In this document: piece after piece, positions 1 through 64,000 of the stretch
How positions within the stretch are numbered: the first letter of the stretch is position 1
How the letters are laid out: each line of letters opens with the position of its first letter
From: Actinosynnema sp. ALI-1.44
GTDB taxonomy: Bacteria > Actinomycetota > Actinomycetes > Mycobacteriales > Pseudonocardiaceae
Assembly (NCBI RefSeq): GCF_001984155.1
Contig: NZ_MTQO01000054.1
Coordinates: 992,001-1,056,000 of the forward strand
Reading direction: 5' to 3'
DNA length: 64,000 nt
Translations under genes and position numbers: made by a program
The notes under the pieces: model-generated
What the model was told of the DNA's origin: nothing
Databases searched by the model: none
The model's input: the letters and a program-made list of their open reading frames with translations, nothing else

Positions 1-1203
<1,203 letters not shown>

Positions 1204-1210
1204 TCACGGC

Positions 1211-1708
1211 TCACTTGGCGTGCTGGTCCGGCGCGCGCCGGACCACGTCCATCTCCTGCCGCAAGCGCCAGCTCGTGTCGTCCGCCGAGACCAGGTTGCG
1301 CCAGTGGTAGGACGTCGGCGTGATCGACGAGAAGATCCACCGCACCGACCGGCCGTCGGCCTGGCGGCCGGACAGCACGATCTCGTCGCCTACCGCGCGG
1401 GCGACGAACTGCTGCACGTAACCGGAGGTCGGACCGATCCACGTGGACCGCCACGCCGTGATCCGCGGGTCGTAGAACCGGACGGTCATGCCGAACTCCC
1501 GGCCGGGCACGATCCACACGTCCTGGATCGCCCGGCCCCGCAACGCCCAGCCGAAGTGCCATTCACCCGGCATGGTCCTGGTCGTGCCGTCCTCGAAGTA
1601 GTCGGTCACGGTCAAGTCCCACGAACCGACGAACTGACCGAACAGCATCAGTTCGGCCGCGTGGTCCGGGTGCGGCCCATCGGCCGCGACGATCTCGGCG
1701 ACATTCAC
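1211..1708 (-). CDS. Conserved hypothetical protein, DUF1579-like
   Basis: A 165-residue protein starting at GTG 1708. The order of features (FGQFVGSWDLTVTDY near the N-terminus, then GEWHFGWALRGRAIQDVW, then a GMTVRFYDP block) resembles small beta-barrel proteins annotated as DUF1579 or similar. No signal peptide, membrane segment or catalytic motif is visible, so a soluble lipocalin-like binding protein is only a guess. It lies upstream of argG on the same strand, with a 64-nt gap holding the argG promoter, so it is probably a separate transcript. Confidence 0.75.
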   Translation of the reverse strand: MNVAEIVAADGPHPDHAAELMLFGQFVGSWDLTVTDYFEDGTTRTMPGEWHFGWALRGRAIQDVWIVPGREFGMTVRFYDPRITAWRSTWIGPTSGYVQQFVARAVGDEIVLSGRQADGRSVRWIFSSITPTSYHWRNLVSADDTSWRLRQEMDVVRRAPDQHAK

Positions 1709-1770
1709 GCGTCCAGCATCGGTCGGTGCGCCGTCGCTGTCTTGAAGATCCTTGCGTTCACAGCCGTTCG

Positions 1771-1914
1771 GTGATGGGTGTCGGCGGCAGGCTGGCCGTG
1801 GTGCTCGCGTTCACCTTCGCCGACGGCGTGATCACCGAGATCGACGTGATCGGCGACCGGGACCGGCTCAGCGCCGCCGACCTCTCGGTGCTGCCTCAGA
1901 CGTCAGAGGTGTAG
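1771..1914 (+). pseudogene. Remnant: C-terminal tail of a SigJ-type ECF sigma factor
   Basis: About 47 codons from GTG 1771/ATG 1774 to TAG 1914 read GRLAVVLAFTFADGVITEID followed by a VIGDRDRLSAADLSVLP-like end. This is how the C-terminal SnoaL-like domain of SigJ-type (TIGR02957) sigma factors usually finishes. No sigma region 2 or 4 lies upstream in any plus-strand frame; the preceding DNA is the promoter side of the DUF1579-like gene. The fragment's 3' end overlaps the convergent PaaK-like gene by 19 nt. I read it as a decayed leftover, not a functional small gene. Confidence 0.6.
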
Positions 1915-3269
1915 CGCTGGGGCTTGGTGGCCTTGGCGAGGTTGTCCAGGGTGACCTTCAGCGGGATGTCACCCATCAACGCCGTCAGCGCGCGTGCGAT
2001 CACGTCCGGGCCCGGGGCGCCTGTCTCATGCACCGACAACGTCAACGCGCCGTCGGAACCCTGGTGCAGCTGCCACGCGACCAGGCCGAGCGGCGACAGG
2101 ACGTGGGTGATCTCGATGGAGTTCACCCACGAACCGTTGGTACGCCGGTATCGAACCGGTGCGCGGCCGTCCAAACCGACCAGCACAGGGCCGTAACGCC
2201 AGTCCAGCGCGGCGTGATCACCGGTGCGGTAGCGCAGCAACGGCAGGAGCGGGTTCTCGCCGCACGTCACCGTCACCTCGCCGACCACACCGGGCTCGCA
2301 GCGCCTGCCGTTCTCGTCGAGGATCTCCACGTACAGCCGACGCGGCAGGATCCGGTGCACGTCGTGGTCACGCCACGCGATCAACCCGGCCTCGGTGATC
2401 CCGTACAGGTCGATCACCGGGCAGCCGAACCGGTTCTCCAGCCGTCGCCGGAGCGTGTCGCTCAACGACATCGCGCCGCTGATGACGGCTTTCGGCTTGT
2501 GCCGCAACGGGAGTTCGGCCAGCGCCGCCAGCGAAACGGGGTTCCCGGTGAACACCTCGGGTGCGCAGCTGTCCAAGAAGGACACGCGGTCGTCCGGCGT
2601 GCGCCAGCCGGACGGGTCCAGGTTGACCTTGACGATCCCGGCGCCGTCGAGATAGCCGGAGACCGAGGCGAACTGGTACGCCACCGGCTGCGCGTAGACG
2701 TTCGCCAACGACACCGTGTTCGCCCCGCCGGAGAACGCGACGCCGTGCCTGGCCAGCACGTACTCGATCACGGGCAGGTCGAGCGCGTTGAACTCGGGGC
2801 TCATCGGCACCGTCGCCGCCGGGCCCCGTGACCCCGACGTCCGGTACACGATGAGGTCGGCCAGGTCCGCGTCGTCCGGGACGCACTCGAAAGCCCTTGC
2901 CAGCAGGTCGATCCGGTCGGTGAGCGGCACGTCGGCGAACCGCCGTGGCGTGGTGCGCCCGCGATACCGCGGCACGGTCCGGTAGACCCGGTCGACCAGG
3001 TCCGCTACCCACGGCGGTTCCTGCGTGGACGTCCAGCCGTGGTACCCGGCCCGCAGAGTGTCCTGATAGGACTTCAAGGCGGCGATCGATTCGCTGGTCA
3101 ACCGGTCACCGCAGGCGTGGTTGTACAGCGGGGCGGACGGGTGCGCGCGCAACCGGTCCAGCATGGCGCGGCCGTTCTCGGTCAACGACGGCCAGCGTTC
3201 CGCGTCGGTCAACGCCGTCGCGGCCATCGGCACGTAGTCGGGGACCGGGTAGTCGTCGCGCATGATCAC
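1896..3269 (-). CDS. PaaK/F390-synthetase-like AMP-forming ligase
   Basis: A 457-residue member of the adenylate-forming superfamily closest to phenylacetate-CoA ligase (PaaK) and coenzyme F390 synthetase. Visible motifs are the phosphate-binding loop YRTSGSRGP (142-150), the adenine/acyl motif DLYGITEAG (287-295) and YRTGD (347-351). The usual C-terminal lysine region is poorly recognisable. It would activate a carboxylate as an acyl-AMP; the substrate is unknown. Its GTG start overlaps the TGA of the upstream gene (GTGA), making it the last gene of a five-gene operon with MoxR and VWA proteins. That setting is unusual for a PaaK-like enzyme and suggests a role in modifying a protein or small molecule, not in aromatic catabolism. 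Confidence 0.85.
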   Translation of the reverse strand: MIMRDDYPVPDYVPMAATALTDAERWPSLTENGRAMLDRLRAHPSAPLYNHACGDRLTSESIAALKSYQDTLRAGYHGWTSTQEPPWVADLVDRVYRTVPRYRGRTTPRRFADVPLTDRIDLLARAFECVPDDADLADLIVYRTSGSRGPAATVPMSPEFNALDLPVIEYVLARHGVAFSGGANTVSLANVYAQPVAYQFASVSGYLDGAGIVKVNLDPSGWRTPDDRVSFLDSCAPEVFTGNPVSLAALAELPLRHKPKAVISGAMSLSDTLRRRLENRFGCPVIDLYGITEAGLIAWRDHDVHRILPRRLYVEILDENGRRCEPGVVGEVTVTCGENPLLPLLRYRTGDHAALDWRYGPVLVGLDGRAPVRYRRTNGSWVNSIEITHVLSPLGLVAWQLHQGSDGALTLSVHETGAPGPDVIARALTALMGDIPLKVTLDNLAKATKPQRYTSDV

Positions 3270-3805
3270 ACCTGGCTGTAGCGGGCAGCCGCCTCGCGGG
3301 CCCGTTCCGCTTCCATCGCCCTGCGCACGGCGTCGGCCCGCTGCTCGGCGGCCTTGGCCGCCTCGAGCACCTCGTACCGCCGCACACTGTCCACTGTAGC
3401 CAAACGGTCCGCCGCCTGCTCGGCTGTCTCCCCGGACGGCATCACAGCGAGGGCGAGCATCGCCAGCCTGGCCAGTTCCTCGCGCCGGTCCGGGTCGTGC
3501 ACGAACCGCCGCGGCTCGACCAGGTCCGCCAGCCTCGGCAGGTCGTCGCGCAGGAACCTGACCAGCGGCTCGTGGTCGACCACGGCACCGAACGACGGGT
3601 CGGCCACGAGCCAGCAGGTGATCAGCACGAGCTCACGCCACCGCGGGTTCATGGCCACAAAGGGTCGTGCCGTGACGCTGTCAAGGCCAACCTTGCCCGC
3701 CGAGGTCAGCACGTCGGAGATCACCGCGGGCGCGAACGCCGTGTCGCCGAGGAAGTCGTTCGGCGTCTCGGCGAGGCGCCGGGTGAGCGTGGACAGGACG
3801 ATCAC
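3266..3805 (-). CDS. Unknown operon protein with charged C-terminal helix
   Basis: A 179-residue protein of no family I recognise. I chose GTG 3805 because it overlaps the stop of the VWA gene as GTGA; a longer reading from 3868 would overlap that gene by 67 nt. The first 110 residues look globular and helical (STLTRRLAETPNDFLGD, then MNPRWRELVLITCWLVADPS). The last 45 residues are rich in A, E, R and K and may form a coiled coil (EAAKAAEQRADAVRRAMEAE). No signal peptide is seen. It sits between the HExxH-VWA gene and the PaaK-like gene and is probably a partner or adaptor of that pair. Confidence 0.8.
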   Translation of the reverse strand: MIVLSTLTRRLAETPNDFLGDTAFAPAVISDVLTSAGKVGLDSVTARPFVAMNPRWRELVLITCWLVADPSFGAVVDHEPLVRFLRDDLPRLADLVEPRRFVHDPDRREELARLAMLALAVMPSGETAEQAADRLATVDSVRRYEVLEAAKAAEQRADAVRRAMEAERAREAAARYSQV

Positions 3806-5478
3806 GCGGTGCTCCGTTCGTACTGGGCCCGGCTGAAAGCGGCGGCGAAGTCCACCAGATCCTGCCACCGGGACACGCGGTGCACGTCCCAGTCCGGCAT
3901 CAGCTCGCGGATCCTGGCTTCGTGGAACTCCGTCAGGTTCAGCACCAGCGTGCCACCCGCACCCGCGTCCGCCAGCGCGCGTGCGGCGATCTCACTGCCG
4001 GGCCTGCCGAACTCGTCGGTCAGCTTGACCATCGTGTCCACCCCGTCGTCGGAGATGACCACGATGTGCGCCGGGTCCGTGCGTTCCTCCTCCAGGTAGG
4101 TCCTGCGCAGCATGTGCAACGGGAACGCCGTGCCACGACCGAAGTACCCGGTGAGGACACGCAGGATGTCGTCCTCGTCGCGGACGAAACCCTTCGTGGT
4201 CACGAAATCCCTGGTGCCCGACCAGAGCGTCGCCTGGACCCGTGCGCCGACCCGCAACGCCGACAGCGCCAGGATCGCGCCCGCCAGCGTCAGGTACGAC
4301 ACGGTCTGGCGCGGATCGGGCATCGAACCCGACGAGTCGACGTACAGGTCCAGGTCGACTGGGCGGCGGGACTTCTCCGTGCCCTCGGTCGTACCGAGCA
4401 CGGATTGCACCGTGGTGATTCCCGGGATGACCACGGGCGAGCGGGTCGCGGTGGCGAGCCAGTCGACCGCTTCGAGCGGCTCGCCGACGTCCCACGCGGT
4501 GTGCTCCTCCGGCAACGGTTCGACCGCGAGCGGCTTGGTGCGTACGGGAAAGCGAACCAGGTGCGGGGTGGCGCGTTCCCGGTAGTAGCGGGCCGCCATG
4601 TCCTGCGCCGAGAGGGTGATCCCCAGCTGGCTCAGGATCTGGCCGTATTCGTACGGTTCGCGGAACTGGCCCTCGCCGGACGGGTGCGGCTCGTCGGCGG
4701 GCGCGTCCCGCGGTACGAACTCGTTCACCTCCGGGTCGAGCGCAGGGTGCACGATCACCGCGTCGTCCTGGGCGGTGAGACCCGGGATGTGCGTTTCATC
4801 GCCGACCACGCCGATGCACACACGTCCGCGTGCGCCGGCCAACGCGTCCCCATCCGCGGTGAGGTAGCGGAAGCACAGCGCGGCGAACCCGCCTGCGCCC
4901 CGCAGCCAGTCGGTCGCGTACACGCGCACCAGCCGGGCACACAGCTGTGCGTCGCCTTCGATGTCCTCGGTGACCTCACCCCTGGTCAGGGTGCCGGACT
5001 TCAGCGACCACAGGATCTCGTAGGCGCGCATGTAGAACGTCCACAACGTGGACGGCTCGGCAGTGGTGATCCGCTCGTACAACTCGGCCATCCGCAGTCC
5101 CCGGCTGCGCTGCAGGCGGTCGTTGATCAGCATGTCCGCGTACAGGTTGGCGACCAGTGGCGCGGCCTTCTCGAAGCCCGGGACGCCACGGCGGACACGC
5201 GAGAGCAACCGCGCGTTGTCGGCCAGGTCGGCCGGGCACAGCACGTGGTGGCCGATCTCGTGCGCCATCACCTCGACGGGCATGTCGGTCAGCCCCAGCT
5301 CGGCGACCGCCTGCATGTCGAGCACGACCGTCCGGTCGTCCAGCCGGAACATCGCGAAGCTGCCGGTCAGCCCGGCTTTCCGCGCGTCCGGTGTGGACGC
5401 GCGGTAGTCCGGGTCGTGGACTTTGGTGAACCTGCCCCACGCCCGCAGCGCCTCCGGCCACTTCTCGCGCCAGTTCAA
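3802..5478 (-). CDS. HExxH metallopeptidase-like and VWA domain protein
   Basis: A 558-residue protein. Near residues 73-78 it has HEIGHH in an AHEIGHHVLCPADLADN context, a zincin-type motif. At residues 377-386 is the VWA MIDAS sequence DLYVDSSGSM, followed by a TLWSGTRDF strand and VISDDGVDTM. A metallopeptidase-like N-terminal domain followed by a VWA-like domain is the arrangement of DUF2201-type proteins, which are usually encoded beside MoxR ATPases. The start is chosen at TTG 5478, which overlaps the preceding TGA as TTGA, matching the GTGA junctions elsewhere in this operon. An in-frame TTG at 5550 gives 24 more residues. Whether the protease motif is active cannot be told from sequence. 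Confidence 0.88.
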   Translation of the reverse strand: MNWREKWPEALRAWGRFTKVHDPDYRASTPDARKAGLTGSFAMFRLDDRTVVLDMQAVAELGLTDMPVEVMAHEIGHHVLCPADLADNARLLSRVRRGVPGFEKAAPLVANLYADMLINDRLQRSRGLRMAELYERITTAEPSTLWTFYMRAYEILWSLKSGTLTRGEVTEDIEGDAQLCARLVRVYATDWLRGAGGFAALCFRYLTADGDALAGARGRVCIGVVGDETHIPGLTAQDDAVIVHPALDPEVNEFVPRDAPADEPHPSGEGQFREPYEYGQILSQLGITLSAQDMAARYYRERATPHLVRFPVRTKPLAVEPLPEEHTAWDVGEPLEAVDWLATATRSPVVIPGITTVQSVLGTTEGTEKSRRPVDLDLYVDSSGSMPDPRQTVSYLTLAGAILALSALRVGARVQATLWSGTRDFVTTKGFVRDEDDILRVLTGYFGRGTAFPLHMLRRTYLEEERTDPAHIVVISDDGVDTMVKLTDEFGRPGSEIAARALADAGAGGTLVLNLTEFHEARIRELMPDWDVHRVSRWQDLVDFAAAFSRAQYERSTA

Positions 5479-6392
5479 GAGTGCGCCACGAACATGATCG
5501 AATGGGTCCACGGTGTCGTGACCGCCAGTGTGTTGGACCAGGACGTCCAACTGGTCGCGCCCGCGAGCTGCCGGAAGACGCGCGACTCGCCGTTGCAGGA
5601 CACGGCCCCGTCTCGGGACAGGGTGAGCGTCGGGGCCTGGTGTTGTGGCGTTGCGTTGTCAGCCCTGCGCAGTGCGCCACCGTAGGCATCCGCGTGTACG
5701 CGCCAGGTGTGTGCGCCGTCCGTGGCGTGCAACCGTCCTTCGTGGAGGAACACCGTGGGCGGGCGGGTGAACGTGCCACCGAAGCCGCGGAACGCGCCTA
5801 ATTTGCGCACGATCCGCAGGCCACGGTTGGTGGGCGACCACCACGGGTCGGCTCGCAGCTGGTCGACGTCGTCGGTGAAGGTGAATCCCCGCAGCGTGCC
5901 GGGTGCCAACCGGCTGGCGACATCGAGCGCCGATTCCCGCAGCGCGGCCAGCCCACAGACCCACGCCAGGACCACGCCGAGGTCCAGCAAGGACTCGACC
6001 GTCTCCAGCGACCTGCTGTAGTACTCCAGGTACGTGATCCACTTGTGTGTCGTGGTGCCTGGCTCGGACTCCAGGTGGTGCAGCGCGTTCGCCAACGCCA
6101 CCGAGACCCGCGCCGGGTCCATTCCGACGAACCGCGCCTGGTTGAGCAGGACCCGGTGCAACGAGACGGGCAGGCGGCCGTGGGTGGCGAGCGACAGGTC
6201 CATCAACGCGTCCGTGACCTCGATCGGATCGCCACCGGCCGCGTTCACGATCGGACTGACGAACACCCTCAGGTGCTCGAGGAAAGCGTTTGCGTCCAGG
6301 TTCTTCGACCGGTGCCTGGCCAGCCGGAACTGGGCGTTGTACCGGTCACGATGAGCGGCCAGCGCCTTGAGAAAGGGAGTTACTTCTTCCAT
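5475..6392 (-). CDS. Unknown protein between MoxR and VWA genes
   Basis: A 305-residue protein I cannot assign to a family. ATG 6392 lies inside the last codons of the MoxR gene (13-nt overlap), which indicates translational coupling. The N-terminal 150 residues appear helical (FLKALAAHRDRYNAQFRLAR, YLEYYSRSLETVESLLDLGV). The C-terminal third has short beta-strand-like segments (TVFLHEGRLHATDGAHTWRV, LTLSRDGAVSCNGESRVFRQ). No signal peptide, transmembrane helix or nucleotide-binding motif is seen. Its fixed place between the AAA+ ATPase and the VWA protein suggests that it belongs to the same complex. Confidence 0.8.
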   Translation of the reverse strand: MEEVTPFLKALAAHRDRYNAQFRLARHRSKNLDANAFLEHLRVFVSPIVNAAGGDPIEVTDALMDLSLATHGRLPVSLHRVLLNQARFVGMDPARVSVALANALHHLESEPGTTTHKWITYLEYYSRSLETVESLLDLGVVLAWVCGLAALRESALDVASRLAPGTLRGFTFTDDVDQLRADPWWSPTNRGLRIVRKLGAFRGFGGTFTRPPTVFLHEGRLHATDGAHTWRVHADAYGGALRRADNATPQHQAPTLTLSRDGAVSCNGESRVFRQLAGATSWTSWSNTLAVTTPWTHSIMFVAHS

Positions 6393-7954
6393 CGGAGCCA
6401 CGACCGGTAGTTCACGTAACGCTGGTGCAGGTACTTCAACGCCAACGCGTCGTCGTAGACGTGCCCGTAGAGCTTGCGGTCGCGGCTCCACTCGGCCAGC
6501 AGCGACTCGATCCTGCCGAGCCGTCGCTCCACTTCGGTCTCGCCCACGTCGTCGAGGCCCAGTTCGAACTCGGCGAGCAGGTCACCGACCGGGTCGTGCA
6601 CGTCGAGGTCGAGCCGGTCGTACTCGGCGCAGGCCCGTTCGAACAACGACCGGATCCAGCTGACCCGGTCGGTCCGGTATGGACGCTGACCGGGCTCGTC
6701 GAACGACGGCGACTGGTCGTTGGGTTTGAGCTTGTCGTGCAGCACGAACGGCAGCACCGAAGCCAGGTCGTCCAGACCGACCTCGGGACGGCCGCGGAAA
6801 TACGCCAACGCCTTGGCGTACGTCAGAACACTCTGCAACGACCGCACGGACAACCCAGTGAGCGTCTGGGCGCCGAGGTCAGCCAGGCGGTCGCGGCCGG
6901 TCTCGCTCGCCGACAGCAGGTGCACGTCCACCCCGGCGAGGTTCGCGGTGTCCTTGGTCCGGTACTCGAACTGCTCGCCCGCGGGTTCGAGCAGTTCGAA
7001 CTGGGCGGCGAAGAACTCCAGCCTGCGCCGCACCTCCTTCGGCAGCGGCACGCGCAGGATCTCGGCGTGCATCCGGTCGTGCTCGGCCTCGGTGAACACG
7101 ATCTCCGGCGGCACGACCTCCTCCGGCCGCAACCGCTGCTCGACCCGTTCCTGCAGTTCACCGAGGAACCGGGAGTTGAACGCCAACGCGTGCACCACCA
7201 CGTCGATGCGGTCCTTGAGCGCCTCGATGACCTGGTACGTGCCGCCGCCGCTGTCGTCGTTGGCCGTGAGGTACCAGGCCGAGTCGGCGGACTCGTAGAT
7301 CTGGTCGAACACCTCGGCGTACCCGTCGGACATGAGTGTCAGCAACGCCGACTGGGTGCGGGTGGGGATGCGGTTGTACTCGTCGACGATCTTGACCCGC
7401 ATGCCCAGCCAGGTTCGCCAGGCGACGTCGATATCCGCCAGCCGCTCGGCCTTGATGAGATCTCCGGGCAGGGGAGTGCCCAGCATGTCGGAAATCGTCA
7501 GCTGCGGGTGCCCGTGCTGCATCGCCCTGCGCACGTCCCGCAACGGGTATCCGGCGAGCATACCCATCAGGATCGCGCTGGCCGTCTTGCCCCGGCCGGG
7601 CCCGCCGACCAGCAGACACCGGCGCCGCGTGGCGAACGTGAGCAGCGGGACGAGCACGAAGCTGGAGTAGCTCTGCCCGCTCGGCAGCGACAGCCGCGCC
7701 TTGCTGTCCCCGAGGTGGTAGCTCGCCCCCGGCCCCTCGGCGAACTCCAGGTCGTAGTGCGGGCTGATGATCGCGTGGTTGACGATCCAGAAGTACGCCT
7801 TACGCAGCTTCTCGTCCAAGGACACGGCCGGCGCGCTGCCGAGGCTCAACGGAGTCTCGTACAGCGCGGCGACGTCGAACTCGTCCTGCGGTGGCGCGGT
7901 GCCCGGCAGCGTCGGCGACTGCGACACATGCCGGTAGGTCTGGTTCACCAGCAC
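6380..7954 (-). CDS. MoxR-family AAA+ ATPase
   Basis: A 524-residue AAA+ ATPase, first gene of the five-gene operon. Walker A is GGPGRGKT (117-124) and Walker B with the following helix is VDEYNRIPTRTQSALLTLMS (from about residue 190), typical of MoxR/RavA-like ATPases. A sensor asparagine lies in WYLTANDDS. The protein is longer than classical MoxR (about 330), with an N-terminal extension and a roughly 200-residue helical C-terminal region. MoxR proteins usually act as chaperones with VWA partners, and the VWA protein two genes downstream is the expected partner. The start is GTG 7954. Downstream genes all overlap or nearly overlap, so one transcript is expected. Confidence 0.9.
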   Translation of the reverse strand: MLVNQTYRHVSQSPTLPGTAPPQDEFDVAALYETPLSLGSAPAVSLDEKLRKAYFWIVNHAIISPHYDLEFAEGPGASYHLGDSKARLSLPSGQSYSSFVLVPLLTFATRRRCLLVGGPGRGKTASAILMGMLAGYPLRDVRRAMQHGHPQLTISDMLGTPLPGDLIKAERLADIDVAWRTWLGMRVKIVDEYNRIPTRTQSALLTLMSDGYAEVFDQIYESADSAWYLTANDDSGGGTYQVIEALKDRIDVVVHALAFNSRFLGELQERVEQRLRPEEVVPPEIVFTEAEHDRMHAEILRVPLPKEVRRRLEFFAAQFELLEPAGEQFEYRTKDTANLAGVDVHLLSASETGRDRLADLGAQTLTGLSVRSLQSVLTYAKALAYFRGRPEVGLDDLASVLPFVLHDKLKPNDQSPSFDEPGQRPYRTDRVSWIRSLFERACAEYDRLDLDVHDPVGDLLAEFELGLDDVGETEVERRLGRIESLLAEWSRDRKLYGHVYDDALALKYLHQRYVNYRSWLRWKK

Positions 7955-8008
7955 ATAATGCCGGTTCTGCTCGTGTGGTGTGGCCGGTTCCCCACCACCT
8001 GCCTGGTG

Positions 8009-8199
8009 TCAGACGGGCTGACCGACTTCGTCGAGGAAGGCCCTGAGCCGACCAGGGTCGCGTCCGGTGGGCGACCTGGTGGCCGCGCGCGAGCAGGAGC
8101 CGAGCGGTTGCGGCGCCGATTCCGCTCGTGCCCCGGGTGAATCAGGACCGTCTTTCCAGCGGTCGGTGATGCGCCGGAGTCAGTGAGTGAGGTGTTCAA
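8009..8199 (-). pseudogene. Remnant: N-terminus of a short-chain dehydrogenase
   Basis: On the minus strand a leading segment ends in GKTVLI. In a second frame it continues TRGTSGIGAATARLLLARG, the glycine-rich NAD(P)-binding loop of SDR enzymes. In a third frame it continues GRDPGRLRAFLDEVGQPV up to a TGA at 8009. Joined, these give a normal SDR N-terminus of about 60 residues with two frameshifts, and nothing follows that could be the catalytic half. The remnant fills most of the 300-nt space between the MoxR operon and the ABC permease. Family assignment is by the glycine motif and residue order. Confidence 0.65.
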
Positions 8200-8207
8200 C
8201 GGCCGGA

Positions 8208-8240
8208 AAGGGCGACCACCTCGGCGAGGCGGTCGCCCTT
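8208..8240 (-). terminator. Hairpin terminator after the ABC permease
   Basis: AAGGGCGACC (8208-8217) pairs with GGTCGCCCTT (8231-8240), and the stem continues CCTC/GAGG past one A-C mismatch around a tiny loop. It lies just downstream of the permease stop and, on the minus strand, is followed by TTTCC. It probably ends the 12197-8255 transcript before the MoxR operon. Confidence 0.65.
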
Positions 8241-8254
8241 CCCCCTGCGCGGTG

Positions 8255-9181
8255 CTAGCTCGTGATGTCCTTGCGCGTGAACTTGCGGACGGCGAGAAAC
8301 CCGAAGAACGCCGCGAAGCACACGGCCGAGAACGCGCCCCTCGTCATCTCCGACCAGTCGATGTCGGTGGAGATCAGGTCTGACCAGGCGAACGCGTAGT
8401 GCGTGGGCAGGTAGTTGCGCAGGTCCTCCAACGCGGTGATCTGGTCGAGGATCTGCGAGACGATCGCGACCAGCACCGTGCCGCCGACCGCGCCGAGTGG
8501 AGCGTCGGTGGACACCGAGAGGAACAACGCCAACGCGGCCACCCACAGCAGGTTGATCGCGATGTAGATGGTCGCCGCGTAGATGGCTGTGACGCCGTCG
8601 CCGAACGACACCGCGTCGCCGGTCGGACTGACCGCTTCGCCCGCGCCGTACCAGATCACGCCGATCAGCAACGACACCGACGGCAGCAGCAACAGCGCGA
8701 ACAACGACAGGATCCCTGACGTGATCGCCTTCTGCGCGATCAGCCGATGCCGCGGGATCGGCATCGCCAGCAGGTACTTCAGGCTCGACCAGGACGCTTC
8801 ACTCGCGATCGTGTCGCCGAAGAAGATCGCCACGATCATCGGCAGCAGGAACGTGCCCGACACGAACAACGCGAACACCACGAAGTTCGGCGCACTCGCC
8901 ACCGCGAGGTCGACGAACGTGCCCTGCCTGCGGTTCGGGTTGGACTGTCCGATCTGGAACGCGATCACCAGCACGACCGGCAGCAGCACGAGCAGGCCCA
9001 GCATCAACTGGGTCCGGCGCCTGCGCAGTTGCCTGGCCAGCTCCACCCGGATCCTGAGGGTGCGGCTCGCCTTGTAGCCGACGACCGACCCGTCCGGCTG
9101 GACTTTCAGGTGTTCGTGGGAGGCCGCTTCCTCCATCGCCCCGATGGCCGTGGGGTCAGTGTGCACATTGTTGGTACTCAC
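8255..9181 (-). CDS. ABC-2 type membrane permease
   Basis: A 308-residue integral membrane protein with a hydrophilic N-terminus of about 55 residues. Six hydrophobic segments follow, the first being LGLLVLLPVVLVIAF and then others around FVSGTFLLPMIVAIFFG and LFALLLLPSVSLLIGVIW. The motif SWSSLKYLLAMPIPRHRLI is typical of ABC-2 permeases, where it lies between helices and contacts the ATPase. GTG 9181 follows a strong Shine-Dalgarno sequence (GGAAGGAGAGG). The upstream gene on the same strand ends at 9369 and encodes the ABC ATPase domain, so the two should form one transporter. The substrate is unknown; the fused hydrolase suggests peptide- or ester-containing compounds. Confidence 0.92.
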   Translation of the reverse strand: MSTNNVHTDPTAIGAMEEAASHEHLKVQPDGSVVGYKASRTLRIRVELARQLRRRRTQLMLGLLVLLPVVLVIAFQIGQSNPNRRQGTFVDLAVASAPNFVVFALFVSGTFLLPMIVAIFFGDTIASEASWSSLKYLLAMPIPRHRLIAQKAITSGILSLFALLLLPSVSLLIGVIWYGAGEAVSPTGDAVSFGDGVTAIYAATIYIAINLLWVAALALFLSVSTDAPLGAVGGTVLVAIVSQILDQITALEDLRNYLPTHYAFAWSDLISTDIDWSEMTRGAFSAVCFAAFFGFLAVRKFTRKDITS

Positions 9182-9368
9182 GCCTCTCCTTCCCCCGTCG
9201 ACCGTTCGGGTGATCCCGGAGCCAATGGACCGTTGTCAAATCCAGTTGTCCACAACCGGCCAGTAACCCTTTGACCAGCCTTTACCCCCGATAGACTGGA
9301 GCAGGGACGCCCCCCGGGTTGGGTGGGGGACTGTTTGGTGGGCGTTTTCGGGGTGGGCAGTGGGGATT

Positions 9369-12197
9369 TCATGCTTTGTTCTCCCCCACCAGTTCGAGGA
9401 ACGCGTCCTCCAGGCGTCGGCGTGGGCCCGCCTGCTCGACCGCGACGCCCGCTGCCACCAGAGCACCGAGTGCCTTGGCGCGCGGTGTGCCGTCGAGGTT
9501 GGCGTGCACCTGCCTGCCGTCGACCTCGATGCCCGTGACACCGGCCAGTCCACCCAGGACCGATGCCGCCTGGTCGGGCTGGTCGACGCGGAACGTCGCC
9601 TCGCCGCCGACCGCCGCGATGTCCGCGACCTCGCCCGCGGCGACGAGCTTGCCGCGGTGCATCACGACCACGTGCGTGCACGCTTGTTCCACCTCGGCGA
9701 GCAGGTGGCTGGAGACCAGCACTGTGCGTCCGGTGGCGGCGTAGCGCTTGAGCACTTCGCGCATCTGGTGGATCTGGGGCGGGTCGAGCCCGTTGGTCGG
9801 TTCGTCCAGCACGAGCATGTCCGGGAAGCCGAGCATGGCCTGGGCGATCGCCAGCCGCTGCCGCATTCCCTGGCTGTAGGTCTTGACCTTGCGGCGCACC
9901 GCGTGGCCGAGGCCGGCGATCTCGATCGCCTCGTCGAAGTGCGCGTGCTCCAGCGGACGTCCCGTCGCCGCCCAGTAGAGCCGCAGGTTCGCCTCACCGG
10001 ACAGGTGCGGCAGGAAACCGGAGCCCTCCACGAACGACCCGATCCGGGACAGCACCGGCGCACCGGCGTGCACCTTGTGCCCGAACACCCTGATCGAGCC
10101 CTCGGTCGGCTGGATGAGGCCCATCAGCATCCGCAGCGAGGTCGTCTTGCCCGCCCCGTTGGGCCCGAGCAGGCCGAGCACCTGGCCCTTCTCGACCCGG
10201 AAGGACAGCCCGTCCACGGCTTTCAGGCCGCCGGGGTACTCCTTGGCCAGGTTCTCGATCACCAGCGGCACGTCGGTCAGCGCGGGGTCGACGTCGTCGG
10301 CGCGGCGCCTGCGGATCGCGGCGACGATCGCCACCACGATGACCAGTCCGATCACGACACCGATGCCGACGAGCGCGAACATCGGCGGGGTCTGGGTCGA
10401 GCGCGTCCCCGGCACGACCGGTACCTGCAGTGCCGTGTCGGTCAGCGAGACCGTGACGGCGGCGGGTTGTGCGGGCACCGCGTACGCCTGGTCGGTCGTG
10501 GTGACCGCGACCTCGATCCGGTGGTCCGCTTCGATCGGCCGCACGATTCCCGGCAGGGTCACGGTCACGTCCGCGGGCAGTTGTGTGACCCGCAGCGGTG
10601 ACACGGCCGACGCGGGCAGGGTCCGCGTTCCGTCCCCGGCGACGTCGTAGAGCTTCGCGAACAGCACCACCCCGTCGGGCGGCACCGGCACACCGGGTAC
10701 CGGTTCGACGCGCATCCGGATCGTGGACGAGCCGCTGACGAGCAGCTGGCCGGTCAACGGCTCACTGCGCCACCTGGCCACCTGGCCGGGGATGTCCACC
10801 GCGAGCCTGCTGGCCAGTCTGGACGATCCGGCGACCACCGAGCCGAGGCCGGGCATGCTCGTGATCGACCCGGGGTTGCCGCCGGGCGGGTTCACGATCG
10901 TCTGCTGTGGACCGGCCAGCGTGATCGGGCGGCGTTCGGTCGCGGATCCGCTCAGGCCGGGATAGCCCGCCGCGGTCATGGTCCGCACGCTGGGCGCGCC
11001 CTGTGCCCTGATCGCGCCCTGCACGGCGTACTCGAAGTCCGTGCCGGGGTCGGCGCCCCGGCCGCGCAGGTGGAAGTCGAACCAGTCGGCGATCTTCGCG
11101 CGCAGGCCCGGGCCCGGCTTGCCGCCGTCGTGCCCGCCCGCGTACCAGACCACCTTGACCTTGCCCCCGGCCGCGGTGATCTGCCGCGCGGTCGCGTCGG
11201 ACTGGTCGAGGCCGAAGAGGGTGTCCTGCTCGCCCTGCACGACCATGGTCGGCTGGGTGATCCGGTCGGTCACCGACACCGGCGACACCGACCGCAGCAG
11301 GTCCACGGTGGCCTGGCTGGCCTTGCCGGTGGTGGCCAGTTCCGTGTACGCGGCACAGACCTGCGGGGTGAACCGGCCACATGGGCCGTTCGGCTGGACC
11401 GCGCCACGCCCGCCGGGCGGCGGGCCGCCCTGTGTGCCGCCCGCGGCAGCGGCGGCCGGGTCCTGCGCGGCCAGTTGGTTGCTGTTGTCGTCGCTGCCCG
11501 GCTCGGAGGCGTCCACGCTCGGGTTGGCGAAGCTCGCCCCGCCCATGCCCGCCGCGAAGAACACGCCTGCCCAGGAGCGCTTGAACACACCCTGCGCGGC
11601 GAAAGCGTTGGCGGACGGCGTGTTCGGCAGCTGCTGGCCTGTCGTCGCCGCCGAGTTCGGGATCAGCGCCTGGCCGAGGTCGTTGTACGTGATCACAGGC
11701 GCCAACGCGTCGATGCGCTTGTCGTATCCGGCCGCCAGCAACGAGATCGCGCCACCGTAGGACCCGCCGGTGATACCGACCTTGGGATCCGTACCGTCCT
11801 TTTGCACCTCCGGGCGCTTGGCGAGCTCGTCGATCAGCCTGCTGACGTCGGCGACCTCGGCGTCCGGCGCGTTCAGCGCGATCTGGCCGGTGCTGCGGCC
11901 GAAGCCGCGGGCGGTCCACGCCAGCGCGACGAAGCCGCGCTGCGCGAGTTCGCGGGCGTCCGCGTCGACGCTCTCCTTGCTGCCACCGAACCCGTGCGCG
12001 ACCAGCACAGCTGGTGCCGGTGTCTGTTCTGGCAGGTAGAGGGTGGTGTCAAGCTGGGCGTCGCCGCTGGAGACCAACCGGTTCTCCGTGGCGATCGTGG
12101 GTCCGTCGGACCCGCTGTTGACCCAGATCAGAACTCCTGCCGCGACGATCACGGCGGCCAGCGTGAGCGCCAGCCAGCGGAGGCGGGTCTTGGACAT
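9369..12197 (-). CDS. Membrane-anchored alpha/beta hydrolase fused to ABC ATPase
   Basis: A 942-residue fusion from ATG 12197. Residues 8-25 form a membrane anchor or uncleaved signal. Residues 60-380 are an X-Pro dipeptidyl-peptidase/S15-like hydrolase with nucleophile motif GGSYGG (144-149), a likely acid in QGEQDTLF (about 325) and histidine in GGHDGG (about 356). A C-terminal beta-sandwich follows (about 460-590). A single transmembrane helix (about 606-628) leads to a complete ABC ATPase with Walker A GPNGAGKTT (678-686), signature SQGMRQR (775-781) and Walker B LVLDEP (795-800). The hydrolase should lie outside the membrane and the ATPase inside. Such fusions occur in actinomycetes with an ABC-2 permease, as here. 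A processing-coupled exporter is inferred. Confidence 0.9.
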   Translation of the reverse strand: MSKTRLRWLALTLAAVIVAAGVLIWVNSGSDGPTIATENRLVSSGDAQLDTTLYLPEQTPAPAVLVAHGFGGSKESVDADARELAQRGFVALAWTARGFGRSTGQIALNAPDAEVADVSRLIDELAKRPEVQKDGTDPKVGITGGSYGGAISLLAAGYDKRIDALAPVITYNDLGQALIPNSAATTGQQLPNTPSANAFAAQGVFKRSWAGVFFAAGMGGASFANPSVDASEPGSDDNSNQLAAQDPAAAAAGGTQGGPPPGGRGAVQPNGPCGRFTPQVCAAYTELATTGKASQATVDLLRSVSPVSVTDRITQPTMVVQGEQDTLFGLDQSDATARQITAAGGKVKVVWYAGGHDGGKPGPGLRAKIADWFDFHLRGRGADPGTDFEYAVQGAIRAQGAPSVRTMTAAGYPGLSGSATERRPITLAGPQQTIVNPPGGNPGSITSMPGLGSVVAGSSRLASRLAVDIPGQVARWRSEPLTGQLLVSGSSTIRMRVEPVPGVPVPPDGVVLFAKLYDVAGDGTRTLPASAVSPLRVTQLPADVTVTLPGIVRPIEADHRIEVAVTTTDQAYAVPAQPAAVTVSLTDTALQVPVVPGTRSTQTPPMFALVGIGVVIGLVIVVAIVAAIRRRRADDVDPALTDVPLVIENLAKEYPGGLKAVDGLSFRVEKGQVLGLLGPNGAGKTTSLRMLMGLIQPTEGSIRVFGHKVHAGAPVLSRIGSFVEGSGFLPHLSGEANLRLYWAATGRPLEHAHFDEAIEIAGLGHAVRRKVKTYSQGMRQRLAIAQAMLGFPDMLVLDEPTNGLDPPQIHQMREVLKRYAATGRTVLVSSHLLAEVEQACTHVVVMHRGKLVAAGEVADIAAVGGEATFRVDQPDQAASVLGGLAGVTGIEVDGRQVHANLDGTPRAKALGALVAAGVAVEQAGPRRRLEDAFLELVGENKA

Positions 12198-12234
12198 TCG
12201 GGGCACGAGCGAACCGTATTGGAACTTTGCTGAG

Positions 12235-12260
12235 AACTCGCTGTGGGAACTCGCTGTGGG
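12235..12260. repeat. 13-bp tandem duplication
   Basis: AACTCGCTGTGGG occurs twice with no spacer (12235-12247 and 12248-12260) in the divergent region between the hydrolase-ABC gene and terC. No function is evident. It may be a simple slippage duplication or paired sites for a regulator. Confidence 0.6.
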
Positions 12261-12373
12261 TGACCGACCGGCTGCCCGAGGACCGGCCGAATGGGCGATG
12301 TGACCAAGAACAACAACCGGATGGGGGACTCCGCCTGGCGTCCGGGCGAGCCGATGGGGACAATAAGGGCTGC

Positions 12374-12526
12374 AGTGGAGGGGAGTATTCCTTCGCGGCG
12401 GTGTCGTCAACACGGATCTCGACCGCTGGGACCAGTGGTAATGAGCCCGGCGCCGTCGGTCTGTGCGCGAGTGGCGCACTGGCGGAAGAGACCTCCGGTG
12501 GACGGCTATGCCCGCCTGACCGGAGG
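12374..12526 (+). ncRNA. Candidate yybP-ykoY-type (Mn2+) riboswitch of terC
   Basis: The leader begins with GTGGAGG followed by GGAGTA (12375-12386) and closes with GAGACCTCC (12488-12496). These are the signature ends of the yybP-ykoY manganese aptamer, with P1 formed by GGAGG and CCTCC. The same CCTCCGGT (12492-12499) is perfectly complementary to ACCGGAGG (12519-12526), which contains the terC Shine-Dalgarno sequence. P1 and RBS sequestration are therefore mutually exclusive, the layout of a translational ON switch. A -10-like GACAAT lies at 12359-12364. TerC/Alx genes are known yybP-ykoY targets. The internal aptamer loops are only partly recognisable, and the distinct terC RNA motif is an alternative. 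Confidence 0.6.
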
Positions 12527-12532
12527 TGACCC

Positions 12533-13543
12533 ATGAGTGTGCCAGTGTGGTTGTGGATCGCGACGATCGCCGGACTTCTCGTCCTGCTCGCGATCGATCT
12601 CGTCATCGTCGACCGCAAGCCCCACGAGGTCACCATCGGTGAAGCCGCCAGGTGGGTGACGTTCTACGTCGCCTGTGCGGTCGTGTTCGGACTCGGCCTC
12701 TGGTACTTCGCCGGTGGTCAACCGGCCGGTGAGTTCTTCGCCGGTTACATCACCGAGTACTCGTTGTCGGTCGACAACCTGTTCGTCTTCCTGGTGGTCA
12801 TGGGCGCGTTCAAAGTGCCCGCGATCCACCAGCACAAGGTGCTGCTGATCGGGATACTGCTCGCGCTGGCGATGCGCAGCATCTTCATCCTCGCCGGAGC
12901 CGCGGTCATCGCGGAGTTCAGCTGGGTGTTCTACCTGTTCGGCGCGTTCCTCATCTACACCGCGTACACCTTCCTCAAGTCGAACCACGACGACGAGGAC
13001 GAGGAGTACAAGGAGAACGGCGCGACGAAGCTGGCGCGCAAGTTCCTCCCGGTGACCGACGAGTACCACGGCTCCAAGTCGTTCGTGAAGGTCGCGGGCA
13101 AGCGCATGGTCACCCCGATGTTCATCGTGATGATCGCGATCGGCACGGCGGACCTGCTGTTCGCGGTCGACTCGATCCCGGCGATCTTCGGCCTGACCAA
13201 GGAGCCGTTCCTGGTCTTCGCGGCCAACGCGTTCGCGCTGATGGGTCTGCGCCAGCTGTACTTCCTGCTGGGCGGTCTGCTCAGCAAGCTCGTGTACCTG
13301 CAGATCGGTCTCGCGGCGATCTTGGCGTTCATCGGTGTGAAGCTGGTTCTCGAAGCGCTGCACACGAACGAGTTGCCGTTCATCAACGGCGGCGAGCACC
13401 TGAACGTCTGGGTGCCGAACATCGCCGTGTCGCTCAGCGTCATCATCGGGGTACTGGCGATCACCACGGTCGCGAGCCTGATCAAGACGAAGCGGGACAA
13501 GGCCAAGGAGTCAGGCGACACCTCGGTCACGACTTCGAGGTGA
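12533..13543 (+). CDS. TerC/Alx family integral membrane protein
   Basis: A 336-residue TerC-family membrane protein with nine or so hydrophobic segments. It has the family signatures EYSLSVDNLFVFLVVMGAF and GTADLLFAVDSIPAIFGLT, both containing conserved acidic residues in the membrane. An acidic cytoplasmic loop (NHDDEDEEYKENG) separates the two halves. Alx/TerC proteins are linked to manganese export or metal homeostasis. ATG 12533 has the Shine-Dalgarno GGAGG six nt upstream, inside the leader hairpin described above. The next gene starts 53 nt downstream but has its own apparent promoter. Confidence 0.93.
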   Translation: MSVPVWLWIATIAGLLVLLAIDLVIVDRKPHEVTIGEAARWVTFYVACAVVFGLGLWYFAGGQPAGEFFAGYITEYSLSVDNLFVFLVVMGAFKVPAIHQHKVLLIGILLALAMRSIFILAGAAVIAEFSWVFYLFGAFLIYTAYTFLKSNHDDEDEEYKENGATKLARKFLPVTDEYHGSKSFVKVAGKRMVTPMFIVMIAIGTADLLFAVDSIPAIFGLTKEPFLVFAANAFALMGLRQLYFLLGGLLSKLVYLQIGLAAILAFIGVKLVLEALHTNELPFINGGEHLNVWVPNIAVSLSVIIGVLAITTVASLIKTKRDKAKESGDTSVTTSR

Positions 13544-13583
13544 GACGTCCTTTCGAAGGTCGTAAGCCTCGCTAAGTATCGGG

Positions 13584-13589
13584 TAGCGT
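13584..13589 (+). promoter_or_regulatory. -10 box of a probable leaderless peptidase mRNA
   Basis: TAGCGT ends 6 nt before the GTG start at 13596, and no Shine-Dalgarno sequence is present. This is the spacing of leaderless actinomycete transcripts. No convincing -35 is seen. Confidence 0.45.
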
Positions 13590-13595
13590 CTGCGT

Positions 13596-15488
13596 GTGCG
13601 CCCAGATGACATCGAGCTGCTCGCGACCACCGACTCGATCAGCCTCCGGGGTGAGCTGCTGCTGGTCGCAGTGGCTCACCCCGATCTGTCGAGCAACAGC
13701 TACGTCAGTGCCCTGCACCGGGTGGCCGTCGACGGATCAGGCAGCAGTCCTTGGTCGCACGGGCTCTACGACGGTGAACCGGCCATCTCACCGGACGGCA
13801 ACTGGGTCGCGTTCCTGCGCAGGACGTCCGCGGAGGACCGACCACAGCTCCACGTCCAGCCAACCGGCGGCGGGGACGCACGCGCGCTGACCGATCTCCC
13901 GCTCGGCGTGCAGGCGCCGGTCTGGTCGCCGGACTCCACCAGGATCGCGTTCGTCGCCCGGGTTCCCGACGAGGGCCGCTACGTTCGGGACGCCAAGCCG
14001 GGCGCCGAGTCGCACCGGCGGATCACCCGGCTGGACTACCGGTGGGACGACATCGGGTTCATCCTCGACCGGCGCCCCCGGCTGTTCGTCACGGACCTCG
14101 TCGGTGGGCTCACCGAGCTCACCGACGGTGCCTGTGACGTGGGCAAACCCGCCTGGACCCCGGACAGCGCCCACGTGGTCTTCCCCGCACCGGCCGACTG
14201 GGGCGCACGGGAATCCCAGCGCGCCAGCCTCTACGCGGTCCCGGCGACAGGCGGCGCACCAGTCGTGGTCGTCGAAGTCCCCGGTGACGCGCACTGCCCG
14301 GTCGTCGGCGACGGGGTTGTCGTGTTCCAGGGCCGGGAGTTCGATGGCGACCACGCGGCCGCGGTGAACACCAGCGTCTGGGCGGCGCCCCTGGATCTCA
14401 CCCAGCCGCAGCGGCCGCGCAAACTCACCGACCAGGAGACGGTCTGCTGCGAGGAGGGCATCGCTCCCCAGCTGATGGGATCGTCCGTGGTTTTCGTCGC
14501 GCTCAACCGCGGTGCCGCCGAACTCCGGCAGGTCCCGCTGTCCGCGTCCGCCGTGCCGCTCGCCGAGACCACCTTGCTGGCCGGTGCCAGGAGCAAGGTC
14601 AAGGCGTTCGCGGTGGACGGGACCAGGTTCGCCGTCAGTGTGTCCACTCCGGACAGCGCCGGTCGGGTCGTCGTCGGTGACACGGTCGTGGCCGACTTCT
14701 CGCAACCGCTGCGTGACAGTGGTTTGTGCGAGGTCAGGGAGCTCACCGGCCGGTCGCCGGACGGCTACGAGTCGCACGGCTGGGTCGTGCTGCCCGAAGG
14801 CCCCGGCCCGCACCCGGTGGTGCTCGCCGTGCACGGCGGCCCGTTCTCGTACCACGGCTGGGGATTGCTCGACGAGGCCCAGGTCTACGCCGCGGCCGGT
14901 TACCTCGTCGTGTTGCCGAACCCGCGTGGTTCCGCGGGTTATGGCCAGTCGCACGGGCAGGCGATCGTGCACGGGTTCGGCACCGTCGACGTGGACGACG
15001 TGCTGGCGTTGCTGGACGAGGCCCTGGCGTTACCGGAGGCCGACGCGTCTCGCGTGGGTGTGATGGGCGGTTCCTACGGCGGGTTCATGACCAGTTGGCT
15101 GGCGGCCCACCACGGCCGGCGATTCCGGGCCGCGTGGAGCGAACGTGCTGTCAACGCATGGGACTCGTTCTTCGGCAGCTCCGACATCGGCTACATGTTC
15201 GTTGAGCTGTACGTCGGCGCGGACAGGGAGACGCAGCTCAAGACGAGCCCGTTGACGTACGCCGATCGGATCAGGATCCCGTTCGCCGTGGTGCACTCCG
15301 AGCACGACTGGCGGTGCCCGGTCGAGCAGGCCCAGCGGATGTTCGTGGCGCTGCGCAAGCAGGGAACCCCGGCGGAACTCCTGCTGTTCCCCGCCGAGGG
15401 GCACGAGCTGACCCGCTCCGGCAGGCCACTCCACCGCAAGGAACGCTTCGACGCCGTGCTCGAATGGTGGTCGCGGCACCTCGGCTGA
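13596..15488 (+). CDS. S9 family (prolyl oligopeptidase-type) serine peptidase
   Basis: A 630-residue protein with an N-terminal beta-propeller of WD/PD40-like repeats (SPDGNWVAFLRR, SPDSTRIAFVARV, TPDSAHVVFPAP) and a C-terminal alpha/beta-hydrolase domain. The catalytic serine is in GGSYGGF (about 493), the acid in HSEHDW (about 571) and the histidine in EGHEL (about 603). An oxyanion-type HGGP motif lies in VLAVHGGPF. It resembles acylaminoacyl peptidases and should cleave short peptides in the cytosol; no signal peptide is present. It probably has its own leaderless promoter, and it converges with the RES toxin gene, only 3 nt away. Confidence 0.93.
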   Translation: MRPDDIELLATTDSISLRGELLLVAVAHPDLSSNSYVSALHRVAVDGSGSSPWSHGLYDGEPAISPDGNWVAFLRRTSAEDRPQLHVQPTGGGDARALTDLPLGVQAPVWSPDSTRIAFVARVPDEGRYVRDAKPGAESHRRITRLDYRWDDIGFILDRRPRLFVTDLVGGLTELTDGACDVGKPAWTPDSAHVVFPAPADWGARESQRASLYAVPATGGAPVVVVEVPGDAHCPVVGDGVVVFQGREFDGDHAAAVNTSVWAAPLDLTQPQRPRKLTDQETVCCEEGIAPQLMGSSVVFVALNRGAAELRQVPLSASAVPLAETTLLAGARSKVKAFAVDGTRFAVSVSTPDSAGRVVVGDTVVADFSQPLRDSGLCEVRELTGRSPDGYESHGWVVLPEGPGPHPVVLAVHGGPFSYHGWGLLDEAQVYAAAGYLVVLPNPRGSAGYGQSHGQAIVHGFGTVDVDDVLALLDEALALPEADASRVGVMGGSYGGFMTSWLAAHHGRRFRAAWSERAVNAWDSFFGSSDIGYMFVELYVGADRETQLKTSPLTYADRIRIPFAVVHSEHDWRCPVEQAQRMFVALRKQGTPAELLLFPAEGHELTRSGRPLHRKERFDAVLEWWSRHLG

Positions 15489-15491
15489 CTC

Positions 15492-16148
15492 TCAGCTCAA
15501 CAGCGTGTAGTTCAGCTCCTCGCAGATCCGGCCGAGCGGCAGGTCGAGGCCGGGGTGGTCGAGCGGCAGCAGCATGTCGGGCGCGGGCGGGATCGCGGTG
15601 CCCGACGGCGGGTCGAACAGGCAGATCGCGGGTTCTCCACCGTCCATGGAGGATCGGTACCAGACGCCGTCGAGTTCGGGGTGCGCCGCCCTGATCGCCC
15701 GTGCCCACGCCTGGGTCAGCGCCTTCGCGCCGCTGGAGAGCTCCTGCGAGGCACCGGCCCTCGTCGGCCAGAGACCTGAGAGGTCGAGCAGGCGCAGCGT
15801 GCGCTGCGGGCGGAACACGACGAGGTGCGGCCGCCGGGTCGACCTGTCCACAATGGAGGTCGACTGGAACACCTCGGCGAGGCTGGTGCGCACCGACAGG
15901 CCGAAGTACAGCACGCCGTTGCCGGGGCTGTCGGCCGGACGGCCCTCGGGGCCGAGCGGGTGCGGGTCGAACCGGCCGTGCGGGAGCGGGCCGGTGTAGC
16001 GGAAGGAGTTCCACCGCTGGCGGTGCGCGCCACCCGCTGCGAAGATCCGGACAAGGCGCGTGCCACTGTGCACCGCGACAATGTCCTCGTCCACCCGCAG
16101 CAGCGACCTGAGCGCAGCCGGAGTCGGTGGCTGGGGGAGCCGAGCCAT
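15492..16148 (-). CDS. RES domain toxin (MbcT-like)
   Basis: A 218-residue RES-domain protein. Family signatures are RLVRIFAAGG near the N-terminus, RWNSFRYTGPLPHGRFD and LYFGLSVRTSLAEVFQS. RES toxins degrade or phosphorolyse NAD+ and are neutralised by a partner with a DUF2384-like domain; the M. tuberculosis MbcT/MbcA pair is the closest known example. The upstream gene (38 nt away, same strand) encodes a fitting antitoxin. The start is ATG 16148 without a clear Shine-Dalgarno sequence. The conserved Arg, Tyr and Glu residues expected for NAD binding appear present, but I could not check them by alignment. Confidence 0.85.
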   Translation of the reverse strand: MARLPQPPTPAALRSLLRVDEDIVAVHSGTRLVRIFAAGGAHRQRWNSFRYTGPLPHGRFDPHPLGPEGRPADSPGNGVLYFGLSVRTSLAEVFQSTSIVDRSTRRPHLVVFRPQRTLRLLDLSGLWPTRAGASQELSSGAKALTQAWARAIRAAHPELDGVWYRSSMDGGEPAICLFDPPSGTAIPPAPDMLLPLDHPGLDLPLGRICEELNYTLLS

Positions 16149-16186
16149 ACGTGTCTGTTCGTCAGCCGGTCAGGTTGTCCCTGCCG

Positions 16187-16771
16187 TCACGCCGGGGTTC
16201 CGAGGACGGCTGCCAGCGCGGCAACCCTATCCGGATCGCCGCCGGCGAGCAGCCATTGCCGCGGGGTGCCCGGTTCGCCGCTGATCAGCAGGTCCTCCTG
16301 CGGGGTGGTCATGAACGCCGCCACCACGAGGGGCGGCTGGTCGATGGGCAGCGCGGCCAGCACGGTCTCCAGGCCGGGCAGTACGCCCGAGCCGGTGAAC
16401 TGCCACGCGGGCAGCCGCCAGCCACCGCGGTCCTTCCAGCCGACGAGCCTGCCCGCCGCGAGGCGGTGCCTGATCCGGCTGGTGTCCACGCCGATGGTCG
16501 TGGCCGCGTCGGACACCGTCAGAGCGGAGTCCCGCAGCACGGCCTGTGCGGCGACGGCACGCGCACGCGAGTCGACCTCGTCCGGGCGGCGTGGGCGCAG
16601 GTCCAGGCCCACTTCGGTGAGGGTCTCGCGCTGGTCGGCTGAGAAGTACTCGGCGGGGTTCGGGTTGGGCGGGGACAACCGCCTCGCCGCGTCCTCGACC
16701 AGGCCGAGGAACTCGCCGGGGGTGACCCGCAGCCCTGCTTTGGCCAAAACCGTCTCCAGCGCAATACTCAT
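16187..16771 (-). CDS. Antitoxin-like HTH protein with DUF2384-like C-terminus
   Basis: A 194-residue protein. Residues about 85-125 contain a helix-turn-helix-like segment (LTVSDAATTIGVDTSRIRHR) followed by a short strand pair (GWKDRGGWRLPAWQF), like MerR/excisionase-type DNA binders. The last 35 residues (GEPGTPRQWLLAGGDPDRVA) match the pattern of the Xre/MbcA/ParS toxin-binding domain. Gene order, antitoxin first and RES toxin second on one strand, is the usual operon arrangement. TAGTCT (16778-16783, minus strand) lies 6 nt from the ATG, so a leaderless mRNA is likely. The promoter lies inside a large palindrome, as expected for autoregulation. Confidence 0.8.
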   Translation of the reverse strand: MSIALETVLAKAGLRVTPGEFLGLVEDAARRLSPPNPNPAEYFSADQRETLTEVGLDLRPRRPDEVDSRARAVAAQAVLRDSALTVSDAATTIGVDTSRIRHRLAAGRLVGWKDRGGWRLPAWQFTGSGVLPGLETVLAALPIDQPPLVVAAFMTTPQEDLLISGEPGTPRQWLLAGGDPDRVAALAAVLGTPA

Positions 16772-16777
16772 GCGCCT

Positions 16778-16847
16778 AGACTAGCGCGGATGTGCGGGTT
16801 CGTGCGCCTTTGTGAAGAAATTCACGAAGGTGGATACGAATCGCACA
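16778..16847. promoter_or_regulatory. Nested palindromic operator of the RES/antitoxin operon
   Basis: Two inverted repeats share a centre near 16819. The inner one is CCTTtGTGAA (16807-16816) and TTCACgAAGG (16821-16830) around GAAA. The outer one is TGTGCGGGTTCGT (16791-16803) and ACGAATCGCACA (16836-16847). On the minus strand the antitoxin -10 TAGTCT is at 16778-16783, so the outer left arm covers the spacer and -35. It lies between the antitoxin and the divergent ASCH gene and could control both. Confidence 0.65.
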
Positions 16848-16918
16848 TAGTCCAACACTGTGCGTGCAACTTCCACCACTATGCCGTCCGGGCAGGCTCC
16901 TGTCGAGAGGTATGAACG

Positions 16919-17497
16919 ATGCTGATCAGGCAGAACGTCCTCGAGCGGATCCGCGCGGGCGCGGTCACCCTCGCGTTCCGCCGCTGGAGCAGGCCGACTG
17001 TGAAGGCGGGCGGAACCCTCAAGACCGCTGTCGGCGTGCTCGCGATCGACTCCGTCGAGCGGGTCCCGCTACGCAGGATCACCGCCAAGGACGCCCGGTT
17101 GGCGGGATACAACACCCTCGCTGAACTGACATCGTCTCTCACGGGCCGTGACGGCGACGTGTACAGAGCGGCGTTGCGGTTCGTCGGCGACGACCCACGG
17201 GTGTCGTTGCGCGAGTCGTTGCCGTCGCCGGAGGAGGTCGCGCTGATCTCCTCGACGCTGCGCCGGATGGACGAACGGAGCAAACGCGGCCCGTGGACGT
17301 TCGCCGTGCTCTCGCTGATCGCCGCGCGGCCGGGAGTGCGTGCCCCCGATCTGGCGGCGTCGCTCGGCCGCGAGACGCTCCAGTTCAAAGCGGACGTTCG
17401 CAAGCTCAAGGAACTCGGCCTCACCGAGAGCCTCGAAGTGGGCTACCGGCTTTCGCCGCGCGGTCGCGCTGTGGTTGACCGGCAACCGACTTCCTGA
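16919..17497 (+). CDS. ASCH-domain protein with C-terminal winged helix
   Basis: A 192-residue protein. The N-terminal 100 residues look like an ASCH (PUA-like) RNA-binding fold: AGAVTLAFRRWSRPTVKAGG, GVLAIDSVERVPLRRITAKD, then YRAALRFVGDDPR. The C-terminal part (WTFAVLSLIAARPGVRAPDL and FKADVRKLKELGLTESLEVG) resembles a winged helix. Nucleic-acid binding, perhaps tRNA or mRNA, is likely; the target is unknown. ATG 16919 follows GAGAGG at suitable spacing. It is divergent from the antitoxin gene across the nested palindrome. Confidence 0.75.
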   Translation: MLIRQNVLERIRAGAVTLAFRRWSRPTVKAGGTLKTAVGVLAIDSVERVPLRRITAKDARLAGYNTLAELTSSLTGRDGDVYRAALRFVGDDPRVSLRESLPSPEEVALISSTLRRMDERSKRGPWTFAVLSLIAARPGVRAPDLAASLGRETLQFKADVRKLKELGLTESLEVGYRLSPRGRAVVDRQPTS

Positions 17498-17512
17498 TCA
17501 TTCGGTCGGCGC

Positions 17513-17560
17513 TTGACACGTCGGAGTGGTCACCCTAGCGTCTCGGGTAATCGTTTACTC
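17513..17560 (+). promoter_or_regulatory. Sugar ABC operon promoter with LacI-type operator
   Basis: TTGACA (17513-17518) and TAGCGT (17536-17541) are separated by 17 bp. GGGTAATCGTTTACTC (17545-17560), a CG-centred LacI-type near-palindrome, follows 3 nt later and covers the expected start site. The same hexamers, spacing and operator recur at 25183-25230 before the isomerase gene. Confidence 0.85.
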
Positions 17561-17574
17561 GGCCTCAGGGCGGG

Positions 17575-19110
17575 GTGTGGATGGACAACGGTGTCGCATC
17601 ACTGGTGGGGCTGCTGCGGATCAGCAAGTCCTACGGCGGGGTCAGGGCTTGCCACGACGTGGACCTCACGGTCCGGGCAGGCGAGGTGCACGCGCTGCTC
17701 GGCGAGAACGGCGCGGGCAAGTCGACGCTGATGCGCGTGCTGTCCGGCGATCTGACCGACTACACCGGAACGATCACCGTCGACGGCGAACCCGTCCGCT
17801 TCCACGGCCCGGCCGACGCGCAACGCGCCGGAATCGCCATGATCCACCAGGAACTCGACCTCGTGCCGGGGCTTTCGGTCGCGGAGAACATCTTCCTCGG
17901 CAGGGAACCGCGCACCCCGTTCGGCACGCTCGACCGGCGCGCGATGCTGCGTGAAACCGGGAACCTGTTGCGCCGCACCGGAATCGACCTGGACCCCCGG
18001 CGGCACGTCGGCGAGCTGCGCACCGGCGAACAGCAGTTGGTGAGCGTGGCGAAGGCGCTCTCGCTCGACGCGAAGGTGCTGATCATGGACGAGCCGACGT
18101 CCGCGCTGTCGTCGGCCGAAGTGGACCGGATGTTCGCCGTGATCGGCGAGTTACGCCGATCCGGTGCGGGAATCGTCTACATCTCGCACCGGATGGACGA
18201 GATCGGCCGGATCGCCGACCGGGCCACCGTCCTGCGCAACGGATCGGTCGTGGCCGAGTTCGACGCGCGCGACATGACCGCGGACCAGGCCGCCGAGGCG
18301 ATGATCGGCCGCCCGATGCGGGCGATGTTCACCACTCACGAGAACGTCACCTCCGGCGAGATCCTGCTGGAGGTCAAGGATCTCGTCGTCCCCCGAGCAC
18401 GCTCGGGGCGCCGCGACCCCGCGGGGATCAGTCTCACCGTCCGCCGAGGCGAGATCGTCGGGCTGGCGGGCCTGCTGGGGGCTGGCCGCACCGAACTGCT
18501 GGAGACCCTGTTCGGCGCGGGCGGGCGCTGGCAGGGATCGGTGGTCTTCAAGGGCCGCTCGACCGGCCGCCGCAAGCCGCGCTCGGCGATCCGCGCCGGC
18601 GTGGTCTACATGCCGGAGGACCGCCGGATCTCCGGCCTGGCGCTCGGCCACTCGGTGCTCGCCAACACCGTACTGTCCGTTGTGGACAGGATCGCGCGGC
18701 TGGGCGTGGTGTCGCGGCGGCGGGAAACGGCGGAGACCACGCGGATCGTGCGTGACCTGAGCATCAAGCTGGCGTCGGTGCGTGATCCCGTCTCCGCGTT
18801 GTCCGGCGGCAACCAGCAGAAGGTCGTACTCGGCCGGATGCTGCTCACCGAACCGGAACTGCTGCTGCTGGACGAACCGACGCGGGGGGTCGACGTCGGC
18901 GCCAAGGCGGAGATCTACCAGCTGCTCGGCCAGGCCGCGCAGCGCGGGATGGGTGTGTTGCTCGCGTCGTCGGAACTGGCCGAGCTGGTGGGCGTGTGCG
19001 ACCGGGTGGTCGTGTTGCGCGGCGGGCGCGATGTCGCGGAGCTGCGGACCTCGCAGGCCGGTGAGGCCGAGGTGCTCGCGGCAGCCATGGGGGAGGTCGT
19101 CGCCTTATGA
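17575..19110 (+). CDS. Sugar ABC importer ATP-binding protein (RbsA/XylG type)
   Basis: A 511-residue double-ATPase subunit of a CUT2-family sugar importer. The first domain has Walker A GENGAGKST and Walker B VLIMDEPTSALSSAE. The second has the usual degenerate P-loop GLLGAGRTE, an intact signature LSGGNQQKV and LLLDEPTRGVDVGAKAEIYQ. The start is GTG 17575; ATG 17581 is also possible. It is the first gene of an ATPase-permease-binding protein operon, and its stop overlaps the permease ATG (ATGA). The operator just upstream places it under the LacI regulator encoded at 24122-25120. The sugar is probably a pentose or furanose; see the GH172, isomerase and kinase genes. Confidence 0.95.
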   Translation: MWMDNGVASLVGLLRISKSYGGVRACHDVDLTVRAGEVHALLGENGAGKSTLMRVLSGDLTDYTGTITVDGEPVRFHGPADAQRAGIAMIHQELDLVPGLSVAENIFLGREPRTPFGTLDRRAMLRETGNLLRRTGIDLDPRRHVGELRTGEQQLVSVAKALSLDAKVLIMDEPTSALSSAEVDRMFAVIGELRRSGAGIVYISHRMDEIGRIADRATVLRNGSVVAEFDARDMTADQAAEAMIGRPMRAMFTTHENVTSGEILLEVKDLVVPRARSGRRDPAGISLTVRRGEIVGLAGLLGAGRTELLETLFGAGGRWQGSVVFKGRSTGRRKPRSAIRAGVVYMPEDRRISGLALGHSVLANTVLSVVDRIARLGVVSRRRETAETTRIVRDLSIKLASVRDPVSALSGGNQQKVVLGRMLLTEPELLLLDEPTRGVDVGAKAEIYQLLGQAAQRGMGVLLASSELAELVGVCDRVVVLRGGRDVAELRTSQAGEAEVLAAAMGEVVAL

Positions 19111-20117
19111 CCGGTACGGATTTCGTGCGGAGCCGTCGGGAGAGCGCGCTGGCCACGGTGTTCCGCTTCCAAAGCCTGTTCGGCCTGGTGGCGGTGTTCA
19201 TCGCCGCGATCGTCTTCTCGCCGAGCCGCAACGGTGAACTGCTGTTCCTCACCAGCGACAACCTGTTCAACGTGGTGCGGGCGGTGTCGGAGATCGGGAT
19301 CATCGCGGTCGGCATGACGTTCGTGATCCTGATCGGCGGCATCGACCTCTCGGTCGGCGCGATGCTCGGGCTCGCCGCGGCCGGGTCGGCGGTTCTTCTG
19401 GTGGAGAACGACTTCGGCCTCGTCCCGGCCGTGCTGGTCGTGCTGGCCGTCGGGCTCGGCTTCGGCCTGCTGCAGGGCGTCGCGTCGGCCGTGTTCGGCA
19501 TCCAGGCGTTCATCGTCACCCTGGCCGGGCTGCAGTGCGCGCGAGGACTGGCGCGGATCTGGTCGGGCGGGCAGGGCATCGCGATCCCCTACGGCGACGG
19601 GCCCGGCGAGGCGCCGGTGGCGTTCTCCCTGCTGGGAGAGCGGACCTTCAACGGCCTGGTGCCGATCCCGGCGCTGATCTTCGTCGTGGTGGCGGCACTG
19701 GCGATCCTCTTCCTGCGTGGCACGGCGTTCTCCCGGCACGTGTACGCCATCGGCGGCAACGAGAAGGCCGCTCGGCTGTCGGGTGTGCCGGTCAAGCGGG
19801 TCAAGATCGCGGTGTTCGGCATCTGCGGGCTGCTCGCCGCACTGGCCGGGATCATCCACGCGGGCCAGCTCAACCAGGGCAGCCCCAACGACGGTCTCGG
19901 CTACGAACTCGACGCGATCGCCGCGGTGGTCGTCGGTGGAACGAGTCTCGCCGGTGGGCGCGGCTCGGTCGTCGGCACCGTGGCCGGTGCGCTGCTGCTC
20001 GGCGTGCTCAACAACATCCTGGCGCTCAACGGCGTCGACACGAACGTCCAGCTCCTGATCAAAGGGCTTGTGATCGTGGTGGCGGCAGGCCTGCAACAGC
20101 TGCGGCCGTCCACCTGA
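19107..20117 (+). CDS. Sugar ABC importer permease (RbsC type)
   Basis: A 336-residue permease with eight to ten hydrophobic segments. CUT2 permease hallmarks are visible: IIAVGMTFVILIGGIDLSVG near the start and AIGGNEKAARLSGVPVKRVK, the cytoplasmic loop that contacts the ATPase. GLGYELDAIAAVVVGGTSLA and GRGSVVGTVAGALLLGVLNN follow near the C-terminus. ATG 19107 overlaps the ATPase stop by 4 nt, so the two are translationally coupled. It forms the membrane channel together with the ATPase upstream and the lipoprotein downstream. Confidence 0.95.
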   Translation: MTGTDFVRSRRESALATVFRFQSLFGLVAVFIAAIVFSPSRNGELLFLTSDNLFNVVRAVSEIGIIAVGMTFVILIGGIDLSVGAMLGLAAAGSAVLLVENDFGLVPAVLVVLAVGLGFGLLQGVASAVFGIQAFIVTLAGLQCARGLARIWSGGQGIAIPYGDGPGEAPVAFSLLGERTFNGLVPIPALIFVVVAALAILFLRGTAFSRHVYAIGGNEKAARLSGVPVKRVKIAVFGICGLLAALAGIIHAGQLNQGSPNDGLGYELDAIAAVVVGGTSLAGGRGSVVGTVAGALLLGVLNNILALNGVDTNVQLLIKGLVIVVAAGLQQLRPST

Positions 20118-20134
20118 GGCAGAGAGGACGAGAC

Positions 20135-21127
20135 ATGCGAGGACTGGCGTTCCTGGGAGTCGCCGTGGCGCTCGGCTCGTTGGTGGCCTGCGGGACGACG
20201 AGCGAGAACCGTTCCGGCGGACCCGCGTCGAACACGCAGTGCAAGGGCGCCGGCGGCAAGTACGTCATCGGGATGAGCCAGGCCAACGTGGCCGAGCCGT
20301 ACCGGCAGCGGATGGACGACGACATCCGCACCGCGGCCAAGGCGGTACCGCAGTTCGACGTCCGCTTCACCGACGCCCAGCAGGACAACTCCCGCCAGGT
20401 GTCCGACGTCGAGAACTTCCTGACCCAGCAGATCGACCTGCTGATCATCAGCCCGAACGAGGCCAAACCGCTGACCGGCGTGGTCAAGAAGGCCTACGAC
20501 AAGGGCATCCCGGTGATCGTGCTCGACCGCAAGGTGGAAGGCGACGCCTACACCACCTGGATCGGCGCGGACAACGTGGAGATCGGCCGCCAGGCGGGCA
20601 AGTACGTCGCCGAGCAGCTGCTGCCCGACGGCGGCAAGATCGCCGAGATCCGCGGCCTGGCCGGGTCGACGCCCGCCAAGGAACGCGGCGACGGGTTCCG
20701 CGAGTCGATCCGCGGCCGCAAGATCGAGATCGCGGTCAGCCAGGACGGCGACTGGTTGCGGGAGAAGGGCCAGGAGAAGGCCGACGCGATCCTCAAGTCC
20801 AACCCGGACGTCTCGGTGATCTACGCGCACAACGATCCGATGGCCGAAGGCGCCTACCTGGCCGCACGAGCAGCGGGCAGGCAGGACGCGTTGAAGTTCA
20901 TCGGGATCGACGGGCTGCCGATCCCGTCCGGTGGCCTGAAGGCCGTCGAAGCCGGGCGCCTGTCGGCGACGCTGATCTACCCGACCGCGGGCAAGGAAGC
21001 GGTCGAGGCGGCCAAGAAGATCCTGGTGGACTGCCAGCAGGTGCCCAAGACACAGACGCTGAAAACACAGTTGATCACCAAGGAAAACGCGGCACAGGTC
21101 TACGCGAAGGAGAACTCCGGCAACTGA
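20135..21127 (+). CDS. Sugar-binding lipoprotein of the ABC importer
   Basis: A 330-residue periplasmic-binding protein of the RbsB/Peripla_BP_4 type. A lipoprotein signal peptide ends in the lipobox LVAC with Cys at residue 19, so the protein is anchored outside the membrane. The mature part starts YVIGMSQANVAEPYRQRMDD and contains QIDLLIISPNEAKPLTG, VIVLDRKVEG and VIYAHNDPMAEGAYLAARAA, typical of ribose/xylose/galactose binders. The Shine-Dalgarno AGAGGACGAG lies before ATG 20135. The gene is 17 nt downstream of the permease and is followed by a strong hairpin, which probably ends this transcript. Confidence 0.95.
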   Translation: MRGLAFLGVAVALGSLVACGTTSENRSGGPASNTQCKGAGGKYVIGMSQANVAEPYRQRMDDDIRTAAKAVPQFDVRFTDAQQDNSRQVSDVENFLTQQIDLLIISPNEAKPLTGVVKKAYDKGIPVIVLDRKVEGDAYTTWIGADNVEIGRQAGKYVAEQLLPDGGKIAEIRGLAGSTPAKERGDGFRESIRGRKIEIAVSQDGDWLREKGQEKADAILKSNPDVSVIYAHNDPMAEGAYLAARAAGRQDALKFIGIDGLPIPSGGLKAVEAGRLSATLIYPTAGKEAVEAAKKILVDCQQVPKTQTLKTQLITKENAAQVYAKENSGN

Positions 21128-21136
21128 ACACAGTTT

Positions 21137-21191
21137 TGCAACCAATGTGGCCTTCGTAGCGCCTGGCGCAACGAAAGCCACATTGGTTGCA
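21137..21191. terminator. 55-nt near-perfect palindrome, probable bidirectional terminator
   Basis: TGCAACCAATGTGGC (21137-21151) pairs perfectly with GCCACATTGGTTGCA (21177-21191). The interior continues TTCGT/ACGAA and GCGCC/GGCGC past single mismatches, so almost the whole element folds into one hairpin. There is no T tract, as is common in actinomycetes. It lies 9 nt after the binding-protein stop. Confidence 0.75.
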
Positions 21192-21247
21192 CATCCCGGG
21201 GCGGCGTGAGGGCAGCCCGGGCTGACAACACCATATGAGGAGGCGGG

Positions 21248-23722
21248 ATGCGCTTCGGATCCCTGCTCGCATCCACAATCATCTCCGCCCTCGTCCTCAG
21301 CTCGGTCAGCGGTGTCGCCCACGCGGCACCGCGGGTTACGAGTGCGACGGACAAGGGCCCGATCGGCTGGCAGGTCTATCGCCAGATGGACCAGCTGGCG
21401 GCGATGAGACCTGGCGCCATGTCGCGGCAGTTCTCCAGTTTCGACCGCGCGGGCGGCAACGACGACGGCTTCGTCGGCACCTATTCGTGCCTGCGCACCA
21501 CCGCGACCGGGTGCGTGATCGCCGAGCGGACCGGCGCGGGGCAGATCGACTCGATGTGGTTCACCCGCGACTTCGGTTCGATGGTCAACAACGGCCGGAT
21601 CAAGATCGAGCTGGACGGCCGGGTCGTCCTCGACGACCTCCTGCAGGAAGTCGTCGACGGGAAACTCGGCGCGCCATGGGTGTGGCCTCTGGTCGGCAAC
21701 GGCGACGACACCTCCGGCGGCGCGGTGGTCAAGGTGCCGATGCCGTACCGCGAGTCGATGCGGGTGACCGTGCAGGCGAACCCGCTCTTCTACCACGTGT
21801 CGTACCGCGATTTCGCGGACGCCGACGGCGTGCAGACGTTCGACCCCGCCGACAAGGCGCTCGACGTGGTCGCGAAGCTGCGCGGGTACGGCATCCGCGA
21901 TCCCAAGGGCGTCGCCGCGACCAAGGCACCGGTGGCCAAGGGCGCGGTCGCGCCCGGCAAGTCCAAGAACGTGGCCGCGCTGGCCGGATCGGGCTGGCTG
22001 ACCCAGTTGCGCGTGAAGATCCCGCAGATCGTGGCCAGTCCCCGGGTCGGCGACGACGGGCGGGCGTTCGCGGTGGGCGGGTCGACGACGTTCAAGGTCG
22101 CGATCGACCCCGCGAACTCCGGAGTCCGGCTGACCAGGCGCTACGACCCGCAGGTGGGCAACCAGCGTGCGCGGCTGGTCGTCGACGGGACCCAGGTGGG
22201 GTTCTGGGAAAGCGGGCCGCGGATCCCGACGGGCGAGTGGCGTGACCAGACCATCCAGATCCCGCCTGCGCTGACCGCGGGCAAGTCGGCGCTGACCGTG
22301 CTGAACGAGTACGTGTCGTCCGACCTGGACGTGAACGAGTTCCGCTACGCCGTGCACAGCAACGTCCTCGGCGACTGGCGTCGTACGGACGTGGTGGACG
22401 TCGGCCCGAACCACCCCGGCGACGAGCAAGCGCACGGGTACACGATCAAAGGTCTGAACTGGCAGGGTTACCGGGTGTTCCGCTATCCCGTCGCGCCCGC
22501 GGACGTGACGAGGTCGGACGCGCTGCTGAGCGGTGTGCGGATCGTGATCTCGTTCGACGGCAAGACAGGCGTGGACGCCCCGCTCGGCGAGTTCTTCGGC
22601 TCGGGGTTGGGCGAGTACGACACGATGACGTTGATGTCCTCGATCGACACGGCGCCGGACGGCTGGTACACGTCCTGGTGGCCGATGCCGTACGCCCGCA
22701 ACGCGACAGTGACACTGGTCAACCAAAGCGGCGTCGAACTCGGCGACGTCACTGTCGAAACGGACCACGTCCCCGACGCATCGGTGGCGGCAGCGTTGCA
22801 GTCCGGCAGGATCGGGTACTTCCGCGCGACCAGTCAGGCCGGGAACACGGTGCCGGGACAGGACTTCACATTCCTCCAGGCAAGCGGCCGCGGCGTGTAC
22901 TACGGCGTGACGCACTCGATGCGGGGCGCGATCCCCAACGGCAACATGCGCCTGTACCTCGAAGGCGACGAACGCGTGTACGTGGACGGCGCGGCGACAC
23001 CGACGATCTACGGAACCGGCACGGAGGACTTCTACGAATCGGGCTGGTACTTCCGCGACGGCATCACGTACACCATGCCGCTGGCGGGAAACCCGGCATG
23101 GGAACTGAACGGTGACGGCTGCCAACACGACTGCACAGGGGCGTACCGCCTGATGATCGGTGAGGCGGTGTCGTTCTCGTCGAACCTGCGCTTCGACATC
23201 CAGCACGGCCCGGTGAACGACGCACCGGCGAACTACAGCTCGACGTCCTACTGGTACGGACAATCCCAGCAGGCGCTCAGCGAAAGCGACGTCCTCGACG
23301 TGGCGGACGACGCGAGCCGCGCGGCCCACGGGTACCAGTCGACGGGAGAGACCCGCCGGACGTTGCAGTCGACCTTCGAAGGCAAGGACGACAAGGTGAC
23401 CGTGTCCGACGGCGTGGCCGCCACCACGGGCGCGATCTCGTTCGCGCTGAAGCTGGCGCCGGGGAGTACGGGAGCCAGGCTGTTGCGGATGAACGACCAG
23501 AGCGAGGCGTTCCAACAGGCAAGCGTTTCCGTGGACGGTGTGGTGGTGGGAACCTGGTTCCAGCCGCTGGGCAACACCTCTTCGCGGTGGCTGGAGGATT
23601 CGTTCGAGCTGCCCGGGAGTGCGGTGGCGGGCAGGAGTTCGGTGACGGTCCGGCTTGTGCCGCAGACCGGTTCACCGGCTTGGTCGGCCGCGCGCTACCG
23701 GATGCTGACCAAGACTGACTGA
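21248..23722 (+). CDS. Secreted GH172 (DUF2961) glycoside hydrolase
   Basis: An 824-residue protein with an N-terminal signal peptide ending near AHA (about residue 27). The catalytic region shows DUF2961/GH172 features: QIDSMWFTRDFG, GRIKIELDGRVVLDDLLQEV, the core motif YGTGTEDFYESGWYF and YRLMIGEAVSFSSNLRFDIQ. Two further beta-rich regions follow, about residues 240-350 and the last 120. GH172 includes enzymes acting on D-fructofuranosides and D-arabinofuranosides, including exo-D-arabinofuranosidases that degrade mycobacterial arabinan. The RBS GAGGAGG precedes ATG 21248. It lies between the importer operon and the LacI/isomerase/kinase genes, so it probably supplies the sugar imported by this locus. 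The exact linkage is not visible. Confidence 0.85.
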   Translation: MRFGSLLASTIISALVLSSVSGVAHAAPRVTSATDKGPIGWQVYRQMDQLAAMRPGAMSRQFSSFDRAGGNDDGFVGTYSCLRTTATGCVIAERTGAGQIDSMWFTRDFGSMVNNGRIKIELDGRVVLDDLLQEVVDGKLGAPWVWPLVGNGDDTSGGAVVKVPMPYRESMRVTVQANPLFYHVSYRDFADADGVQTFDPADKALDVVAKLRGYGIRDPKGVAATKAPVAKGAVAPGKSKNVAALAGSGWLTQLRVKIPQIVASPRVGDDGRAFAVGGSTTFKVAIDPANSGVRLTRRYDPQVGNQRARLVVDGTQVGFWESGPRIPTGEWRDQTIQIPPALTAGKSALTVLNEYVSSDLDVNEFRYAVHSNVLGDWRRTDVVDVGPNHPGDEQAHGYTIKGLNWQGYRVFRYPVAPADVTRSDALLSGVRIVISFDGKTGVDAPLGEFFGSGLGEYDTMTLMSSIDTAPDGWYTSWWPMPYARNATVTLVNQSGVELGDVTVETDHVPDASVAAALQSGRIGYFRATSQAGNTVPGQDFTFLQASGRGVYYGVTHSMRGAIPNGNMRLYLEGDERVYVDGAATPTIYGTGTEDFYESGWYFRDGITYTMPLAGNPAWELNGDGCQHDCTGAYRLMIGEAVSFSSNLRFDIQHGPVNDAPANYSSTSYWYGQSQQALSESDVLDVADDASRAAHGYQSTGETRRTLQSTFEGKDDKVTVSDGVAATTGAISFALKLAPGSTGARLLRMNDQSEAFQQASVSVDGVVVGTWFQPLGNTSSRWLEDSFELPGSAVAGRSSVTVRLVPQTGSPAWSAARYRMLTKTD

Positions 23723-23792
23723 GACTGGTTGAGACTGGTTGAGTCGCGACGTGGCGGTGCTCTGCCGACTGGTGTCGAAGGCGCACCATGAG

Positions 23793-23832
23793 GATCGGCT
23801 CTTGCCTGCCCCTGCCCGGGCAAGAGCCGATC
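23793..23832. terminator. Hairpin after the GH172 gene
   Basis: GATCGGCTCTTGCC (23793-23806) and GGCAAGAGCCGATC (23819-23832) are perfect 14-bp inverted arms around a 12-nt loop, 70 nt past the GH172 stop. This is probably a factor-independent terminator without a T tract. Confidence 0.7.
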
Positions 23833-23840
23833 ACCGGCTC

Positions 23841-24088
23841 GGAACTGTCAGACCCCACTGGTAACGTGAAATTCAGGGGTCCCCCTGGGGGAATTCATGA
23901 TGCGGGTGGTGCGTGCCCTGTCCTGGACTGGTCGGGTGATGCGGGCGGTGGGACGCTGGGGCTTGGTGGTCTGTGCCGGATGGAAGCTGGTGGCGCGTGG
24001 TGTCGTGACGCCCGGGGTCCGTCGGCCGGCCGGAACTGTCAGACCCCTCCGGTAGTGTGGAAATTGGGGGTCCCCCGGGCGGGATTCG
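23841..24088 (+). repeat. Two-copy promoter-like direct repeat
   Basis: A block starting GGAACTGTCAGACCCC and containing GGTA, GTG, AAATT and GGGGTCCCCC occurs at 23841-23896 and again at 24032-24088. The first 16 bases are identical and the rest about 70 percent alike. Each copy includes a GGGGTCCCCC palindrome. No believable gene lies between or within them in this 399-nt stretch between the GH172 and lacI genes. Similar blocks precede DUF222/HNH (13E12-type) repeat genes in actinomycetes, as far as I recall, so these may be leftovers of such an element. Confidence 0.5.
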
Positions 24089-24121
24089 ACATTCGGTGGC
24101 GCATGTCGTGGGGCGTGCTGG

Positions 24122-25120
24122 TCACCGAGTCGAGCTGCCGCGGGGGATGAGGGTGGCGCTCAGTGTGGTGGTGGTGTAGGGCAGCGTGCTGTCCGCGATG
24201 CGGGCGAGCAGGAGTTGCGCCGCGACTTTGCCGATGTCGTACGCGGGTTGGGAAACGACTGAGAGTGGTGGGTTGACCAACGGTGCCCATGGGGCGTCGT
24301 CGAACGCGACCACGCCGACGTCCTCGCCCATTCGGAGATCCATTGTGGAGAGAGCTTCGAGGACGCCGATGGCCATCGTGCTGTTGGCGACCAGCAGGGC
24401 GTCCGGGCGTTCCGGTGAGTTCAGCAGGTCGATCGTCGCCTCGTAGGCGCCGTCCGCGCGGTACTCCGAGCGGCGGACAAGCTTGGCTGTCGTGCGGCGT
24501 TTGGCTGCTCGCAGTGCGTCTTTGTAGCCCGCCAGGCGGTCGTTCGCCGTCGGGATTCCCGCTGGGCCCGTCACGCAGCCGATTCGTTCGTACCCTTGGG
24601 TGATCAGGTGGGTGGTTGCCTGTTCGGCCGCGCTTCTCGTGTCGACGAGGACCATGTCCGCCGCTGCTGACGGCAGTGCCCTGTCCACGGCCACCAGCGG
24701 GGTCCTCCTGGCGGTCAGCAGGTCCACAGTGGTCGTCGTCCCGGTCGGTGAGAGCACGACGCCCGCCACCCTTTCCTGGATCGCGACGTCTATGTACCGT
24801 CTTTCCTTCTCCGGGCTTTCGTCCGAGTTGCAGAGCACCACCGAGTAGCCCTCTGCCTGCGCCACGTCCTCCACGCCGCGGGCGATCGACGTGAAGAACG
24901 GGTTCTCGACATCCGAGATGATCAACGCCAGCACCGCCGTCTCCTGGCGGCGCAGGTTGCGGGCCGGTCCGTTGGGTTGGTAGCCCAGTTCGGCCGCTGC
25001 CGCGAGCACACGGGAGGCCAGCGCCGGATCTACTGTGGACTTCCCGTTCAGCGCGCGTGACGCGGTCGCCGTCGAGACCCCGGCCTTGGTCGCCACGTCG
25101 TTGATGGTCGCCACACCCAC
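24122..25120 (-). CDS. LacI-family transcriptional regulator
   Basis: A 332-residue LacI regulator. The N-terminal DNA-binding helix-turn-helix and hinge read ATINDVATKAGVSTATASRA, with the hinge near GYQPNGPARNLRR. A periplasmic-binding-protein-like effector domain follows (LIISDVENPFFTSIARGVED, VGVVAFDDAPWAPLVNPPLS). I chose GTG 25120 because the HTH starts three residues later, as is normal for LacI proteins; an upstream GTG at 25189 is less likely. It is divergent from the isomerase gene, whose promoter carries a perfect LacI-type palindrome, and a second copy precedes the ABC operon. It should repress both until the sugar or a derivative binds. Confidence 0.92.
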   Translation of the reverse strand: MGVATINDVATKAGVSTATASRALNGKSTVDPALASRVLAAAAELGYQPNGPARNLRRQETAVLALIISDVENPFFTSIARGVEDVAQAEGYSVVLCNSDESPEKERRYIDVAIQERVAGVVLSPTGTTTTVDLLTARRTPLVAVDRALPSAAADMVLVDTRSAAEQATTHLITQGYERIGCVTGPAGIPTANDRLAGYKDALRAAKRRTTAKLVRRSEYRADGAYEATIDLLNSPERPDALLVANSTMAIGVLEALSTMDLRMGEDVGVVAFDDAPWAPLVNPPLSVVSQPAYDIGKVAAQLLLARIADSTLPYTTTTLSATLIPRGSSTR

Positions 25121-25182
25121 CGGCCTCACTCTGTGAACTGATGTGAACGTCTCTGCAGCGCACGGGAGGCACTGCGGTGATG

Positions 25183-25230
25183 TTGACACTACTCGGCCTG
25201 GAGAATAGCGTCATGAGTAATCGATTACTC
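25183..25230 (+). promoter_or_regulatory. Isomerase/kinase promoter with LacI operator
   Basis: TTGACA (25183-25188), 17-bp spacer, TAGCGT (25206-25211), then the perfect palindrome GAGTAATCGATTACTC (25215-25230) over the expected start site. The architecture matches the site at 17513-17560 almost exactly. Confidence 0.88.
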
Positions 25231-25270
25231 AACTCGAGGGCAGTGTCGCTGCGAACGCGTTGGAGGACTC

Positions 25271-26683
25271 GTGGCCCGAATCGGCGTGATCAGCATTTCC
25301 GACGGCCGAGACTACGTACACGGCGGCATCGCCGATTTCATCCACCAGACCGAGGACAAGCTGGCCGCACGGCTGGCGGACGCGGGCCACGACGTGGTCC
25401 GCGGGTCGAGCCCGGTCAGCACCAACACGCTCGCGACCTCGGTCGCGCGTGAGATCGCCGCGGCGGACGTCGACCTCACCGTGCTGCACTACGCGGTCTG
25501 GGCCTTCCCGCACTTCACGATGCTCGCGGCGGGTGCGATCGACGGTCCGTTGCTGCTGCTGTCCAACATCGACCCCGTTCAGCCGGGCATGGTCGGCATG
25601 CTCGCCGCGGGCGGTGCGCTCGACCAGATCGGACGCACCCACACCCGGCTGTGGGGCGATCCGGACTCGCCGGAGCTGATCGCGTCGATCGGCACGCACG
25701 CCACCGCCGCGGCGGCGGTCGCGGGTCTGCGCGGCGCCACGTTCGGCCGGATCGGCGGACGGCCGATGGGGATGAACACCGCCGTCGCCAACACCGACCA
25801 GTGGCAACGGCTGTTCGGGATCGACGTCGAGGAGATCGACCAGTGGGAGATCGTCCGGCGTGCCGAATCGGCCGACGCGGGCGAGAAGGCCAAGGCGCGG
25901 AAATGGCTGGAGCGGCACGCCACCGTCCACTACGACGGCAAGAAGCTGACGCCGGAGCTGCTCGAGCGGCAGATCGGCTCGTACATCGCGATGCGTGAGC
26001 TGATCGACGAGTGGAACCTGGACTTCACCGGGATCAAGGGGCAGCCGGAGCTGACCCAGTACTTCGCGACGATGGACATCGCCGAGGCGTTCCTCAACGA
26101 CCCGTATGACTGGAACGGTCCGAAACAACCTCACGTCTGCGCGACCGAGGCCGACATGGACGGCGCGTTGACCATGCAACTGTTCAAACAGATCACGGGG
26201 ACGCCGGTGCTCTTCGCCGACGTGCGGCACTACCACGGCGATCGGGACATCTGGGACCTGTGCAACTCGGGACAGCACGCGACCTGGTACGCGGCGCGCA
26301 GTTCCGACCCGGCCGAGAACCTCGCGCGCGTGCACCTGTACCCGGAGGTGTTCTTCTTCCCCGCCGGTGGCGCGTCCGTGCACCACCTCGCGGCGCCCGG
26401 CGAGATGACGCTGGGGCGCTTGACACGGAAAGACGGCGCGTATCGAATGCAGTTGATGCTGGGCAGCTTCGAGACGTACGACGACGAGACCAACCAGGCG
26501 TTGATGGACCAGTCGACGCCGGAATGGCCGCACGCCTTCGCCCGCTTGGACGCGCCCGCCGAGGTGTTCCTGTCCCGGTTCGGCGCCAACCACATCCACG
26601 CTGTGCCCGGTGACCACCGCGCCACCGTGCGCGCGGCGTGCTCGTTGCTCGGTGTGACGCTCGACGAGTTCACCAGGGGCTGA
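25271..26683 (+). CDS. L-fucose/D-arabinose isomerase-like sugar isomerase
   Basis: A 470-residue protein of the L-fucose/L-arabinose isomerase fold. Recognisable segments are LHYAVWAFPHFTMLAAGAID, GPLLLLSNIDPVQPGMVGML, GATFGRIGGRPMGMNTAVAN and VFFFPAGGASVHHLAAPGEM. It would interconvert an aldose and a ketose using a divalent metal. FucI-type enzymes also isomerise D-arabinose to D-ribulose, which fits the neighbouring GH172 enzyme and kinase better than fucose. GTG 25271 has the Shine-Dalgarno GGAGG 4 nt upstream. Its stop overlaps the start of the FGGY kinase by 1 nt. Control by the LacI operator 40 nt upstream is expected. Confidence 0.87.
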   Translation: MARIGVISISDGRDYVHGGIADFIHQTEDKLAARLADAGHDVVRGSSPVSTNTLATSVAREIAAADVDLTVLHYAVWAFPHFTMLAAGAIDGPLLLLSNIDPVQPGMVGMLAAGGALDQIGRTHTRLWGDPDSPELIASIGTHATAAAAVAGLRGATFGRIGGRPMGMNTAVANTDQWQRLFGIDVEEIDQWEIVRRAESADAGEKAKARKWLERHATVHYDGKKLTPELLERQIGSYIAMRELIDEWNLDFTGIKGQPELTQYFATMDIAEAFLNDPYDWNGPKQPHVCATEADMDGALTMQLFKQITGTPVLFADVRHYHGDRDIWDLCNSGQHATWYAARSSDPAENLARVHLYPEVFFFPAGGASVHHLAAPGEMTLGRLTRKDGAYRMQLMLGSFETYDDETNQALMDQSTPEWPHAFARLDAPAEVFLSRFGANHIHAVPGDHRATVRAACSLLGVTLDEFTRG

Positions 26684-28164
26684 TGACGGTTGGTGACACT
26701 GTGCTGATCGGGATCGACATCGGGACGTCGAGTTCCAAGGGGGTGCTCGTCCGTCCGGATGGGACGGTCGTCGCCCGCGCGAACCGTCCGCACGCGGTGT
26801 CGTCACCGCACCCCGGCTGGGCCGAACACGATGCCGAAACCGTGTGGTGGGACGACTTCGTCGCGATCGCCAGGGAACTCGCCGACGCGGCGCCGTCGCC
26901 GATCACCGGTCTCGGGGTCAGCGGCATCGGTCCGTGCCTGCTGCCCGCGTCGGCTGACGGCAAACCGCTTCGGCCCGCGATCCTGTACGGTGTGGACACG
27001 AGGGCGACGGCGGAGATCGAGGAACTGACCGCGAGGCTGGGCGCCGAGGCGATACTCCAGCGCGGCGGGACGCCGTTGTCCAGTCAAGCCGTCGGCCCGA
27101 AGGTGATGTGGCTGGCACGCAACGAACCCGATGTCTTCGCACGGATGTCGTTGTTGCTGATGGCCAGCTCCTACCTGGTACTCAGGTTGACCGGGCGGTA
27201 CGTGCTGGACCACCACTCCGCGAGCCAATGCGATCCGATGTACGACATGCACACGGCGGACTGGGCACGTGACTGGTGTGCGGAGCTGGCGCCGGACCTG
27301 GAGTTGCCCGAACTGTTCTGGCCGGGCGACATCGTCGGCACGATCACGCAGGCCGCTGCCGAGGTGACCGGTCTGCCCGCGGGGTTGCCGGTGACAGCGG
27401 GGACCGTCGACGCGTGGGCCGAGGCGACCAGCGTCGGCGTGCGATCGCCCGGTGACGTGATGGTCATGTACGGCACCACGATGTTCGTGATCAAGGTCGT
27501 GCCTGACCCCCGGCCCCACCCGGCGCTGTGGACGACCCAGGGCGCCTTCGCGGGCACGTACTCGCTCGCGGCCGGAATGGCGACATCGGGCGCGATCACC
27601 GACTGGCTGCGGCAGCTGTTCGCCGGGTCCTTCAGCGACTTGGTCACCAGGGCGGCCGCCGTGCCCGCGGGCAGCCGGGGACTGTTGATGCTGCCGTACT
27701 TCGCGGGGGAACGGACGCCGATCTTCGACCCGGCCGCCCGGGGTGTCATCGCCGGGCTCACGCTGAGCCACGGACAAGCCGAGATCTACCGGGCGGCGCT
27801 CGAAGGCACGGCGTACGGCCTGCGGCACAACCTCGAGGTGATGGGCGGCTCACAGCAACGGGTGGTCGCGGTCGGTGGTGGCACCCAGGGCGACCTGTGG
27901 ACCCAGATCGTCTCGGACGTGACGGGCGTGCCGCAGCAACTGCCTGCCGAGACCGTCGGCGCCTGCTTTGGCTCGGCGATGTTCGCCGCCTCCGCGCAGG
28001 GTCAATCGGTGGACGACTGGAATCCGCTGGCCAGGACAGTGACGCCCGACCCGGAGCGCACCGCGAGGTACGACCTGTTCTACGAGCAGTACCGCGCGCT
28101 GTACCCGGCGACGCGGGACCTGGCGCACTTCCTCGCCGCGGACCAGCTCGGCGACCGCTTCTAA
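26683..28164 (+). CDS. FGGY-family pentulose/sugar kinase
   Basis: A 493-residue carbohydrate kinase. The N-terminal ATPase-fold motif is LIGIDIGTSSSKGVLV and the C-terminal domain has YFAGERTPIFDPAARGV, VAVGGGTQGDLWTQIVSDVT and the usual final helices. ATG 26683 shares its A with the TGA stop of the isomerase (TGATGA), so the two are translationally coupled. As partner of the isomerase it should phosphorylate the ketose product, D-ribulose or L-fuculose/xylulose, feeding the pentose phosphate pathway or an aldolase. No aldolase gene is present in the locus. This favours D-ribulose 5-phosphate, which needs none. Confidence 0.93.
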   Translation: MTVGDTVLIGIDIGTSSSKGVLVRPDGTVVARANRPHAVSSPHPGWAEHDAETVWWDDFVAIARELADAAPSPITGLGVSGIGPCLLPASADGKPLRPAILYGVDTRATAEIEELTARLGAEAILQRGGTPLSSQAVGPKVMWLARNEPDVFARMSLLLMASSYLVLRLTGRYVLDHHSASQCDPMYDMHTADWARDWCAELAPDLELPELFWPGDIVGTITQAAAEVTGLPAGLPVTAGTVDAWAEATSVGVRSPGDVMVMYGTTMFVIKVVPDPRPHPALWTTQGAFAGTYSLAAGMATSGAITDWLRQLFAGSFSDLVTRAAAVPAGSRGLLMLPYFAGERTPIFDPAARGVIAGLTLSHGQAEIYRAALEGTAYGLRHNLEVMGGSQQRVVAVGGGTQGDLWTQIVSDVTGVPQQLPAETVGACFGSAMFAASAQGQSVDDWNPLARTVTPDPERTARYDLFYEQYRALYPATRDLAHFLAADQLGDRF

Positions 28165-28165
28165 G

Positions 28166-28195
28166 TGGTCACTGTGTCCGCTTAGGTGTACAGTG
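28166..28195 (+). promoter_or_regulatory. Probable leaderless promoter and operator of tetR
   Basis: TGGTCA (28166-28171) and TACAGT (28189-28194) are 17 bp apart, and the -10 ends 7 nt before GTG 28202. The inverted repeat CACTGT (28170-28175) / ACAGTG (28190-28195) spans the promoter and is a plausible autoregulatory operator. Confidence 0.5.
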
Positions 28196-28201
28196 GGGTG
28201 C

Positions 28202-28753
28202 GTGAGAGCGGACGCGGCGCGCAACAAGGAGAAGGTGCTGTCGGCCGCCGCCCGGCTGTTCGCGACCAAGGGCGCGCGCAACGTCACGATGGCCGACATC
28301 GCCCAGGCGGCGGATGTCGGCCGGGCGACGCTGTACCGGCGCTACCCGGACGTGGCCTCGATCGCGACAGCGCTGCTCGACGCGCACGAACACGACCTGC
28401 AGGAGCAACTGCTGCGCGGCGCCCCGCCACTGGGACCGGGAGCGGACCCGGCGGCGCGGTTGACGGCGTTCTACGCGGCGATGGTCGACCTGCTCGAGCG
28501 GCATCACGAACTGGTACTCGGTACCGAAGTCGGCCAGTCCCGGCTGCGAACCGGCGCCTACGGGTTCTGGCGGGCGCATGTCCGTTCGTTGCTGGTTGTG
28601 GCCGAAGTGCCGGAAGCGGATGCGCTCGCCGACTCGCTGCTGGCTCCCTTGGCACCGGATGTCTATACGTACCAGCGGAAAGAACGCGGCTTGTCGACGA
28701 AGGAGATCGTCGTCGGCCTTGACCGGCTCGCCTGCGGAGTGCTGGGCCGATGA
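28202..28753 (+). CDS. TetR/AcrR-family transcriptional regulator
   Basis: A 183-residue TetR repressor. The N-terminal HTH is ARNKEKVLSAAARLFATKGA followed by VTMADIAQAADVGRATLYRR. The C-terminal ligand-binding region is helical with no further signature. I prefer GTG 28202 because a -10 box lies 7 nt upstream; an in-frame GTG at 28193 would overlap that box. It lies 37 nt after the kinase gene, but the promoter and palindrome between them suggest independent control. The downstream guanidinium exporter is a possible target. Confidence 0.88.
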   Translation: MRADAARNKEKVLSAAARLFATKGARNVTMADIAQAADVGRATLYRRYPDVASIATALLDAHEHDLQEQLLRGAPPLGPGADPAARLTAFYAAMVDLLERHHELVLGTEVGQSRLRTGAYGFWRAHVRSLLVVAEVPEADALADSLLAPLAPDVYTYQRKERGLSTKEIVVGLDRLACGVLGR

Positions 28754-28844
28754 TGTGGTGTAGCCGGGGTTGAGTCGTGCCGGTTTGCCGGATGTAGGCG
28801 GGATCACGCCTGGCTGAGCGCTGTGAAGCGCCTAATCATGTTGA

Positions 28845-28885
28845 CGCGCAACGGAACCGCTGTGGGGCGCGTGATTCCGTGCGCG
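28845..28885 (+). other. Leader hairpin upstream of the guanidinium exporter
   Basis: CGCGC-a-ACGGAA (28845-28856) pairs with TTCCGT-GCGCG (28875-28885), giving 11 base pairs with one bulged A and an 18-nt loop. It lies about 20 nt upstream of the exporter Shine-Dalgarno sequence. I tried to match this leader to guanidine-I, -II and -III riboswitch consensus elements and could not. It may be an attenuator or a protein-binding site. Confidence 0.4.
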
Positions 28886-28913
28886 ATTGGTTTCACTTTT
28901 CTACGGAGTTGTC

Positions 28914-29234
28914 ATGGCTTGGTTGATCTTGCTCGTCGCCGGAGTTGTCGAGGTGGCGTGGGCGTTGAGCCTGAAGCCGACCGAGGGGTTCACTCGGTTG
29001 GGGCCGACGGCTTTGTCGCTGGTGCTGATGTGTGCTGCGGTATATCTGCTGACCGTGGCCGTTCGGACCCTGCCGATCGGGACGGCTTATGCCGTCTTCA
29101 CCGGAATCGGGGCCGCGGGCACCGTTGTGGTCGGCATTCTTGTCAACGGGGATCCGCCTTCGTTCACGCGGATCGGGCCGATCCTGCTGATCGTTTCAGG
29201 GGTTGTGCTGCTTCGAGTTCTTGCTGAGGGATGA
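28914..29234 (+). CDS. SMR-family guanidinium exporter (SugE/Gdx type)
   Basis: A 106-residue small multidrug resistance protein with four transmembrane helices. The first helix contains the conserved glutamate in LLVAGVVEVAWALSLKPTEG. The segment LPIGTAYAVFTGIGAAGTVV is the SugE/Gdx form, as opposed to the EmrE form, so guanidinium export by proton antiport is the likely role. Gdx proteins work as dimers; some are homodimers and some need a second subunit. No second SMR gene is adjacent, which suggests a homodimer. ATG 28914 follows GGAG at 5-nt spacing. Confidence 0.9.
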   Translation: MAWLILLVAGVVEVAWALSLKPTEGFTRLGPTALSLVLMCAAVYLLTVAVRTLPIGTAYAVFTGIGAAGTVVVGILVNGDPPSFTRIGPILLIVSGVVLLRVLAEG

Positions 29235-29241
29235 GGCGATC

Positions 29242-30397
29242 TCAGGGGGAACGAGTCGTGTTGTCGTACAGGTAGTGCCAGATCGGCCTCGGTCCCTCCG
29301 GAAGTGGACCGGTGACGAGAGCAGCCGCCGACGCGCCGTGTGTGCCCCGGTGCGCGGCGTCCTCGTCGAGGACGAACTCCGGCCGCAGTTGCTCGGTGTC
29401 GTAGTACCGGTGGAACACCGAAGTTTGGGAACTGGTCATCGGCGGCACGATCCAGCTCCAGTCGGCCGGGCAGGTGCGTCCCGCGCGTTGCTCCTTGTCC
29501 AAGTGCTTGATGAACCTGTCGGATTCCGTGTGGTGGTCGGTGATGGTGACATCCGCCGCGGCGTACGAATGCAGGACGGCACGGTTCAGTTCGACCATCG
29601 CGCGGTCCCGCCACAGGGTCGTCTCGCGGCTGGTGTCCAGGCCCAGCCCGCGCGCGATCTCGGGCAGCAGGTCGTAGCGGTCGGTGTCGGCGAAGTTTCG
29701 CGCGCGATCTCCGTTCCCATATACCAGCCGTTGAACGGCGCGGCGGGATACGAGACGCCACCGATCACGAGCCGCATGTTGCTGATGGCCGAGTTCGGCA
29801 AGCCACGGCGGCTCGGGGTGGGTGATGGGCACCTCCCTGATCGCGTCGGCGGGTAACTCGTACAGCCGCACGCCGGACTCCGGCGTCTCGACCACCAGCG
29901 GTAGCACGTCGAACGCACCGCGCGGTTCCGCGGGCCGCCAGCCGTGTTTCATCACCGAGCCGGTAAAACCCAGGTAGCGGGGATCACCGAGCACACCACC
30001 GTCCTCCTTCGGGTACGCCGCATAGCGAATCAGTTGCTCGTTCCAGATCCGGGGCGCGGGCCGGTCGGCCGCCTGCGGGGCGAACACCGAGATCAACGGC
30101 CGGATCTTGCCGCCGTTCCACGCCAGCCTCAGGTGCTGGACGCACTGTTCGGCGATGTCGTCCGGATCGCCCGCAGTCACGCACTCGCAGGCTCCGCCAG
30201 TACAACCGTCCGATGCATCGGGCGCTGTTGCGCCACGCGAGCTGTGCGCCGTATGCGAGTTCGGCGGTTGTGTGCTGGTAGGTGCCGGTCAGGTCGATCG
30301 CTGCCATCACCCACGCCAGCCGCCGGTCCATGTCACCGGCCGATGGGTTCTCCGTGTGGAACTGCTGGAGGAACTCCGCGGCCGCGTCGGGATCCAC
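29242..30397 (-). pseudogene. nos: Bacterial nitric oxide synthase oxygenase, frameshifted
   Basis: The haem-ligand motif AWRNSARCIGRLYW is intact near residue 60, and the C-terminal block SWIVPPMTSSQTSVFHRYYD is typical of bNOS. Between them the reading frame breaks three times. After RSLRVRD, near 30195, the sequence resumes one frame later as TAGDPDDIAEQC. After PPWLAELG, near 29800, about 23 nt encoding the expected LRWHALPA are missing. [20 protein letters not shown] then runs in another frame, and near 29715 one base is lost before [11 protein letters not shown]. bNOS makes NO from arginine; this copy cannot encode a full enzyme as read. The 23-nt loss argues for real decay over simple sequencing error. 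Confidence 0.88.
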
Positions 30398-30489
30398 CGG
30401 TCCGTCCGTGGCCGGAGGAGGTGCGGACGACTGCTCAGACGACGGGGGTCGGTCATCTGCCTGCTGCGGCCGGGTCTGTCGCCGCTGAC

Positions 30490-30525
30490 GATAACCGTCG
30501 AAATCTAACCGTTATCAATATTGTC
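30490..30525. promoter_or_regulatory. AT-rich dyad between nos and beta-propeller gene
   Basis: GATAAC (30490-30495) and GTTATC (30511-30516) are perfect arms around 15 nt, flanked by CTGAC and GTCAG (30521-30525). AACCGT also occurs twice, 14 nt apart. The low G+C of this stretch, within a divergent intergenic region, suggests a promoter/operator for one or both genes. Confidence 0.45.
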
Positions 30526-30561
30526 AGCAACGCATTCCGGTGGTCTCACCGTCTTGTGTGT

Positions 30562-32664
30562 ATGGCAGGGAAAGCAGGGCTACCGAGAGTTGGCACGTCG
30601 AGGATCGTCGCCGGAGCCGCGATCGCGGTCGTCATCGGCGGGGTCGTCGCCGCGGCCTCGGCCAGTAGCTCGGTGAGCAGCTCGGTCAGCGGCACGGCTG
30701 GTCAGACCACGGGCACGGTCACTGACCTCCCTTCTGGTGGGATCTCGCTTGTCGCGTTCGACTCGTGTGAAACAGCGTTGTCAGGTCTGCGTCAGGCCGC
30801 GTTGCCGCACATCGGTCCGTACGGCTTCGGCGGCGGATACGCCTTGACCACTCGTGGGGGCGTGGCCGTCCCCGCCGTGCCGAACGCTGCTGGGACAGCG
30901 GAGGGCCCGAGGTCCCAGCTGCCGAAGCGTGAACAGGCGCAGGACAGCGCGAGCGCGCCGCAACAAGGTGGTGCGCAGAGTGGGCCGGGACACTCCTCGA
31001 CCAACAACCACGAACGCAACGTCGACGAGCCGGATGTCGTGAAGACCGACGGCAAGCGGATCGTCTCCGTGGTCGACGGGAAGCTGAAGGTGGTCGACGT
31101 CGCCTCGCGAAAGATCACCGGAACACTGGACACGCCTGATCTCCACGTCTCACAGGTGCTCATCTCCGGTGACCGTGCGCTGCTCGTGGCAAACCAGGAC
31201 CATGTCGTCTACGACGGTCCAGCGCCGATCGCGCCCGACCGGCCCACGCGGCCGGGGTATCCCGGCGGCGGCTGGGGGTCCAAGGTCGTCCTGGCCGACA
31301 TCTCCGGCGCGCCGAAGATCCTGGGCACGTTGTCGGTAAGCGGTGGGTACGTCGACGCTCGTCAGATCGGCAGTGTGGCGCGGGTCGTGGTGCGGTCGCA
31401 GCCGCAGCTGAAGTTCTCCTATCCGGACGGGTACGCACAGTCAGAAGCCTCCGCCCAGCAGAGCAACCGGGAAGCGGCCATCAAGTCGACGATCGACGAA
31501 TGGCTGCCCTCGTACCACCTCGACAGCGGTGGCATGAAGTCCGAAGGCAGGCTGGTCGACTGCGGCCGGGTCAGCCACGCCAAGGACTTCTCGGGCGCCG
31601 CGATGCTCACCGTGCTCACGATCGACCTGACCAAGCCGTTGGACAAGGGCGATCCGGTGACGGTGGCGGCGGACGGCGACACCGTGTACGGCACGGACCA
31701 GAGCCTGTACATAGCCGACGACCATTCCAGCCGCATCGTGCCGATGCGGGGTTCGCGGGGCAAACCCGCGCCGGATGCCCAGCCTGTGCCGGGCAAGACC
31801 CAGATCCACCGGTTCGACGTCACCGGCAGCGGGCCGCCGAAGTACGCCGGCTCCGGCGAGGTCGACGGTACGTTGCTCAACCAGTACTCGTTGTCCGAGC
31901 ACGAAGGGCACCTGCGGGTCGCCACGACTGTCGGCCCGGCCGGCGGCTGGATTCCGCCCGGCGACGCCAGGTCTGTCCCGCAGACGCAGAGCATGGTCAC
32001 TGTGCTTGCCCGCGGGGACAAGGGCTTGACCCAGGTCGGCAAGGTCGACGGGTTGGGCAAGGGCGAACGCATCTACGCCGTGCGCTTCTTCGGGGCGGTC
32101 GGATACGTGGTCACCTTCCGGCAGGTGGATCCCTTGTACACACTCGACTTGTCGCAACCTGCCAGGCCGCGGGTGGTCGGTGAGTTGAAGATCACCGGTT
32201 ACTCGGCCTACCTGCACCCGGTCGGGCCGGGCAAGGTGCTCGGCGTCGGGCAGGAGGCCAGCGAGCAGGGCAGGCGACTGGGATCCCAGGTCTCGCTGTT
32301 CGACATCAACAACCTGGCCGCGCCGAATCGTCTTGCGCAGCAGCAGATCGAAGGCGGCTCGTCCGAGGTGGAATACGACCCGCACGCCTTCCTGTACTGG
32401 CCGGAACGCAACCTCGTCGTGGTGCCGGTGATGGGCGGACGGGACCCGAACCTGCGGGGCGGTGGCTACCAGGCGGTGAACTACGCGCTGGTCCTCCGCC
32501 TGGACGGCAACGCCTTGGTCCAGGTCGGGCGCGTTTCGCACCCGACGGGGACGATCCGGCGGTCGATCGTGATCGGCGACGAGTTGTGGACGATATCGGA
32601 CGGCGGCCTGATGGCCAGCGATCTGGACAAGCTGGGCCAGCGGGCCTGGATACCTCTGCGGTGA
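30562..32664 (+). CDS. Secreted/anchored beta-propeller domain protein
   Basis: A 700-residue protein of the Beta_propel (PF09826-like) type. Residues 14-37 form a signal or membrane anchor (IVAGAAIAVVIGGVVAAASA), followed by a Ser/Thr/Gly/Gln-rich linker to about residue 165. The propeller begins at NNHERNVDEPDVVKTDGKRI and continues with blades such as VVDGKLKVVDVASRKITG and AFLYWPERNLVVVPVMGGRD. The domain should lie outside the cell. The function is unknown for the family. ATG 30562 was chosen because the anchor starts shortly after; upstream in-frame codons overlap the nos 5' region. It is divergent from nos. Confidence 0.87.
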   Translation: MAGKAGLPRVGTSRIVAGAAIAVVIGGVVAAASASSSVSSSVSGTAGQTTGTVTDLPSGGISLVAFDSCETALSGLRQAALPHIGPYGFGGGYALTTRGGVAVPAVPNAAGTAEGPRSQLPKREQAQDSASAPQQGGAQSGPGHSSTNNHERNVDEPDVVKTDGKRIVSVVDGKLKVVDVASRKITGTLDTPDLHVSQVLISGDRALLVANQDHVVYDGPAPIAPDRPTRPGYPGGGWGSKVVLADISGAPKILGTLSVSGGYVDARQIGSVARVVVRSQPQLKFSYPDGYAQSEASAQQSNREAAIKSTIDEWLPSYHLDSGGMKSEGRLVDCGRVSHAKDFSGAAMLTVLTIDLTKPLDKGDPVTVAADGDTVYGTDQSLYIADDHSSRIVPMRGSRGKPAPDAQPVPGKTQIHRFDVTGSGPPKYAGSGEVDGTLLNQYSLSEHEGHLRVATTVGPAGGWIPPGDARSVPQTQSMVTVLARGDKGLTQVGKVDGLGKGERIYAVRFFGAVGYVVTFRQVDPLYTLDLSQPARPRVVGELKITGYSAYLHPVGPGKVLGVGQEASEQGRRLGSQVSLFDINNLAAPNRLAQQQIEGGSSEVEYDPHAFLYWPERNLVVVPVMGGRDPNLRGGGYQAVNYALVLRLDGNALVQVGRVSHPTGTIRRSIVIGDELWTISDGGLMASDLDKLGQRAWIPLR

Positions 32665-32711
32665 GTTCTGGGACATGCCTCCACGCTACTCGAACGCGTG
32701 TTCGAGCCGCA

Positions 32712-33689
32712 TCACTCGATCGGGTAGCGTGGAGTTCCTTGCGGCACAAGGGAAAGCGGCTTGAAGACGGCATGTGTCGATGGATGGTCACGCAGCGCAG
32801 CCGTGGCGAGCAGGACAGCGCCCGCGGTCCACGTCGTGCGTTCACCCGGCCAGATGACCTGGTTGGCGAACTGGTAACCGGTCCAGTAGGAACCATCGTC
32901 GGCCCGCAGCCGCTCAACGTCCGCGAGTAGTTGCGCCGCACGGGAATCGCCGCGCAACGCGAGCGTGAGAGCGAGTTCGGCTGTCTCCCCGCCGGTGACC
33001 CACGGCTGATCGGACACGCACCGGACACCGAGCCCGGGAACGACAAACCGCTCCCACCGTGTCGAAAGGCGCTGCTCTGCAGTGGATCCAGTCACCACGC
33101 CGCCGAGAACCGGGTAGTACCAGTCCATCGAGTGCGGCTTGTCCTCGAACAACTCCGGCCGATCGCGAATCGCCGAACCCAACGCGCGCGCCGCGGCCAG
33201 CCAATCCGGCCGGGGACAACCAACCCGGGACGCGATCGCCGCGGCGCACAGCAGCGACTGGTGGATGCTGGAACACCCGGTGACGAGGAAGATCGGCGAC
33301 GAGTCACGCCAGCGGATGGCACCCGAGGGTGCACGCAGGCTCAGCACGAAATCAACTGCCGCGCTGACGGTCGGCCACAACCCGGCGAGGAAATCCGTGT
33401 CCTGGCAAGCCAGTGCGTGATGCAGAACCCCGACCGCGACATACGCGACGAAGTTGGCGTCCTTGGCGAAGTCGGTGGCCGCCGAATGACGGTACTCGGC
33501 GTACCAGGAACCGTCGGCGTTCTGCACCCGTGCGAGCCAGCGGTAAGCCGCCGAGGCTTCGGCGTGGAATCCCGAGACGTCCAGTCCCATCGCGGCTTCC
33601 ACGTGGTTCCACACATCCAGGTGCCCGCCGGGGAACCACGGAATCGCACCGGACGGCTCCTGCACCGAAGCGATCCACGCGGCCGTCAC
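32712..33689 (-). CDS. Prenyltransferase/squalene-cyclase-like alpha-toroid protein
   Basis: A 325-residue protein with repeated helical segments reminiscent of alpha/alpha toroid enzymes (ASAAYRWLARVQNADGSWYA, AELALTLALRGDSRAAQLLA, ERLRADDGSYWTGYQF). Such proteins are often labelled prenyltransferase-like, but no DDxxD or cyclase DxDD motif is visible. The fold also occurs in glycan-processing enzymes, so the reaction is open. GTG 33689 overlaps the stop of the methyltransferase (GTGA), making it the last gene of an operon with a GT4 glycosyltransferase and a methyltransferase. This trio recurs in actinomycetes as a conserved cluster of unknown product, from general knowledge. Confidence 0.8.
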   Translation of the reverse strand: MTAAWIASVQEPSGAIPWFPGGHLDVWNHVEAAMGLDVSGFHAEASAAYRWLARVQNADGSWYAEYRHSAATDFAKDANFVAYVAVGVLHHALACQDTDFLAGLWPTVSAAVDFVLSLRAPSGAIRWRDSSPIFLVTGCSSIHQSLLCAAAIASRVGCPRPDWLAAARALGSAIRDRPELFEDKPHSMDWYYPVLGGVVTGSTAEQRLSTRWERFVVPGLGVRCVSDQPWVTGGETAELALTLALRGDSRAAQLLADVERLRADDGSYWTGYQFANQVIWPGERTTWTAGAVLLATAALRDHPSTHAVFKPLSLVPQGTPRYPIE

Positions 33690-34393
33690 GGCGTGACCTT
33701 CCGCGCGTAGACCACGAAGCTCTTACCGAGAACCGGGTTCAGCACCCGTTCGGCCAGCCGGACCGACCGCGGTTTCCTGATGATCTCCCACAGCAGGAAA
33801 CGGTGGTAGAGGCGGACCGCCGCGGTCTCGTTGTCCGGTCCGACCGCGCATTTCAGCCACCAGTAAGGCGAATGCAACGCGTGGGCGTGATGCGTGGACA
33901 CCGGCTCCAGTCCGGCCGCGCGCAGCCGTCGCGTCAACTGCCGCCTGCGGTAGATGCGGACGTGGCCGCCTTCGACCTGGTGGTAGGAATCGGAAAGCGC
34001 CCAGCACACGCGTTCCGGCCACCACCGGGGCACGGTCACCGCGATCAACCCGCCGGGTTTGAGCACGCGGGCGGCCTCGGTGATCATCGTGACGTCGTCG
34101 GGGACGTGTTCGAAGATCTCCGCCGCGATCACGTGGTCGAAACTCGCGTCGGGGAAGGGCAACGCGAGCCCGCTCGCCCGGACCGCCGCTGTCGCGCCGG
34201 ACGATTCCCCGACATCGGCCATGGCCGCGAACATGTCGCGGACGTCCTTGAGATCCGCGTCGTCGAGATCCAGCGCGATCACGTCGGCGCCGTGTTTCGC
34301 GGCCTCGAAGGCGTGCCGCCCGCCGCCGCAGCCCAGGTCCAGCACACGATCGCCGGCCCGGATCCGGAGACGCCCGAAGTGGACGGTCAGCAA
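33686..34393 (-). CDS. Class I SAM-dependent methyltransferase
   Basis: A 235-residue methyltransferase. Motif I VLDLGCGGGRHAFEAAKHGA lies near residue 18, the acidic residue of motif II in VIALDLDDADL, and motif IV-like SFDHVIAAEIFEHVPDD follows. The start is TTG 34393: AGGAG lies 8 nt upstream, and it overlaps the glycosyltransferase stop by 7 nt. Longer readings run through the glycosyltransferase gene and are not credible. The substrate is probably made by its neighbours, the GT4 enzyme and the toroid protein; a sugar or lipid-linked intermediate is possible. Confidence 0.9.
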   Translation of the reverse strand: MLTVHFGRLRIRAGDRVLDLGCGGGRHAFEAAKHGADVIALDLDDADLKDVRDMFAAMADVGESSGATAAVRASGLALPFPDASFDHVIAAEIFEHVPDDVTMITEAARVLKPGGLIAVTVPRWWPERVCWALSDSYHQVEGGHVRIYRRRQLTRRLRAAGLEPVSTHHAHALHSPYWWLKCAVGPDNETAAVRLYHRFLLWEIIRKPRSVRLAERVLNPVLGKSFVVYARKVTP

Positions 34394-35514
34394 GTGAGCA
34401 GCTCCTGGTAGCAGTCGGCGGTTTCCCCTGCTGTCCGGCCCCAGCTCAACCGGCCCGAACGCGCGATCCCCCGCTGGCCGAGCGTCGCGCGCCGCCCCGG
34501 GTCGTCGAGCAGGTCGCGCAAGGCCCGCGCCAACGCCGTGGGATCTCCCGGTGGAACAAGGACACCCGCGTCGCCGACCACCTCGGGCAAAGCGCCGCCA
34601 GTGGTGGCGACGACCGGGATCCCGCAGGACATCGCCTCGGCGGCGGGCAACGAGAACCCCTCGAACAAGGAGGGAACACACATGATCTCGGCGCTGCTGA
34701 CAAGCGAAGCGTATTCCTCGGCGGGAAGATTCGACACGAAGGTGACACCGGACGCCGGCTCCGCACGGCCGATCACCACCAGTTCGCATTCGCGTTGGCG
34801 ACGCAGTTGCTCGAAAGCCGTCAGCAGATACCGGAGTCCTTTGATCGGGTCGTGCGAACTGGCGACACAGACGATCCTGCCGGGAACGGGTTTGCCCGGC
34901 CGGAAATCCGGATCGGCGGCGAGGGGGACGACTCGGATCCGCTCGGCCGCCACCCCCATCCGCGAAACGATCTCGGCGCGGGAAGCCGACGAGACCGTGA
35001 GAATCCGCGGCAGCCGTCGCGCCACGCGGCTCTGCATCCGCGTGAAGGAATACCACCGCTCCGACCCGGGCTTGAGGTCGCGGTCGACGGTGACCGGGTG
35101 GTGCACGGTCGCGACGGTCGGAATTCCGAGACCGAGCAGGCCGTAGCCGAGGCTCTGGTTGTCGTGCACGACGTCGAATCGCCGGGATGCCAGATAACGC
35201 CGGACCCGAGTCGAGAAAGCCAGCGGCTCGGTGAAACGCCCTGACCGCATCCCCGCGAACTCGATCCAGTCGGGCAGCCGCCGCAGTTCGTCGAGACCGG
35301 GTGTGCGGAACGGGTTCGGCTCGGCGTAGAGGTCCAGCGCGGGCACCCGGGTGAGCCGGACACCGGCGTCGACCACCGGGTACGGAGGTCCGGCGATGAC
35401 CTCGACCCGGTGGCCCAACGCCACGAGCTCACGACTCAGGTGTCTGATGTAGACGCCTTGGCCGCCGCAGTGCTCCTTGCCGCGGTACGACAGCAGCGCG
35501 ACCCGGAGGCTCAC
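34387..35514 (-). CDS. GT4-family glycosyltransferase
   Basis: A 375-residue GT-B fold glycosyltransferase. The N-terminal domain has the acceptor-side glycine loop GGQGVYIRHLSRELVALGH. The C-terminal domain has VASSHDPIKGLRYLLTAFEQ and the nucleotide-sugar motif PSLFEGFSLPAAEAMSCGIP, with the E-x7-E pattern of GT4. GTG 35514 lies 3 nt after the TGA that closes the frame-corrected caspase-NTPase-TPR gene, so transcription and perhaps translation are linked to it. It is followed by a methyltransferase and a toroid protein. The donor and acceptor are unknown. Confidence 0.92.
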   Translation of the reverse strand: MSLRVALLSYRGKEHCGGQGVYIRHLSRELVALGHRVEVIAGPPYPVVDAGVRLTRVPALDLYAEPNPFRTPGLDELRRLPDWIEFAGMRSGRFTEPLAFSTRVRRYLASRRFDVVHDNQSLGYGLLGLGIPTVATVHHPVTVDRDLKPGSERWYSFTRMQSRVARRLPRILTVSSASRAEIVSRMGVAAERIRVVPLAADPDFRPGKPVPGRIVCVASSHDPIKGLRYLLTAFEQLRRQRECELVVIGRAEPASGVTFVSNLPAEEYASLVSSAEIMCVPSLFEGFSLPAAEAMSCGIPVVATTGGALPEVVGDAGVLVPPGDPTALARALRDLLDDPGRRATLGQRGIARSGRLSWGRTAGETADCYQELLTC

Positions 35515-35517
35515 GGC

Positions 35518-37981
35518 TCATCCGCCGAGTTCGCGCACCCTGGCCTCGATCTTGCCCGTCTCCGGGTGGTTGTCCCTGCCGTGCAGGCGTTTCGACCGTT
35601 CGACGAACGGCTTGAGCCCGGCCGGATCGTCCCAGTAGAGGAAGGCACCGACCCCGACGGCACGCGGATCGTCATCGCTCAGCCCTGCCACGAATTCGGC
35701 GAGACGGCGTTTGTTCTCGAAAAACAGCGGGGGGGGGGTTGCCTGAATTCCGAGTGTGGAAATCGTAGTTCAGCCGGGCGTTGATGGTCACCTCGTGGTC
35801 CGGTCCCAGTGCTCGCTCCGCGTCGGGGATCAGTTCGGCCGACAGCCGCGCGGATTCCGTGGAATTCGCCAGCTTCCCCGTGGCGACCGCGAGGAGATGG
35901 CGGGCGTGCAACGTTTCTTCGTGCCATGCGCCGAGGTGCGCGGCGGCATCCTCGGTCACCGAGCGCAGGTGTGTGGCCGACTGCCCGGCCGCCCCGGTTT
36001 CGAAAAGCAGATAACCGATGTTGTTGCGGATGACGAACAGTTCGGGGTCGTCCACGGCGAGGACCTGCTCGGCGCGCGGCAGCAGCGACCGGAACTCGCC
36101 GAGGGCCTCGGTGAGCTCACCGATCTTCACCATCGACGTCAGGTACCGGGCGGTGGCGACGATCGTGGGCCGGGCGTCGTACCCCGGTTCGATTTCGAGG
36201 TTGTGGCTCCAGTGTCGCCAGGTCGCGTAGTTCTCGGCTGGCACAGCGGAACCGCGGTTCTCCAGGCATTCCACTATCTCGTCGTGGCGGTCGGCGTACC
36301 ACAGGTGCTCGGCCAGCGCGGCGTCCGCGTAGACCTGCTCCGGGCTGCCGGATGCCCGGTCCGCCGGTGGGGCCAGATCCAGCAACGCGTCCGCGATCGC
36401 GGAGTGCGCCCGTGCGTTGCCGCCCCTGCCGCCGTTGTACACGACCGTCTCCTGGGGTGTACCGGGTTCCAACCGGGTGGCGAAGTCGTTCTGCACCAGC
36501 AGATCTCGCACCACGCTGAGTGGACTGCCGCTCGCGGCGACCAGGACGGTGGTCGGGACCCTGGCGGTTCCGGTCGCGCCCAGCAGGTCGACCAGGTCCA
36601 GTGGACCTTCGGCGCGAATCGGCAACGGCGGCTCTTCGAACTCGAAGTCCTCATCCGCGGGAGCCTCGGGCCCGGTGGTGGGGCTCGGCCGCGGGCCGAG
36701 CCAGACTGTCGCCTGGTCCTCAGCCGCGTGGCGGGACGACACGACGACCTGGGCGGGCAGGTGACCCAACGCGGCGCGCAGCCGCCCACTGACCCCAAGA
36801 CCCACGTTGTCGATCCCGTCGACGGCGATCCGGACCGGAGCACCGCACAGCCGCAGTGGCCCGGCCACGGCACGTTCGAACGCGTCGGCCGTCTGCCACT
36901 CGCCGGGGTCCGCGGTGGTTTCGAACTCGCGAGCGGCGTCGGCGAAGCCCGGCACGGTCCGGCCGAGCTGCCGGGCCAGTTCGCCCGCGATCCCTTCGAA
37001 GGTGTCCGCGCCGGACAGGAAGAGCACCGCGTCCATCAGCCTCGGCGGCAGCAGGTCGGGCGCCACCGACGGCCGGGCGAGCGCGGCCACCAGACGGGAT
37101 TTGCCCGCGCCGGCCTGACCGGCCACGGTGATCGTCTCGGCGCCCATCATCAGGTGTGCGACGACTTCGCGCAGCTCGGGCTGTGCGACGTAGTCCCGCG
37201 TCAGCCTGTCGATCAGATCGGCGGCGGGATTGTCGGCGGCCAACGACGAACGCCACGCCTCTGCGGTGTTCCTGGCCAGCCACAGGCCTTCGTCCCCTGC
37301 GGTGATCTCCCGCCTGCCGTCGAACGCCAGGTGCACGGCGGTCTGCGCCGGGCACAACCCGGACAGCACGACTTTCATGTCCGGGCAACGCAACCGCTCG
37401 CCCAGTGACGGGTGTCCGGAGCGGAGCACCTGCACGAGCTGCTTGCTGAAGCAGCCGTTGGCGGCGGTGCGTTCGTCGGACGCGGTGAGCACCTCGAACC
37501 GCCTGCCCGCCTGGCCGACGATCTGGATCCACCTGTTGCCCGCCTGCTGCGCGGCGATCCCCGCGTGGCAGGTGTCCAGCAGCAAGACCAGGCCGTCCAG
37601 CAGCGAGTACTGGCCGAGCAGTTCGCGGATCCGTTGGGCCAGCAGGAAAGCCGTCCGGCTGGTCGGCGGGAGTGTGGTGTCGCTGACCAGGAAGTAGAAG
37701 TCGTCGTGGGTGTATTCGCCGTGCCCGACCAACGCGATGAACAGCGTGGCCTCGTCGTCCGACGCGCGCTCGAACGCCTCGGTCACGGCGTCGTCCAGTT
37801 CGGTGACGGTCGGGTCGACGAGGATCGGAGTGTCCTCGATGGCGGGTACGCAACCGCCGATCGAGGGATCCAGGAGGGTGTCGGCCATCTCGTGGGCGGC
37901 GGCGGGCAGGAACGACAACGGGTTCAGCCCATGGCACTGGGACGCGATCACCAACGCACGCCGTTTCCCCACACCGGTCAC
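35518..37981 (-). CDS. Caspase-like/NTPase/TPR protein, frameshifted at a C10 tract
   Basis: The start is GTG 37981 with GGAGG 5 nt upstream. Residues 1-230 are a caspase-like (C14) peptidase: His in FIALVGHGEYT and Cys in LVLLLDTCHAG form the expected dyad. Next comes a STAND-like NTPase with P-loop GQAGAGKSRL and IAVDGIDNVG as a possible Walker B. A helical TPR region follows (YATWRHWSHNLE, FVIRNNIGYLLFETGAAG, TLHARHLLAVATGKLANS). The frame as read ends at 35672. Removing one C from the run of ten (35729-35738) gives LFFENKRRLAEFVAGLSDDD and further TPR-like sequence to TGA 35518, about 820 residues, 3 nt before the glycosyltransferase. Either the tract varies in length or the assembly has one base too many. 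Confidence 0.85.
35729..35738. repeat. Homopolymer of ten G (C on coding strand)
   Basis: The run lies inside the TPR region of the caspase-like gene. With ten bases the frame ends early at 35672; with nine it stays open to 35518. Such a tract can slip during replication or be miscalled in sequencing. Confidence 0.9.
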
Positions 37982-37996
37982 GATAGCCTCCCCGGT

Positions 37997-38908
37997 ATGG
38001 CGGAGGTCGTGCTCGTCCACGGGATCGCGCAGGAGCAGAAGTCGGCGGACGGGCTGGAGGCCGACTGGCTGCCCAGCCTGGCCGGTGGTGTCCGGGTCGC
38101 CGGGTACCCCGAGCTGGCCGACCGGCTGTGGCGGACAAGGGACGTCGACGTGCGGATGGCGTTCTACGGTGACCTCTTCCTGCCCAAGGACCAGCAGGGC
38201 GGTGCCGACGAGCTCGACGAGGCCGAGTGGGAGTTCGCCGAGCGGCTCGGGGTGGAGTGGCTGCGCCGGGTCGCCGAGGACGCCAGCCGTGAGTCCGATC
38301 GTGCGACGGCCGCGCGTGAGCTCGACCAGCAGACGGGGGAGACCCAGGGCGCCCGTGCCGTCCTTCGCCCGGTGATCAATGGCCTGACCAGGGTGAAGCC
38401 GTTCGCGCGGTTCGGGGTCGCCTTGGCCGAGCGGGTCGTGGTGAAGGCGTTGCGGCAGGTCACCCGGTACCTGACCGATGAGGACACACGCGCTGAGGTC
38501 CAGCGGCGAGTCGCGGCGCTGCTCGACGAGGACACCAAGGTCGTCGTGTCGCATTCGCTCGGCTCGGTCGTCGCCTACGAGGCCGCGCACCAGCTCGACC
38601 GCCCGCTGCCGTTGCTGGTCACGTGCGGTTCGCCGTTGGGGTTGCGCAGCGTCGTGCACGACCGGCTGCGCCCTCAGCCCCCGGCGGTCCCGCCCCAGGT
38701 CAGGCGCTGGATCAACGTGGTCGACCAGGACGACCTCGTGGCCGCCCGGCCCGAGCTGACCTCGATGTTCCCCGGCGCTCAAGGGGTGCTGGAGAGCGTC
38801 TACACCGTCGACAACGGCGCGAAGCCGCACGAAGCGATGTTCTACCTGGCCAAGCGGCAGATTGGACTGCCCGTAGCGGAAACCTTGACTGGACATCACA
38901 ACCAGTGA
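37997..38908 (+). CDS. Alpha/beta-hydrolase (lipase/PGAP1-like)
   Basis: A 303-residue hydrolase. The oxyanion motif VVLVHGIAQ opens the protein, the nucleophile lies in VVSHSLGSVVAYEAAH (about residue 190), and LLVTCGSPLG and WINVVDQDDLVAARPEL follow. The last of these contains the probable catalytic acid. A helical lid region separates the first strand from the nucleophile. ATG 37997 is only 15 bp from the GTG of the divergent caspase-like gene, so both promoters must lie inside the opposite coding region or be leaderless. The pairing suggests a shared pathway. Closely linked caspase and hydrolase genes occur in predicted conflict and cell-death systems. Confidence 0.85.
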   Translation: MAEVVLVHGIAQEQKSADGLEADWLPSLAGGVRVAGYPELADRLWRTRDVDVRMAFYGDLFLPKDQQGGADELDEAEWEFAERLGVEWLRRVAEDASRESDRATAARELDQQTGETQGARAVLRPVINGLTRVKPFARFGVALAERVVVKALRQVTRYLTDEDTRAEVQRRVAALLDEDTKVVVSHSLGSVVAYEAAHQLDRPLPLLVTCGSPLGLRSVVHDRLRPQPPAVPPQVRRWINVVDQDDLVAARPELTSMFPGAQGVLESVYTVDNGAKPHEAMFYLAKRQIGLPVAETLTGHHNQ

Positions 38909-38966
38909 CGAGGTGTACTCGAGACCGCGGTACGGCGGTCTGGGGGTACGCCGTGCCGCGACCTCG
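38909..38966. terminator. Complex hairpin abutting the hydrolase stop codon
   Basis: CGAGGT (38909-38914) pairs with ACCTCG (38961-38966), and inside it GGTACGGCG (38929-38937) pairs with CGCCGTGCC (38949-38957). It begins directly after the TGA of the hydrolase gene. Confidence 0.6.
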
Positions 38967-39001
38967 TTGACCACGCGTGCGTCGTAGGGTGGGCGCGGTC
39001 A

Positions 39002-39015
39002 TGTAAACGTTTCCA
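39002..39015. promoter_or_regulatory. LacI-consensus operator upstream of MFS exporter
   Basis: TGTAAACGTTTCCA matches TGNAANCGNTNNCA, the common LacI/GalR operator pattern. It differs in flanks from the GAGTAATCG operators at 17545 and 25215, so a different, distant LacI-family protein is likely. It lies 63 nt before the GTG of the MFS gene. Confidence 0.5.
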
Positions 39016-39078
39016 AAGTGCTGGTGTGACGCATCCCGGCGTTATGCGGATTTCCGCGGCAACGACGAGTATGGAGCA

Positions 39079-40536
39079 GTGGAAGAACCGGATCCGCGTC
39101 GGTGGCGCGCACTCTCCGTGACCCTCGGCGTCGGGTTCATGACGCTGCTGGACGTCAGCATCGTTAACGTGGCACTGCCGTCCATGCAGGTCGGGCTGCA
39201 GGCAGGCGCCGGAGCCGTGCAGTGGGTCGTCTCCGGCTACGCGCTGACCTTCGGGCTCACCCTGGTCGCGGGCGGCCGGCTGGGCGACGCGCTCGGCCGC
39301 AAGCGTATCTTCATGCTCGCGCTGGCCGGGTTCGTGCTGACCAGCGCGCTGGCCGGGGCGGCACCGTCGATCGAGCTGCTGGTCCTGGCCAGGCTGCTGC
39401 AGGGCGCGACGGCCGGGATGCTCACCCCGCAGAGCTCCGGGCTGATCCAGAACCTGTTCCACGGCGCGGAACGCGGCAAGGCGTTCGGGTTCATGGGCGC
39501 GACGATCGGTGTGTCCACCGCCGTCGGCCCGGTGCTCGGCGGGCTCATCATCGCCGCGTTCGGCGCGGAATCCGGGTGGCGGTGGGTGTTCTACGTCAAC
39601 GTGCCGATCGGGATCGTCGCGCTGGTGCTCGCCGCGCGCGTGCTGCCCACAGAGGACCGTCGCCGGATCGCCGTCCGGTCCGAGATCGACTTCGCCGGTG
39701 CCGGGCTGCTCGGCGCGGCGGTGGTGGCGTTGCTCTTCCCGATCGTCCAGGTGGAGAGCGGGGAACTGGGGCAGTGGTGGTGGTTGTTCCCGATCGCCGC
39801 CGTGCTGGGGTTGCTGTTCGTCCGCTGGGAGCGGCGCACGGTCGGGCGCGGCCGGTCCCCCTTGTTGGACCTGAGGTTGTTCACCACGACGAGGGGTTAC
39901 GCGTCCGGTGTGGCGATCGGGGCGGTGTACTTCTCCGGCTTCTCCGGCATCTTCGTCGTGCTGGCGATGTTCTTCCAGACCGGGTTGCACTACACCGCAC
40001 TGCAGTCCGGTTTGGTCGTGACGTCGTTCGCGCTCGGCTCCTCGGTTTCCTCCGCGGTGGCTGGACGGCTGGTGGCCAAGTGGGGCCGTCGGATCACGGT
40101 CGCCGCGTTGAGCACGGTCACCATCGGACTCGTCGGCAGCGCGGTCGTCGTCCTGGTCGCACCGTCCGACCAGGTCGGGTTCTGGGTCGCGATCCCGTTG
40201 CTGGTCGCGGGAGTCGGCGGCGGTTCGGTCATCTCCCCGAACATCACCATGACACTGGAGAACGTACCCACGAACATGGCGGGTGCCGCGGGTGGCGCTT
40301 TGCAGACCGGCCAGCGCATCGGCACAGCCGTCGGCACGGCGTTGATGGTGGCGGCGTATCACGCCGGTACGAATGCGACCGACGGTCGTCCGAACGTGGG
40401 CGCGGCCGTGGCGTTCGGGGCGGCGACGCTGGCCACCGTCGTCGCGCTGTGCCTTGCGCTCAGGGAACTGCGGTCTCGCAAAACCTGCAACATCGATGAA
40501 AATTTGTCCCAACGGTCTGTGATATCCAGTCAGTGA
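39079..40536 (+). CDS. MFS drug exporter, DHA2 (EmrB/QacA) family
   Basis: A 485-residue major facilitator with about 14 hydrophobic segments. DHA2 markers are present: LDVSIVNVALPSMQ in helix 1, the loop GRLGDALGRKRIF after helix 2, and the antiporter motif GATIGVSTAVGPVLGGLI in helix 5. It should export drugs or toxic metabolites by proton antiport. GTG 39079 opens the gene. A candidate LacI-type operator lies upstream, but no TetR gene is adjacent, which is unusual for this family. The last 20 residues are hydrophilic. Confidence 0.93.
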   Translation: MEEPDPRRWRALSVTLGVGFMTLLDVSIVNVALPSMQVGLQAGAGAVQWVVSGYALTFGLTLVAGGRLGDALGRKRIFMLALAGFVLTSALAGAAPSIELLVLARLLQGATAGMLTPQSSGLIQNLFHGAERGKAFGFMGATIGVSTAVGPVLGGLIIAAFGAESGWRWVFYVNVPIGIVALVLAARVLPTEDRRRIAVRSEIDFAGAGLLGAAVVALLFPIVQVESGELGQWWWLFPIAAVLGLLFVRWERRTVGRGRSPLLDLRLFTTTRGYASGVAIGAVYFSGFSGIFVVLAMFFQTGLHYTALQSGLVVTSFALGSSVSSAVAGRLVAKWGRRITVAALSTVTIGLVGSAVVVLVAPSDQVGFWVAIPLLVAGVGGGSVISPNITMTLENVPTNMAGAAGGALQTGQRIGTAVGTALMVAAYHAGTNATDGRPNVGAAVAFGAATLATVVALCLALRELRSRKTCNIDENLSQRSVISSQ

Positions 40537-40643
40537 CTATTACGCTTCCGACTCGGTTCCACCCTGCAGGCGGCAATTGATCACGCACCGCCGGTGCTCC
40601 CGGCGGTATTCGCGCTGCCAGAGAATCGAAGGAGCAAGATCGG

Positions 40644-41186
40644 ATGCGCCACTTACCGGTTCGTTCACTGATCATTTCGGCTGCCACCGCACTCGGTGTT
40701 CTCACCGCGGGCGTCGCCCAAGCCGAGGTTTCCGGCCCGGAGTCGGACCCCGTCGCCACCACGGCGGCGCCGGGCACCGTCGAGGTCCAGGTCACCAAGC
40801 TCACCCACGCCCAAGCCACGGCACGCCTGCGCGCCGCGGGCATCACGTGGTCGTCCAGCGGCAACTGCAGCGACCGCAACAAGCCGACCTGCACGTCGTT
40901 CGAGCAGGTCAACCTGGCCACGATCCAGGGCGCGGAAACCCTCAAGCGGGCAAGCGGCTGCGCGTTGAACGTCACCGGCGGTACCGAGACCGGTCATGCC
41001 AGCGGCACCTACAGCCACTGGAACGGCTACAAGCTCGACTTCGGCCTCGCCACGTGCGTCAACAACTACGTGCGCAACAACTTCACGTCCATCGGCGGCA
41101 ACCAGTGGCGCTCGGGCTCCGGCAACATCTACTACCTGGAGTCCAACCACTGGGACGTGACCTACTACAACTGCGGCGGCTGCTGA
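40644..41186 (+). CDS. Secreted protein with M15/hedgehog-like peptidase motifs
   Basis: A 180-residue exported protein. The signal peptide runs to about residue 27 (LIISAATALGVLTAGVAQAE). The mature C-terminal domain contains GGTETGHASGTYSHWNGYKL followed by DF, then GNIYYLESNHWDVTYY. The pattern SHxxGxxxD followed by HW-x-V is that of zinc-dependent M15-type DD-peptidases and hedgehog-fold enzymes, so peptidoglycan cleavage is plausible. The mature domain has six cysteines, including the terminal CGGC, and is likely disulfide-bonded. The RBS AAGGAG precedes ATG 40644. A peptidase role is inferred from a short motif only. Confidence 0.75.
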   Translation: MRHLPVRSLIISAATALGVLTAGVAQAEVSGPESDPVATTAAPGTVEVQVTKLTHAQATARLRAAGITWSSSGNCSDRNKPTCTSFEQVNLATIQGAETLKRASGCALNVTGGTETGHASGTYSHWNGYKLDFGLATCVNNYVRNNFTSIGGNQWRSGSGNIYYLESNHWDVTYYNCGGC

Positions 41187-41201
41187 GGTCGTTCCCGCCG
41201 G

Positions 41202-41444
41202 TCAGCGACGCCCGCGCAACTTCCACCCGGTACCGGAACGGGTGCCGACACCGGCCAGGTGCAAGGCGACGCAGAGTAAACCGGCTGTCACGATGGTCAT
41301 TCCGTTGATCGTGTCACCGATGGACGCGTCGGCGAGGTCGAGGATCAGAGCGAGTGCGAACAGGACGGCGCCGATCACTGCCAACATGGTGCCTCCAACA
41401 TCGTCGGGCCCATCGAATACCCGCCGTGCGGTGGTTTCATTCAT
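41202..41444 (-). CDS. Small two-helix membrane protein
   Basis: An 80-residue protein of no recognised family with two hydrophobic segments (TMLAVIGAVLFALALILDLA and GMTIVTAGLLCVALHLAGVG) and a basic C-terminus (TRSGTGWKLRGRR). ATG 41444 is at the start of the divergent region before the 101-residue gene. Codon bias fits coding DNA. Confidence 0.7.
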   Translation of the reverse strand: MNETTARRVFDGPDDVGGTMLAVIGAVLFALALILDLADASIGDTINGMTIVTAGLLCVALHLAGVGTRSGTGWKLRGRR

Positions 41445-41480
41445 GCGACTGGCCGTCAGCGAAAACCAGACCCGTACGGA

Positions 41481-41786
41481 ATGATTGATTCAGTGCGCGC
41501 CCTGTTGATCTGCTATTCGGTGTCCCGCGTGGGGGTCGACGCTCCAGGCGCGGGGCTGGCCCGGATGATCTCGTCGCTGGGTCGCTGGTGGCATCCGGCC
41601 GAGAACGTGTGGCTGGTGTCGACCGGTTACCGCATCGACGAGGTCCGCGACATCCTGTCCTCCCAGCTCGATCTCGGCGATCAGCTGCTGGTGCTGGACA
41701 TCACCGGTCAGCCGTGGGCGTGTTCCGGCATCTACCCGGAAGCCGAGGCGTGGATGCTGGATCACGTCCGCGGGCCGACCGTGTGA
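41481..41786 (+). CDS. Small SinR-like/Cas2-fold conserved protein
   Basis: A 101-residue protein: ALLICYSVSRVGVD at the N-terminus, then LGRWWHPAENVWLVSTGYRI and QLLVLDITGQPWACSGI. The layout of a first strand with an aromatic-polar turn, a WW-H helix end and an STG strand resembles small ferredoxin-fold proteins (SinR-like, related to Cas2). No CRISPR array is in the window, and catalytic Cas2 residues are not evident. Its 3' end overlaps the convergent MFS gene by 25 nt. Confidence 0.65.
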   Translation: MIDSVRALLICYSVSRVGVDAPGAGLARMISSLGRWWHPAENVWLVSTGYRIDEVRDILSSQLDLGDQLLVLDITGQPWACSGIYPEAEAWMLDHVRGPTV

Positions 41787-42967
41787 CGCTGCCGGGCCCA
41801 CGCGTAGGTCAGCGGGAGGGCGACCGTGACACCCGCCGCCCCGCAGAAGGCGACCGCGCGCGACGCCCCGCTCAGGTCGGCCAGTGCGCCCGCGAGCAAT
41901 GCGCCGATGCCTTGCGCGGTAAGAGCTGCCGTCGCGAGCAGGCCGATGCCTTGCGCCCGTCCGCTGTCGGGCAGCAACCGTGTCGCGGTTGCGGCACATT
42001 GGATCGTGTACGCCGTGCTGAACGCCCCGGTCAGTCCGAAGAGGATCATGGACGTGCCGAGTTCGGGCCGGAAAAGGCAGAACACCAACGGGATACCGGC
42101 GAGAACGCCCATCAGCGCGAGCGTCCGCAGCCGATTGGCCTCGGAGACGTACCGGGTGAACACGTAGGCGCCGACGATGCTGCCAACGGGGTGACTGGCC
42201 ATGATCAGGCCGACGGCGAGCGCGCCCAGTCCGAGCTCGGCGGCGTAGGGCGCGGCCAGGCTTTCCGGTGCGATGTAGAACAGCGACAGCCACGACACCG
42301 ACGCGATCAGCCGCAGCCGCGGATCCCGCCACACCAACCCGAAAGCCGTCAGTCGCACGGGGTCCGCCGCCGACCTGGCAGCGGGCCGCCACCGCACACC
42401 CAGCTGGATGATCAAGGCGGACAAGGCGAACGTGGCCGCGTCCAGCCCCAACGCCAGGTACGGATCGAGCAGGCTGACCAGCAAACCGCCGCCCGCGAAC
42501 CCGGCGACCTGAGACGACTGCACGGTGACATTGCGGACGGCCAGTCCGACGACATAACGCTGTTCGTCGAGAATGTCCGGCAACAGAGCCAGTTGCGCGG
42601 CCTTGAACGGCCCGTTGGCCATCACCACGGCTGTCAGCAGGAGACACAGCAGCCACAGCGGAACGCCCGGGACCGCCATCGCCGCCACGAGCACCGCGCG
42701 CAGGACGTCCGAGACAACGAGGACGGTCCGGCGGGGGAACCGGTCACCCAGACCGGCCAGCAGGATCCCGCCGATCATGGTCGGCAGGTAGGTCAACGCG
42801 AACGTCAGCCCGGTGAGCGCCGCCGAGTTGGTCCGCTGGTACACGAGGACCGACAGCGCGACGCGGGCCAATTGGTCCCCCGCCTGGGACAGCAGTTCCG
42901 CGAACCAGAGCGCCCGGAATTCGCCCACAGCCAGCACCGACCGGAAGGTCACCGCCCCAGCTGCCAT
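41762..42967 (-). CDS. MFS transporter (12-helix)
   Basis: A 401-residue major facilitator with 12 hydrophobic segments. It begins FRSVLAVGEFRALWFAELLS, and the loop after helix 2 reads GLGDRFPRRTVLVVSD, the MFS signature. This pattern (EFRALWFAE ... DQLARVALSVLVY) is that of MFS proteins close to the DHA3/enterobactin-exporter group. The substrate is unknown. ATG 42967 was chosen over the TTG one codon upstream. No regulator is adjacent. Confidence 0.9.
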   Translation of the reverse strand: MAAGAVTFRSVLAVGEFRALWFAELLSQAGDQLARVALSVLVYQRTNSAALTGLTFALTYLPTMIGGILLAGLGDRFPRRTVLVVSDVLRAVLVAAMAVPGVPLWLLCLLLTAVVMANGPFKAAQLALLPDILDEQRYVVGLAVRNVTVQSSQVAGFAGGGLLVSLLDPYLALGLDAATFALSALIIQLGVRWRPAARSAADPVRLTAFGLVWRDPRLRLIASVSWLSLFYIAPESLAAPYAAELGLGALAVGLIMASHPVGSIVGAYVFTRYVSEANRLRTLALMGVLAGIPLVFCLFRPELGTSMILFGLTGAFSTAYTIQCAATATRLLPDSGRAQGIGLLATAALTAQGIGALLAGALADLSGASRAVAFCGAAGVTVALPLTYAWARQRHTVGPRT

Positions 42968-43146
42968 CAACCGAGCGTATTCGTCTCACCACACCGTGTG
43001 AATCCTGTATTCGAGGGATACTCGCGGCCCTCTTTTCCGTCAAAGGCATGTCGATCCGGCAGGGGGCCGGTCGACGAATAGGTAGACGAGAGAGACCACG
43101 GGTTAGCTGAGAGGTCCATCACACCTCCCGGCGGGGAAGGGGAACC

Positions 43147-43362
43147 ATGAGCGACACCATCAGCCACCGAGACCGTGCCGTGCTGCGTGCCGTGGCCGCG
43201 GGACGCTGCGAGATCGCCGGTCAGTGCCTGCGCATCGACGGCCTGAGCTGCTGCGACCAGTTCGCCGCGATGCGCCTGACCCAGGCGGGCCTGATCACCG
43301 GCGTGGACAGCCAACCAGCGAGACTGACGCCATCAGGTCAAGCCCTGCTGGAGGCGGCGTGA
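43147..43362 (+). CDS. Small winged-helix-like protein
   Basis: A 71-residue protein reading SHRDRAVLRAVAAGRCEIAG, LSCCDQFAAMRLTQAGLI and PARLTPSGQALLEAA. The pattern (helix, turn with RLTQAGLI, then a strand and LTPSGQALL) is typical of a minimal winged helix as found in MarR or replication-related DNA-binding proteins. Three cysteines lie mid-protein. A purine-rich stretch (GGGGAAGGGGAA) precedes ATG 43147. The target is unknown. Confidence 0.7.
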   Translation: MSDTISHRDRAVLRAVAAGRCEIAGQCLRIDGLSCCDQFAAMRLTQAGLITGVDSQPARLTPSGQALLEAA

Positions 43363-43363
43363 C

Positions 43364-43590
43364 CTAGCGCCCCACCAGCCGGTCGCGGAATTCGGTGGGG
43401 GATGTCGCCGCCGGGGAACAGGTGGTCGCCGGTCAGCCGTTCGGAGGTCTGCGCCACGTGAAGTCCGGGTCGCTCTTGCCGACCGCCCATGCATCTGCTG
43501 CGCTGTGGTCTGCATGATCTCGTCGACCGGCCTGCCGAAACCGGTGCCCGCCTGCTTGCCCCAACGGGCATCAGTGGGGACAGGGCGGGA
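43364..43590 (-). pseudogene. Remnant: C-terminus of an unidentified protein
   Basis: Three minus-strand frames join into a coding-like sequence: WGKQAGTGFGRPVDEIMQTT and AQQMHG, then KSDPDFTWR, then TSERLTGDHLFPGGDIP and finally TEFRDRLVGR to a TAG at 43364-43366. At least two frameshifts separate the pieces and no start region is visible. I do not recognise the family. The fragment fills the gap between the winged-helix gene and lipB. Confidence 0.5.
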
Positions 43591-43595
43591 TTAGG

Positions 43596-44210
43596 TCAAA
43601 CGGCGTCCAGGGCCGCGGCGACGGCATCGCGGACGGTGCTCTCGGACGGCACGTCACCGGTCAGCTCGGTCAACGCCGTCATCGGTACGTCGGGCATGCC
43701 GCACGCCACGAACGACTGGTACACCGACAGATCCGGGTCGATGTTCAGCGAGAACCCGTGACTGGTCACGCCTCGGCGGATGCGCATCCCGATCGAGGCG
43801 ATCTTGCGGTGATCCGGTGTCCACACGCCGACGAGGCTCTGCCCGCCCGGCGGGGTGTCGCGGCGGATCAGCGTGAACCCCAGCGAGTCCAGCGCGGTGA
43901 TCAGGCCGTTCTCCAGCCACCGGACGATGTCGCCTGGCCCGCGCCGGTGCAGGTCGATGACCAGGTAACCGACGAGTTGGCCGGGGCCGTGGTAGGTGGC
44001 CTGCCCGCCGCGGTCGACCGGGATCACCGGGATGTCACCGTGGCCGGGCAGTTCGGCGGGCGGGGTGCGGGCGCCGTAGGTGATCGTCGGCGGATGGGTG
44101 AGCAGCACCAGGCGGTCCTCGATCAGCCCGTTCTGCCGTTGCTCGACCCAGCCGCGCATGTCTTCGATCGTTTCGAGGTACGGCACTTCCCCCAGATCGA
44201 TCCGTTTCAC
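43596..44210 (-). CDS. lipB: Octanoyltransferase
   Basis: A 204-residue LipB, which moves octanoyl groups from acyl carrier protein to lipoyl domains in lipoate biosynthesis. Motifs are complete: RGGQATYHGPGQ (67-78), the catalytic lysine in HRKIASIGMRI (Lys136) and the acyl-accepting cysteine in SFVACGMPDV (Cys170). The length is close to the family norm. It is often next to lipA, but here its neighbours are decayed genes, so lipA must lie elsewhere. The start at ATG 44210 is supported by the conserved first strand (IDLGEVPYLETIEDMRGWV). Confidence 0.95.
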   Translation of the reverse strand: MKRIDLGEVPYLETIEDMRGWVEQRQNGLIEDRLVLLTHPPTITYGARTPPAELPGHGDIPVIPVDRGGQATYHGPGQLVGYLVIDLHRRGPGDIVRWLENGLITALDSLGFTLIRRDTPPGGQSLVGVWTPDHRKIASIGMRIRRGVTSHGFSLNIDPDLSVYQSFVACGMPDVPMTALTELTGDVPSESTVRDAVAAALDAV

Positions 44211-44226
44211 ACCACCCAGGTTAGCC

Positions 44227-44384
44227 CTACCAGGGAACCTCGCCGTCGTCGTTGAAGAAGCGGCCGGTCGGGCCGTCGTCGTCGAGCGTCGCCAGCCGCA
44301 CCTGGCGGCAACGCGGCGTACTGCCCGGTCATCTCGGTCAACGAACCGACACCGCTGGAGACGTTGACGATCCGCGACAACGGC
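44227..44384 (-). pseudogene. Remnant: short-chain dehydrogenase, heavily deleted
   Basis: The minus strand reads SRIVNVSSGVGSLTEMTGQY, the SDR catalytic-serine region. After about 15 residues and a frame change it goes straight to RLATLDDDGPTGRFFNDDGE-VPW and a TAG at 44227, the usual SDR C-terminus. The N-terminal Rossmann half and some 80 central residues are missing. The truncated 5' side meets the truncated LysR remnant at 44382-44384. Confidence 0.7.
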
Positions 44385-44954
44385 TTGGCGTGACGCTGTT
44401 CGAACGCACCAGCCGCAGGGTCGAGCTCACCGACGCCGGTTCAGTGCTGCTGAACGAAGCCCGAAGGCGCTGACAGACGCAGGCCCTGCGTGACGGGCGT
44501 GCCGACGTGGCGATCCTGCACCTGCCCTACGACGACACGTCCGGCTTCGACACCGAGCGGCTACGCGTGGAAAGCGCGGTCGCGATCATGCCCGTCCGCC
44601 AGGCTCGCCGGCCGGGAGCGGCTGTGGATGGCCGATCTGGACGGCGAACCGATGCCGCGCTGGCGCGGAACGCCGGGCGACGGGCCGCTGGTGCGTGACG
44701 CGGCGCAGCTCATGCAGTTGGTCGCGGTGGGCCAGGTGATCGCTGTGCTGCCCGATTCCGCGCGGATCGGGCTGCGCGAAGACCTCGTCGCTCTGCCCGT
44801 TGTGGACGGTCCGATCTCGACGATCCTGGTCGGATGGCCCGAGCGGTCGTCCGCACGGGCCGTGGCGGCGTTCGCACGCGCGGCTATCGCTGTTGCTGAG
44901 CGAGGATCCCACCCGGCCGTCGAACAGGCATCAGCAGCACCGGCTCGGTGGTGA
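44382..44954 (+). pseudogene. Remnant: LysR-type regulator, deleted and frameshifted
   Basis: The plus strand starts mid-HTH with RLGVTLFERTSRRVELTDAG and reaches a TGA at 44473. After a frame change it continues DGRADVAILHLPYDDTSGFD and TERLRVESAVAIM. After another frame change it finishes ERLWMADLDGEPMPRWRG through VIAVLPDSARIGLREDLVAL to TGA 44954. The recognition-helix start and a large central part are absent. A LysR gene divergent from an SDR gene is a common pair; here both have lost the ends that faced each other. Confidence 0.75.
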
Positions 44955-45651
44955 GGAACTCGTCGACCAGCCGGGTCACCAAGTCCGGCCGCTCGAAGAG
45001 CATCAGGTGCGTCGCGGCGGGCACGATACCCAGCTGGGCGTCCGGGACCGCCTCGTACATGTCGACGATGTGCCGCAGGTGGATCATGTCGTCGTCGCCG
45101 ACGAGGATCAACGTCGGACTGGCGAGCGCACCTGGATCCACCGCGGCGTCCAGCTCCATCTCGGCGAATTTTCGCACCACCACAGGGAAGTGGTCACCGC
45201 CGTCGGGGGAGACCTCCGCGTACCGGTCGACCAGCTGCTGCGGCATCTGCCCGTCCGGCTCGGGCAGGAACAGCCAGCCCTCCGGAGCGTACGCCGTGCT
45301 CACCAACACGAGCTTGCGCACGAGATCCGGCCGTCGTGACGCCACCGCGAGAGCGACGAAGCCACCGGAGCTGTACCCGGCGAGGTACGCGGGGCCGCCG
45401 ACCACCTCCTCGATGAACGCGACCACGTCGTCGACGAGCATGTCGATGCTGACCGGGCCGTCGACGTCGGGCGTGTGACCGTGCCCGCGCCTGTCGAGCA
45501 GGTAGACCTTGAACTTCTCGGCGAGCTTGCGCAGGTTTCCGTCGAAGTCCCGCGAGTCGGAGAAGCCGCCGTGCAGCAGCACGAGCGGTTCGCCTTCGCC
45601 TTCGGTGTCGTACCACGAGCGAACGTTGTTGATCGTCACGTATTCGGCCAC
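44884..45651 (-). CDS. Alpha/beta-fold hydrolase
   Basis: A 255-residue hydrolase: oxyanion HGGFSDSRDF, nucleophile GYSSGGFVALAVA (Ser about 101), acid in LILVGDDDMIHLRH and histidine in PAATHLMLFERP. It resembles small esterases and lysophospholipase-type enzymes. GTG 45651 follows GGAGG at 8-nt spacing. It is the third gene of an operon with TetR and a SigG-type sigma factor, 31 nt after the sigma gene. In mycobacteria SigG also neighbours a monoglyceride lipase-like hydrolase, so a conserved link is possible. Its 3' end overlaps the LysR remnant. Confidence 0.88.
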   Translation of the reverse strand: MAEYVTINNVRSWYDTEGEGEPLVLLHGGFSDSRDFDGNLRKLAEKFKVYLLDRRGHGHTPDVDGPVSIDMLVDDVVAFIEEVVGGPAYLAGYSSGGFVALAVASRRPDLVRKLVLVSTAYAPEGWLFLPEPDGQMPQQLVDRYAEVSPDGGDHFPVVVRKFAEMELDAAVDPGALASPTLILVGDDDMIHLRHIVDMYEAVPDAQLGIVPAATHLMLFERPDLVTRLVDEFLTTEPVLLMPVRRPGGILAQQQR

Positions 45652-45682
45652 GAGTTTTCCCTCCTGTGATCGTCGTACACGA

Positions 45683-46606
45683 CTAGGACGAAGTAGCCTC
45701 CGAGAACTCATCGGTCGGCAGTCCGAACAGCGGGAACAGGTGCCCGGCCTGCAGATACGTCGTCGTGTGCGTGACCAGTCCACCCGAGACCTCGAAGACC
45801 TGCAGCGCGAACGGCTTGCCCTCCAGGTACTGGCCGTACACGGGCGCGCCGTTGGCGTAACCGGCGGGCACGAACGTCGAGATCTTGCAAACCGCTTCGG
45901 AACCCGCGCCACGGAGAGCCGCCATGAGCTCCTCGCGACCACGCATCCACCAGGTGAACGGCGGCATGGACGACGTGACGTCCTCGTGCAGCAACGTCAC
46001 CAGGGTGTCCAGGTCGTAGCTCGTGAACGCCCGCATGTAGCGTTCGACCGTGCTCTGCTGGTCGTCGTCCAGCGGTTTCGGGTTCGGCCGCGTGGCCAGG
46101 GTCGCGCGGGCTCGTTGCAGTGCGCTGTTCACCGAGGCGACGCTGGTGTCCAGCAACTCGGCGACCTCGTCGGCCTTCCACGCCAGGACTTCCCGCAGGA
46201 TCAGCACCGCGCGTTGCTTGGGCGGCAGGTGTTGCAGCGCGGCGATGAACGCCATCCGGATGGTTTCCCGCTCCGCGACCACGTTCGCCGGGTCGAGGAC
46301 GCGCGCGTCCGGGATCGGCTGCGTCCAGGTGTTGTCCGGCAACGGTTCGGTGAACGGCGTGCCCGCGTTCGACGGTTCGGCGATGTCCATCGCGACGACC
46401 CGGCGCTGTGCGCTGCGGAGCATGTCGATGCAGACGTTGGTGGCGATCGCGTACAGCCACGACTTCAACGACCCCTGGCGCTGGTCCTGCTTGCGCCACG
46501 CGCGAAGGAACGTCTCCTGCACGGCATCCTCGGCTTCCAGGCCCGCGCCGAGCATCCGGTAGCAGTAGCCCGTCAGTCCGGCCCGGTACTGCTCGAGGTC
46601 GCTCAT
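45683..46606 (-). CDS. SigG-type RNA polymerase sigma factor with SnoaL-like tail
   Basis: A 307-residue ECF sigma factor. Region 2 reads GAGLEAEDAVQETFLRAWRK with SWLYAIATNVCIDMLR. Region 4 reads LPPKQRAVLILREVLAWKAD with LLDTSVASVNSALQRAR. The last 120 residues are a SnoaL/NTF2-like domain (YMRAFTSYDLDTLVTLLHED), as in the SigG group (TIGR02960), where it replaces an anti-sigma factor in control. ATG 46606 overlaps the TetR stop (ATGA). It is paralogous to the sigma factor at 55177. Confidence 0.92.
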   Translation of the reverse strand: MSDLEQYRAGLTGYCYRMLGAGLEAEDAVQETFLRAWRKQDQRQGSLKSWLYAIATNVCIDMLRSAQRRVVAMDIAEPSNAGTPFTEPLPDNTWTQPIPDARVLDPANVVAERETIRMAFIAALQHLPPKQRAVLILREVLAWKADEVAELLDTSVASVNSALQRARATLATRPNPKPLDDDQQSTVERYMRAFTSYDLDTLVTLLHEDVTSSMPPFTWWMRGREELMAALRGAGSEAVCKISTFVPAGYANGAPVYGQYLEGKPFALQVFEVSGGLVTHTTTYLQAGHLFPLFGLPTDEFSEATSS

Positions 46607-47178
46607 CGTTCGATCGTGCCATGGTCGACGAACATCACGCCCGCGAGCGCGCGGAACAGCTCCGCCGGGTCCTGCTCGCCGATGGTCTTGTCCAGGTTTC
46701 CCGCCAGTGCCAGCGTGGCGAAGCCGTGCGCAGCCGACCACGCGGCGAGTTGGGTGAGCCGGGCGCTTTGGTCTCCGGTCAGCAACTGGACCGTGCCACG
46801 CAACAGCTTGCCGGTGTGTTCGCGGGCGGTGACCAGTTCGGGCGCGTGCCGGTGGTAGAGGTCCGGGCGGTACATGACCGCGAAGTGCCCGGGGTGTTCC
46901 ATCGCGAACCGCACGTACCGCACGCCGAGGTCGATCAGCCTGGTGCGGTCCTCGGCGATCGCCTCTGCTAGCGATTCGGCGAGCAACTCGTTACCCTCGA
47001 CCGCGATCGCCGTCAGCAGCCCGGCTTTGTCCTTGAAATGGTGGGCGGGGGCGGCGTGGGACACGCCCGCTCGACGGGCGAGGTCCCGCAGGCTGATCGC
47101 GCTCGGCCCGTCGGCCGCGATCACGTCGAGCGCGGCGTCGAGGACTGCCCGGCGCAGGTCGCCGTGGTGGTAGGCCAT
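46603..47178 (-). CDS. TetR-family regulator heading the sigma/hydrolase operon
   Basis: A 191-residue TetR protein: YHHGDLRRAVLDAALDVIAA, then AISLRDLARRAGVSHAAPAH-HFKDK as the recognition helix, and a C-terminal WHG/TetR_C domain (YVRFAMEHPGHFAVMYRPDL, WSAAHGFATLALAG). ATG 47178 is 6 nt from the -10 TAGGGT, so a leaderless mRNA is likely. A perfect 19-bp palindrome over the promoter indicates autorepression and thus control of the sigma factor and hydrolase downstream. Confidence 0.92.
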   Translation of the reverse strand: MAYHHGDLRRAVLDAALDVIAADGPSAISLRDLARRAGVSHAAPAHHFKDKAGLLTAIAVEGNELLAESLAEAIAEDRTRLIDLGVRYVRFAMEHPGHFAVMYRPDLYHRHAPELVTAREHTGKLLRGTVQLLTGDQSARLTQLAAWSAAHGFATLALAGNLDKTIGEQDPAELFRALAGVMFVDHGTIER

Positions 47179-47184
47179 GCCAGC

Positions 47185-47215
47185 ACCCTACCGGCAATCT
47201 TGTCGTTGACAAGAT
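47185..47215 (-). promoter_or_regulatory. TetR operator and leaderless promoter
   Basis: ATCTTGTCGTTGACAAGAT (47197-47215) is a perfect palindrome with 8-bp arms and a 3-nt centre. On the minus strand TTGTCA (47207-47212) and TAGGGT (47185-47190), 16 bp apart, form the promoter, ending 6 nt before the TetR ATG. The operator overlaps the -35 and spacer and also lies upstream of the divergent VOC gene. Confidence 0.8.
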
Positions 47216-47282
47216 GCTGCCGCCCAGTCGGGCCTCCTTCCTTCCAAGAGCACCCTGGGCCTCGGCCGCTAGGGTTCGCGGC

Positions 47283-47627
47283 ATGACGATCAATCGGGTG
47301 GTCCCCGATGTCCGGTGCGCGGACATCGGGGCAGCCAAGCAGTTCTACGGCCGGCTCGGGTTCGAGGAAGTGATGAACCACGGGTGGGTCGTCGCGATGG
47401 CGTCCCCCACGACGCCCGGCGCGCAGGTCATGCTGATCGAGGCGGACCCGTCCGGCATGCACCCGGTCATGTCGATCGAAGTGGACGACGTGGAAGCCGC
47501 GCACGCCGCGATGCTGGCGGACGGCGCGGACATCGTCTACGCCATCCGGGACGAGCCGTGGGGCGTTCGCCGGTTCTTCGTGCGGGATCCCGACGGTCAG
47601 ATCCTCAACGTGGTGGCGCACCGGTAA
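47283..47627 (+). CDS. VOC (glyoxalase-like) family protein
   Basis: A 114-residue VOC protein with the typical paired beta-alpha-beta-beta-beta units: VPDVRCADIGAAKQFYGRLG, VMLIEADPSG, VMSIEVDDVEAAHAAMLADG and RRFFVRDPDGQILNVVAHR. The class includes dioxygenases, glyoxalases and antibiotic-binding proteins; the closing FVRDPDGQILN resembles the bleomycin-resistance/lyase group. ATG 47283 is 105 nt from the divergent TetR start and could share its operator. Its 3' end overlaps the convergent LysR gene by 23 nt. Confidence 0.88.
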   Translation: MTINRVVPDVRCADIGAAKQFYGRLGFEEVMNHGWVVAMASPTTPGAQVMLIEADPSGMHPVMSIEVDDVEAAHAAMLADGADIVYAIRDEPWGVRRFFVRDPDGQILNVVAHR

Positions 47628-48462
47628 GCGCGTCGACGAAGCCGCGCACCCGTGCGTTCTCGTTGCCTGTGCGCCACACCGGTCCCCATTCCAGCACCGG
47701 CGCGTCGAGAATCGGCACATAGGCGATGTCCGGGCGGTCGTGGAACCGGGCGGTGTGCGCACCGACCGCGAAGATCCCCTTGCCCGCGCTGACCAGCGTC
47801 AGGATCTCCTGGAAGGTCTCGGCGCCCGGCCCCGGTTTCGTGCCTTCGAAGGCAAGTCCGCACGGCGCCTGCAGGAACGTCTGCCCGGCCAGGTCGGCGA
47901 GCCGCACCCCCGATCGGCGGGCCAGGTGGTGGTCCGCGGGTGCGGCGAGCAGCCAGTGCTCGGTCAGCAGTACCGGACCGGTCGACAGATCCCGGCCGGT
48001 GAGCGGGAAACAGCCGACCATGATGTCGATTTCGCCGTCACGCAGCCGTTTCGGCGCGTCGCCGAGATGCATCTCTTTCAGGCGCAACGAACATCCTGGG
48101 AACGTCTCGCGGAAGTGCTTCTCCGCGGCGACGACCACCCCGGCCGCCGCCGCGCCGACGAAGCCGACCGTCAACTCGCCGTCGTGGCCGCGTCCCGCCT
48201 CGATCGCCTTCGCCAGACCGGCCCGCAGCTGCTCGTACGCCGGGCGCACGTCGTCGACCAGTTGCCTGCCGATGGGCGTGAGGGAGACGTGCCTGCTGGT
48301 GCGTTCGAACAGCGGGACGCCGACACGGCGTTCGAGGTGCCGGATCGTCTGGCTGACGCGCCCGGTGGTCACGTGCAGCCGGTGAGCGGTCCGGCCGAAG
48401 TGCAGTTCCTCTGCCAGGGTCAGCAGCGCCTCGACCTCGTGGCGTTCCATCCGTGCCCCCAT
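47605..48462 (-). CDS. LysR-type transcriptional regulator
   Basis: A 285-residue LysR protein. The HTH is LLTLAEELHFGRTAHRLHVT followed by TGRVSQTIRHLERRVGVPLF, with the conserved FERTSRHVSLTPIG end. The substrate-binding domain begins ELTVGFVGAAAAGVVVAAEK. ATG 48462 or 48450 are both possible. It is divergent from the SnoaL-like gene at 48536, its most likely target; the 73-nt space contains the imperfect dyad ACGAACG...CGCTCGT. Confidence 0.92.
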   Translation of the reverse strand: MGARMERHEVEALLTLAEELHFGRTAHRLHVTTGRVSQTIRHLERRVGVPLFERTSRHVSLTPIGRQLVDDVRPAYEQLRAGLAKAIEAGRGHDGELTVGFVGAAAAGVVVAAEKHFRETFPGCSLRLKEMHLGDAPKRLRDGEIDIMVGCFPLTGRDLSTGPVLLTEHWLLAAPADHHLARRSGVRLADLAGQTFLQAPCGLAFEGTKPGPGAETFQEILTLVSAGKGIFAVGAHTARFHDRPDIAYVPILDAPVLEWGPVWRTGNENARVRGFVDALTGAPPR

Positions 48463-48535
48463 CGTTGAGCCTGGCTACACGAACGTTGTCCGATCGCTCG
48501 TTGTTCCACACCGTCCGCGCGGCGAGGGTGGGGGC

Positions 48536-51638
<3,103 letters not shown>

Positions 51639-51709
51639 CGGGGGCACTCCTTCGTTCTGGTGTGACCCCAGCCTAAAGTCCATAGCGGCCACTTCCTGTC
51701 CGCAATGGA

Positions 51710-52159
51710 TCAGGACTTGGCCTCCTGGCAGCCACGCACGGCCAGCTGGTCGGCGCGCTCGTTGTCGGGGTGGCCGGCGTGGCCCTTGACCCAGTGCCAT
51801 TCGACCTCGTGCGGGGTGGCCGCGGCCTCCAGCCGCTGCCACAGGTCGGCGTTCTTCACCGGCTGCTTGGCGGAGGTCTGCCAGCCGTTGGCCTTCCATC
51901 GTGGCAGCCACTGCGTGATCCCGTTGCGCACGTAGGAACTGTCGGTGTAGAGCTGCACGACCGACGGACGGGACAGCGTCTCCAACGCCATGATCGGCGC
52001 CATCAGCTCCATCCGGTTGTTGGTCGTCGGTGTCGCCTCACCGCCGTGGAGCTCGCGCTCGTGCCGCCCGTACCGCAGCAGAGCACCCCACCCGCCCGGC
52101 CCGGGATTCCCGCTGCACGCGCCGTCGGTGTAGATCTCCACAACCTGCTGTTCACCCAC
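51710..52159 (-). CDS. rnhA: Ribonuclease HI
   Basis: A 149-residue RNase H1, which removes RNA from RNA-DNA hybrids. The catalytic residues line up with the E. coli enzyme at a constant offset of three: Asp12 in [16 protein letters not shown], Glu51 in [10 protein letters not shown], Asp73 in [11 protein letters not shown], His127 and Asp137 in [15 protein letters not shown] 52159 is chosen because the first strand starts five residues later. The region just upstream (52160-52256) contains a possible short remnant in another frame but no gene. Confidence 0.95.
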
Positions 52160-52256
52160 CTCGGCACCGTACCGGGACCGCTCAGAGCAGCGACCGGGCC
52201 TCGGCGTAGGTGGTGAAGCGGCCAAGCGTCGAACGTGAACCTCGGTTGAGGTCAAG

Positions 52257-53885
52257 TCACCGGGTCGGCGGGTGCGGGCCGAACGCGGTCAGGAACCGGT
52301 CGCGGAACGCCTGCATTGGCCACACCGGCGCCTCCGGCCCCGGGTTGAGGCCGTCGTGCCAGCCCCAGGTCGCGGTGCGTTCCAGCACGGCAGGGTCCTT
52401 CGCCACGATCGTCACCGGCACGTTGCGGGTCGCGCCCTCACCCGCCACCACCGGCTGTGGCTGGTGGTCGCCGAGGAACACGAGCACGAGGTTGTCGTCG
52501 CCGTAGGTCTGCACGTACGAGATCAGCGCGGTCAACGAGTACTGGATGGACTCGCCATACGCGGCACGTGTCTTGCTCGCGTCGTTCCACACCGCTTCCG
52601 GTTTGGTGCCGTTCTCCGCCTGCGGCATGTACACCGAGCCGTCACCGACCGCGGCCCAGTCGATCATCTTCGGCAGCGGCACGAACGGCGTGTGGCTGGA
52701 GACCAGGTCGATCTCGGCCATCACCGGCTTGCGGCCCTGGGCAGCCAGTTCATTGCGCTGGAACGCCGACAGCGTGTACTGGTCCGGCATCTGGGCGTAG
52801 AAGAAGTTCTTGCCCTTGTAGCCGACGTTGTGGGCGTCGTAGTACGAGTCGTAGCCGTAGACCTTGCCTTCCGGCCACTTCTTCATGTTCTGCGGCACGA
52901 CGCCGACCGTCTTCCACCCCGCGCGTTTGAAGGCGTGGCTGAGCGTGAACCGGTCGCTGCCCACGAAGGTGTCGTACCGCTTCTGGTTGTTGATCAACAG
53001 CCCGGACTGCAGCGTGGAGTGCGCCAGCCAGCTACCGCCGCCTGCCGTCGACGAGGTGATGAACCCGCTGCGCGCCTCGAACCCGGCGGCCCGCAGCTTG
53101 CTCGTGCCCGCGTCGAGCACGGCGTCCACCCCGGGCGATATCACCGGGTCCTGGACCGCGACCTGCCCGTAGCTCTCGACGAACGCGAAGATCACGTCCT
53201 TGCCGCGCAAACCGGTCAGCAGTTCGGCTCCCTGTGCGTCCCGGAACGCGTCGACCGACGCCTCCGCGGCGTAGGCGTCGGAGTCCCGCAGGCTCGTGCC
53301 GACCTGGCGCGCGTGGTCGTAGGCCAACGCCGCCGCACTCCGGCTCGCGATCGGCTGCCCGAACGCCGCTGCCGCGACCCACACGATCCCCAGCACCGCG
53401 AGCGCCCGTGTCGCCGCCGCGGGCCGTGCGGCCACAACGCGGGACAACCGCATGGCCGACAACGCCGTCAGCACGACCATGGCAACGGCGAGCACGGCGA
53501 CGCCGATCGCGGCGGCCACGGCGCCACCCTTGCCGATGGCCCCGGAAAGGAAGTCGAAACCCGGACCGAGGAAGCTCCAGTCGAACACGGGGTCGAACGG
53601 CCGGGCCAGCGTCGTGTAGAAGCCCATGTCGAAGAGCTTCCAGATCAACAGCACCCCGAGCAGCGCACCGAGCACGGCGGCGGCGATCCGCCGCGGTCTC
53701 GGCGGCAGGACGAGCACAAGCGCGACCCCGATGAGCCCTTCGAGCGGAATCCGCAACACCGCCCACGGCGTCAGCTTGCTCAGCTCGTTGGGCGCGACCA
53801 ACGCGAACAGGACAAGCACGAACGCCAGCACCGTGAGCACTTTGGCCGTGATCCGGCGCCATTTCGGCACACTGTCCGTGGTCAT
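52257..53885 (-). CDS. LTA-synthase-like membrane sulfatase-fold protein
   Basis: A 542-residue protein. Five hydrophobic segments occupy roughly residues 12-190 ([43 protein letters not shown] and others). An extracytoplasmic alkaline-phosphatase/sulfatase-fold domain follows: [12 protein letters not shown] as the first metal site, nucleophile region [20 protein letters not shown] (probable Ser/Thr), then [17 protein letters not shown] and [12 protein letters not shown] with the closing metal-binding DHQ. This resembles lipoteichoic-acid synthase and phosphoglycerol transferases, so phosphoglycerol transfer or lipid-head-group cleavage at the envelope is likely. ATG 53885 follows GGAGG about 10 nt upstream. 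Confidence 0.88.
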
Positions 53886-54028
53886 GACAGTTCCGCCTCC
53901 CCGAGATTTCGACGCCTGGTCACCTTGGGCTGGCACCATTCGGTTCGGTGCGTACCGGTGGCTGGTCCGCGCCACGTTCCCCTGAGGTGCGGTTGGCTGC
54001 CACGTGGCCTGCGTTGCGGCCTTGAGGT

Positions 54029-54045
54029 TGACACAAGGGGTGTCA
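54029..54045. promoter_or_regulatory. Inverted repeat over a TTGACA box
   Basis: TGACAC (54029-54034) and GTGTCA (54040-54045) are perfect arms around AAGGG. TTGACA lies at 54028-54033, but no convincing -10 follows at 17 bp. It is in the 357-nt gap (53886-54242) between the sulfatase and LLM genes, which otherwise holds no gene I can support. Confidence 0.4.
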
Positions 54046-54082
54046 TGTCCTGCCCTCCGAGGTCGTCCCACCTTAGAGGTCA

Positions 54083-54145
54083 CGATCGGAAGTCTGTCCG
54101 GGGTCTCGACGGATCCGCCGAACACCCCCAACGAACTTCCGATCG
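54083..54145. repeat. 11-bp perfect inverted repeat with 41-nt loop
   Basis: CGATCGGAAGT (54083-54093) and ACTTCCGATCG (54135-54145) lie in the same gap. The loop is too long for a simple terminator. Arms of a small element or paired binding sites are possible. Confidence 0.5.
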
Positions 54146-54242
54146 CAACCACTTAGGGACATACGGGCGGTGCCTGCCCGAGGTTCACCGTGGCGTGCGC
54201 AACGTCGGGGAATCCCCACAGCCCCAGGGCGTTGACCTTGAC

Positions 54243-55229
54243 GTGATCCCGACCAGATTGTCCATTCTCGACCGTTCGAGCAATCGCGCGGGCAAGAGCG
54301 ATGCCCAGGCGCTGCGGGACACGGTCCGGTTCGCCCAGCAGGCCGAGGCACTGGGCTACCACCGGTTCTGGGTGTCGGAGCACCACAGCGTGCCCGGTGT
54401 CGCGGGGTCGGCGCCGACCGTGCTTGCCGCGGCGATCGCGGCGGCCACGTCCACGATCCGGGTCGGCACCGGCGGCGTGATGCTGCCCAACCACCAGCCG
54501 CTCGTGGTCGCCGAGCAGTTCGGCGTGCTGGAGTCGCTGTACCCGGGCCGGATCGACATGGGACTCGGGCGGTCGGTCGGGTTCACCGACGGTGTGCGGC
54601 GCGCGCTCGGCCGTGACAAGGACGCGGCGGACGACTTCGCCGTCCAGCTGAAGCAGTTGCTGGGTTATTTCACCACCGGCCACGACGGTGTGCACGCGAT
54701 CCCGGCGGAAGGGCTGCGGGTGCCCGCGTTCGTGCTGGCCACCGGCTCAGGCGCGGACATCGCGGCCGACTTCGGCCTGCCCGTGGTGGTCGGCGGCCCG
54801 AAGATCGAACCGACTGTCGCCCGGTACCGCGAACGGGCCCGCGACCCGTACGTGATCGTGGCGGTGAACGTCGCTGTGGCGGACACGACCGAGCAGGCCC
54901 GGCGGTTGCTGCTGCCGGAGGCGTGGTCGATGGTCTACTCGCGCTCGCACGGTGTGTTCCCGCCGTTGCTCCCGGCGGAGGAAGTGCTCGCACTGGACAT
55001 GACCCAGAGCGAACGCGACCGCCTCGACCGGGGCCTGAGAGGCCAGATCCACGGCACGGTGGGCGACGTCCTCGCCGAACTGGACGAGCTGACCGAACGC
55101 ACCCGACCCGACGAACTGCTCATCACCATGAGCACGTTCGACCGTGACCAGATGCTCGACTCGTACAGCCAGCTGATCAAGGCAGTGACAGGGGCAGGTC
55201 GAACTGCCGGAAGTGCTCCGGCCCGATGA
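54243..55229 (+). CDS. LLM-class flavin-dependent oxidoreductase
   Basis: A 328-residue luciferase-like monooxygenase-fold enzyme. It opens with PTRLSILDRSSNRAGK, then LGYHRFWVSEHHSVPGVAGS, a TIRVGTGGVMLPNHQPLVVA strand and LYPGRIDMGLGRSVG. These are features of the MsnO8-type LLM subgroup that uses FMN or F420. The start GTG 54243 has only a weak AGGG upstream. The 3' end overlaps the convergent sigma factor gene by 53 nt, which is large and suggests one of the two ends has drifted. The substrate is unknown. Confidence 0.9.
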   Translation: MIPTRLSILDRSSNRAGKSDAQALRDTVRFAQQAEALGYHRFWVSEHHSVPGVAGSAPTVLAAAIAAATSTIRVGTGGVMLPNHQPLVVAEQFGVLESLYPGRIDMGLGRSVGFTDGVRRALGRDKDAADDFAVQLKQLLGYFTTGHDGVHAIPAEGLRVPAFVLATGSGADIAADFGLPVVVGGPKIEPTVARYRERARDPYVIVAVNVAVADTTEQARRLLLPEAWSMVYSRSHGVFPPLLPAEEVLALDMTQSERDRLDRGLRGQIHGTVGDVLAELDELTERTRPDELLITMSTFDRDQMLDSYSQLIKAVTGAGRTAGSAPAR

Positions 55230-56118
55230 ACGACGTGATCGCGGCGATGCGGCCGTCGCGCAGCGTGAACACGTTGATCGACCACGCCTTGCCGTCGAGG
55301 TAACCGGCGACGGCGGGCTGGCCGTTCGCGCTCGTCGGCACATGCGCCCAGGTCCCGCACGTGAACGGAACGGTGACGGCGTGTTCCAGCACCACGTCGA
55401 TGCCGCTGTACCAAGCCGCGAGCGGCGGCATGGCCCACGTGACGTCCTCGGTCAGCAACGCGACCAGCGCTTCGGCGTCACCGCGCTCCAACGCCGCCGA
55501 GTAGTCGGCGACGACCTGCTTGATCCGGGCGTCGTCCGTGGCCCGTGACTGGCTGCGCGACGGCGCCTTCTCGGCGATGACCTTGCGGGCACGCGCGAGC
55601 GCCGAGTTCACCGACGTCGCCGACGTGTCCATGATCTCCGCGATCTCGGCCGCCGAGAACCCGAGCACCTCGAACAGCACCAGCGCCGCGCGTTGGTTGC
55701 CCGGCAGGTGCTGCAACGCGGCCACGAACGCCAGCTCCACGCCTTCACGCTGCTCATACCGCAGGTCCGGGTACGGTTCCAGCCACGCGATGTCCACCGC
55801 GCCCTGATCGAGAACGACGTGTTCGCTCGACGGCCCGAGGTCGACCGGCATGGCCCGCCTGCCCCGGGTCTGGGCGAGGTCCAGGCAGGTACGCGTGGCC
55901 ACGGTGTAGAACCACGTGCGCAGCGAACTGCGCCCCTCGAACGAGTCGAGCTTGCGCCACGCCTTGATGAGGGTGTCCTGCAGCGCGTCGTCGGCGTCAT
56001 GGGTGGAGCCGAGGATGCGGTAGCAGTGCGCGTGCAGTTCCCGCCGCAACGGCTCGATCAGGCGCGTGAACGCCCCTTCGTCACCCTGCCGGGCCTTGTC
56101 GAGAAAAACATCGCTCAC
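55177..56118 (-). CDS. SigG-type RNA polymerase sigma factor with SnoaL-like tail
   Basis: A 313-residue ECF sigma factor, paralogue of that at 45683. Region 2: ILGSTHDADDALQDTLIKAW and TWFYTVATRTCLDLAQTRGR. Region 4: LPGNQRAALVLFEVLGFSAA and IMDTSATSVNSALARARKV. The C-terminal NTF2-like domain begins VVADYSAALERGDAEALVAL. GTG 56118 lies at a 17-bp palindrome (56116-56132) that may be its operator. It is divergent from a DinB-like gene 39 nt away; co-regulation is plausible. Confidence 0.92.
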   Translation of the reverse strand: MSDVFLDKARQGDEGAFTRLIEPLRRELHAHCYRILGSTHDADDALQDTLIKAWRKLDSFEGRSSLRTWFYTVATRTCLDLAQTRGRRAMPVDLGPSSEHVVLDQGAVDIAWLEPYPDLRYEQREGVELAFVAALQHLPGNQRAALVLFEVLGFSAAEIAEIMDTSATSVNSALARARKVIAEKAPSRSQSRATDDARIKQVVADYSAALERGDAEALVALLTEDVTWAMPPLAAWYSGIDVVLEHAVTVPFTCGTWAHVPTSANGQPAVAGYLDGKAWSINVFTLRDGRIAAITSFIGPEHFRQFDLPLSLP

Positions 56119-56132
56119 AACCGACGATTGTG
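56116..56132. promoter_or_regulatory. Palindrome overlapping the sigma factor start
   Basis: CACAA (56116-56120) and TTGTG (56128-56132), centred on the ACGA core, overlap the GTG start of the sigma gene in the 39-nt divergent region. This is a candidate repressor site for the sigma and DinB-like genes. Confidence 0.4.
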
Positions 56133-56157
56133 CCCCACGCCCGTCGTCTCACTGGTC

Positions 56158-56736
56158 ATGAACACTATGAAGACGGATCTGCACCACTACCTGCGGGATG
56201 TGCGCGAAGCGATGGTTTGGAAGCTGGACGGCCTGTCCGAACACGACATCCGCCGCCCGCTGACCCCGACCGGCACGAACCTGCTCGGCCTGGTCAAGCA
56301 CCTGGCCGGGGTGGAACTGCTGTACTTCGGCTTGGTGTTCGGTCGTCCCTTCGCCGAACACGTGCCGTGGCTGCGTCAGGACGCTGAGCCCAACACGGAC
56401 ATGTTCGCGACGGCGGAGGAGTCGCGTTCGGACATCGTGGGCCTGTACCAACGCGCGTGGGCACACGCCGACACGACCATCGAGGAGCTGCCGCTGGACA
56501 CCGTCGGCCACGTGGAATGGTGGCCGGGCAACAAGACCACACTGCACCGCGTCCTGGTCCACGTGATCGCGGAGGCCAACCGGCACGTCGGCCACGCCGA
56601 CATCGTCCGCGAACTCGTCGACGGCGCGGTGGGCCTCAACCAGGGCAACGACTTCATGCCCGCGGTCGACAAAGCGTGGTGGGCCGACTACCACGCCGCC
56701 GTGACCAAGGTGTCAGACGGATTCGCCCAACAATGA
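56158..56736 (+). CDS. DinB-like (DUF664) four-helix protein
   Basis: A 192-residue protein with the DinB/mycothiol-transferase fold: DLHHYLRDVREAMVWKLDGL, LLGLVKHLAGVELLYFGLVF and TLHRVLVHVIAEANRHVGHA. The three histidines in VKHLAG, VHVI and RHVGHAD match the metal-binding positions of this superfamily, which includes mycothiol- and bacillithiol-dependent enzymes. ATG 56158 or 56167 are equally placed. It is divergent from a sigma factor gene and convergent with an NmrA remnant (24-nt overlap). Confidence 0.85.
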   Translation: MNTMKTDLHHYLRDVREAMVWKLDGLSEHDIRRPLTPTGTNLLGLVKHLAGVELLYFGLVFGRPFAEHVPWLRQDAEPNTDMFATAEESRSDIVGLYQRAWAHADTTIEELPLDTVGHVEWWPGNKTTLHRVLVHVIAEANRHVGHADIVRELVDGAVGLNQGNDFMPAVDKAWWADYHAAVTKVSDGFAQQ

Positions 56737-56877
56737 ACGGTTGTCGGCGAAGAACTCGGTGAGGGTCGTCGCGGGACGGCCGGTGAGGCGCTCGACCGCT
56801 CGGGTGGTGATGTCGAACCAGCCGTCCCGCATGTTCTGCGTCACCTGCTTGCCGGACGCCCCGGTGACGACGAGCAT
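56713..56877 (-). pseudogene. Remnant: NmrA-like NAD(P)-binding protein with internal deletion
   Basis: A 54-codon open frame with an intact RBS (GGAGG, 4 nt before ATG 56877) reads MLVVTGASGKQ, the start of an NmrA-like Rossmann domain. It then jumps to VTQNMRDGWFDITTRAVERL and TGRPATTLTEFFADNRSLL, the usual end of such proteins. More than 200 central residues are missing, with the frame preserved. It may still be translated but cannot fold as an NmrA enzyme. Confidence 0.7.
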
Positions 56878-56941
56878 CTGTCCTCCTTCGGTTCGATGTG
56901 CTGCCCTCATCCTTTCCGGAGCGGCGGATTCCCGTAAGTAG

Positions 56942-56955
56942 GCACATCAATGTGC
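56942..56955. promoter_or_regulatory. Palindrome upstream of the NmrA remnant
   Basis: GCACATCAATGTGC is a perfect 6-bp-arm palindrome, 65 nt upstream of the NmrA remnant start. NmrA-like genes are often divergent from HxlR regulators, and this may be a leftover operator. No HxlR gene is present nearby. Confidence 0.4.
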
Positions 56956-57013
56956 GCATCAACCGATCGGTGGATACCGCCGTGGCCGCGGTGGACAGCC
57001 GTGCTCGGCCGAT

Positions 57014-58153
57014 GTGTCGATGTTCCGGGACTGGTTGGTCAGCAGGCTGAACGCCATGAATCAGTCACGGGTCCTCGCGCCGGATCTCGCGCGGGGGATG
57101 ATGCTGGCGTTCATCGCGTTGGCGAACGCGGTGCTCTATCTGTACGACCGGCCATACGGGCCACGCCAGCACGTCATCGAACACGACATGCTTGATCGCG
57201 TTGTCAGCGTGCTCAACGTTGTTCTCGTCGAGATTCGCGGTTATCCGATGTTCGCCGCGCTGTTCGCGTACGGCGTTGTGCAGATGTTGCGCCGACATCC
57301 GAAACAGGTGCTGCGGCGACGGTTCCGCTGGATGATCGTGTTCGGGTTCGTGCATGCCGTCGTGCTGTTTCCCGCCGACATCCTCGGGCTGTACGGGGTT
57401 ATGGGGTTCGTGCTGCTGGCTGTCGTTCGTTGGCGGGACCGTGCGTTGCTCACGGCTGCGGCGTGGTGGCTCGTTGTTGTTGCTGTGGTGCAGGGGATTG
57501 TTTATTCGACTCCGGCGCACACCAGCCAGCGGTCGTTCTTCTGGTCGTTCGCGATCGACGATCCGCTCGCTGCTCTGGCATGGCATCCGTTGGAGTGGGT
57601 GATGTCACCGTTCGGCATTCTTGGCGTGGGCAGCGCCATGCTGGTCGGTGTGTGGGCCGCTCGCCGCGGGGTCCTTGAGGATCCCACTAGTCATCAAGCC
57701 TTGTTGAAACGGACTGCGGTCGTCGGGATCACGGCGGCGGTTCTCGGTGGACTGCCGATGGGGCTCGCGGTCGGTGGTTTCTGGCACCCTGGCTCGACGG
57801 CGGTGCTGTGGGCGGCGTCCGCGGTGCACTCGGTGACAGGTGTCGCGGGTGGCCTGGGCTACGCGGCGTTGATCGGCCTGATAGCCGCGAAGGCGCCGAG
57901 AGGCCGGATCGTCGATGCTTTGCGTGCGTGCGGGGAGCGTTCGCTCAGTTGCTATCTGTTCCAGTCAGTGGTGTTCGTGGCGTTGCTGATGCCGTACACG
58001 TTCGGCTTGGGCGGTGTCCTGGGATCGGCCGAGGTCGCGCTGGTCGCGGTGGGCACGTGGCTGGTGTCCGTCCTGCTCGCCGACCAGGTGCGGCGCCGAG
58101 GCAAACGCGGCCCGGCCGAGGTGGTGCTGCGCCGCCTGACCTACCGGCGTTGA
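57014..58153 (+). CDS. DUF418-family membrane protein
   Basis: A 379-residue membrane protein with about nine hydrophobic segments. It opens with RVLAPDLARGMMLAFIALAN, the DUF418/acyltransferase-like start, and contains YPMFAALFAYGVVQMLRRHP and the DUF418 C-terminal block GERSLSCYLFQSVVFVALLM. The function of the family is unknown; distant similarity to membrane acyltransferases is suspected. The start may be GTG 57014, ATG 57020 or ATG 57056; the last precedes the conserved region most closely. It lies 18 nt before the sensor kinase gene and may be co-transcribed with it. Confidence 0.88.
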   Translation: MSMFRDWLVSRLNAMNQSRVLAPDLARGMMLAFIALANAVLYLYDRPYGPRQHVIEHDMLDRVVSVLNVVLVEIRGYPMFAALFAYGVVQMLRRHPKQVLRRRFRWMIVFGFVHAVVLFPADILGLYGVMGFVLLAVVRWRDRALLTAAAWWLVVVAVVQGIVYSTPAHTSQRSFFWSFAIDDPLAALAWHPLEWVMSPFGILGVGSAMLVGVWAARRGVLEDPTSHQALLKRTAVVGITAAVLGGLPMGLAVGGFWHPGSTAVLWAASAVHSVTGVAGGLGYAALIGLIAAKAPRGRIVDALRACGERSLSCYLFQSVVFVALLMPYTFGLGGVLGSAEVALVAVGTWLVSVLLADQVRRRGKRGPAEVVLRRLTYRR

Positions 58154-58171
58154 CCTGGGAGGCTGGAAGCT

Positions 58172-59335
58172 GTGACGTCGGTGGATGAAAGGTTGGAACG
58201 GCGATGGAACCTTGCCTGGGCGCTCGCCCCGTACGGCGTGCTGCTGGCGGCGTGCGTGGTGTCGCTGACCGGTGGCACGGCCAGTTGGGTCACCATCGTT
58301 GTCGCCGGAGGCTTGGCGCTGTGGCACTGGTGGTTCATCGTCGAGCATCCACAGTGGTGGGAGCGGCAGACCATCGCGATGACCGGGTACTTCGTCGGCC
58401 TGTTGGCGTTCGTGGTGGTCCTTGTCCTGCGTGATCACAGCTTCCTGCTGTTCACACCGATGTGCTACGTCCTGGCGTTCGTCGCCCTGCCCGGGTGGGT
58501 GGCGTACGCCGGTGTTGTCCTGGCCAACGTCCCGTGGCTGGTCGCGCCTGGTCCTGACGTGCTCGACATCGTGGTGATCACGCCGATGGCAGGGCTGGTG
58601 GGATGGGCGATCCGGACGATGGAACGTGAGGCGATCCGGCGCAGGGAGGTCAACGACAAGCTGGTCGCCGTCGCGGGCGAGAACGCGAAACTGCACGCGA
58701 TGCTGCTGGAACGAGCGAGGGAGACCGGGATGATGGCGGAACGCGCTCGGATCGCCAGGGAGATCCACGACACAGTCGCCCAGGGACTGGCCGGGATCGT
58801 CACCCAGTTGGAGACGGTGGCCGAACTGGCCCCCGCCGATCCTGTCCGCGGCCGCATCGACACGGCCCGGCGGCTGGCTCGGACCAGCCTCGTCGAGGTT
58901 CGCCGATCCATCGACGCACTGCGCCCCGGGCCGTTGCGGGACGCTCGGCTCAGCGAAGCCGTCGAACAGGCGGTACGGACATGGCGGGCGCAGTACGACA
59001 CGCCGGTGACAGTCACCGTGACCGGTACGCCGCAGCCGATGCACGCCGAAGTCGAGGTCACGGTCCTGCGCGCCACTCAGGAAACCCTGTCGAACGTCGG
59101 CAGGCACGCCAAGGCTGACCGGGTCGACGTCACACTGTCGTACATGGAGGATGTTGTCGTGCTCGATGTCCGTGACGATGGAACTGGCTTCGATCCAGGT
59201 GCTGCCAGGGGATTCGGGCTCACCGCGTTGCGCCAACGGGTGCGGCTGCTGTCGGGTACCGTCGAGGTCGAGTCCGCACCTGGCGCCGGGACCGCCGTCA
59301 GTGTCGCCGTGCCCCTGATCGGGGTGGACGCGTGA
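58172..59335 (+). CDS. NarL-type sensor histidine kinase
   Basis: A 387-residue sensor kinase. Five or six hydrophobic segments fill residues 15-155, followed by a coiled linker. The HisKA_3 dimerisation box is ERARIAREIHDTVAQGLAGI with the phosphorylated His at about 199. The ATPase domain has RATQETLSNVGRHAKADRVD (N box) and VLDVRDDGTGFDPGAARGFG (G box). GTG 58172 follows GGGAGG at 9-nt spacing. It overlaps the response regulator gene by 4 nt. The signal is unknown; the membrane-embedded input region suggests an envelope stimulus. Confidence 0.95.
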   Translation: MTSVDERLERRWNLAWALAPYGVLLAACVVSLTGGTASWVTIVVAGGLALWHWWFIVEHPQWWERQTIAMTGYFVGLLAFVVVLVLRDHSFLLFTPMCYVLAFVALPGWVAYAGVVLANVPWLVAPGPDVLDIVVITPMAGLVGWAIRTMEREAIRRREVNDKLVAVAGENAKLHAMLLERARETGMMAERARIAREIHDTVAQGLAGIVTQLETVAELAPADPVRGRIDTARRLARTSLVEVRRSIDALRPGPLRDARLSEAVEQAVRTWRAQYDTPVTVTVTGTPQPMHAEVEVTVLRATQETLSNVGRHAKADRVDVTLSYMEDVVVLDVRDDGTGFDPGAARGFGLTALRQRVRLLSGTVEVESAPGAGTAVSVAVPLIGVDA

Positions 59336-59961
59336 TCCGGCTGGTGATCGTCGACGACCACCCGGTGGTCCGCGACGGCCTGCGCGGAATGCTCGGTACC
59401 CAGCCGGACTTCGAGATCGTCAGCGAAGCGGCGGGTGGTGCCGAGGCGCTGACGGTCGTGGCCGCCGGTCGGCCGGACGTCGTGCTGACCGATCTGCGGA
59501 TGCCGGAACCCAGTGGCGCGACTCTGATCCGGCTGCTGCGCGAACGCGTCCCCACGACACGGGTGCTCGTGCTCACCACGCACGACACGGATTCCGACGT
59601 GCTGCCCGCGATCGAGGCGGGTGCGATCGGGTACCTGCTCAAAGACGCCCCACGCGAGGAGCTTTTCCGTGCTGTGCGGGCCGCTGCTCGCAACGAGAGT
59701 GTGCTTTCCCCTTCCGTGGCAGCGCTTCTGCTCAGCCGCGTCCGCCCGAAACGGCCGTCGCCGTCGGTGAAGCTGAGCGCGCGGGAACGCGAGGTGCTGG
59801 CCTTTGTCGCACAGGGCAGGAACAATCGGGAGATCGCCGCCGTGCTGCACATCAGCGAGGCAACCGTGAAGACCCACCTGCTGCACATCTACGCGAAGCT
59901 CGAAGTACCCGATCGTGCCGCGGCGGTCGCGGCGGCCTACCAGCGGGGCATCCTGACCTAG
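59332..59961 (+). CDS. NarL/LuxR-type response regulator
   Basis: A 209-residue response regulator. The receiver domain has the acidic pair in LVIVDDHPVVRDGL, the phospho-acceptor Asp54 in VLTDLRMPEP and the lysine in GYLLKDAP. The C-terminal LuxR HTH is LSAREREVLAFVAQGRNNRE followed by ATVKTHLLHIYAKL. GTG 59332 overlaps the kinase stop (GTGA). The 3' end overlaps the convergent LysR gene by 4 nt. The DUF418 gene just upstream could be part of the regulated set. Confidence 0.96.
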   Translation: MIRLVIVDDHPVVRDGLRGMLGTQPDFEIVSEAAGGAEALTVVAAGRPDVVLTDLRMPEPSGATLIRLLRERVPTTRVLVLTTHDTDSDVLPAIEAGAIGYLLKDAPREELFRAVRAAARNESVLSPSVAALLLSRVRPKRPSPSVKLSAREREVLAFVAQGRNNREIAAVLHISEATVKTHLLHIYAKLEVPDRAAAVAAAYQRGILT

Positions 59962-60860
59962 CGCAGGCCAGGCGTGTGCGACGCCAGCAGTGCGAGGAAG
60001 TCGTCGGCCGCCTGGCTGCGATAGCCACCGGCGCGTCGGATGGCGACGACGGGGACACGCGCGTCGATGCTGGGAACATCGATCACCCGCAGACTGCCGA
60101 TCCGCAGCTCCTCCCGGATGTTGTTGACCGGCATCAGCGCGACGCCGAGCCCGGCCTCGATCAGCCGCTTCTGGGCAGTCAGGCTGTCGACGGTGGTGAT
60201 CGACATGTTCGGCAGACCCGCCGCGGCCAACTGCTGCTCCAGCAGGCCGCGGAACGAACTGCCACGGCCGCGTTCGGCGGGGAATCCGAGCCACTTGTCA
60301 TCCCGCAACGCGCTCAGATCCGTCAGCTGTGCAGCCGTGACCCGGTGGTTGGCAGGCACAACGACGTACAGCTTCTCGTCGCCGAGCGGGATCGACTCCA
60401 GTTTGGGGTCCGCGTCGGTGTTGTAGCGCAGGCCGAGATCCGCTTCGCCGTTGCGGACGAGCGCGCTCACCTCCCGGCTGGTCGCGGTCCGCAGATCGAC
60501 CGAGACGTCGTGGGACTGGGCGGTGAATTCACGCAACGCGTCCACGATGTGCGAGTCGGCCAGTGTCCCGACGATCGCCAGCCGGAACGAACGAGCCCGC
60601 GGAGCCCGGTCCCGCACGGCCCGCTCGCCGTCGCGGACAGCGGCCAGCGCGGCCTCGGCGTACGGCAGCAAGGCCCGACCGGCGTCGGTGAGCCGCACCC
60701 GGCGGCCCTCCCGCTCGAACAAGGCGGCGCCGAGGCCGCGCTCCAGCTCGTGAATGCGACGGCTGATGGCGGGCTGGGACCGGTGCAGCCGCCGTGACGC
60801 CTCGGTGAACCCGCCCACCTCGGCGATGCAGACGAAGGTCTCGACCTCATCGAACGTCAT
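59958..60860 (-). CDS. LysR-type transcriptional regulator
   Basis: A 300-residue LysR protein: the HTH DEVETFVCIAEVGGFTEASR continues with LHRSQPAISRRIHELERGLG, then LFEREGRRVRLTDAGRALLP. The effector domain follows (FRLAIVGTLADSHIVDALRE). The divergent neighbour is a PEP-mutase-family gene, the likely target. A perfect 6-bp-arm inverted repeat starts 3 nt upstream of this gene's ATG. Confidence 0.95.
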   Translation of the reverse strand: MTFDEVETFVCIAEVGGFTEASRRLHRSQPAISRRIHELERGLGAALFEREGRRVRLTDAGRALLPYAEAALAAVRDGERAVRDRAPRARSFRLAIVGTLADSHIVDALREFTAQSHDVSVDLRTATSREVSALVRNGEADLGLRYNTDADPKLESIPLGDEKLYVVVPANHRVTAAQLTDLSALRDDKWLGFPAERGRGSSFRGLLEQQLAAAGLPNMSITTVDSLTAQKRLIEAGLGVALMPVNNIREELRIGSLRVIDVPSIDARVPVVAIRRAGGYRSQAADDFLALLASHTPGLR

Positions 60861-60862
60861 AT

Positions 60863-60879
60863 CATCAGTATTCCTGATG
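60863..60879. promoter_or_regulatory. LysR binding-site candidate
   Basis: CATCAG (60863-60868) and CTGATG (60874-60879) are perfect arms around TATTC in the 35-nt space between lysR and the PEP-mutase gene. It is well placed for autorepression and activation of the divergent gene. Confidence 0.6.
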
Positions 60880-60895
60880 GAACGAGCGTAGAACT

Positions 60896-61750
60896 ATGCA
60901 TTTGATTGATGGCTCGCGGGCGCGCACAGTGGTAGCCGTGACGAATGACCAGGCAACGAAAGCCGCACGCTTCCGCGAACTGCACGAAGGACCCTCGCCG
61001 CTGCTGCTGCCGAACCCGTGGGACGCCGGAACCGCGCGTGTGCTGGCCAGCCTCGGCTTCGAAGCCCTGGCGACCACGAGCCTCGGCGTGGCCAACACAG
61101 TGGGTCGCACAGGCGCGACCCAGCAGGAAATCCTGGACAACTGCCGTGAGATCGACGAGGCGACACCCCTGCCGGTGAACGCCGACATGGAGAACGGCTT
61201 CGCCGACGACCCGGCCCAGGCGGCGAAATCCATCGAACTGGCGGCTCAGGCAGGCATGGTCGGCGCGTCGATCGAGGACTACACCGGCAACCGCGACGCC
61301 CCGATCTACGACTTCGAACTGGCGGTGGACCGCGTCCGCGCGGCCGTGGAAACCGCGCACGCCCTCCCGGTCCCGATCCTGCTGACCGCCCGAGCCGAGA
61401 ACCTGCTGCACGGCGCGAACGACTTCGCCGACACCATCCGCCGCCTGCAGGCGTTCGAAGAAGCAGGCGCGGACGTGCTGTACGCGCCGGGCCTGCGCAC
61501 CCTGGCCGAGATGCGCACCGTGGTCGAGTCAGTGAGCAAACCCGTGAACGTCGTGATGGGCTTCGCCGACCCGGCGATCACCGTCGAGCAGCTGGCCGAG
61601 ATCGGCGTCCGCCGGGTGAGCATCGGCGCCGCGCTGTCCAGGCTCGCCCTGAAGTCGTTCATGGACGCCGCGCAGCAGATGCGCTCCGGCCGGTTCGGGT
61701 TCGTCGCGGACCTGCCGCCACTCGCCGAACTGCACCAGCACTTCGGCTGA
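60896..61750 (+). CDS. Isocitrate lyase/PEP mutase superfamily enzyme
   Basis: A 284-residue protein of the PEP mutase/isocitrate lyase family. It has the small-enzyme layout FRELHEGPSPLLLPNPWDAG, then TPLPVNADMENGFADD with the metal-binding acidic residues, GMVGASIEDYTG and PILLTARAENLLHG. The isocitrate-lyase catalytic motif KKCGH is absent. Carboxyphosphonoenolpyruvate mutase-like or oxaloacetate/2-methylisocitrate-cleaving activity is therefore more likely. ATG 60896 is the first start; GTG 60938 lies closer to the conserved region. It is divergent from a LysR gene. Confidence 0.88.
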   Translation: MHLIDGSRARTVVAVTNDQATKAARFRELHEGPSPLLLPNPWDAGTARVLASLGFEALATTSLGVANTVGRTGATQQEILDNCREIDEATPLPVNADMENGFADDPAQAAKSIELAAQAGMVGASIEDYTGNRDAPIYDFELAVDRVRAAVETAHALPVPILLTARAENLLHGANDFADTIRRLQAFEEAGADVLYAPGLRTLAEMRTVVESVSKPVNVVMGFADPAITVEQLAEIGVRRVSIGAALSRLALKSFMDAAQQMRSGRFGFVADLPPLAELHQHFG

Positions 61751-61769
61751 CCCGGCTACTGTTGGTCAC

Positions 61770-62627
61770 GTGTCTCGTACGGGGGTTGCGACGGTTCTCG
61801 CGCTGCTGGGGTGCCTGTTCGCCGGGCCCGCAGTGGCGGCCAACACACTCGACCACCAGATAACCGATCAGGACAGGTACGTACAGGCGGTCACGCCCAT
61901 CGCGGCGGACCCGGCTGTACGCCAGGAGCTGGCCGACCGGGTCAGCGACGCGATCGCGCAGAAACTCACCCCCGGTGACCTGCGCCTGCCGGACGGCGTC
62001 CAACGGGCGCTGCACTCGGCGGTGACGACGTTCGTCGAAAGCGACGACTTCCGGTCCGGCTGGGTCTCGGCCAACCGGACCGTCCAGCCCGAAGTGGTCA
62101 CCATGCTGCGGGGCGAGCAGAGCAGCCTGCGGATCGTCGACGACACCGTCGTGCTCGACCTCGGCGTGGTCTCCGACCGGGTCAAGGCGCGGCTGGTGGC
62201 CGACGACGTGCCGTTCGCGCAGCGGCTGCCGCACGTCGACGCGTTCGTCCCGCTGTTCTCCCGGCCTGCGATCCGGCAGGCGATCCCGTCGTTCGGCCTG
62301 CTGCAGGACCTGAGCGTGATCCTGCCGATCGTGGCCGCCGCGTTGATCGTCGCGGGTCTCGCCCTGTCGGCCAGGCGTCGCCGGACGCTCATCGTCACCG
62401 GTGCCGGGCTCGCCGTCTCGGGGTTGCTCGTGCTCGTCTACCAGTGGATCAGCCGGAGCCAGCTCATCTCCCGCAGTCAGTCGCCCGAGCTGACGCGTGC
62501 GTTCTACGAGGCGTTCACCGGCAACCTGTCGGTGCTGCTGTGGGTGCTTGTCGGCGTTGGTCTCGCCGCCGCACTCGGGGGCGCCGTCGTGCGTCCCCAA
62601 TCAACCGCAACACATCGGCACGGCTGA
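61770..62627 (+). CDS. Exported/membrane protein of unknown function
   Basis: A 285-residue protein with a signal peptide (VATVLALLGCLFAGPAVAAN, to about residue 24), a roughly 160-residue extracytoplasmic helical domain and three C-terminal hydrophobic segments (LSVILPIVAAALIVAGLALS, TLIVTGAGLAVSGLLVLVY, LSVLLWVLVGVGLAAALGGA). Similar proteins in actinomycetes are unassigned. TACTGT ends 7 nt before GTG 61770, so the mRNA may be leaderless. The following sigma gene is 56 nt downstream. Confidence 0.78.
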   Translation: MSRTGVATVLALLGCLFAGPAVAANTLDHQITDQDRYVQAVTPIAADPAVRQELADRVSDAIAQKLTPGDLRLPDGVQRALHSAVTTFVESDDFRSGWVSANRTVQPEVVTMLRGEQSSLRIVDDTVVLDLGVVSDRVKARLVADDVPFAQRLPHVDAFVPLFSRPAIRQAIPSFGLLQDLSVILPIVAAALIVAGLALSARRRRTLIVTGAGLAVSGLLVLVYQWISRSQLISRSQSPELTRAFYEAFTGNLSVLLWVLVGVGLAAALGGAVVRPQSTATHRHG

Positions 62628-62682
62628 AACGTCCAAGGAGCGTGACACCAGAACAGACCAGCCGGCGGACTCCGAGGTGTGC

Positions 62683-63207
62683 ATGACGTTCGACGACTTC
62701 GTGGCAGAACGGTTGGATCCGCTGCTGCGCTACGCCACGGTGCTCTGCTACGACCCCGACCTGGCCAAGGACATCGTCCAGGAGGTGTTGCTGCGGGCAC
62801 AACAGCAGTGGCCGCGGATCTCGACCACAGTGGACTCACCTGCCGCGTACGTCAAGCGCATGGTCACCAACGAGTTCCTCTCCTTGCGCCGCCGGGCGTC
62901 CACCCGTGAGGTGGGTACCTCCCTGCGCGTGCTCGACGAGCTGGGCGCACCGACCGCTGACGTGACCGGGCAGTACGACGAGCGCGAAGCCATGATGGCC
63001 AAGCTCGCCACCCTGCCGCGGCGTCAGCGCGCGGCGCTGGTGCTGCGTTACTACGAGGGCTACGACGACGCCGCGATCGCCGCGGAGCTCGACTGCCGCC
63101 CTGGCACAGTGCGCAGCCTCATCTCGCGGGGCCTGGCCACCCTGCGGATCAGGTCGCACAGCCCTGTCGACAGGCCGACGCTGACGATGGCGAAGGAGAT
63201 GGGCTGA
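62683..63207 (+). CDS. SigE-family ECF sigma factor
   Basis: A 174-residue sigma factor of the small SigE-family (TIGR02983) group. Region 2: FVAERLDPLLRYATVLCYDP and DIVQEVLLRAQQQW. Region 4: ATLPRRQRAALVLRYYEGYD and ELDCRPGTVRSLISRGLATL. ATG 62683 is used; GTG 62677 is an alternative. The next gene starts 2 nt after the stop and encodes a single-pass membrane protein, the usual place for an anti-sigma factor or sigma-associated protein. Confidence 0.93.
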   Translation: MTFDDFVAERLDPLLRYATVLCYDPDLAKDIVQEVLLRAQQQWPRISTTVDSPAAYVKRMVTNEFLSLRRRASTREVGTSLRVLDELGAPTADVTGQYDEREAMMAKLATLPRRQRAALVLRYYEGYDDAAIAAELDCRPGTVRSLISRGLATLRIRSHSPVDRPTLTMAKEMG

Positions 63208-63208
63208 C

Positions 63209-63781
63209 ATGGCCGACGAGACCACTTTTCGAGACGCTCTGGCTCAGCACGCGGAGCGCAGGCAGGGAGAGCAGGACATCCTGATGGCACTGGAACAAGC
63301 GGAGAAGCCGGTACGCGGGCGAAGCCGGTACGTGTGGGTCGCGGCGGGCGCCGTCGCCCTCGCGGGCGCCGCCATCGTCGGCACCACGCTCCTCGGCAGC
63401 AGCCCCGCCGCCTACGCGGTGAACAAGAACGCCGACGGTACCGTGACGGTGTCCATCAAGGACATCCAGTCGATCGAACCGGCGAACGCGAAGCTGCGGG
63501 AGTTGGGCGTGCGCGCCAAGGCAGTCCCGACGACGTCGAGCTGCGCACCGCTCGACGAATCGACCATCTACCGCGGAGCCGAGTGGAACACGGCCTACAG
63601 CGACACGGACAGCTCGGTGACCTTCAGCGCGAAGATCCCGGAGGGCTACACCATGCTTCTCACCGTGTCGGACAAGCCGGACCGCGGCAGCGGCATCGGA
63701 TTCACCGCGCCGGTGAAGGATCCGGCGCCGTCGTGCCTGCTCGACCCGGCGGACGACCCGAGCATGCGTGCGGGCAACTGA
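63209..63781 (+). CDS. Single-pass membrane protein paired with the sigma factor
   Basis: A 190-residue protein with a 40-residue cytoplasmic N-terminus (TTFRDALAQHAERRQGEQDI), one transmembrane helix (YVWVAAGAVALAGAAIVGTT) and an extracytoplasmic domain with two cysteines (TTSSCAPLD, APSCLLDP). ATG 63209 is 2 nt from the sigma stop. This topology is that of sigma-linked anti-sigma factors, but the N-terminus lacks the zinc HxxxCxxC motif, so anti-sigma function is inferred from position only. Confidence 0.82.
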   Translation: MADETTFRDALAQHAERRQGEQDILMALEQAEKPVRGRSRYVWVAAGAVALAGAAIVGTTLLGSSPAAYAVNKNADGTVTVSIKDIQSIEPANAKLRELGVRAKAVPTTSSCAPLDESTIYRGAEWNTAYSDTDSSVTFSAKIPEGYTMLLTVSDKPDRGSGIGFTAPVKDPAPSCLLDPADDPSMRAGN

Positions 63782-63788
63782 GAAGGCG

Positions 63789-63926
63789 TTGTGCGTCCGA
63801 GTGGTCGCCATTGTCGGCGGCACACTCGCCGCGCTTCCGATGATCACGTTCATTACGGTGGGGGTCGTCGGGGACCATCCACGACCACCACGGCCGCCGA
63901 CGTCCACGACCAGGTGCGCGCCGTGA
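63789..63926 (+). CDS. Possible small membrane peptide
   Basis: A 45-codon frame from TTG 63789 to TGA 63926 contains one hydrophobic stretch (VVAIVGGTLAALPMITFITV) and a proline/threonine-rich tail. No Shine-Dalgarno sequence is clear. It could be a third gene of the sigma operon or chance. Confidence 0.25.
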   Translation: MCVRVVAIVGGTLAALPMITFITVGVVGDHPRPPRPPTSTTRCAP

Positions 63927-63954
63927 GAAGGGTGCCTTGCCCAAGGCACCCTTC
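63927..63954. terminator. 13-bp stem bidirectional terminator
   Basis: GAAGGGTGCCTTG (63927-63939) and CAAGGCACCCTTC (63942-63954) are perfect arms separated by CC. It sits between the sigma operon and a convergent gene entering from the right edge. Confidence 0.8.
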
Positions 63955-63959
63955 GCCCG

Positions 63960-64000
63960 TTACGGCTTCTGCGCGACAACCAGGACGGCGCCGAATTCCG
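63960..64000 (-). CDS. C-terminal end of a gene entering from the right
   Basis: The minus strand reads EFGAVLVVAQKP to a TAA at 63960-63962. The ending VLVVAQKP is common in class I SAM-dependent methyltransferases, but 13 codons are too few for a firm call. It converges on the terminator at 63927-63954. Confidence 0.45.
   Translation of the reverse strand, partial: EFGAVLVVAQKP

Follow-up and report, generated by a model that had tools for sequence, protein, structure and literature searches.

A candidate LacI-controlled locus for the use of D-arabinofuranosides in Actinosynnema sp. ALI-1.44

Which sugar is handled by a locus that encodes a secreted-looking GH172 enzyme, a sugar importer, an aldose-ketose isomerase and a kinase, and do its genes form one system? 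The question is raised by positions 17513 to 28164 of the window (the whole stretch of 64,000 nucleotides of Actinosynnema sp. ALI-1.44 DNA that was analysed). There, genes for a CUT2 importer, a binding lipoprotein and a GH172 enzyme are followed by a convergent LacI gene and then by genes for a FucI-fold isomerase and an FGGY kinase. We consider it probable that this is one LacI-controlled system for the use of D-arabinofuranosides.

Gene organization and putative LacI control

The locus comprises the following features.

17513–17541, + strand: promoter-like site TTGACA-17-TAGCGT before the importer/GH172 unit (consensus match only)
17544–17561, no strand assigned: LacI-type operator CGGGTAATCGTTTACTCG (putative), in front of the importer
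17575–19110, + strand: CUT2 sugar ABC transporter ATPase with two ABC domains (17593 is a possible alternative start)
19107–20117, + strand: CUT2 permease (BPD_transp_2)
20135–21127, + strand: sugar-binding lipoprotein matching Peripla_BP_4, with a lipobox (LVAC) recognized by eye; 2x7x is the closest solved chain
21137–21191, + strand: strong hairpin with a 15-bp outer stem between the binding-protein and GH172 genes (−40.7 kcal/mol for 21128–21200)
21248–23722, + strand: GH172 (DUF2961), secreted-looking, 824 aa (signal peptide by eye)
23793–23832, no strand assigned: hairpin between the convergent GH172 and LacI genes (−45.1 kcal/mol for 23760–23850)
24122–25189, − strand: LacI-family regulator (25114 is the probable start, judged by eye)
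25183–25211, + strand: promoter-like site TTGACA-17-TAGCGT before the isomerase/kinase unit (consensus match only)
25214–25231, no strand assigned: putative operator TGAGTAATCGATTACTCA, a perfect 18-bp palindrome between the LacI and isomerase genes
25271–26683, + strand: FucI-fold aldose-ketose isomerase, proposed D-arabinose isomerase
26683–28164, + strand: FGGY kinase, proposed D-ribulokinase (one-base overlap with the isomerase gene)

Position 17513 is the first base of the upstream TTGACA box. The gene set named in an earlier note on this DNA (GH172, CUT2 importer, FucI-like isomerase, FGGY kinase and LacI) was recovered in full, with Pfam matches over the curated cut-offs to ABC_tran, BPD_transp_2, Peripla_BP_4, DUF2961, LacI, Fucose_iso_N1/N2/C and FGGY_N/FGGY_C; Pfam checks in the rest of the window were spot checks. 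The fused double ATPase, the BPD_transp_2 permease and the Peripla_BP_4 binding protein identify the importer as CUT2. The aldolase search covered the class-II family PF00596 alone and retrieved six matches in the genome but none in the window, as the same note had claimed; the nearest on the same contig lies about 140 kb from the locus. The first hairpin is possibly involved in mRNA processing or attenuation, and the second is terminator-like, judged by its position.

Related loci were collected by a scan of named genomes, which gave 325 isomerase relatives; the best 80 were kept as loci and all of these were examined, with gene counts taken from tblastn. The genes just upstream (approximately 15492–17497) were left out of the cluster because they accompany only 7–14 of the best 80 of the 325 loci, are confined to close relatives and are missing from the Saccharopolyspora and Nocardia clusters. 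The TetR gene at 28193–28753 was dropped as a member of the unit because tblastn at E up to 1e-5 detected it in none of the same 80 loci.

Both operator-like sites start two bases past near-identical TTGACA-17-TAGCGT sites. Their exact core, GTAATCGNTTAC, has just two locations in the 11.7-Mb genome, one before each unit (the palindromic site scores on both strands, and the backward control gave 0). Since about 0.8 hits per genome are expected by chance from the base composition, the evidential weight lies in the location of the two sites. LacI control had been claimed earlier for the locus, and the matching promoter-operator modules before both units, with a core found nowhere else, lend it substance: judged by these putative operators, both units are one LacI-controlled system. 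LacI would bind the two matching sites, just downstream of the promoters, and repress both units. The pattern GTAA-N4-TTAC lies in the 450 bp ahead of the expected genes in 14 of the best 80 of the 325 loci, and all 14 carry this LacI gene. The LacI gene is present in 40 loci, and the remaining 26 lack this exact operator form; in the 40 Nocardia loci, which gave no match to this LacI, no such site was found before these genes. The importer–GH172–LacI–isomerase–kinase order recurs in many related loci and both units share the operator core, so the gene grouping is not due to chance.

GH172 types in the window and in related loci

The genome carries one GH172 in total, that of the window, which matches PF11175 with 211.7 bits (cut-off 27) and contains an N-terminal GGNDD motif. 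Its residues E572, E593, D594 and W600 match E270, E291, D292 and W298 of Bifidobacterium dentium alphaFFase1, so that the catalytic Glu pair, the Asp and the distal Trp of that enzyme are kept (PMC8605356). alphaFFase1 itself is reported to take alpha-D-fructofuranosides as well as alpha-D-Araf as substrates and to consist of two jelly rolls with no added modules (PMC8605356), whereas the window enzyme has extra beta-sandwich regions at about residues 230–385 and 690–824 (borders by eye from the alignment). The two also differ at Trp267, a residue of alphaFFase1 that makes up subsites −1 and +1 (PMC8605356) and whose position is taken by Leu in the window GH172; this position is Trp in the aligned Nocardia type and in a third type from family f19, described below. 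Trp267 is a feature of alphaFFase1, and no family-defining role of it is known for GH172.

The window GH172 is a divergent enzyme: among solved relatives the best reach at most 85 bits and ExoMA1 only 43. Its structural model has a mean pLDDT of 81, and the active-site area is poor, with mature-chain residues 536–545 and 571–605, which adjoin the catalytic Glu 546 and 567 (mature-chain numbering), below 50. The best matches of the model are GH172 structures, with TM scores of 0.48–0.61 by target length and 0.25–0.30 by query length. A single carbohydrate-binding domain (8x8h) was also matched, though weakly.

A GH172 gene lies within 10 kb of the isomerase orthologue in 70 of the best 80 of the 325 loci, 31 being of the window type and 39 retrieved with a Nocardia-type query. 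Of 60 genomes sampled from the family, only 24 carry a GH172 of any kind, so this adjacency is not due to chance. The two types share 27% identity over 277 columns, and no locus among these 80 contained both at a 100-bit threshold. Seven of the ten GH172-free loci are not cut at a contig end; the kinase is missing from five of the 80, one of which (L080) is cut. Nocardia accounts for 40 of the best 80 loci, and these contain the isomerase (40), the kinase (39), a GH172 of the other type (38), a GH43/GH32-like protein (40), a second kinase (39) and a zinc dehydrogenase (22); the two lacking GH172 (L026 and L057) both run into contig ends. The 40 non-Nocardia loci contain LacI (40), the kinase (36), the importer and binding protein (32) and a window-type GH172 (31), and one of them (L059) matched the Nocardia-type query at 32% identity only. 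One of the related loci (L070) comes from Saccharopolyspora sp. NFXS83, for which GH172 is listed as a family that includes unmatched proteins, with no function given in the accessible part of that report (PMC10145562).

Isomerases encoded beside the Nocardia-type GH172 are 82–85% identical to the window isomerase. One representative of this GH172 type (L031) is closest to ExoMA1 (8ic8), with 389 bits, and scores 115–123 bits against alphaFFase1, 4kq7 and 8ah3. ExoMA1 is a proven exo-alpha-D-arabinofuranosidase (PMC10509167).

Further afield, the isomerase was detected (E up to 1e-60) in 11 of 296 genomes of the phylum, its own included. Eight of these belong to family f19, outside the class of the window (66–68% identity), and two to family f13 (32–34%). 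The third GH172 type was found by blastp near the isomerase in three of the eight f19 loci L102–L109 (L102, L103 and L106), with a Pfam GH172 score of 297 bits for L102 and L106. Two GH172 queries retrieved none near the isomerase in the other five f19 loci (L109 being a short contig) or in the f13 loci L110 and L111. By score, the f19-type GH172 (L106) stands at much the same distance from 4kq7, alphaFFase1 and DgGH172c (8ah3), with 273–287 bits, and far from ExoMA1 (111 bits); for this reason it does not by itself favour D-arabinose over D-fructose.

Source and identity of the sugar

In the pathway that we propose, the secreted GH172 would clip terminal alpha-D-arabinofuranosyl units off an extracellular glycan, and the binding protein and CUT2 importer would take up the released monosaccharide, probably as the furanose. 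From protein families and gene context, the FucI-type isomerase is predicted to convert D-arabinose to D-ribulose and the FGGY kinase to convert D-ribulose to D-ribulose 5-phosphate, which would enter the pentose phosphate pathway without an aldolase. This route to D-ribulose 5-phosphate, outlined in the earlier note, gains independent support from close orthologues of the isomerase and kinase that adjoin an ExoMA1-like GH172 in Nocardia (one representative), from a published D-arabinan cluster with GH172, a putative isomerase and a putative kinase (PMC10509167), and from a window in which no class-II aldolase was found.

The isomerase contains all three Fucose_iso domains and has the FucI fold. 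It scores 93.5 bits against the NCBIfam L-fucose isomerase equivalog (cut-off 775), and by its sequence it is placed in a subfamily other than that equivalog. Against a profile built from its family, FucI and D-arabinose isomerase come out practically equal, at 116.5 and 115.6 bits. The model (pLDDT 91) is nearest to E. coli FucI (1fui, query TM 0.88) and Bacillus pallidus D-arabinose isomerase (3a9r, 0.89), which share its fold at 21–22% identity over the structural alignment but have about 590 residues against its 470. In the alignment with 3a9r, E293 and D317 fall opposite E342 and D366, which we take to be metal ligands. FucI-type enzymes also accept L-fucose.

The sugar might be recycled from the D-arabinan of the cell's own wall instead of being taken from neighbours. 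This would fit the Emb-type arabinosyltransferase matches in the family, where 41 of 60 genomes sampled have one, including a genome of the same genus as the window, and the frequency of the isomerase–kinase pair in Nocardia, which have D-arabinan (PMC10509167). However, the Emb (PF04602) and AftA (PF12250) profiles found no match in this genome, which is reported 100% complete; a divergent route of arabinan synthesis is possible. GH183 is represented by a single DUF4185 gene, unlinked and on another contig (C46), and no match to GH116 was found in the genome with PF04685 (DUF608), which we take to be the GH116 domain. With GH183 unlinked and GH116 undetected, the cell is not equipped like known D-arabinan degraders, and this counts against our main reading, as do the divergence of the window GH172 and its Leu in place of Trp267, the scores of the f19-type GH172, the near-equal isomerase profile scores, the loci without a GH172 or kinase and the 26 LacI-bearing loci that lack the exact operator form. 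Because the genome has one GH172, an unlinked GH183, no detected GH116 and no Emb or AftA match, feeding on the D-arabinan of other actinomycetes, or on fragments made by others, is more likely than recycling of the own wall, which we regard as unlikely. Arabinogalactan and lipoarabinomannan, both suggested in the earlier note, are candidate source polymers.

A second alternative concerns the sugar itself. The GH172 and the importer might serve alpha-D-fructofuranosides (difructose anhydrides, for example) and fructose, with the isomerase and kinase acting on a by-product or another ketose. The best solved relative of the binding protein is 2x7x (217 bits, the next at 142 bits), presumably the fructose sensor BT1754, and this kinship points to fructofuranose and counts against the D-arabinose reading. 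The fructose-sensing domain of BT1754 is mentioned in PMC3404733. The GH172 family includes an alpha-D-fructofuranosidase, alphaFFase1 (PMC8605356), which the f19-type GH172 approaches as closely as it does DgGH172c. Nevertheless, an aldose isomerase is superfluous for fructose, Trp267 of alphaFFase1 is not kept in the window GH172, and in Nocardia the isomerase–kinase pair recurs with an ExoMA1-like D-arabinofuranosidase and without this importer. Taken together, we judge the fructoside alternative improbable.

That the isomerase and kinase instead process L-fucose or another aldose, with an aldolase encoded elsewhere cleaving the product, is very improbable: the FucI fold of the isomerase, the class-II aldolases outside the window and the isomerase neighbourhoods of L102, L104 and L107, which encode dehydrogenase-like proteins and an enolase-family protein that we take to be L-fuconate dehydratase-like (MR_MLE match shown for L102) would suit it, but the window has no class-II aldolase, the nearest on the contig is far away, the kinase reaches only 109 bits against the L-fuculokinase model (cut-off 471), and we know of no GH172 that releases L-fucose. 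The dehydratase- and dehydrogenase-like neighbours fit L-fucose or D-arabinose alike.

Under the D-arabinose reading, the kinase would be a D-ribulokinase. It scores 313.3 bits against XylB (TIGR01312; the query carried an extra residue ahead of the start), below the cut-off of 380.25. The second Nocardia kinase (representative from L021) passes this cut-off with 414 bits, and for this reason the two kinases probably differ in substrate.

Relation to known D-arabinan systems and significance

D-arabinan degradation with GH172 has been treated in Microbacterium arabinogalactanolyticum (PMC10509167) and Dysgonomonas gadei (PMC10115798). By its description, the Microbacterium cluster resembles the window locus in joining GH172, an ABC importer, a putative isomerase and a putative kinase in a proposed route to D-ribulose 5-phosphate. 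However, its GH172 is reported to have no signal sequence, whereas that of the window is secreted-looking; its importer has an SBP_bac_8 binding protein and is thought to take oligosaccharides, while the window importer is CUT2; and it includes GH183 and GH116, which in Actinosynnema are respectively unlinked and undetected (PMC10509167). In PUL42 of D. gadei, three GH172 enzymes are reported to be active on arabinogalactan and a predicted fucose isomerase is abundant during growth on D-arabinan. This is a Bacteroidota PUL with GH183, and the accessible part of its description mentions no CUT2 importer or LacI arrangement (PMC10115798).

The GH172–importer–isomerase–kinase logic is thus already known from Microbacterium, and in part from Dysgonomonas (PMC10509167, PMC10115798). 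A literature search by title and abstract found no paper on this type of locus. Within the literature searched, what appears new is a CUT2 monosaccharide importer with a dedicated pair of putative LacI operators, a secreted-looking multidomain GH172 clade with no linked GH183 or GH116, and one isomerase–kinase pair tied to more than one GH172 type.

We suggest tentatively, as a quite possible extension, that D-arabinose scavenging of this kind is widespread and undescribed in Pseudonocardiaceae, combining extracellular trimming of D-arabinofuranose by the secreted multi-module GH172 clade with a dedicated CUT2 importer, kin to a fructofuranose sensor, for free D-arabinofuranose. If true, these bacteria would take up the monosaccharide, where the Microbacterium D-arabinan degrader is proposed to import oligosaccharides; cells without GH183/GH116 clusters could then live on fragments that others made. 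Because one isomerase family recurs next to three types of GH172, the assignment to D-arabinose is far easier to test than it would be from a single locus, and the proposed importer, isomerase and kinase are each open to separate assay. The new GH172 clade may serve as a tool on arabinogalactan. For soil actinomycetes, the locus offers a testable route for the use of D-arabinose, a hallmark sugar of mycobacterial-type walls.

Gene content and order in some relatives

A few relatives, numbered here among the best 80 of the 325 isomerase relatives, stand out when their gene content and order are set beside the window's locus. In L077 and L079, the CUT2 importer is absent within the stretch, while GH172, LacI, isomerase and kinase genes are all present. 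GH172 and LacI genes are separated by other genes in L070 and L080, whose stretches begin too near GH172 for the presence or absence of the importer to be judged. L002, on a contig labelled Rhodococcus rhodnii NRRL B-16535, has the same gene order as the window, encodes proteins 86-96% identical to those of the window and closely resembles the Kibdelosporangium loci L003 and L004; its genome is possibly mislabelled.

Other features within and around the locus

15492-16771, minus strand: protein with a RES domain (69 bits) and, beside it, a small protein
21137-21191: strong intergenic hairpin in the importer/GH172 unit, its outer stem 15 bp long; the binding protein gene precedes it and the GH172 gene follows
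29242-30180, minus strand: protein containing the oxygenase domain of bacterial nitric oxide synthase (302 bits to PF02898)
29959-32664: large beta-propeller domain protein (PF09826, 463 bits)

The RES-domain protein and its small neighbour, which has a weak wHTH match below the cut-off, may constitute a toxin-antitoxin pair. Of the relatives, 12 to 14 also carry these genes next to the locus.

A glycosidase-like companion of the isomerase and kinase

A GH43/GH32-like protein of ~300 aa, assigned on the basis of Pfam in L018 and L057, is encoded alongside the isomerase-kinase pair in every Nocardia locus (40 out of 40). The gene at L018:8969-9862 exemplifies this association, and L036 and L039 also have such a gene, sited between the isomerase and kinase genes. 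This protein could be an additional, putative D-arabinan-acting enzyme.
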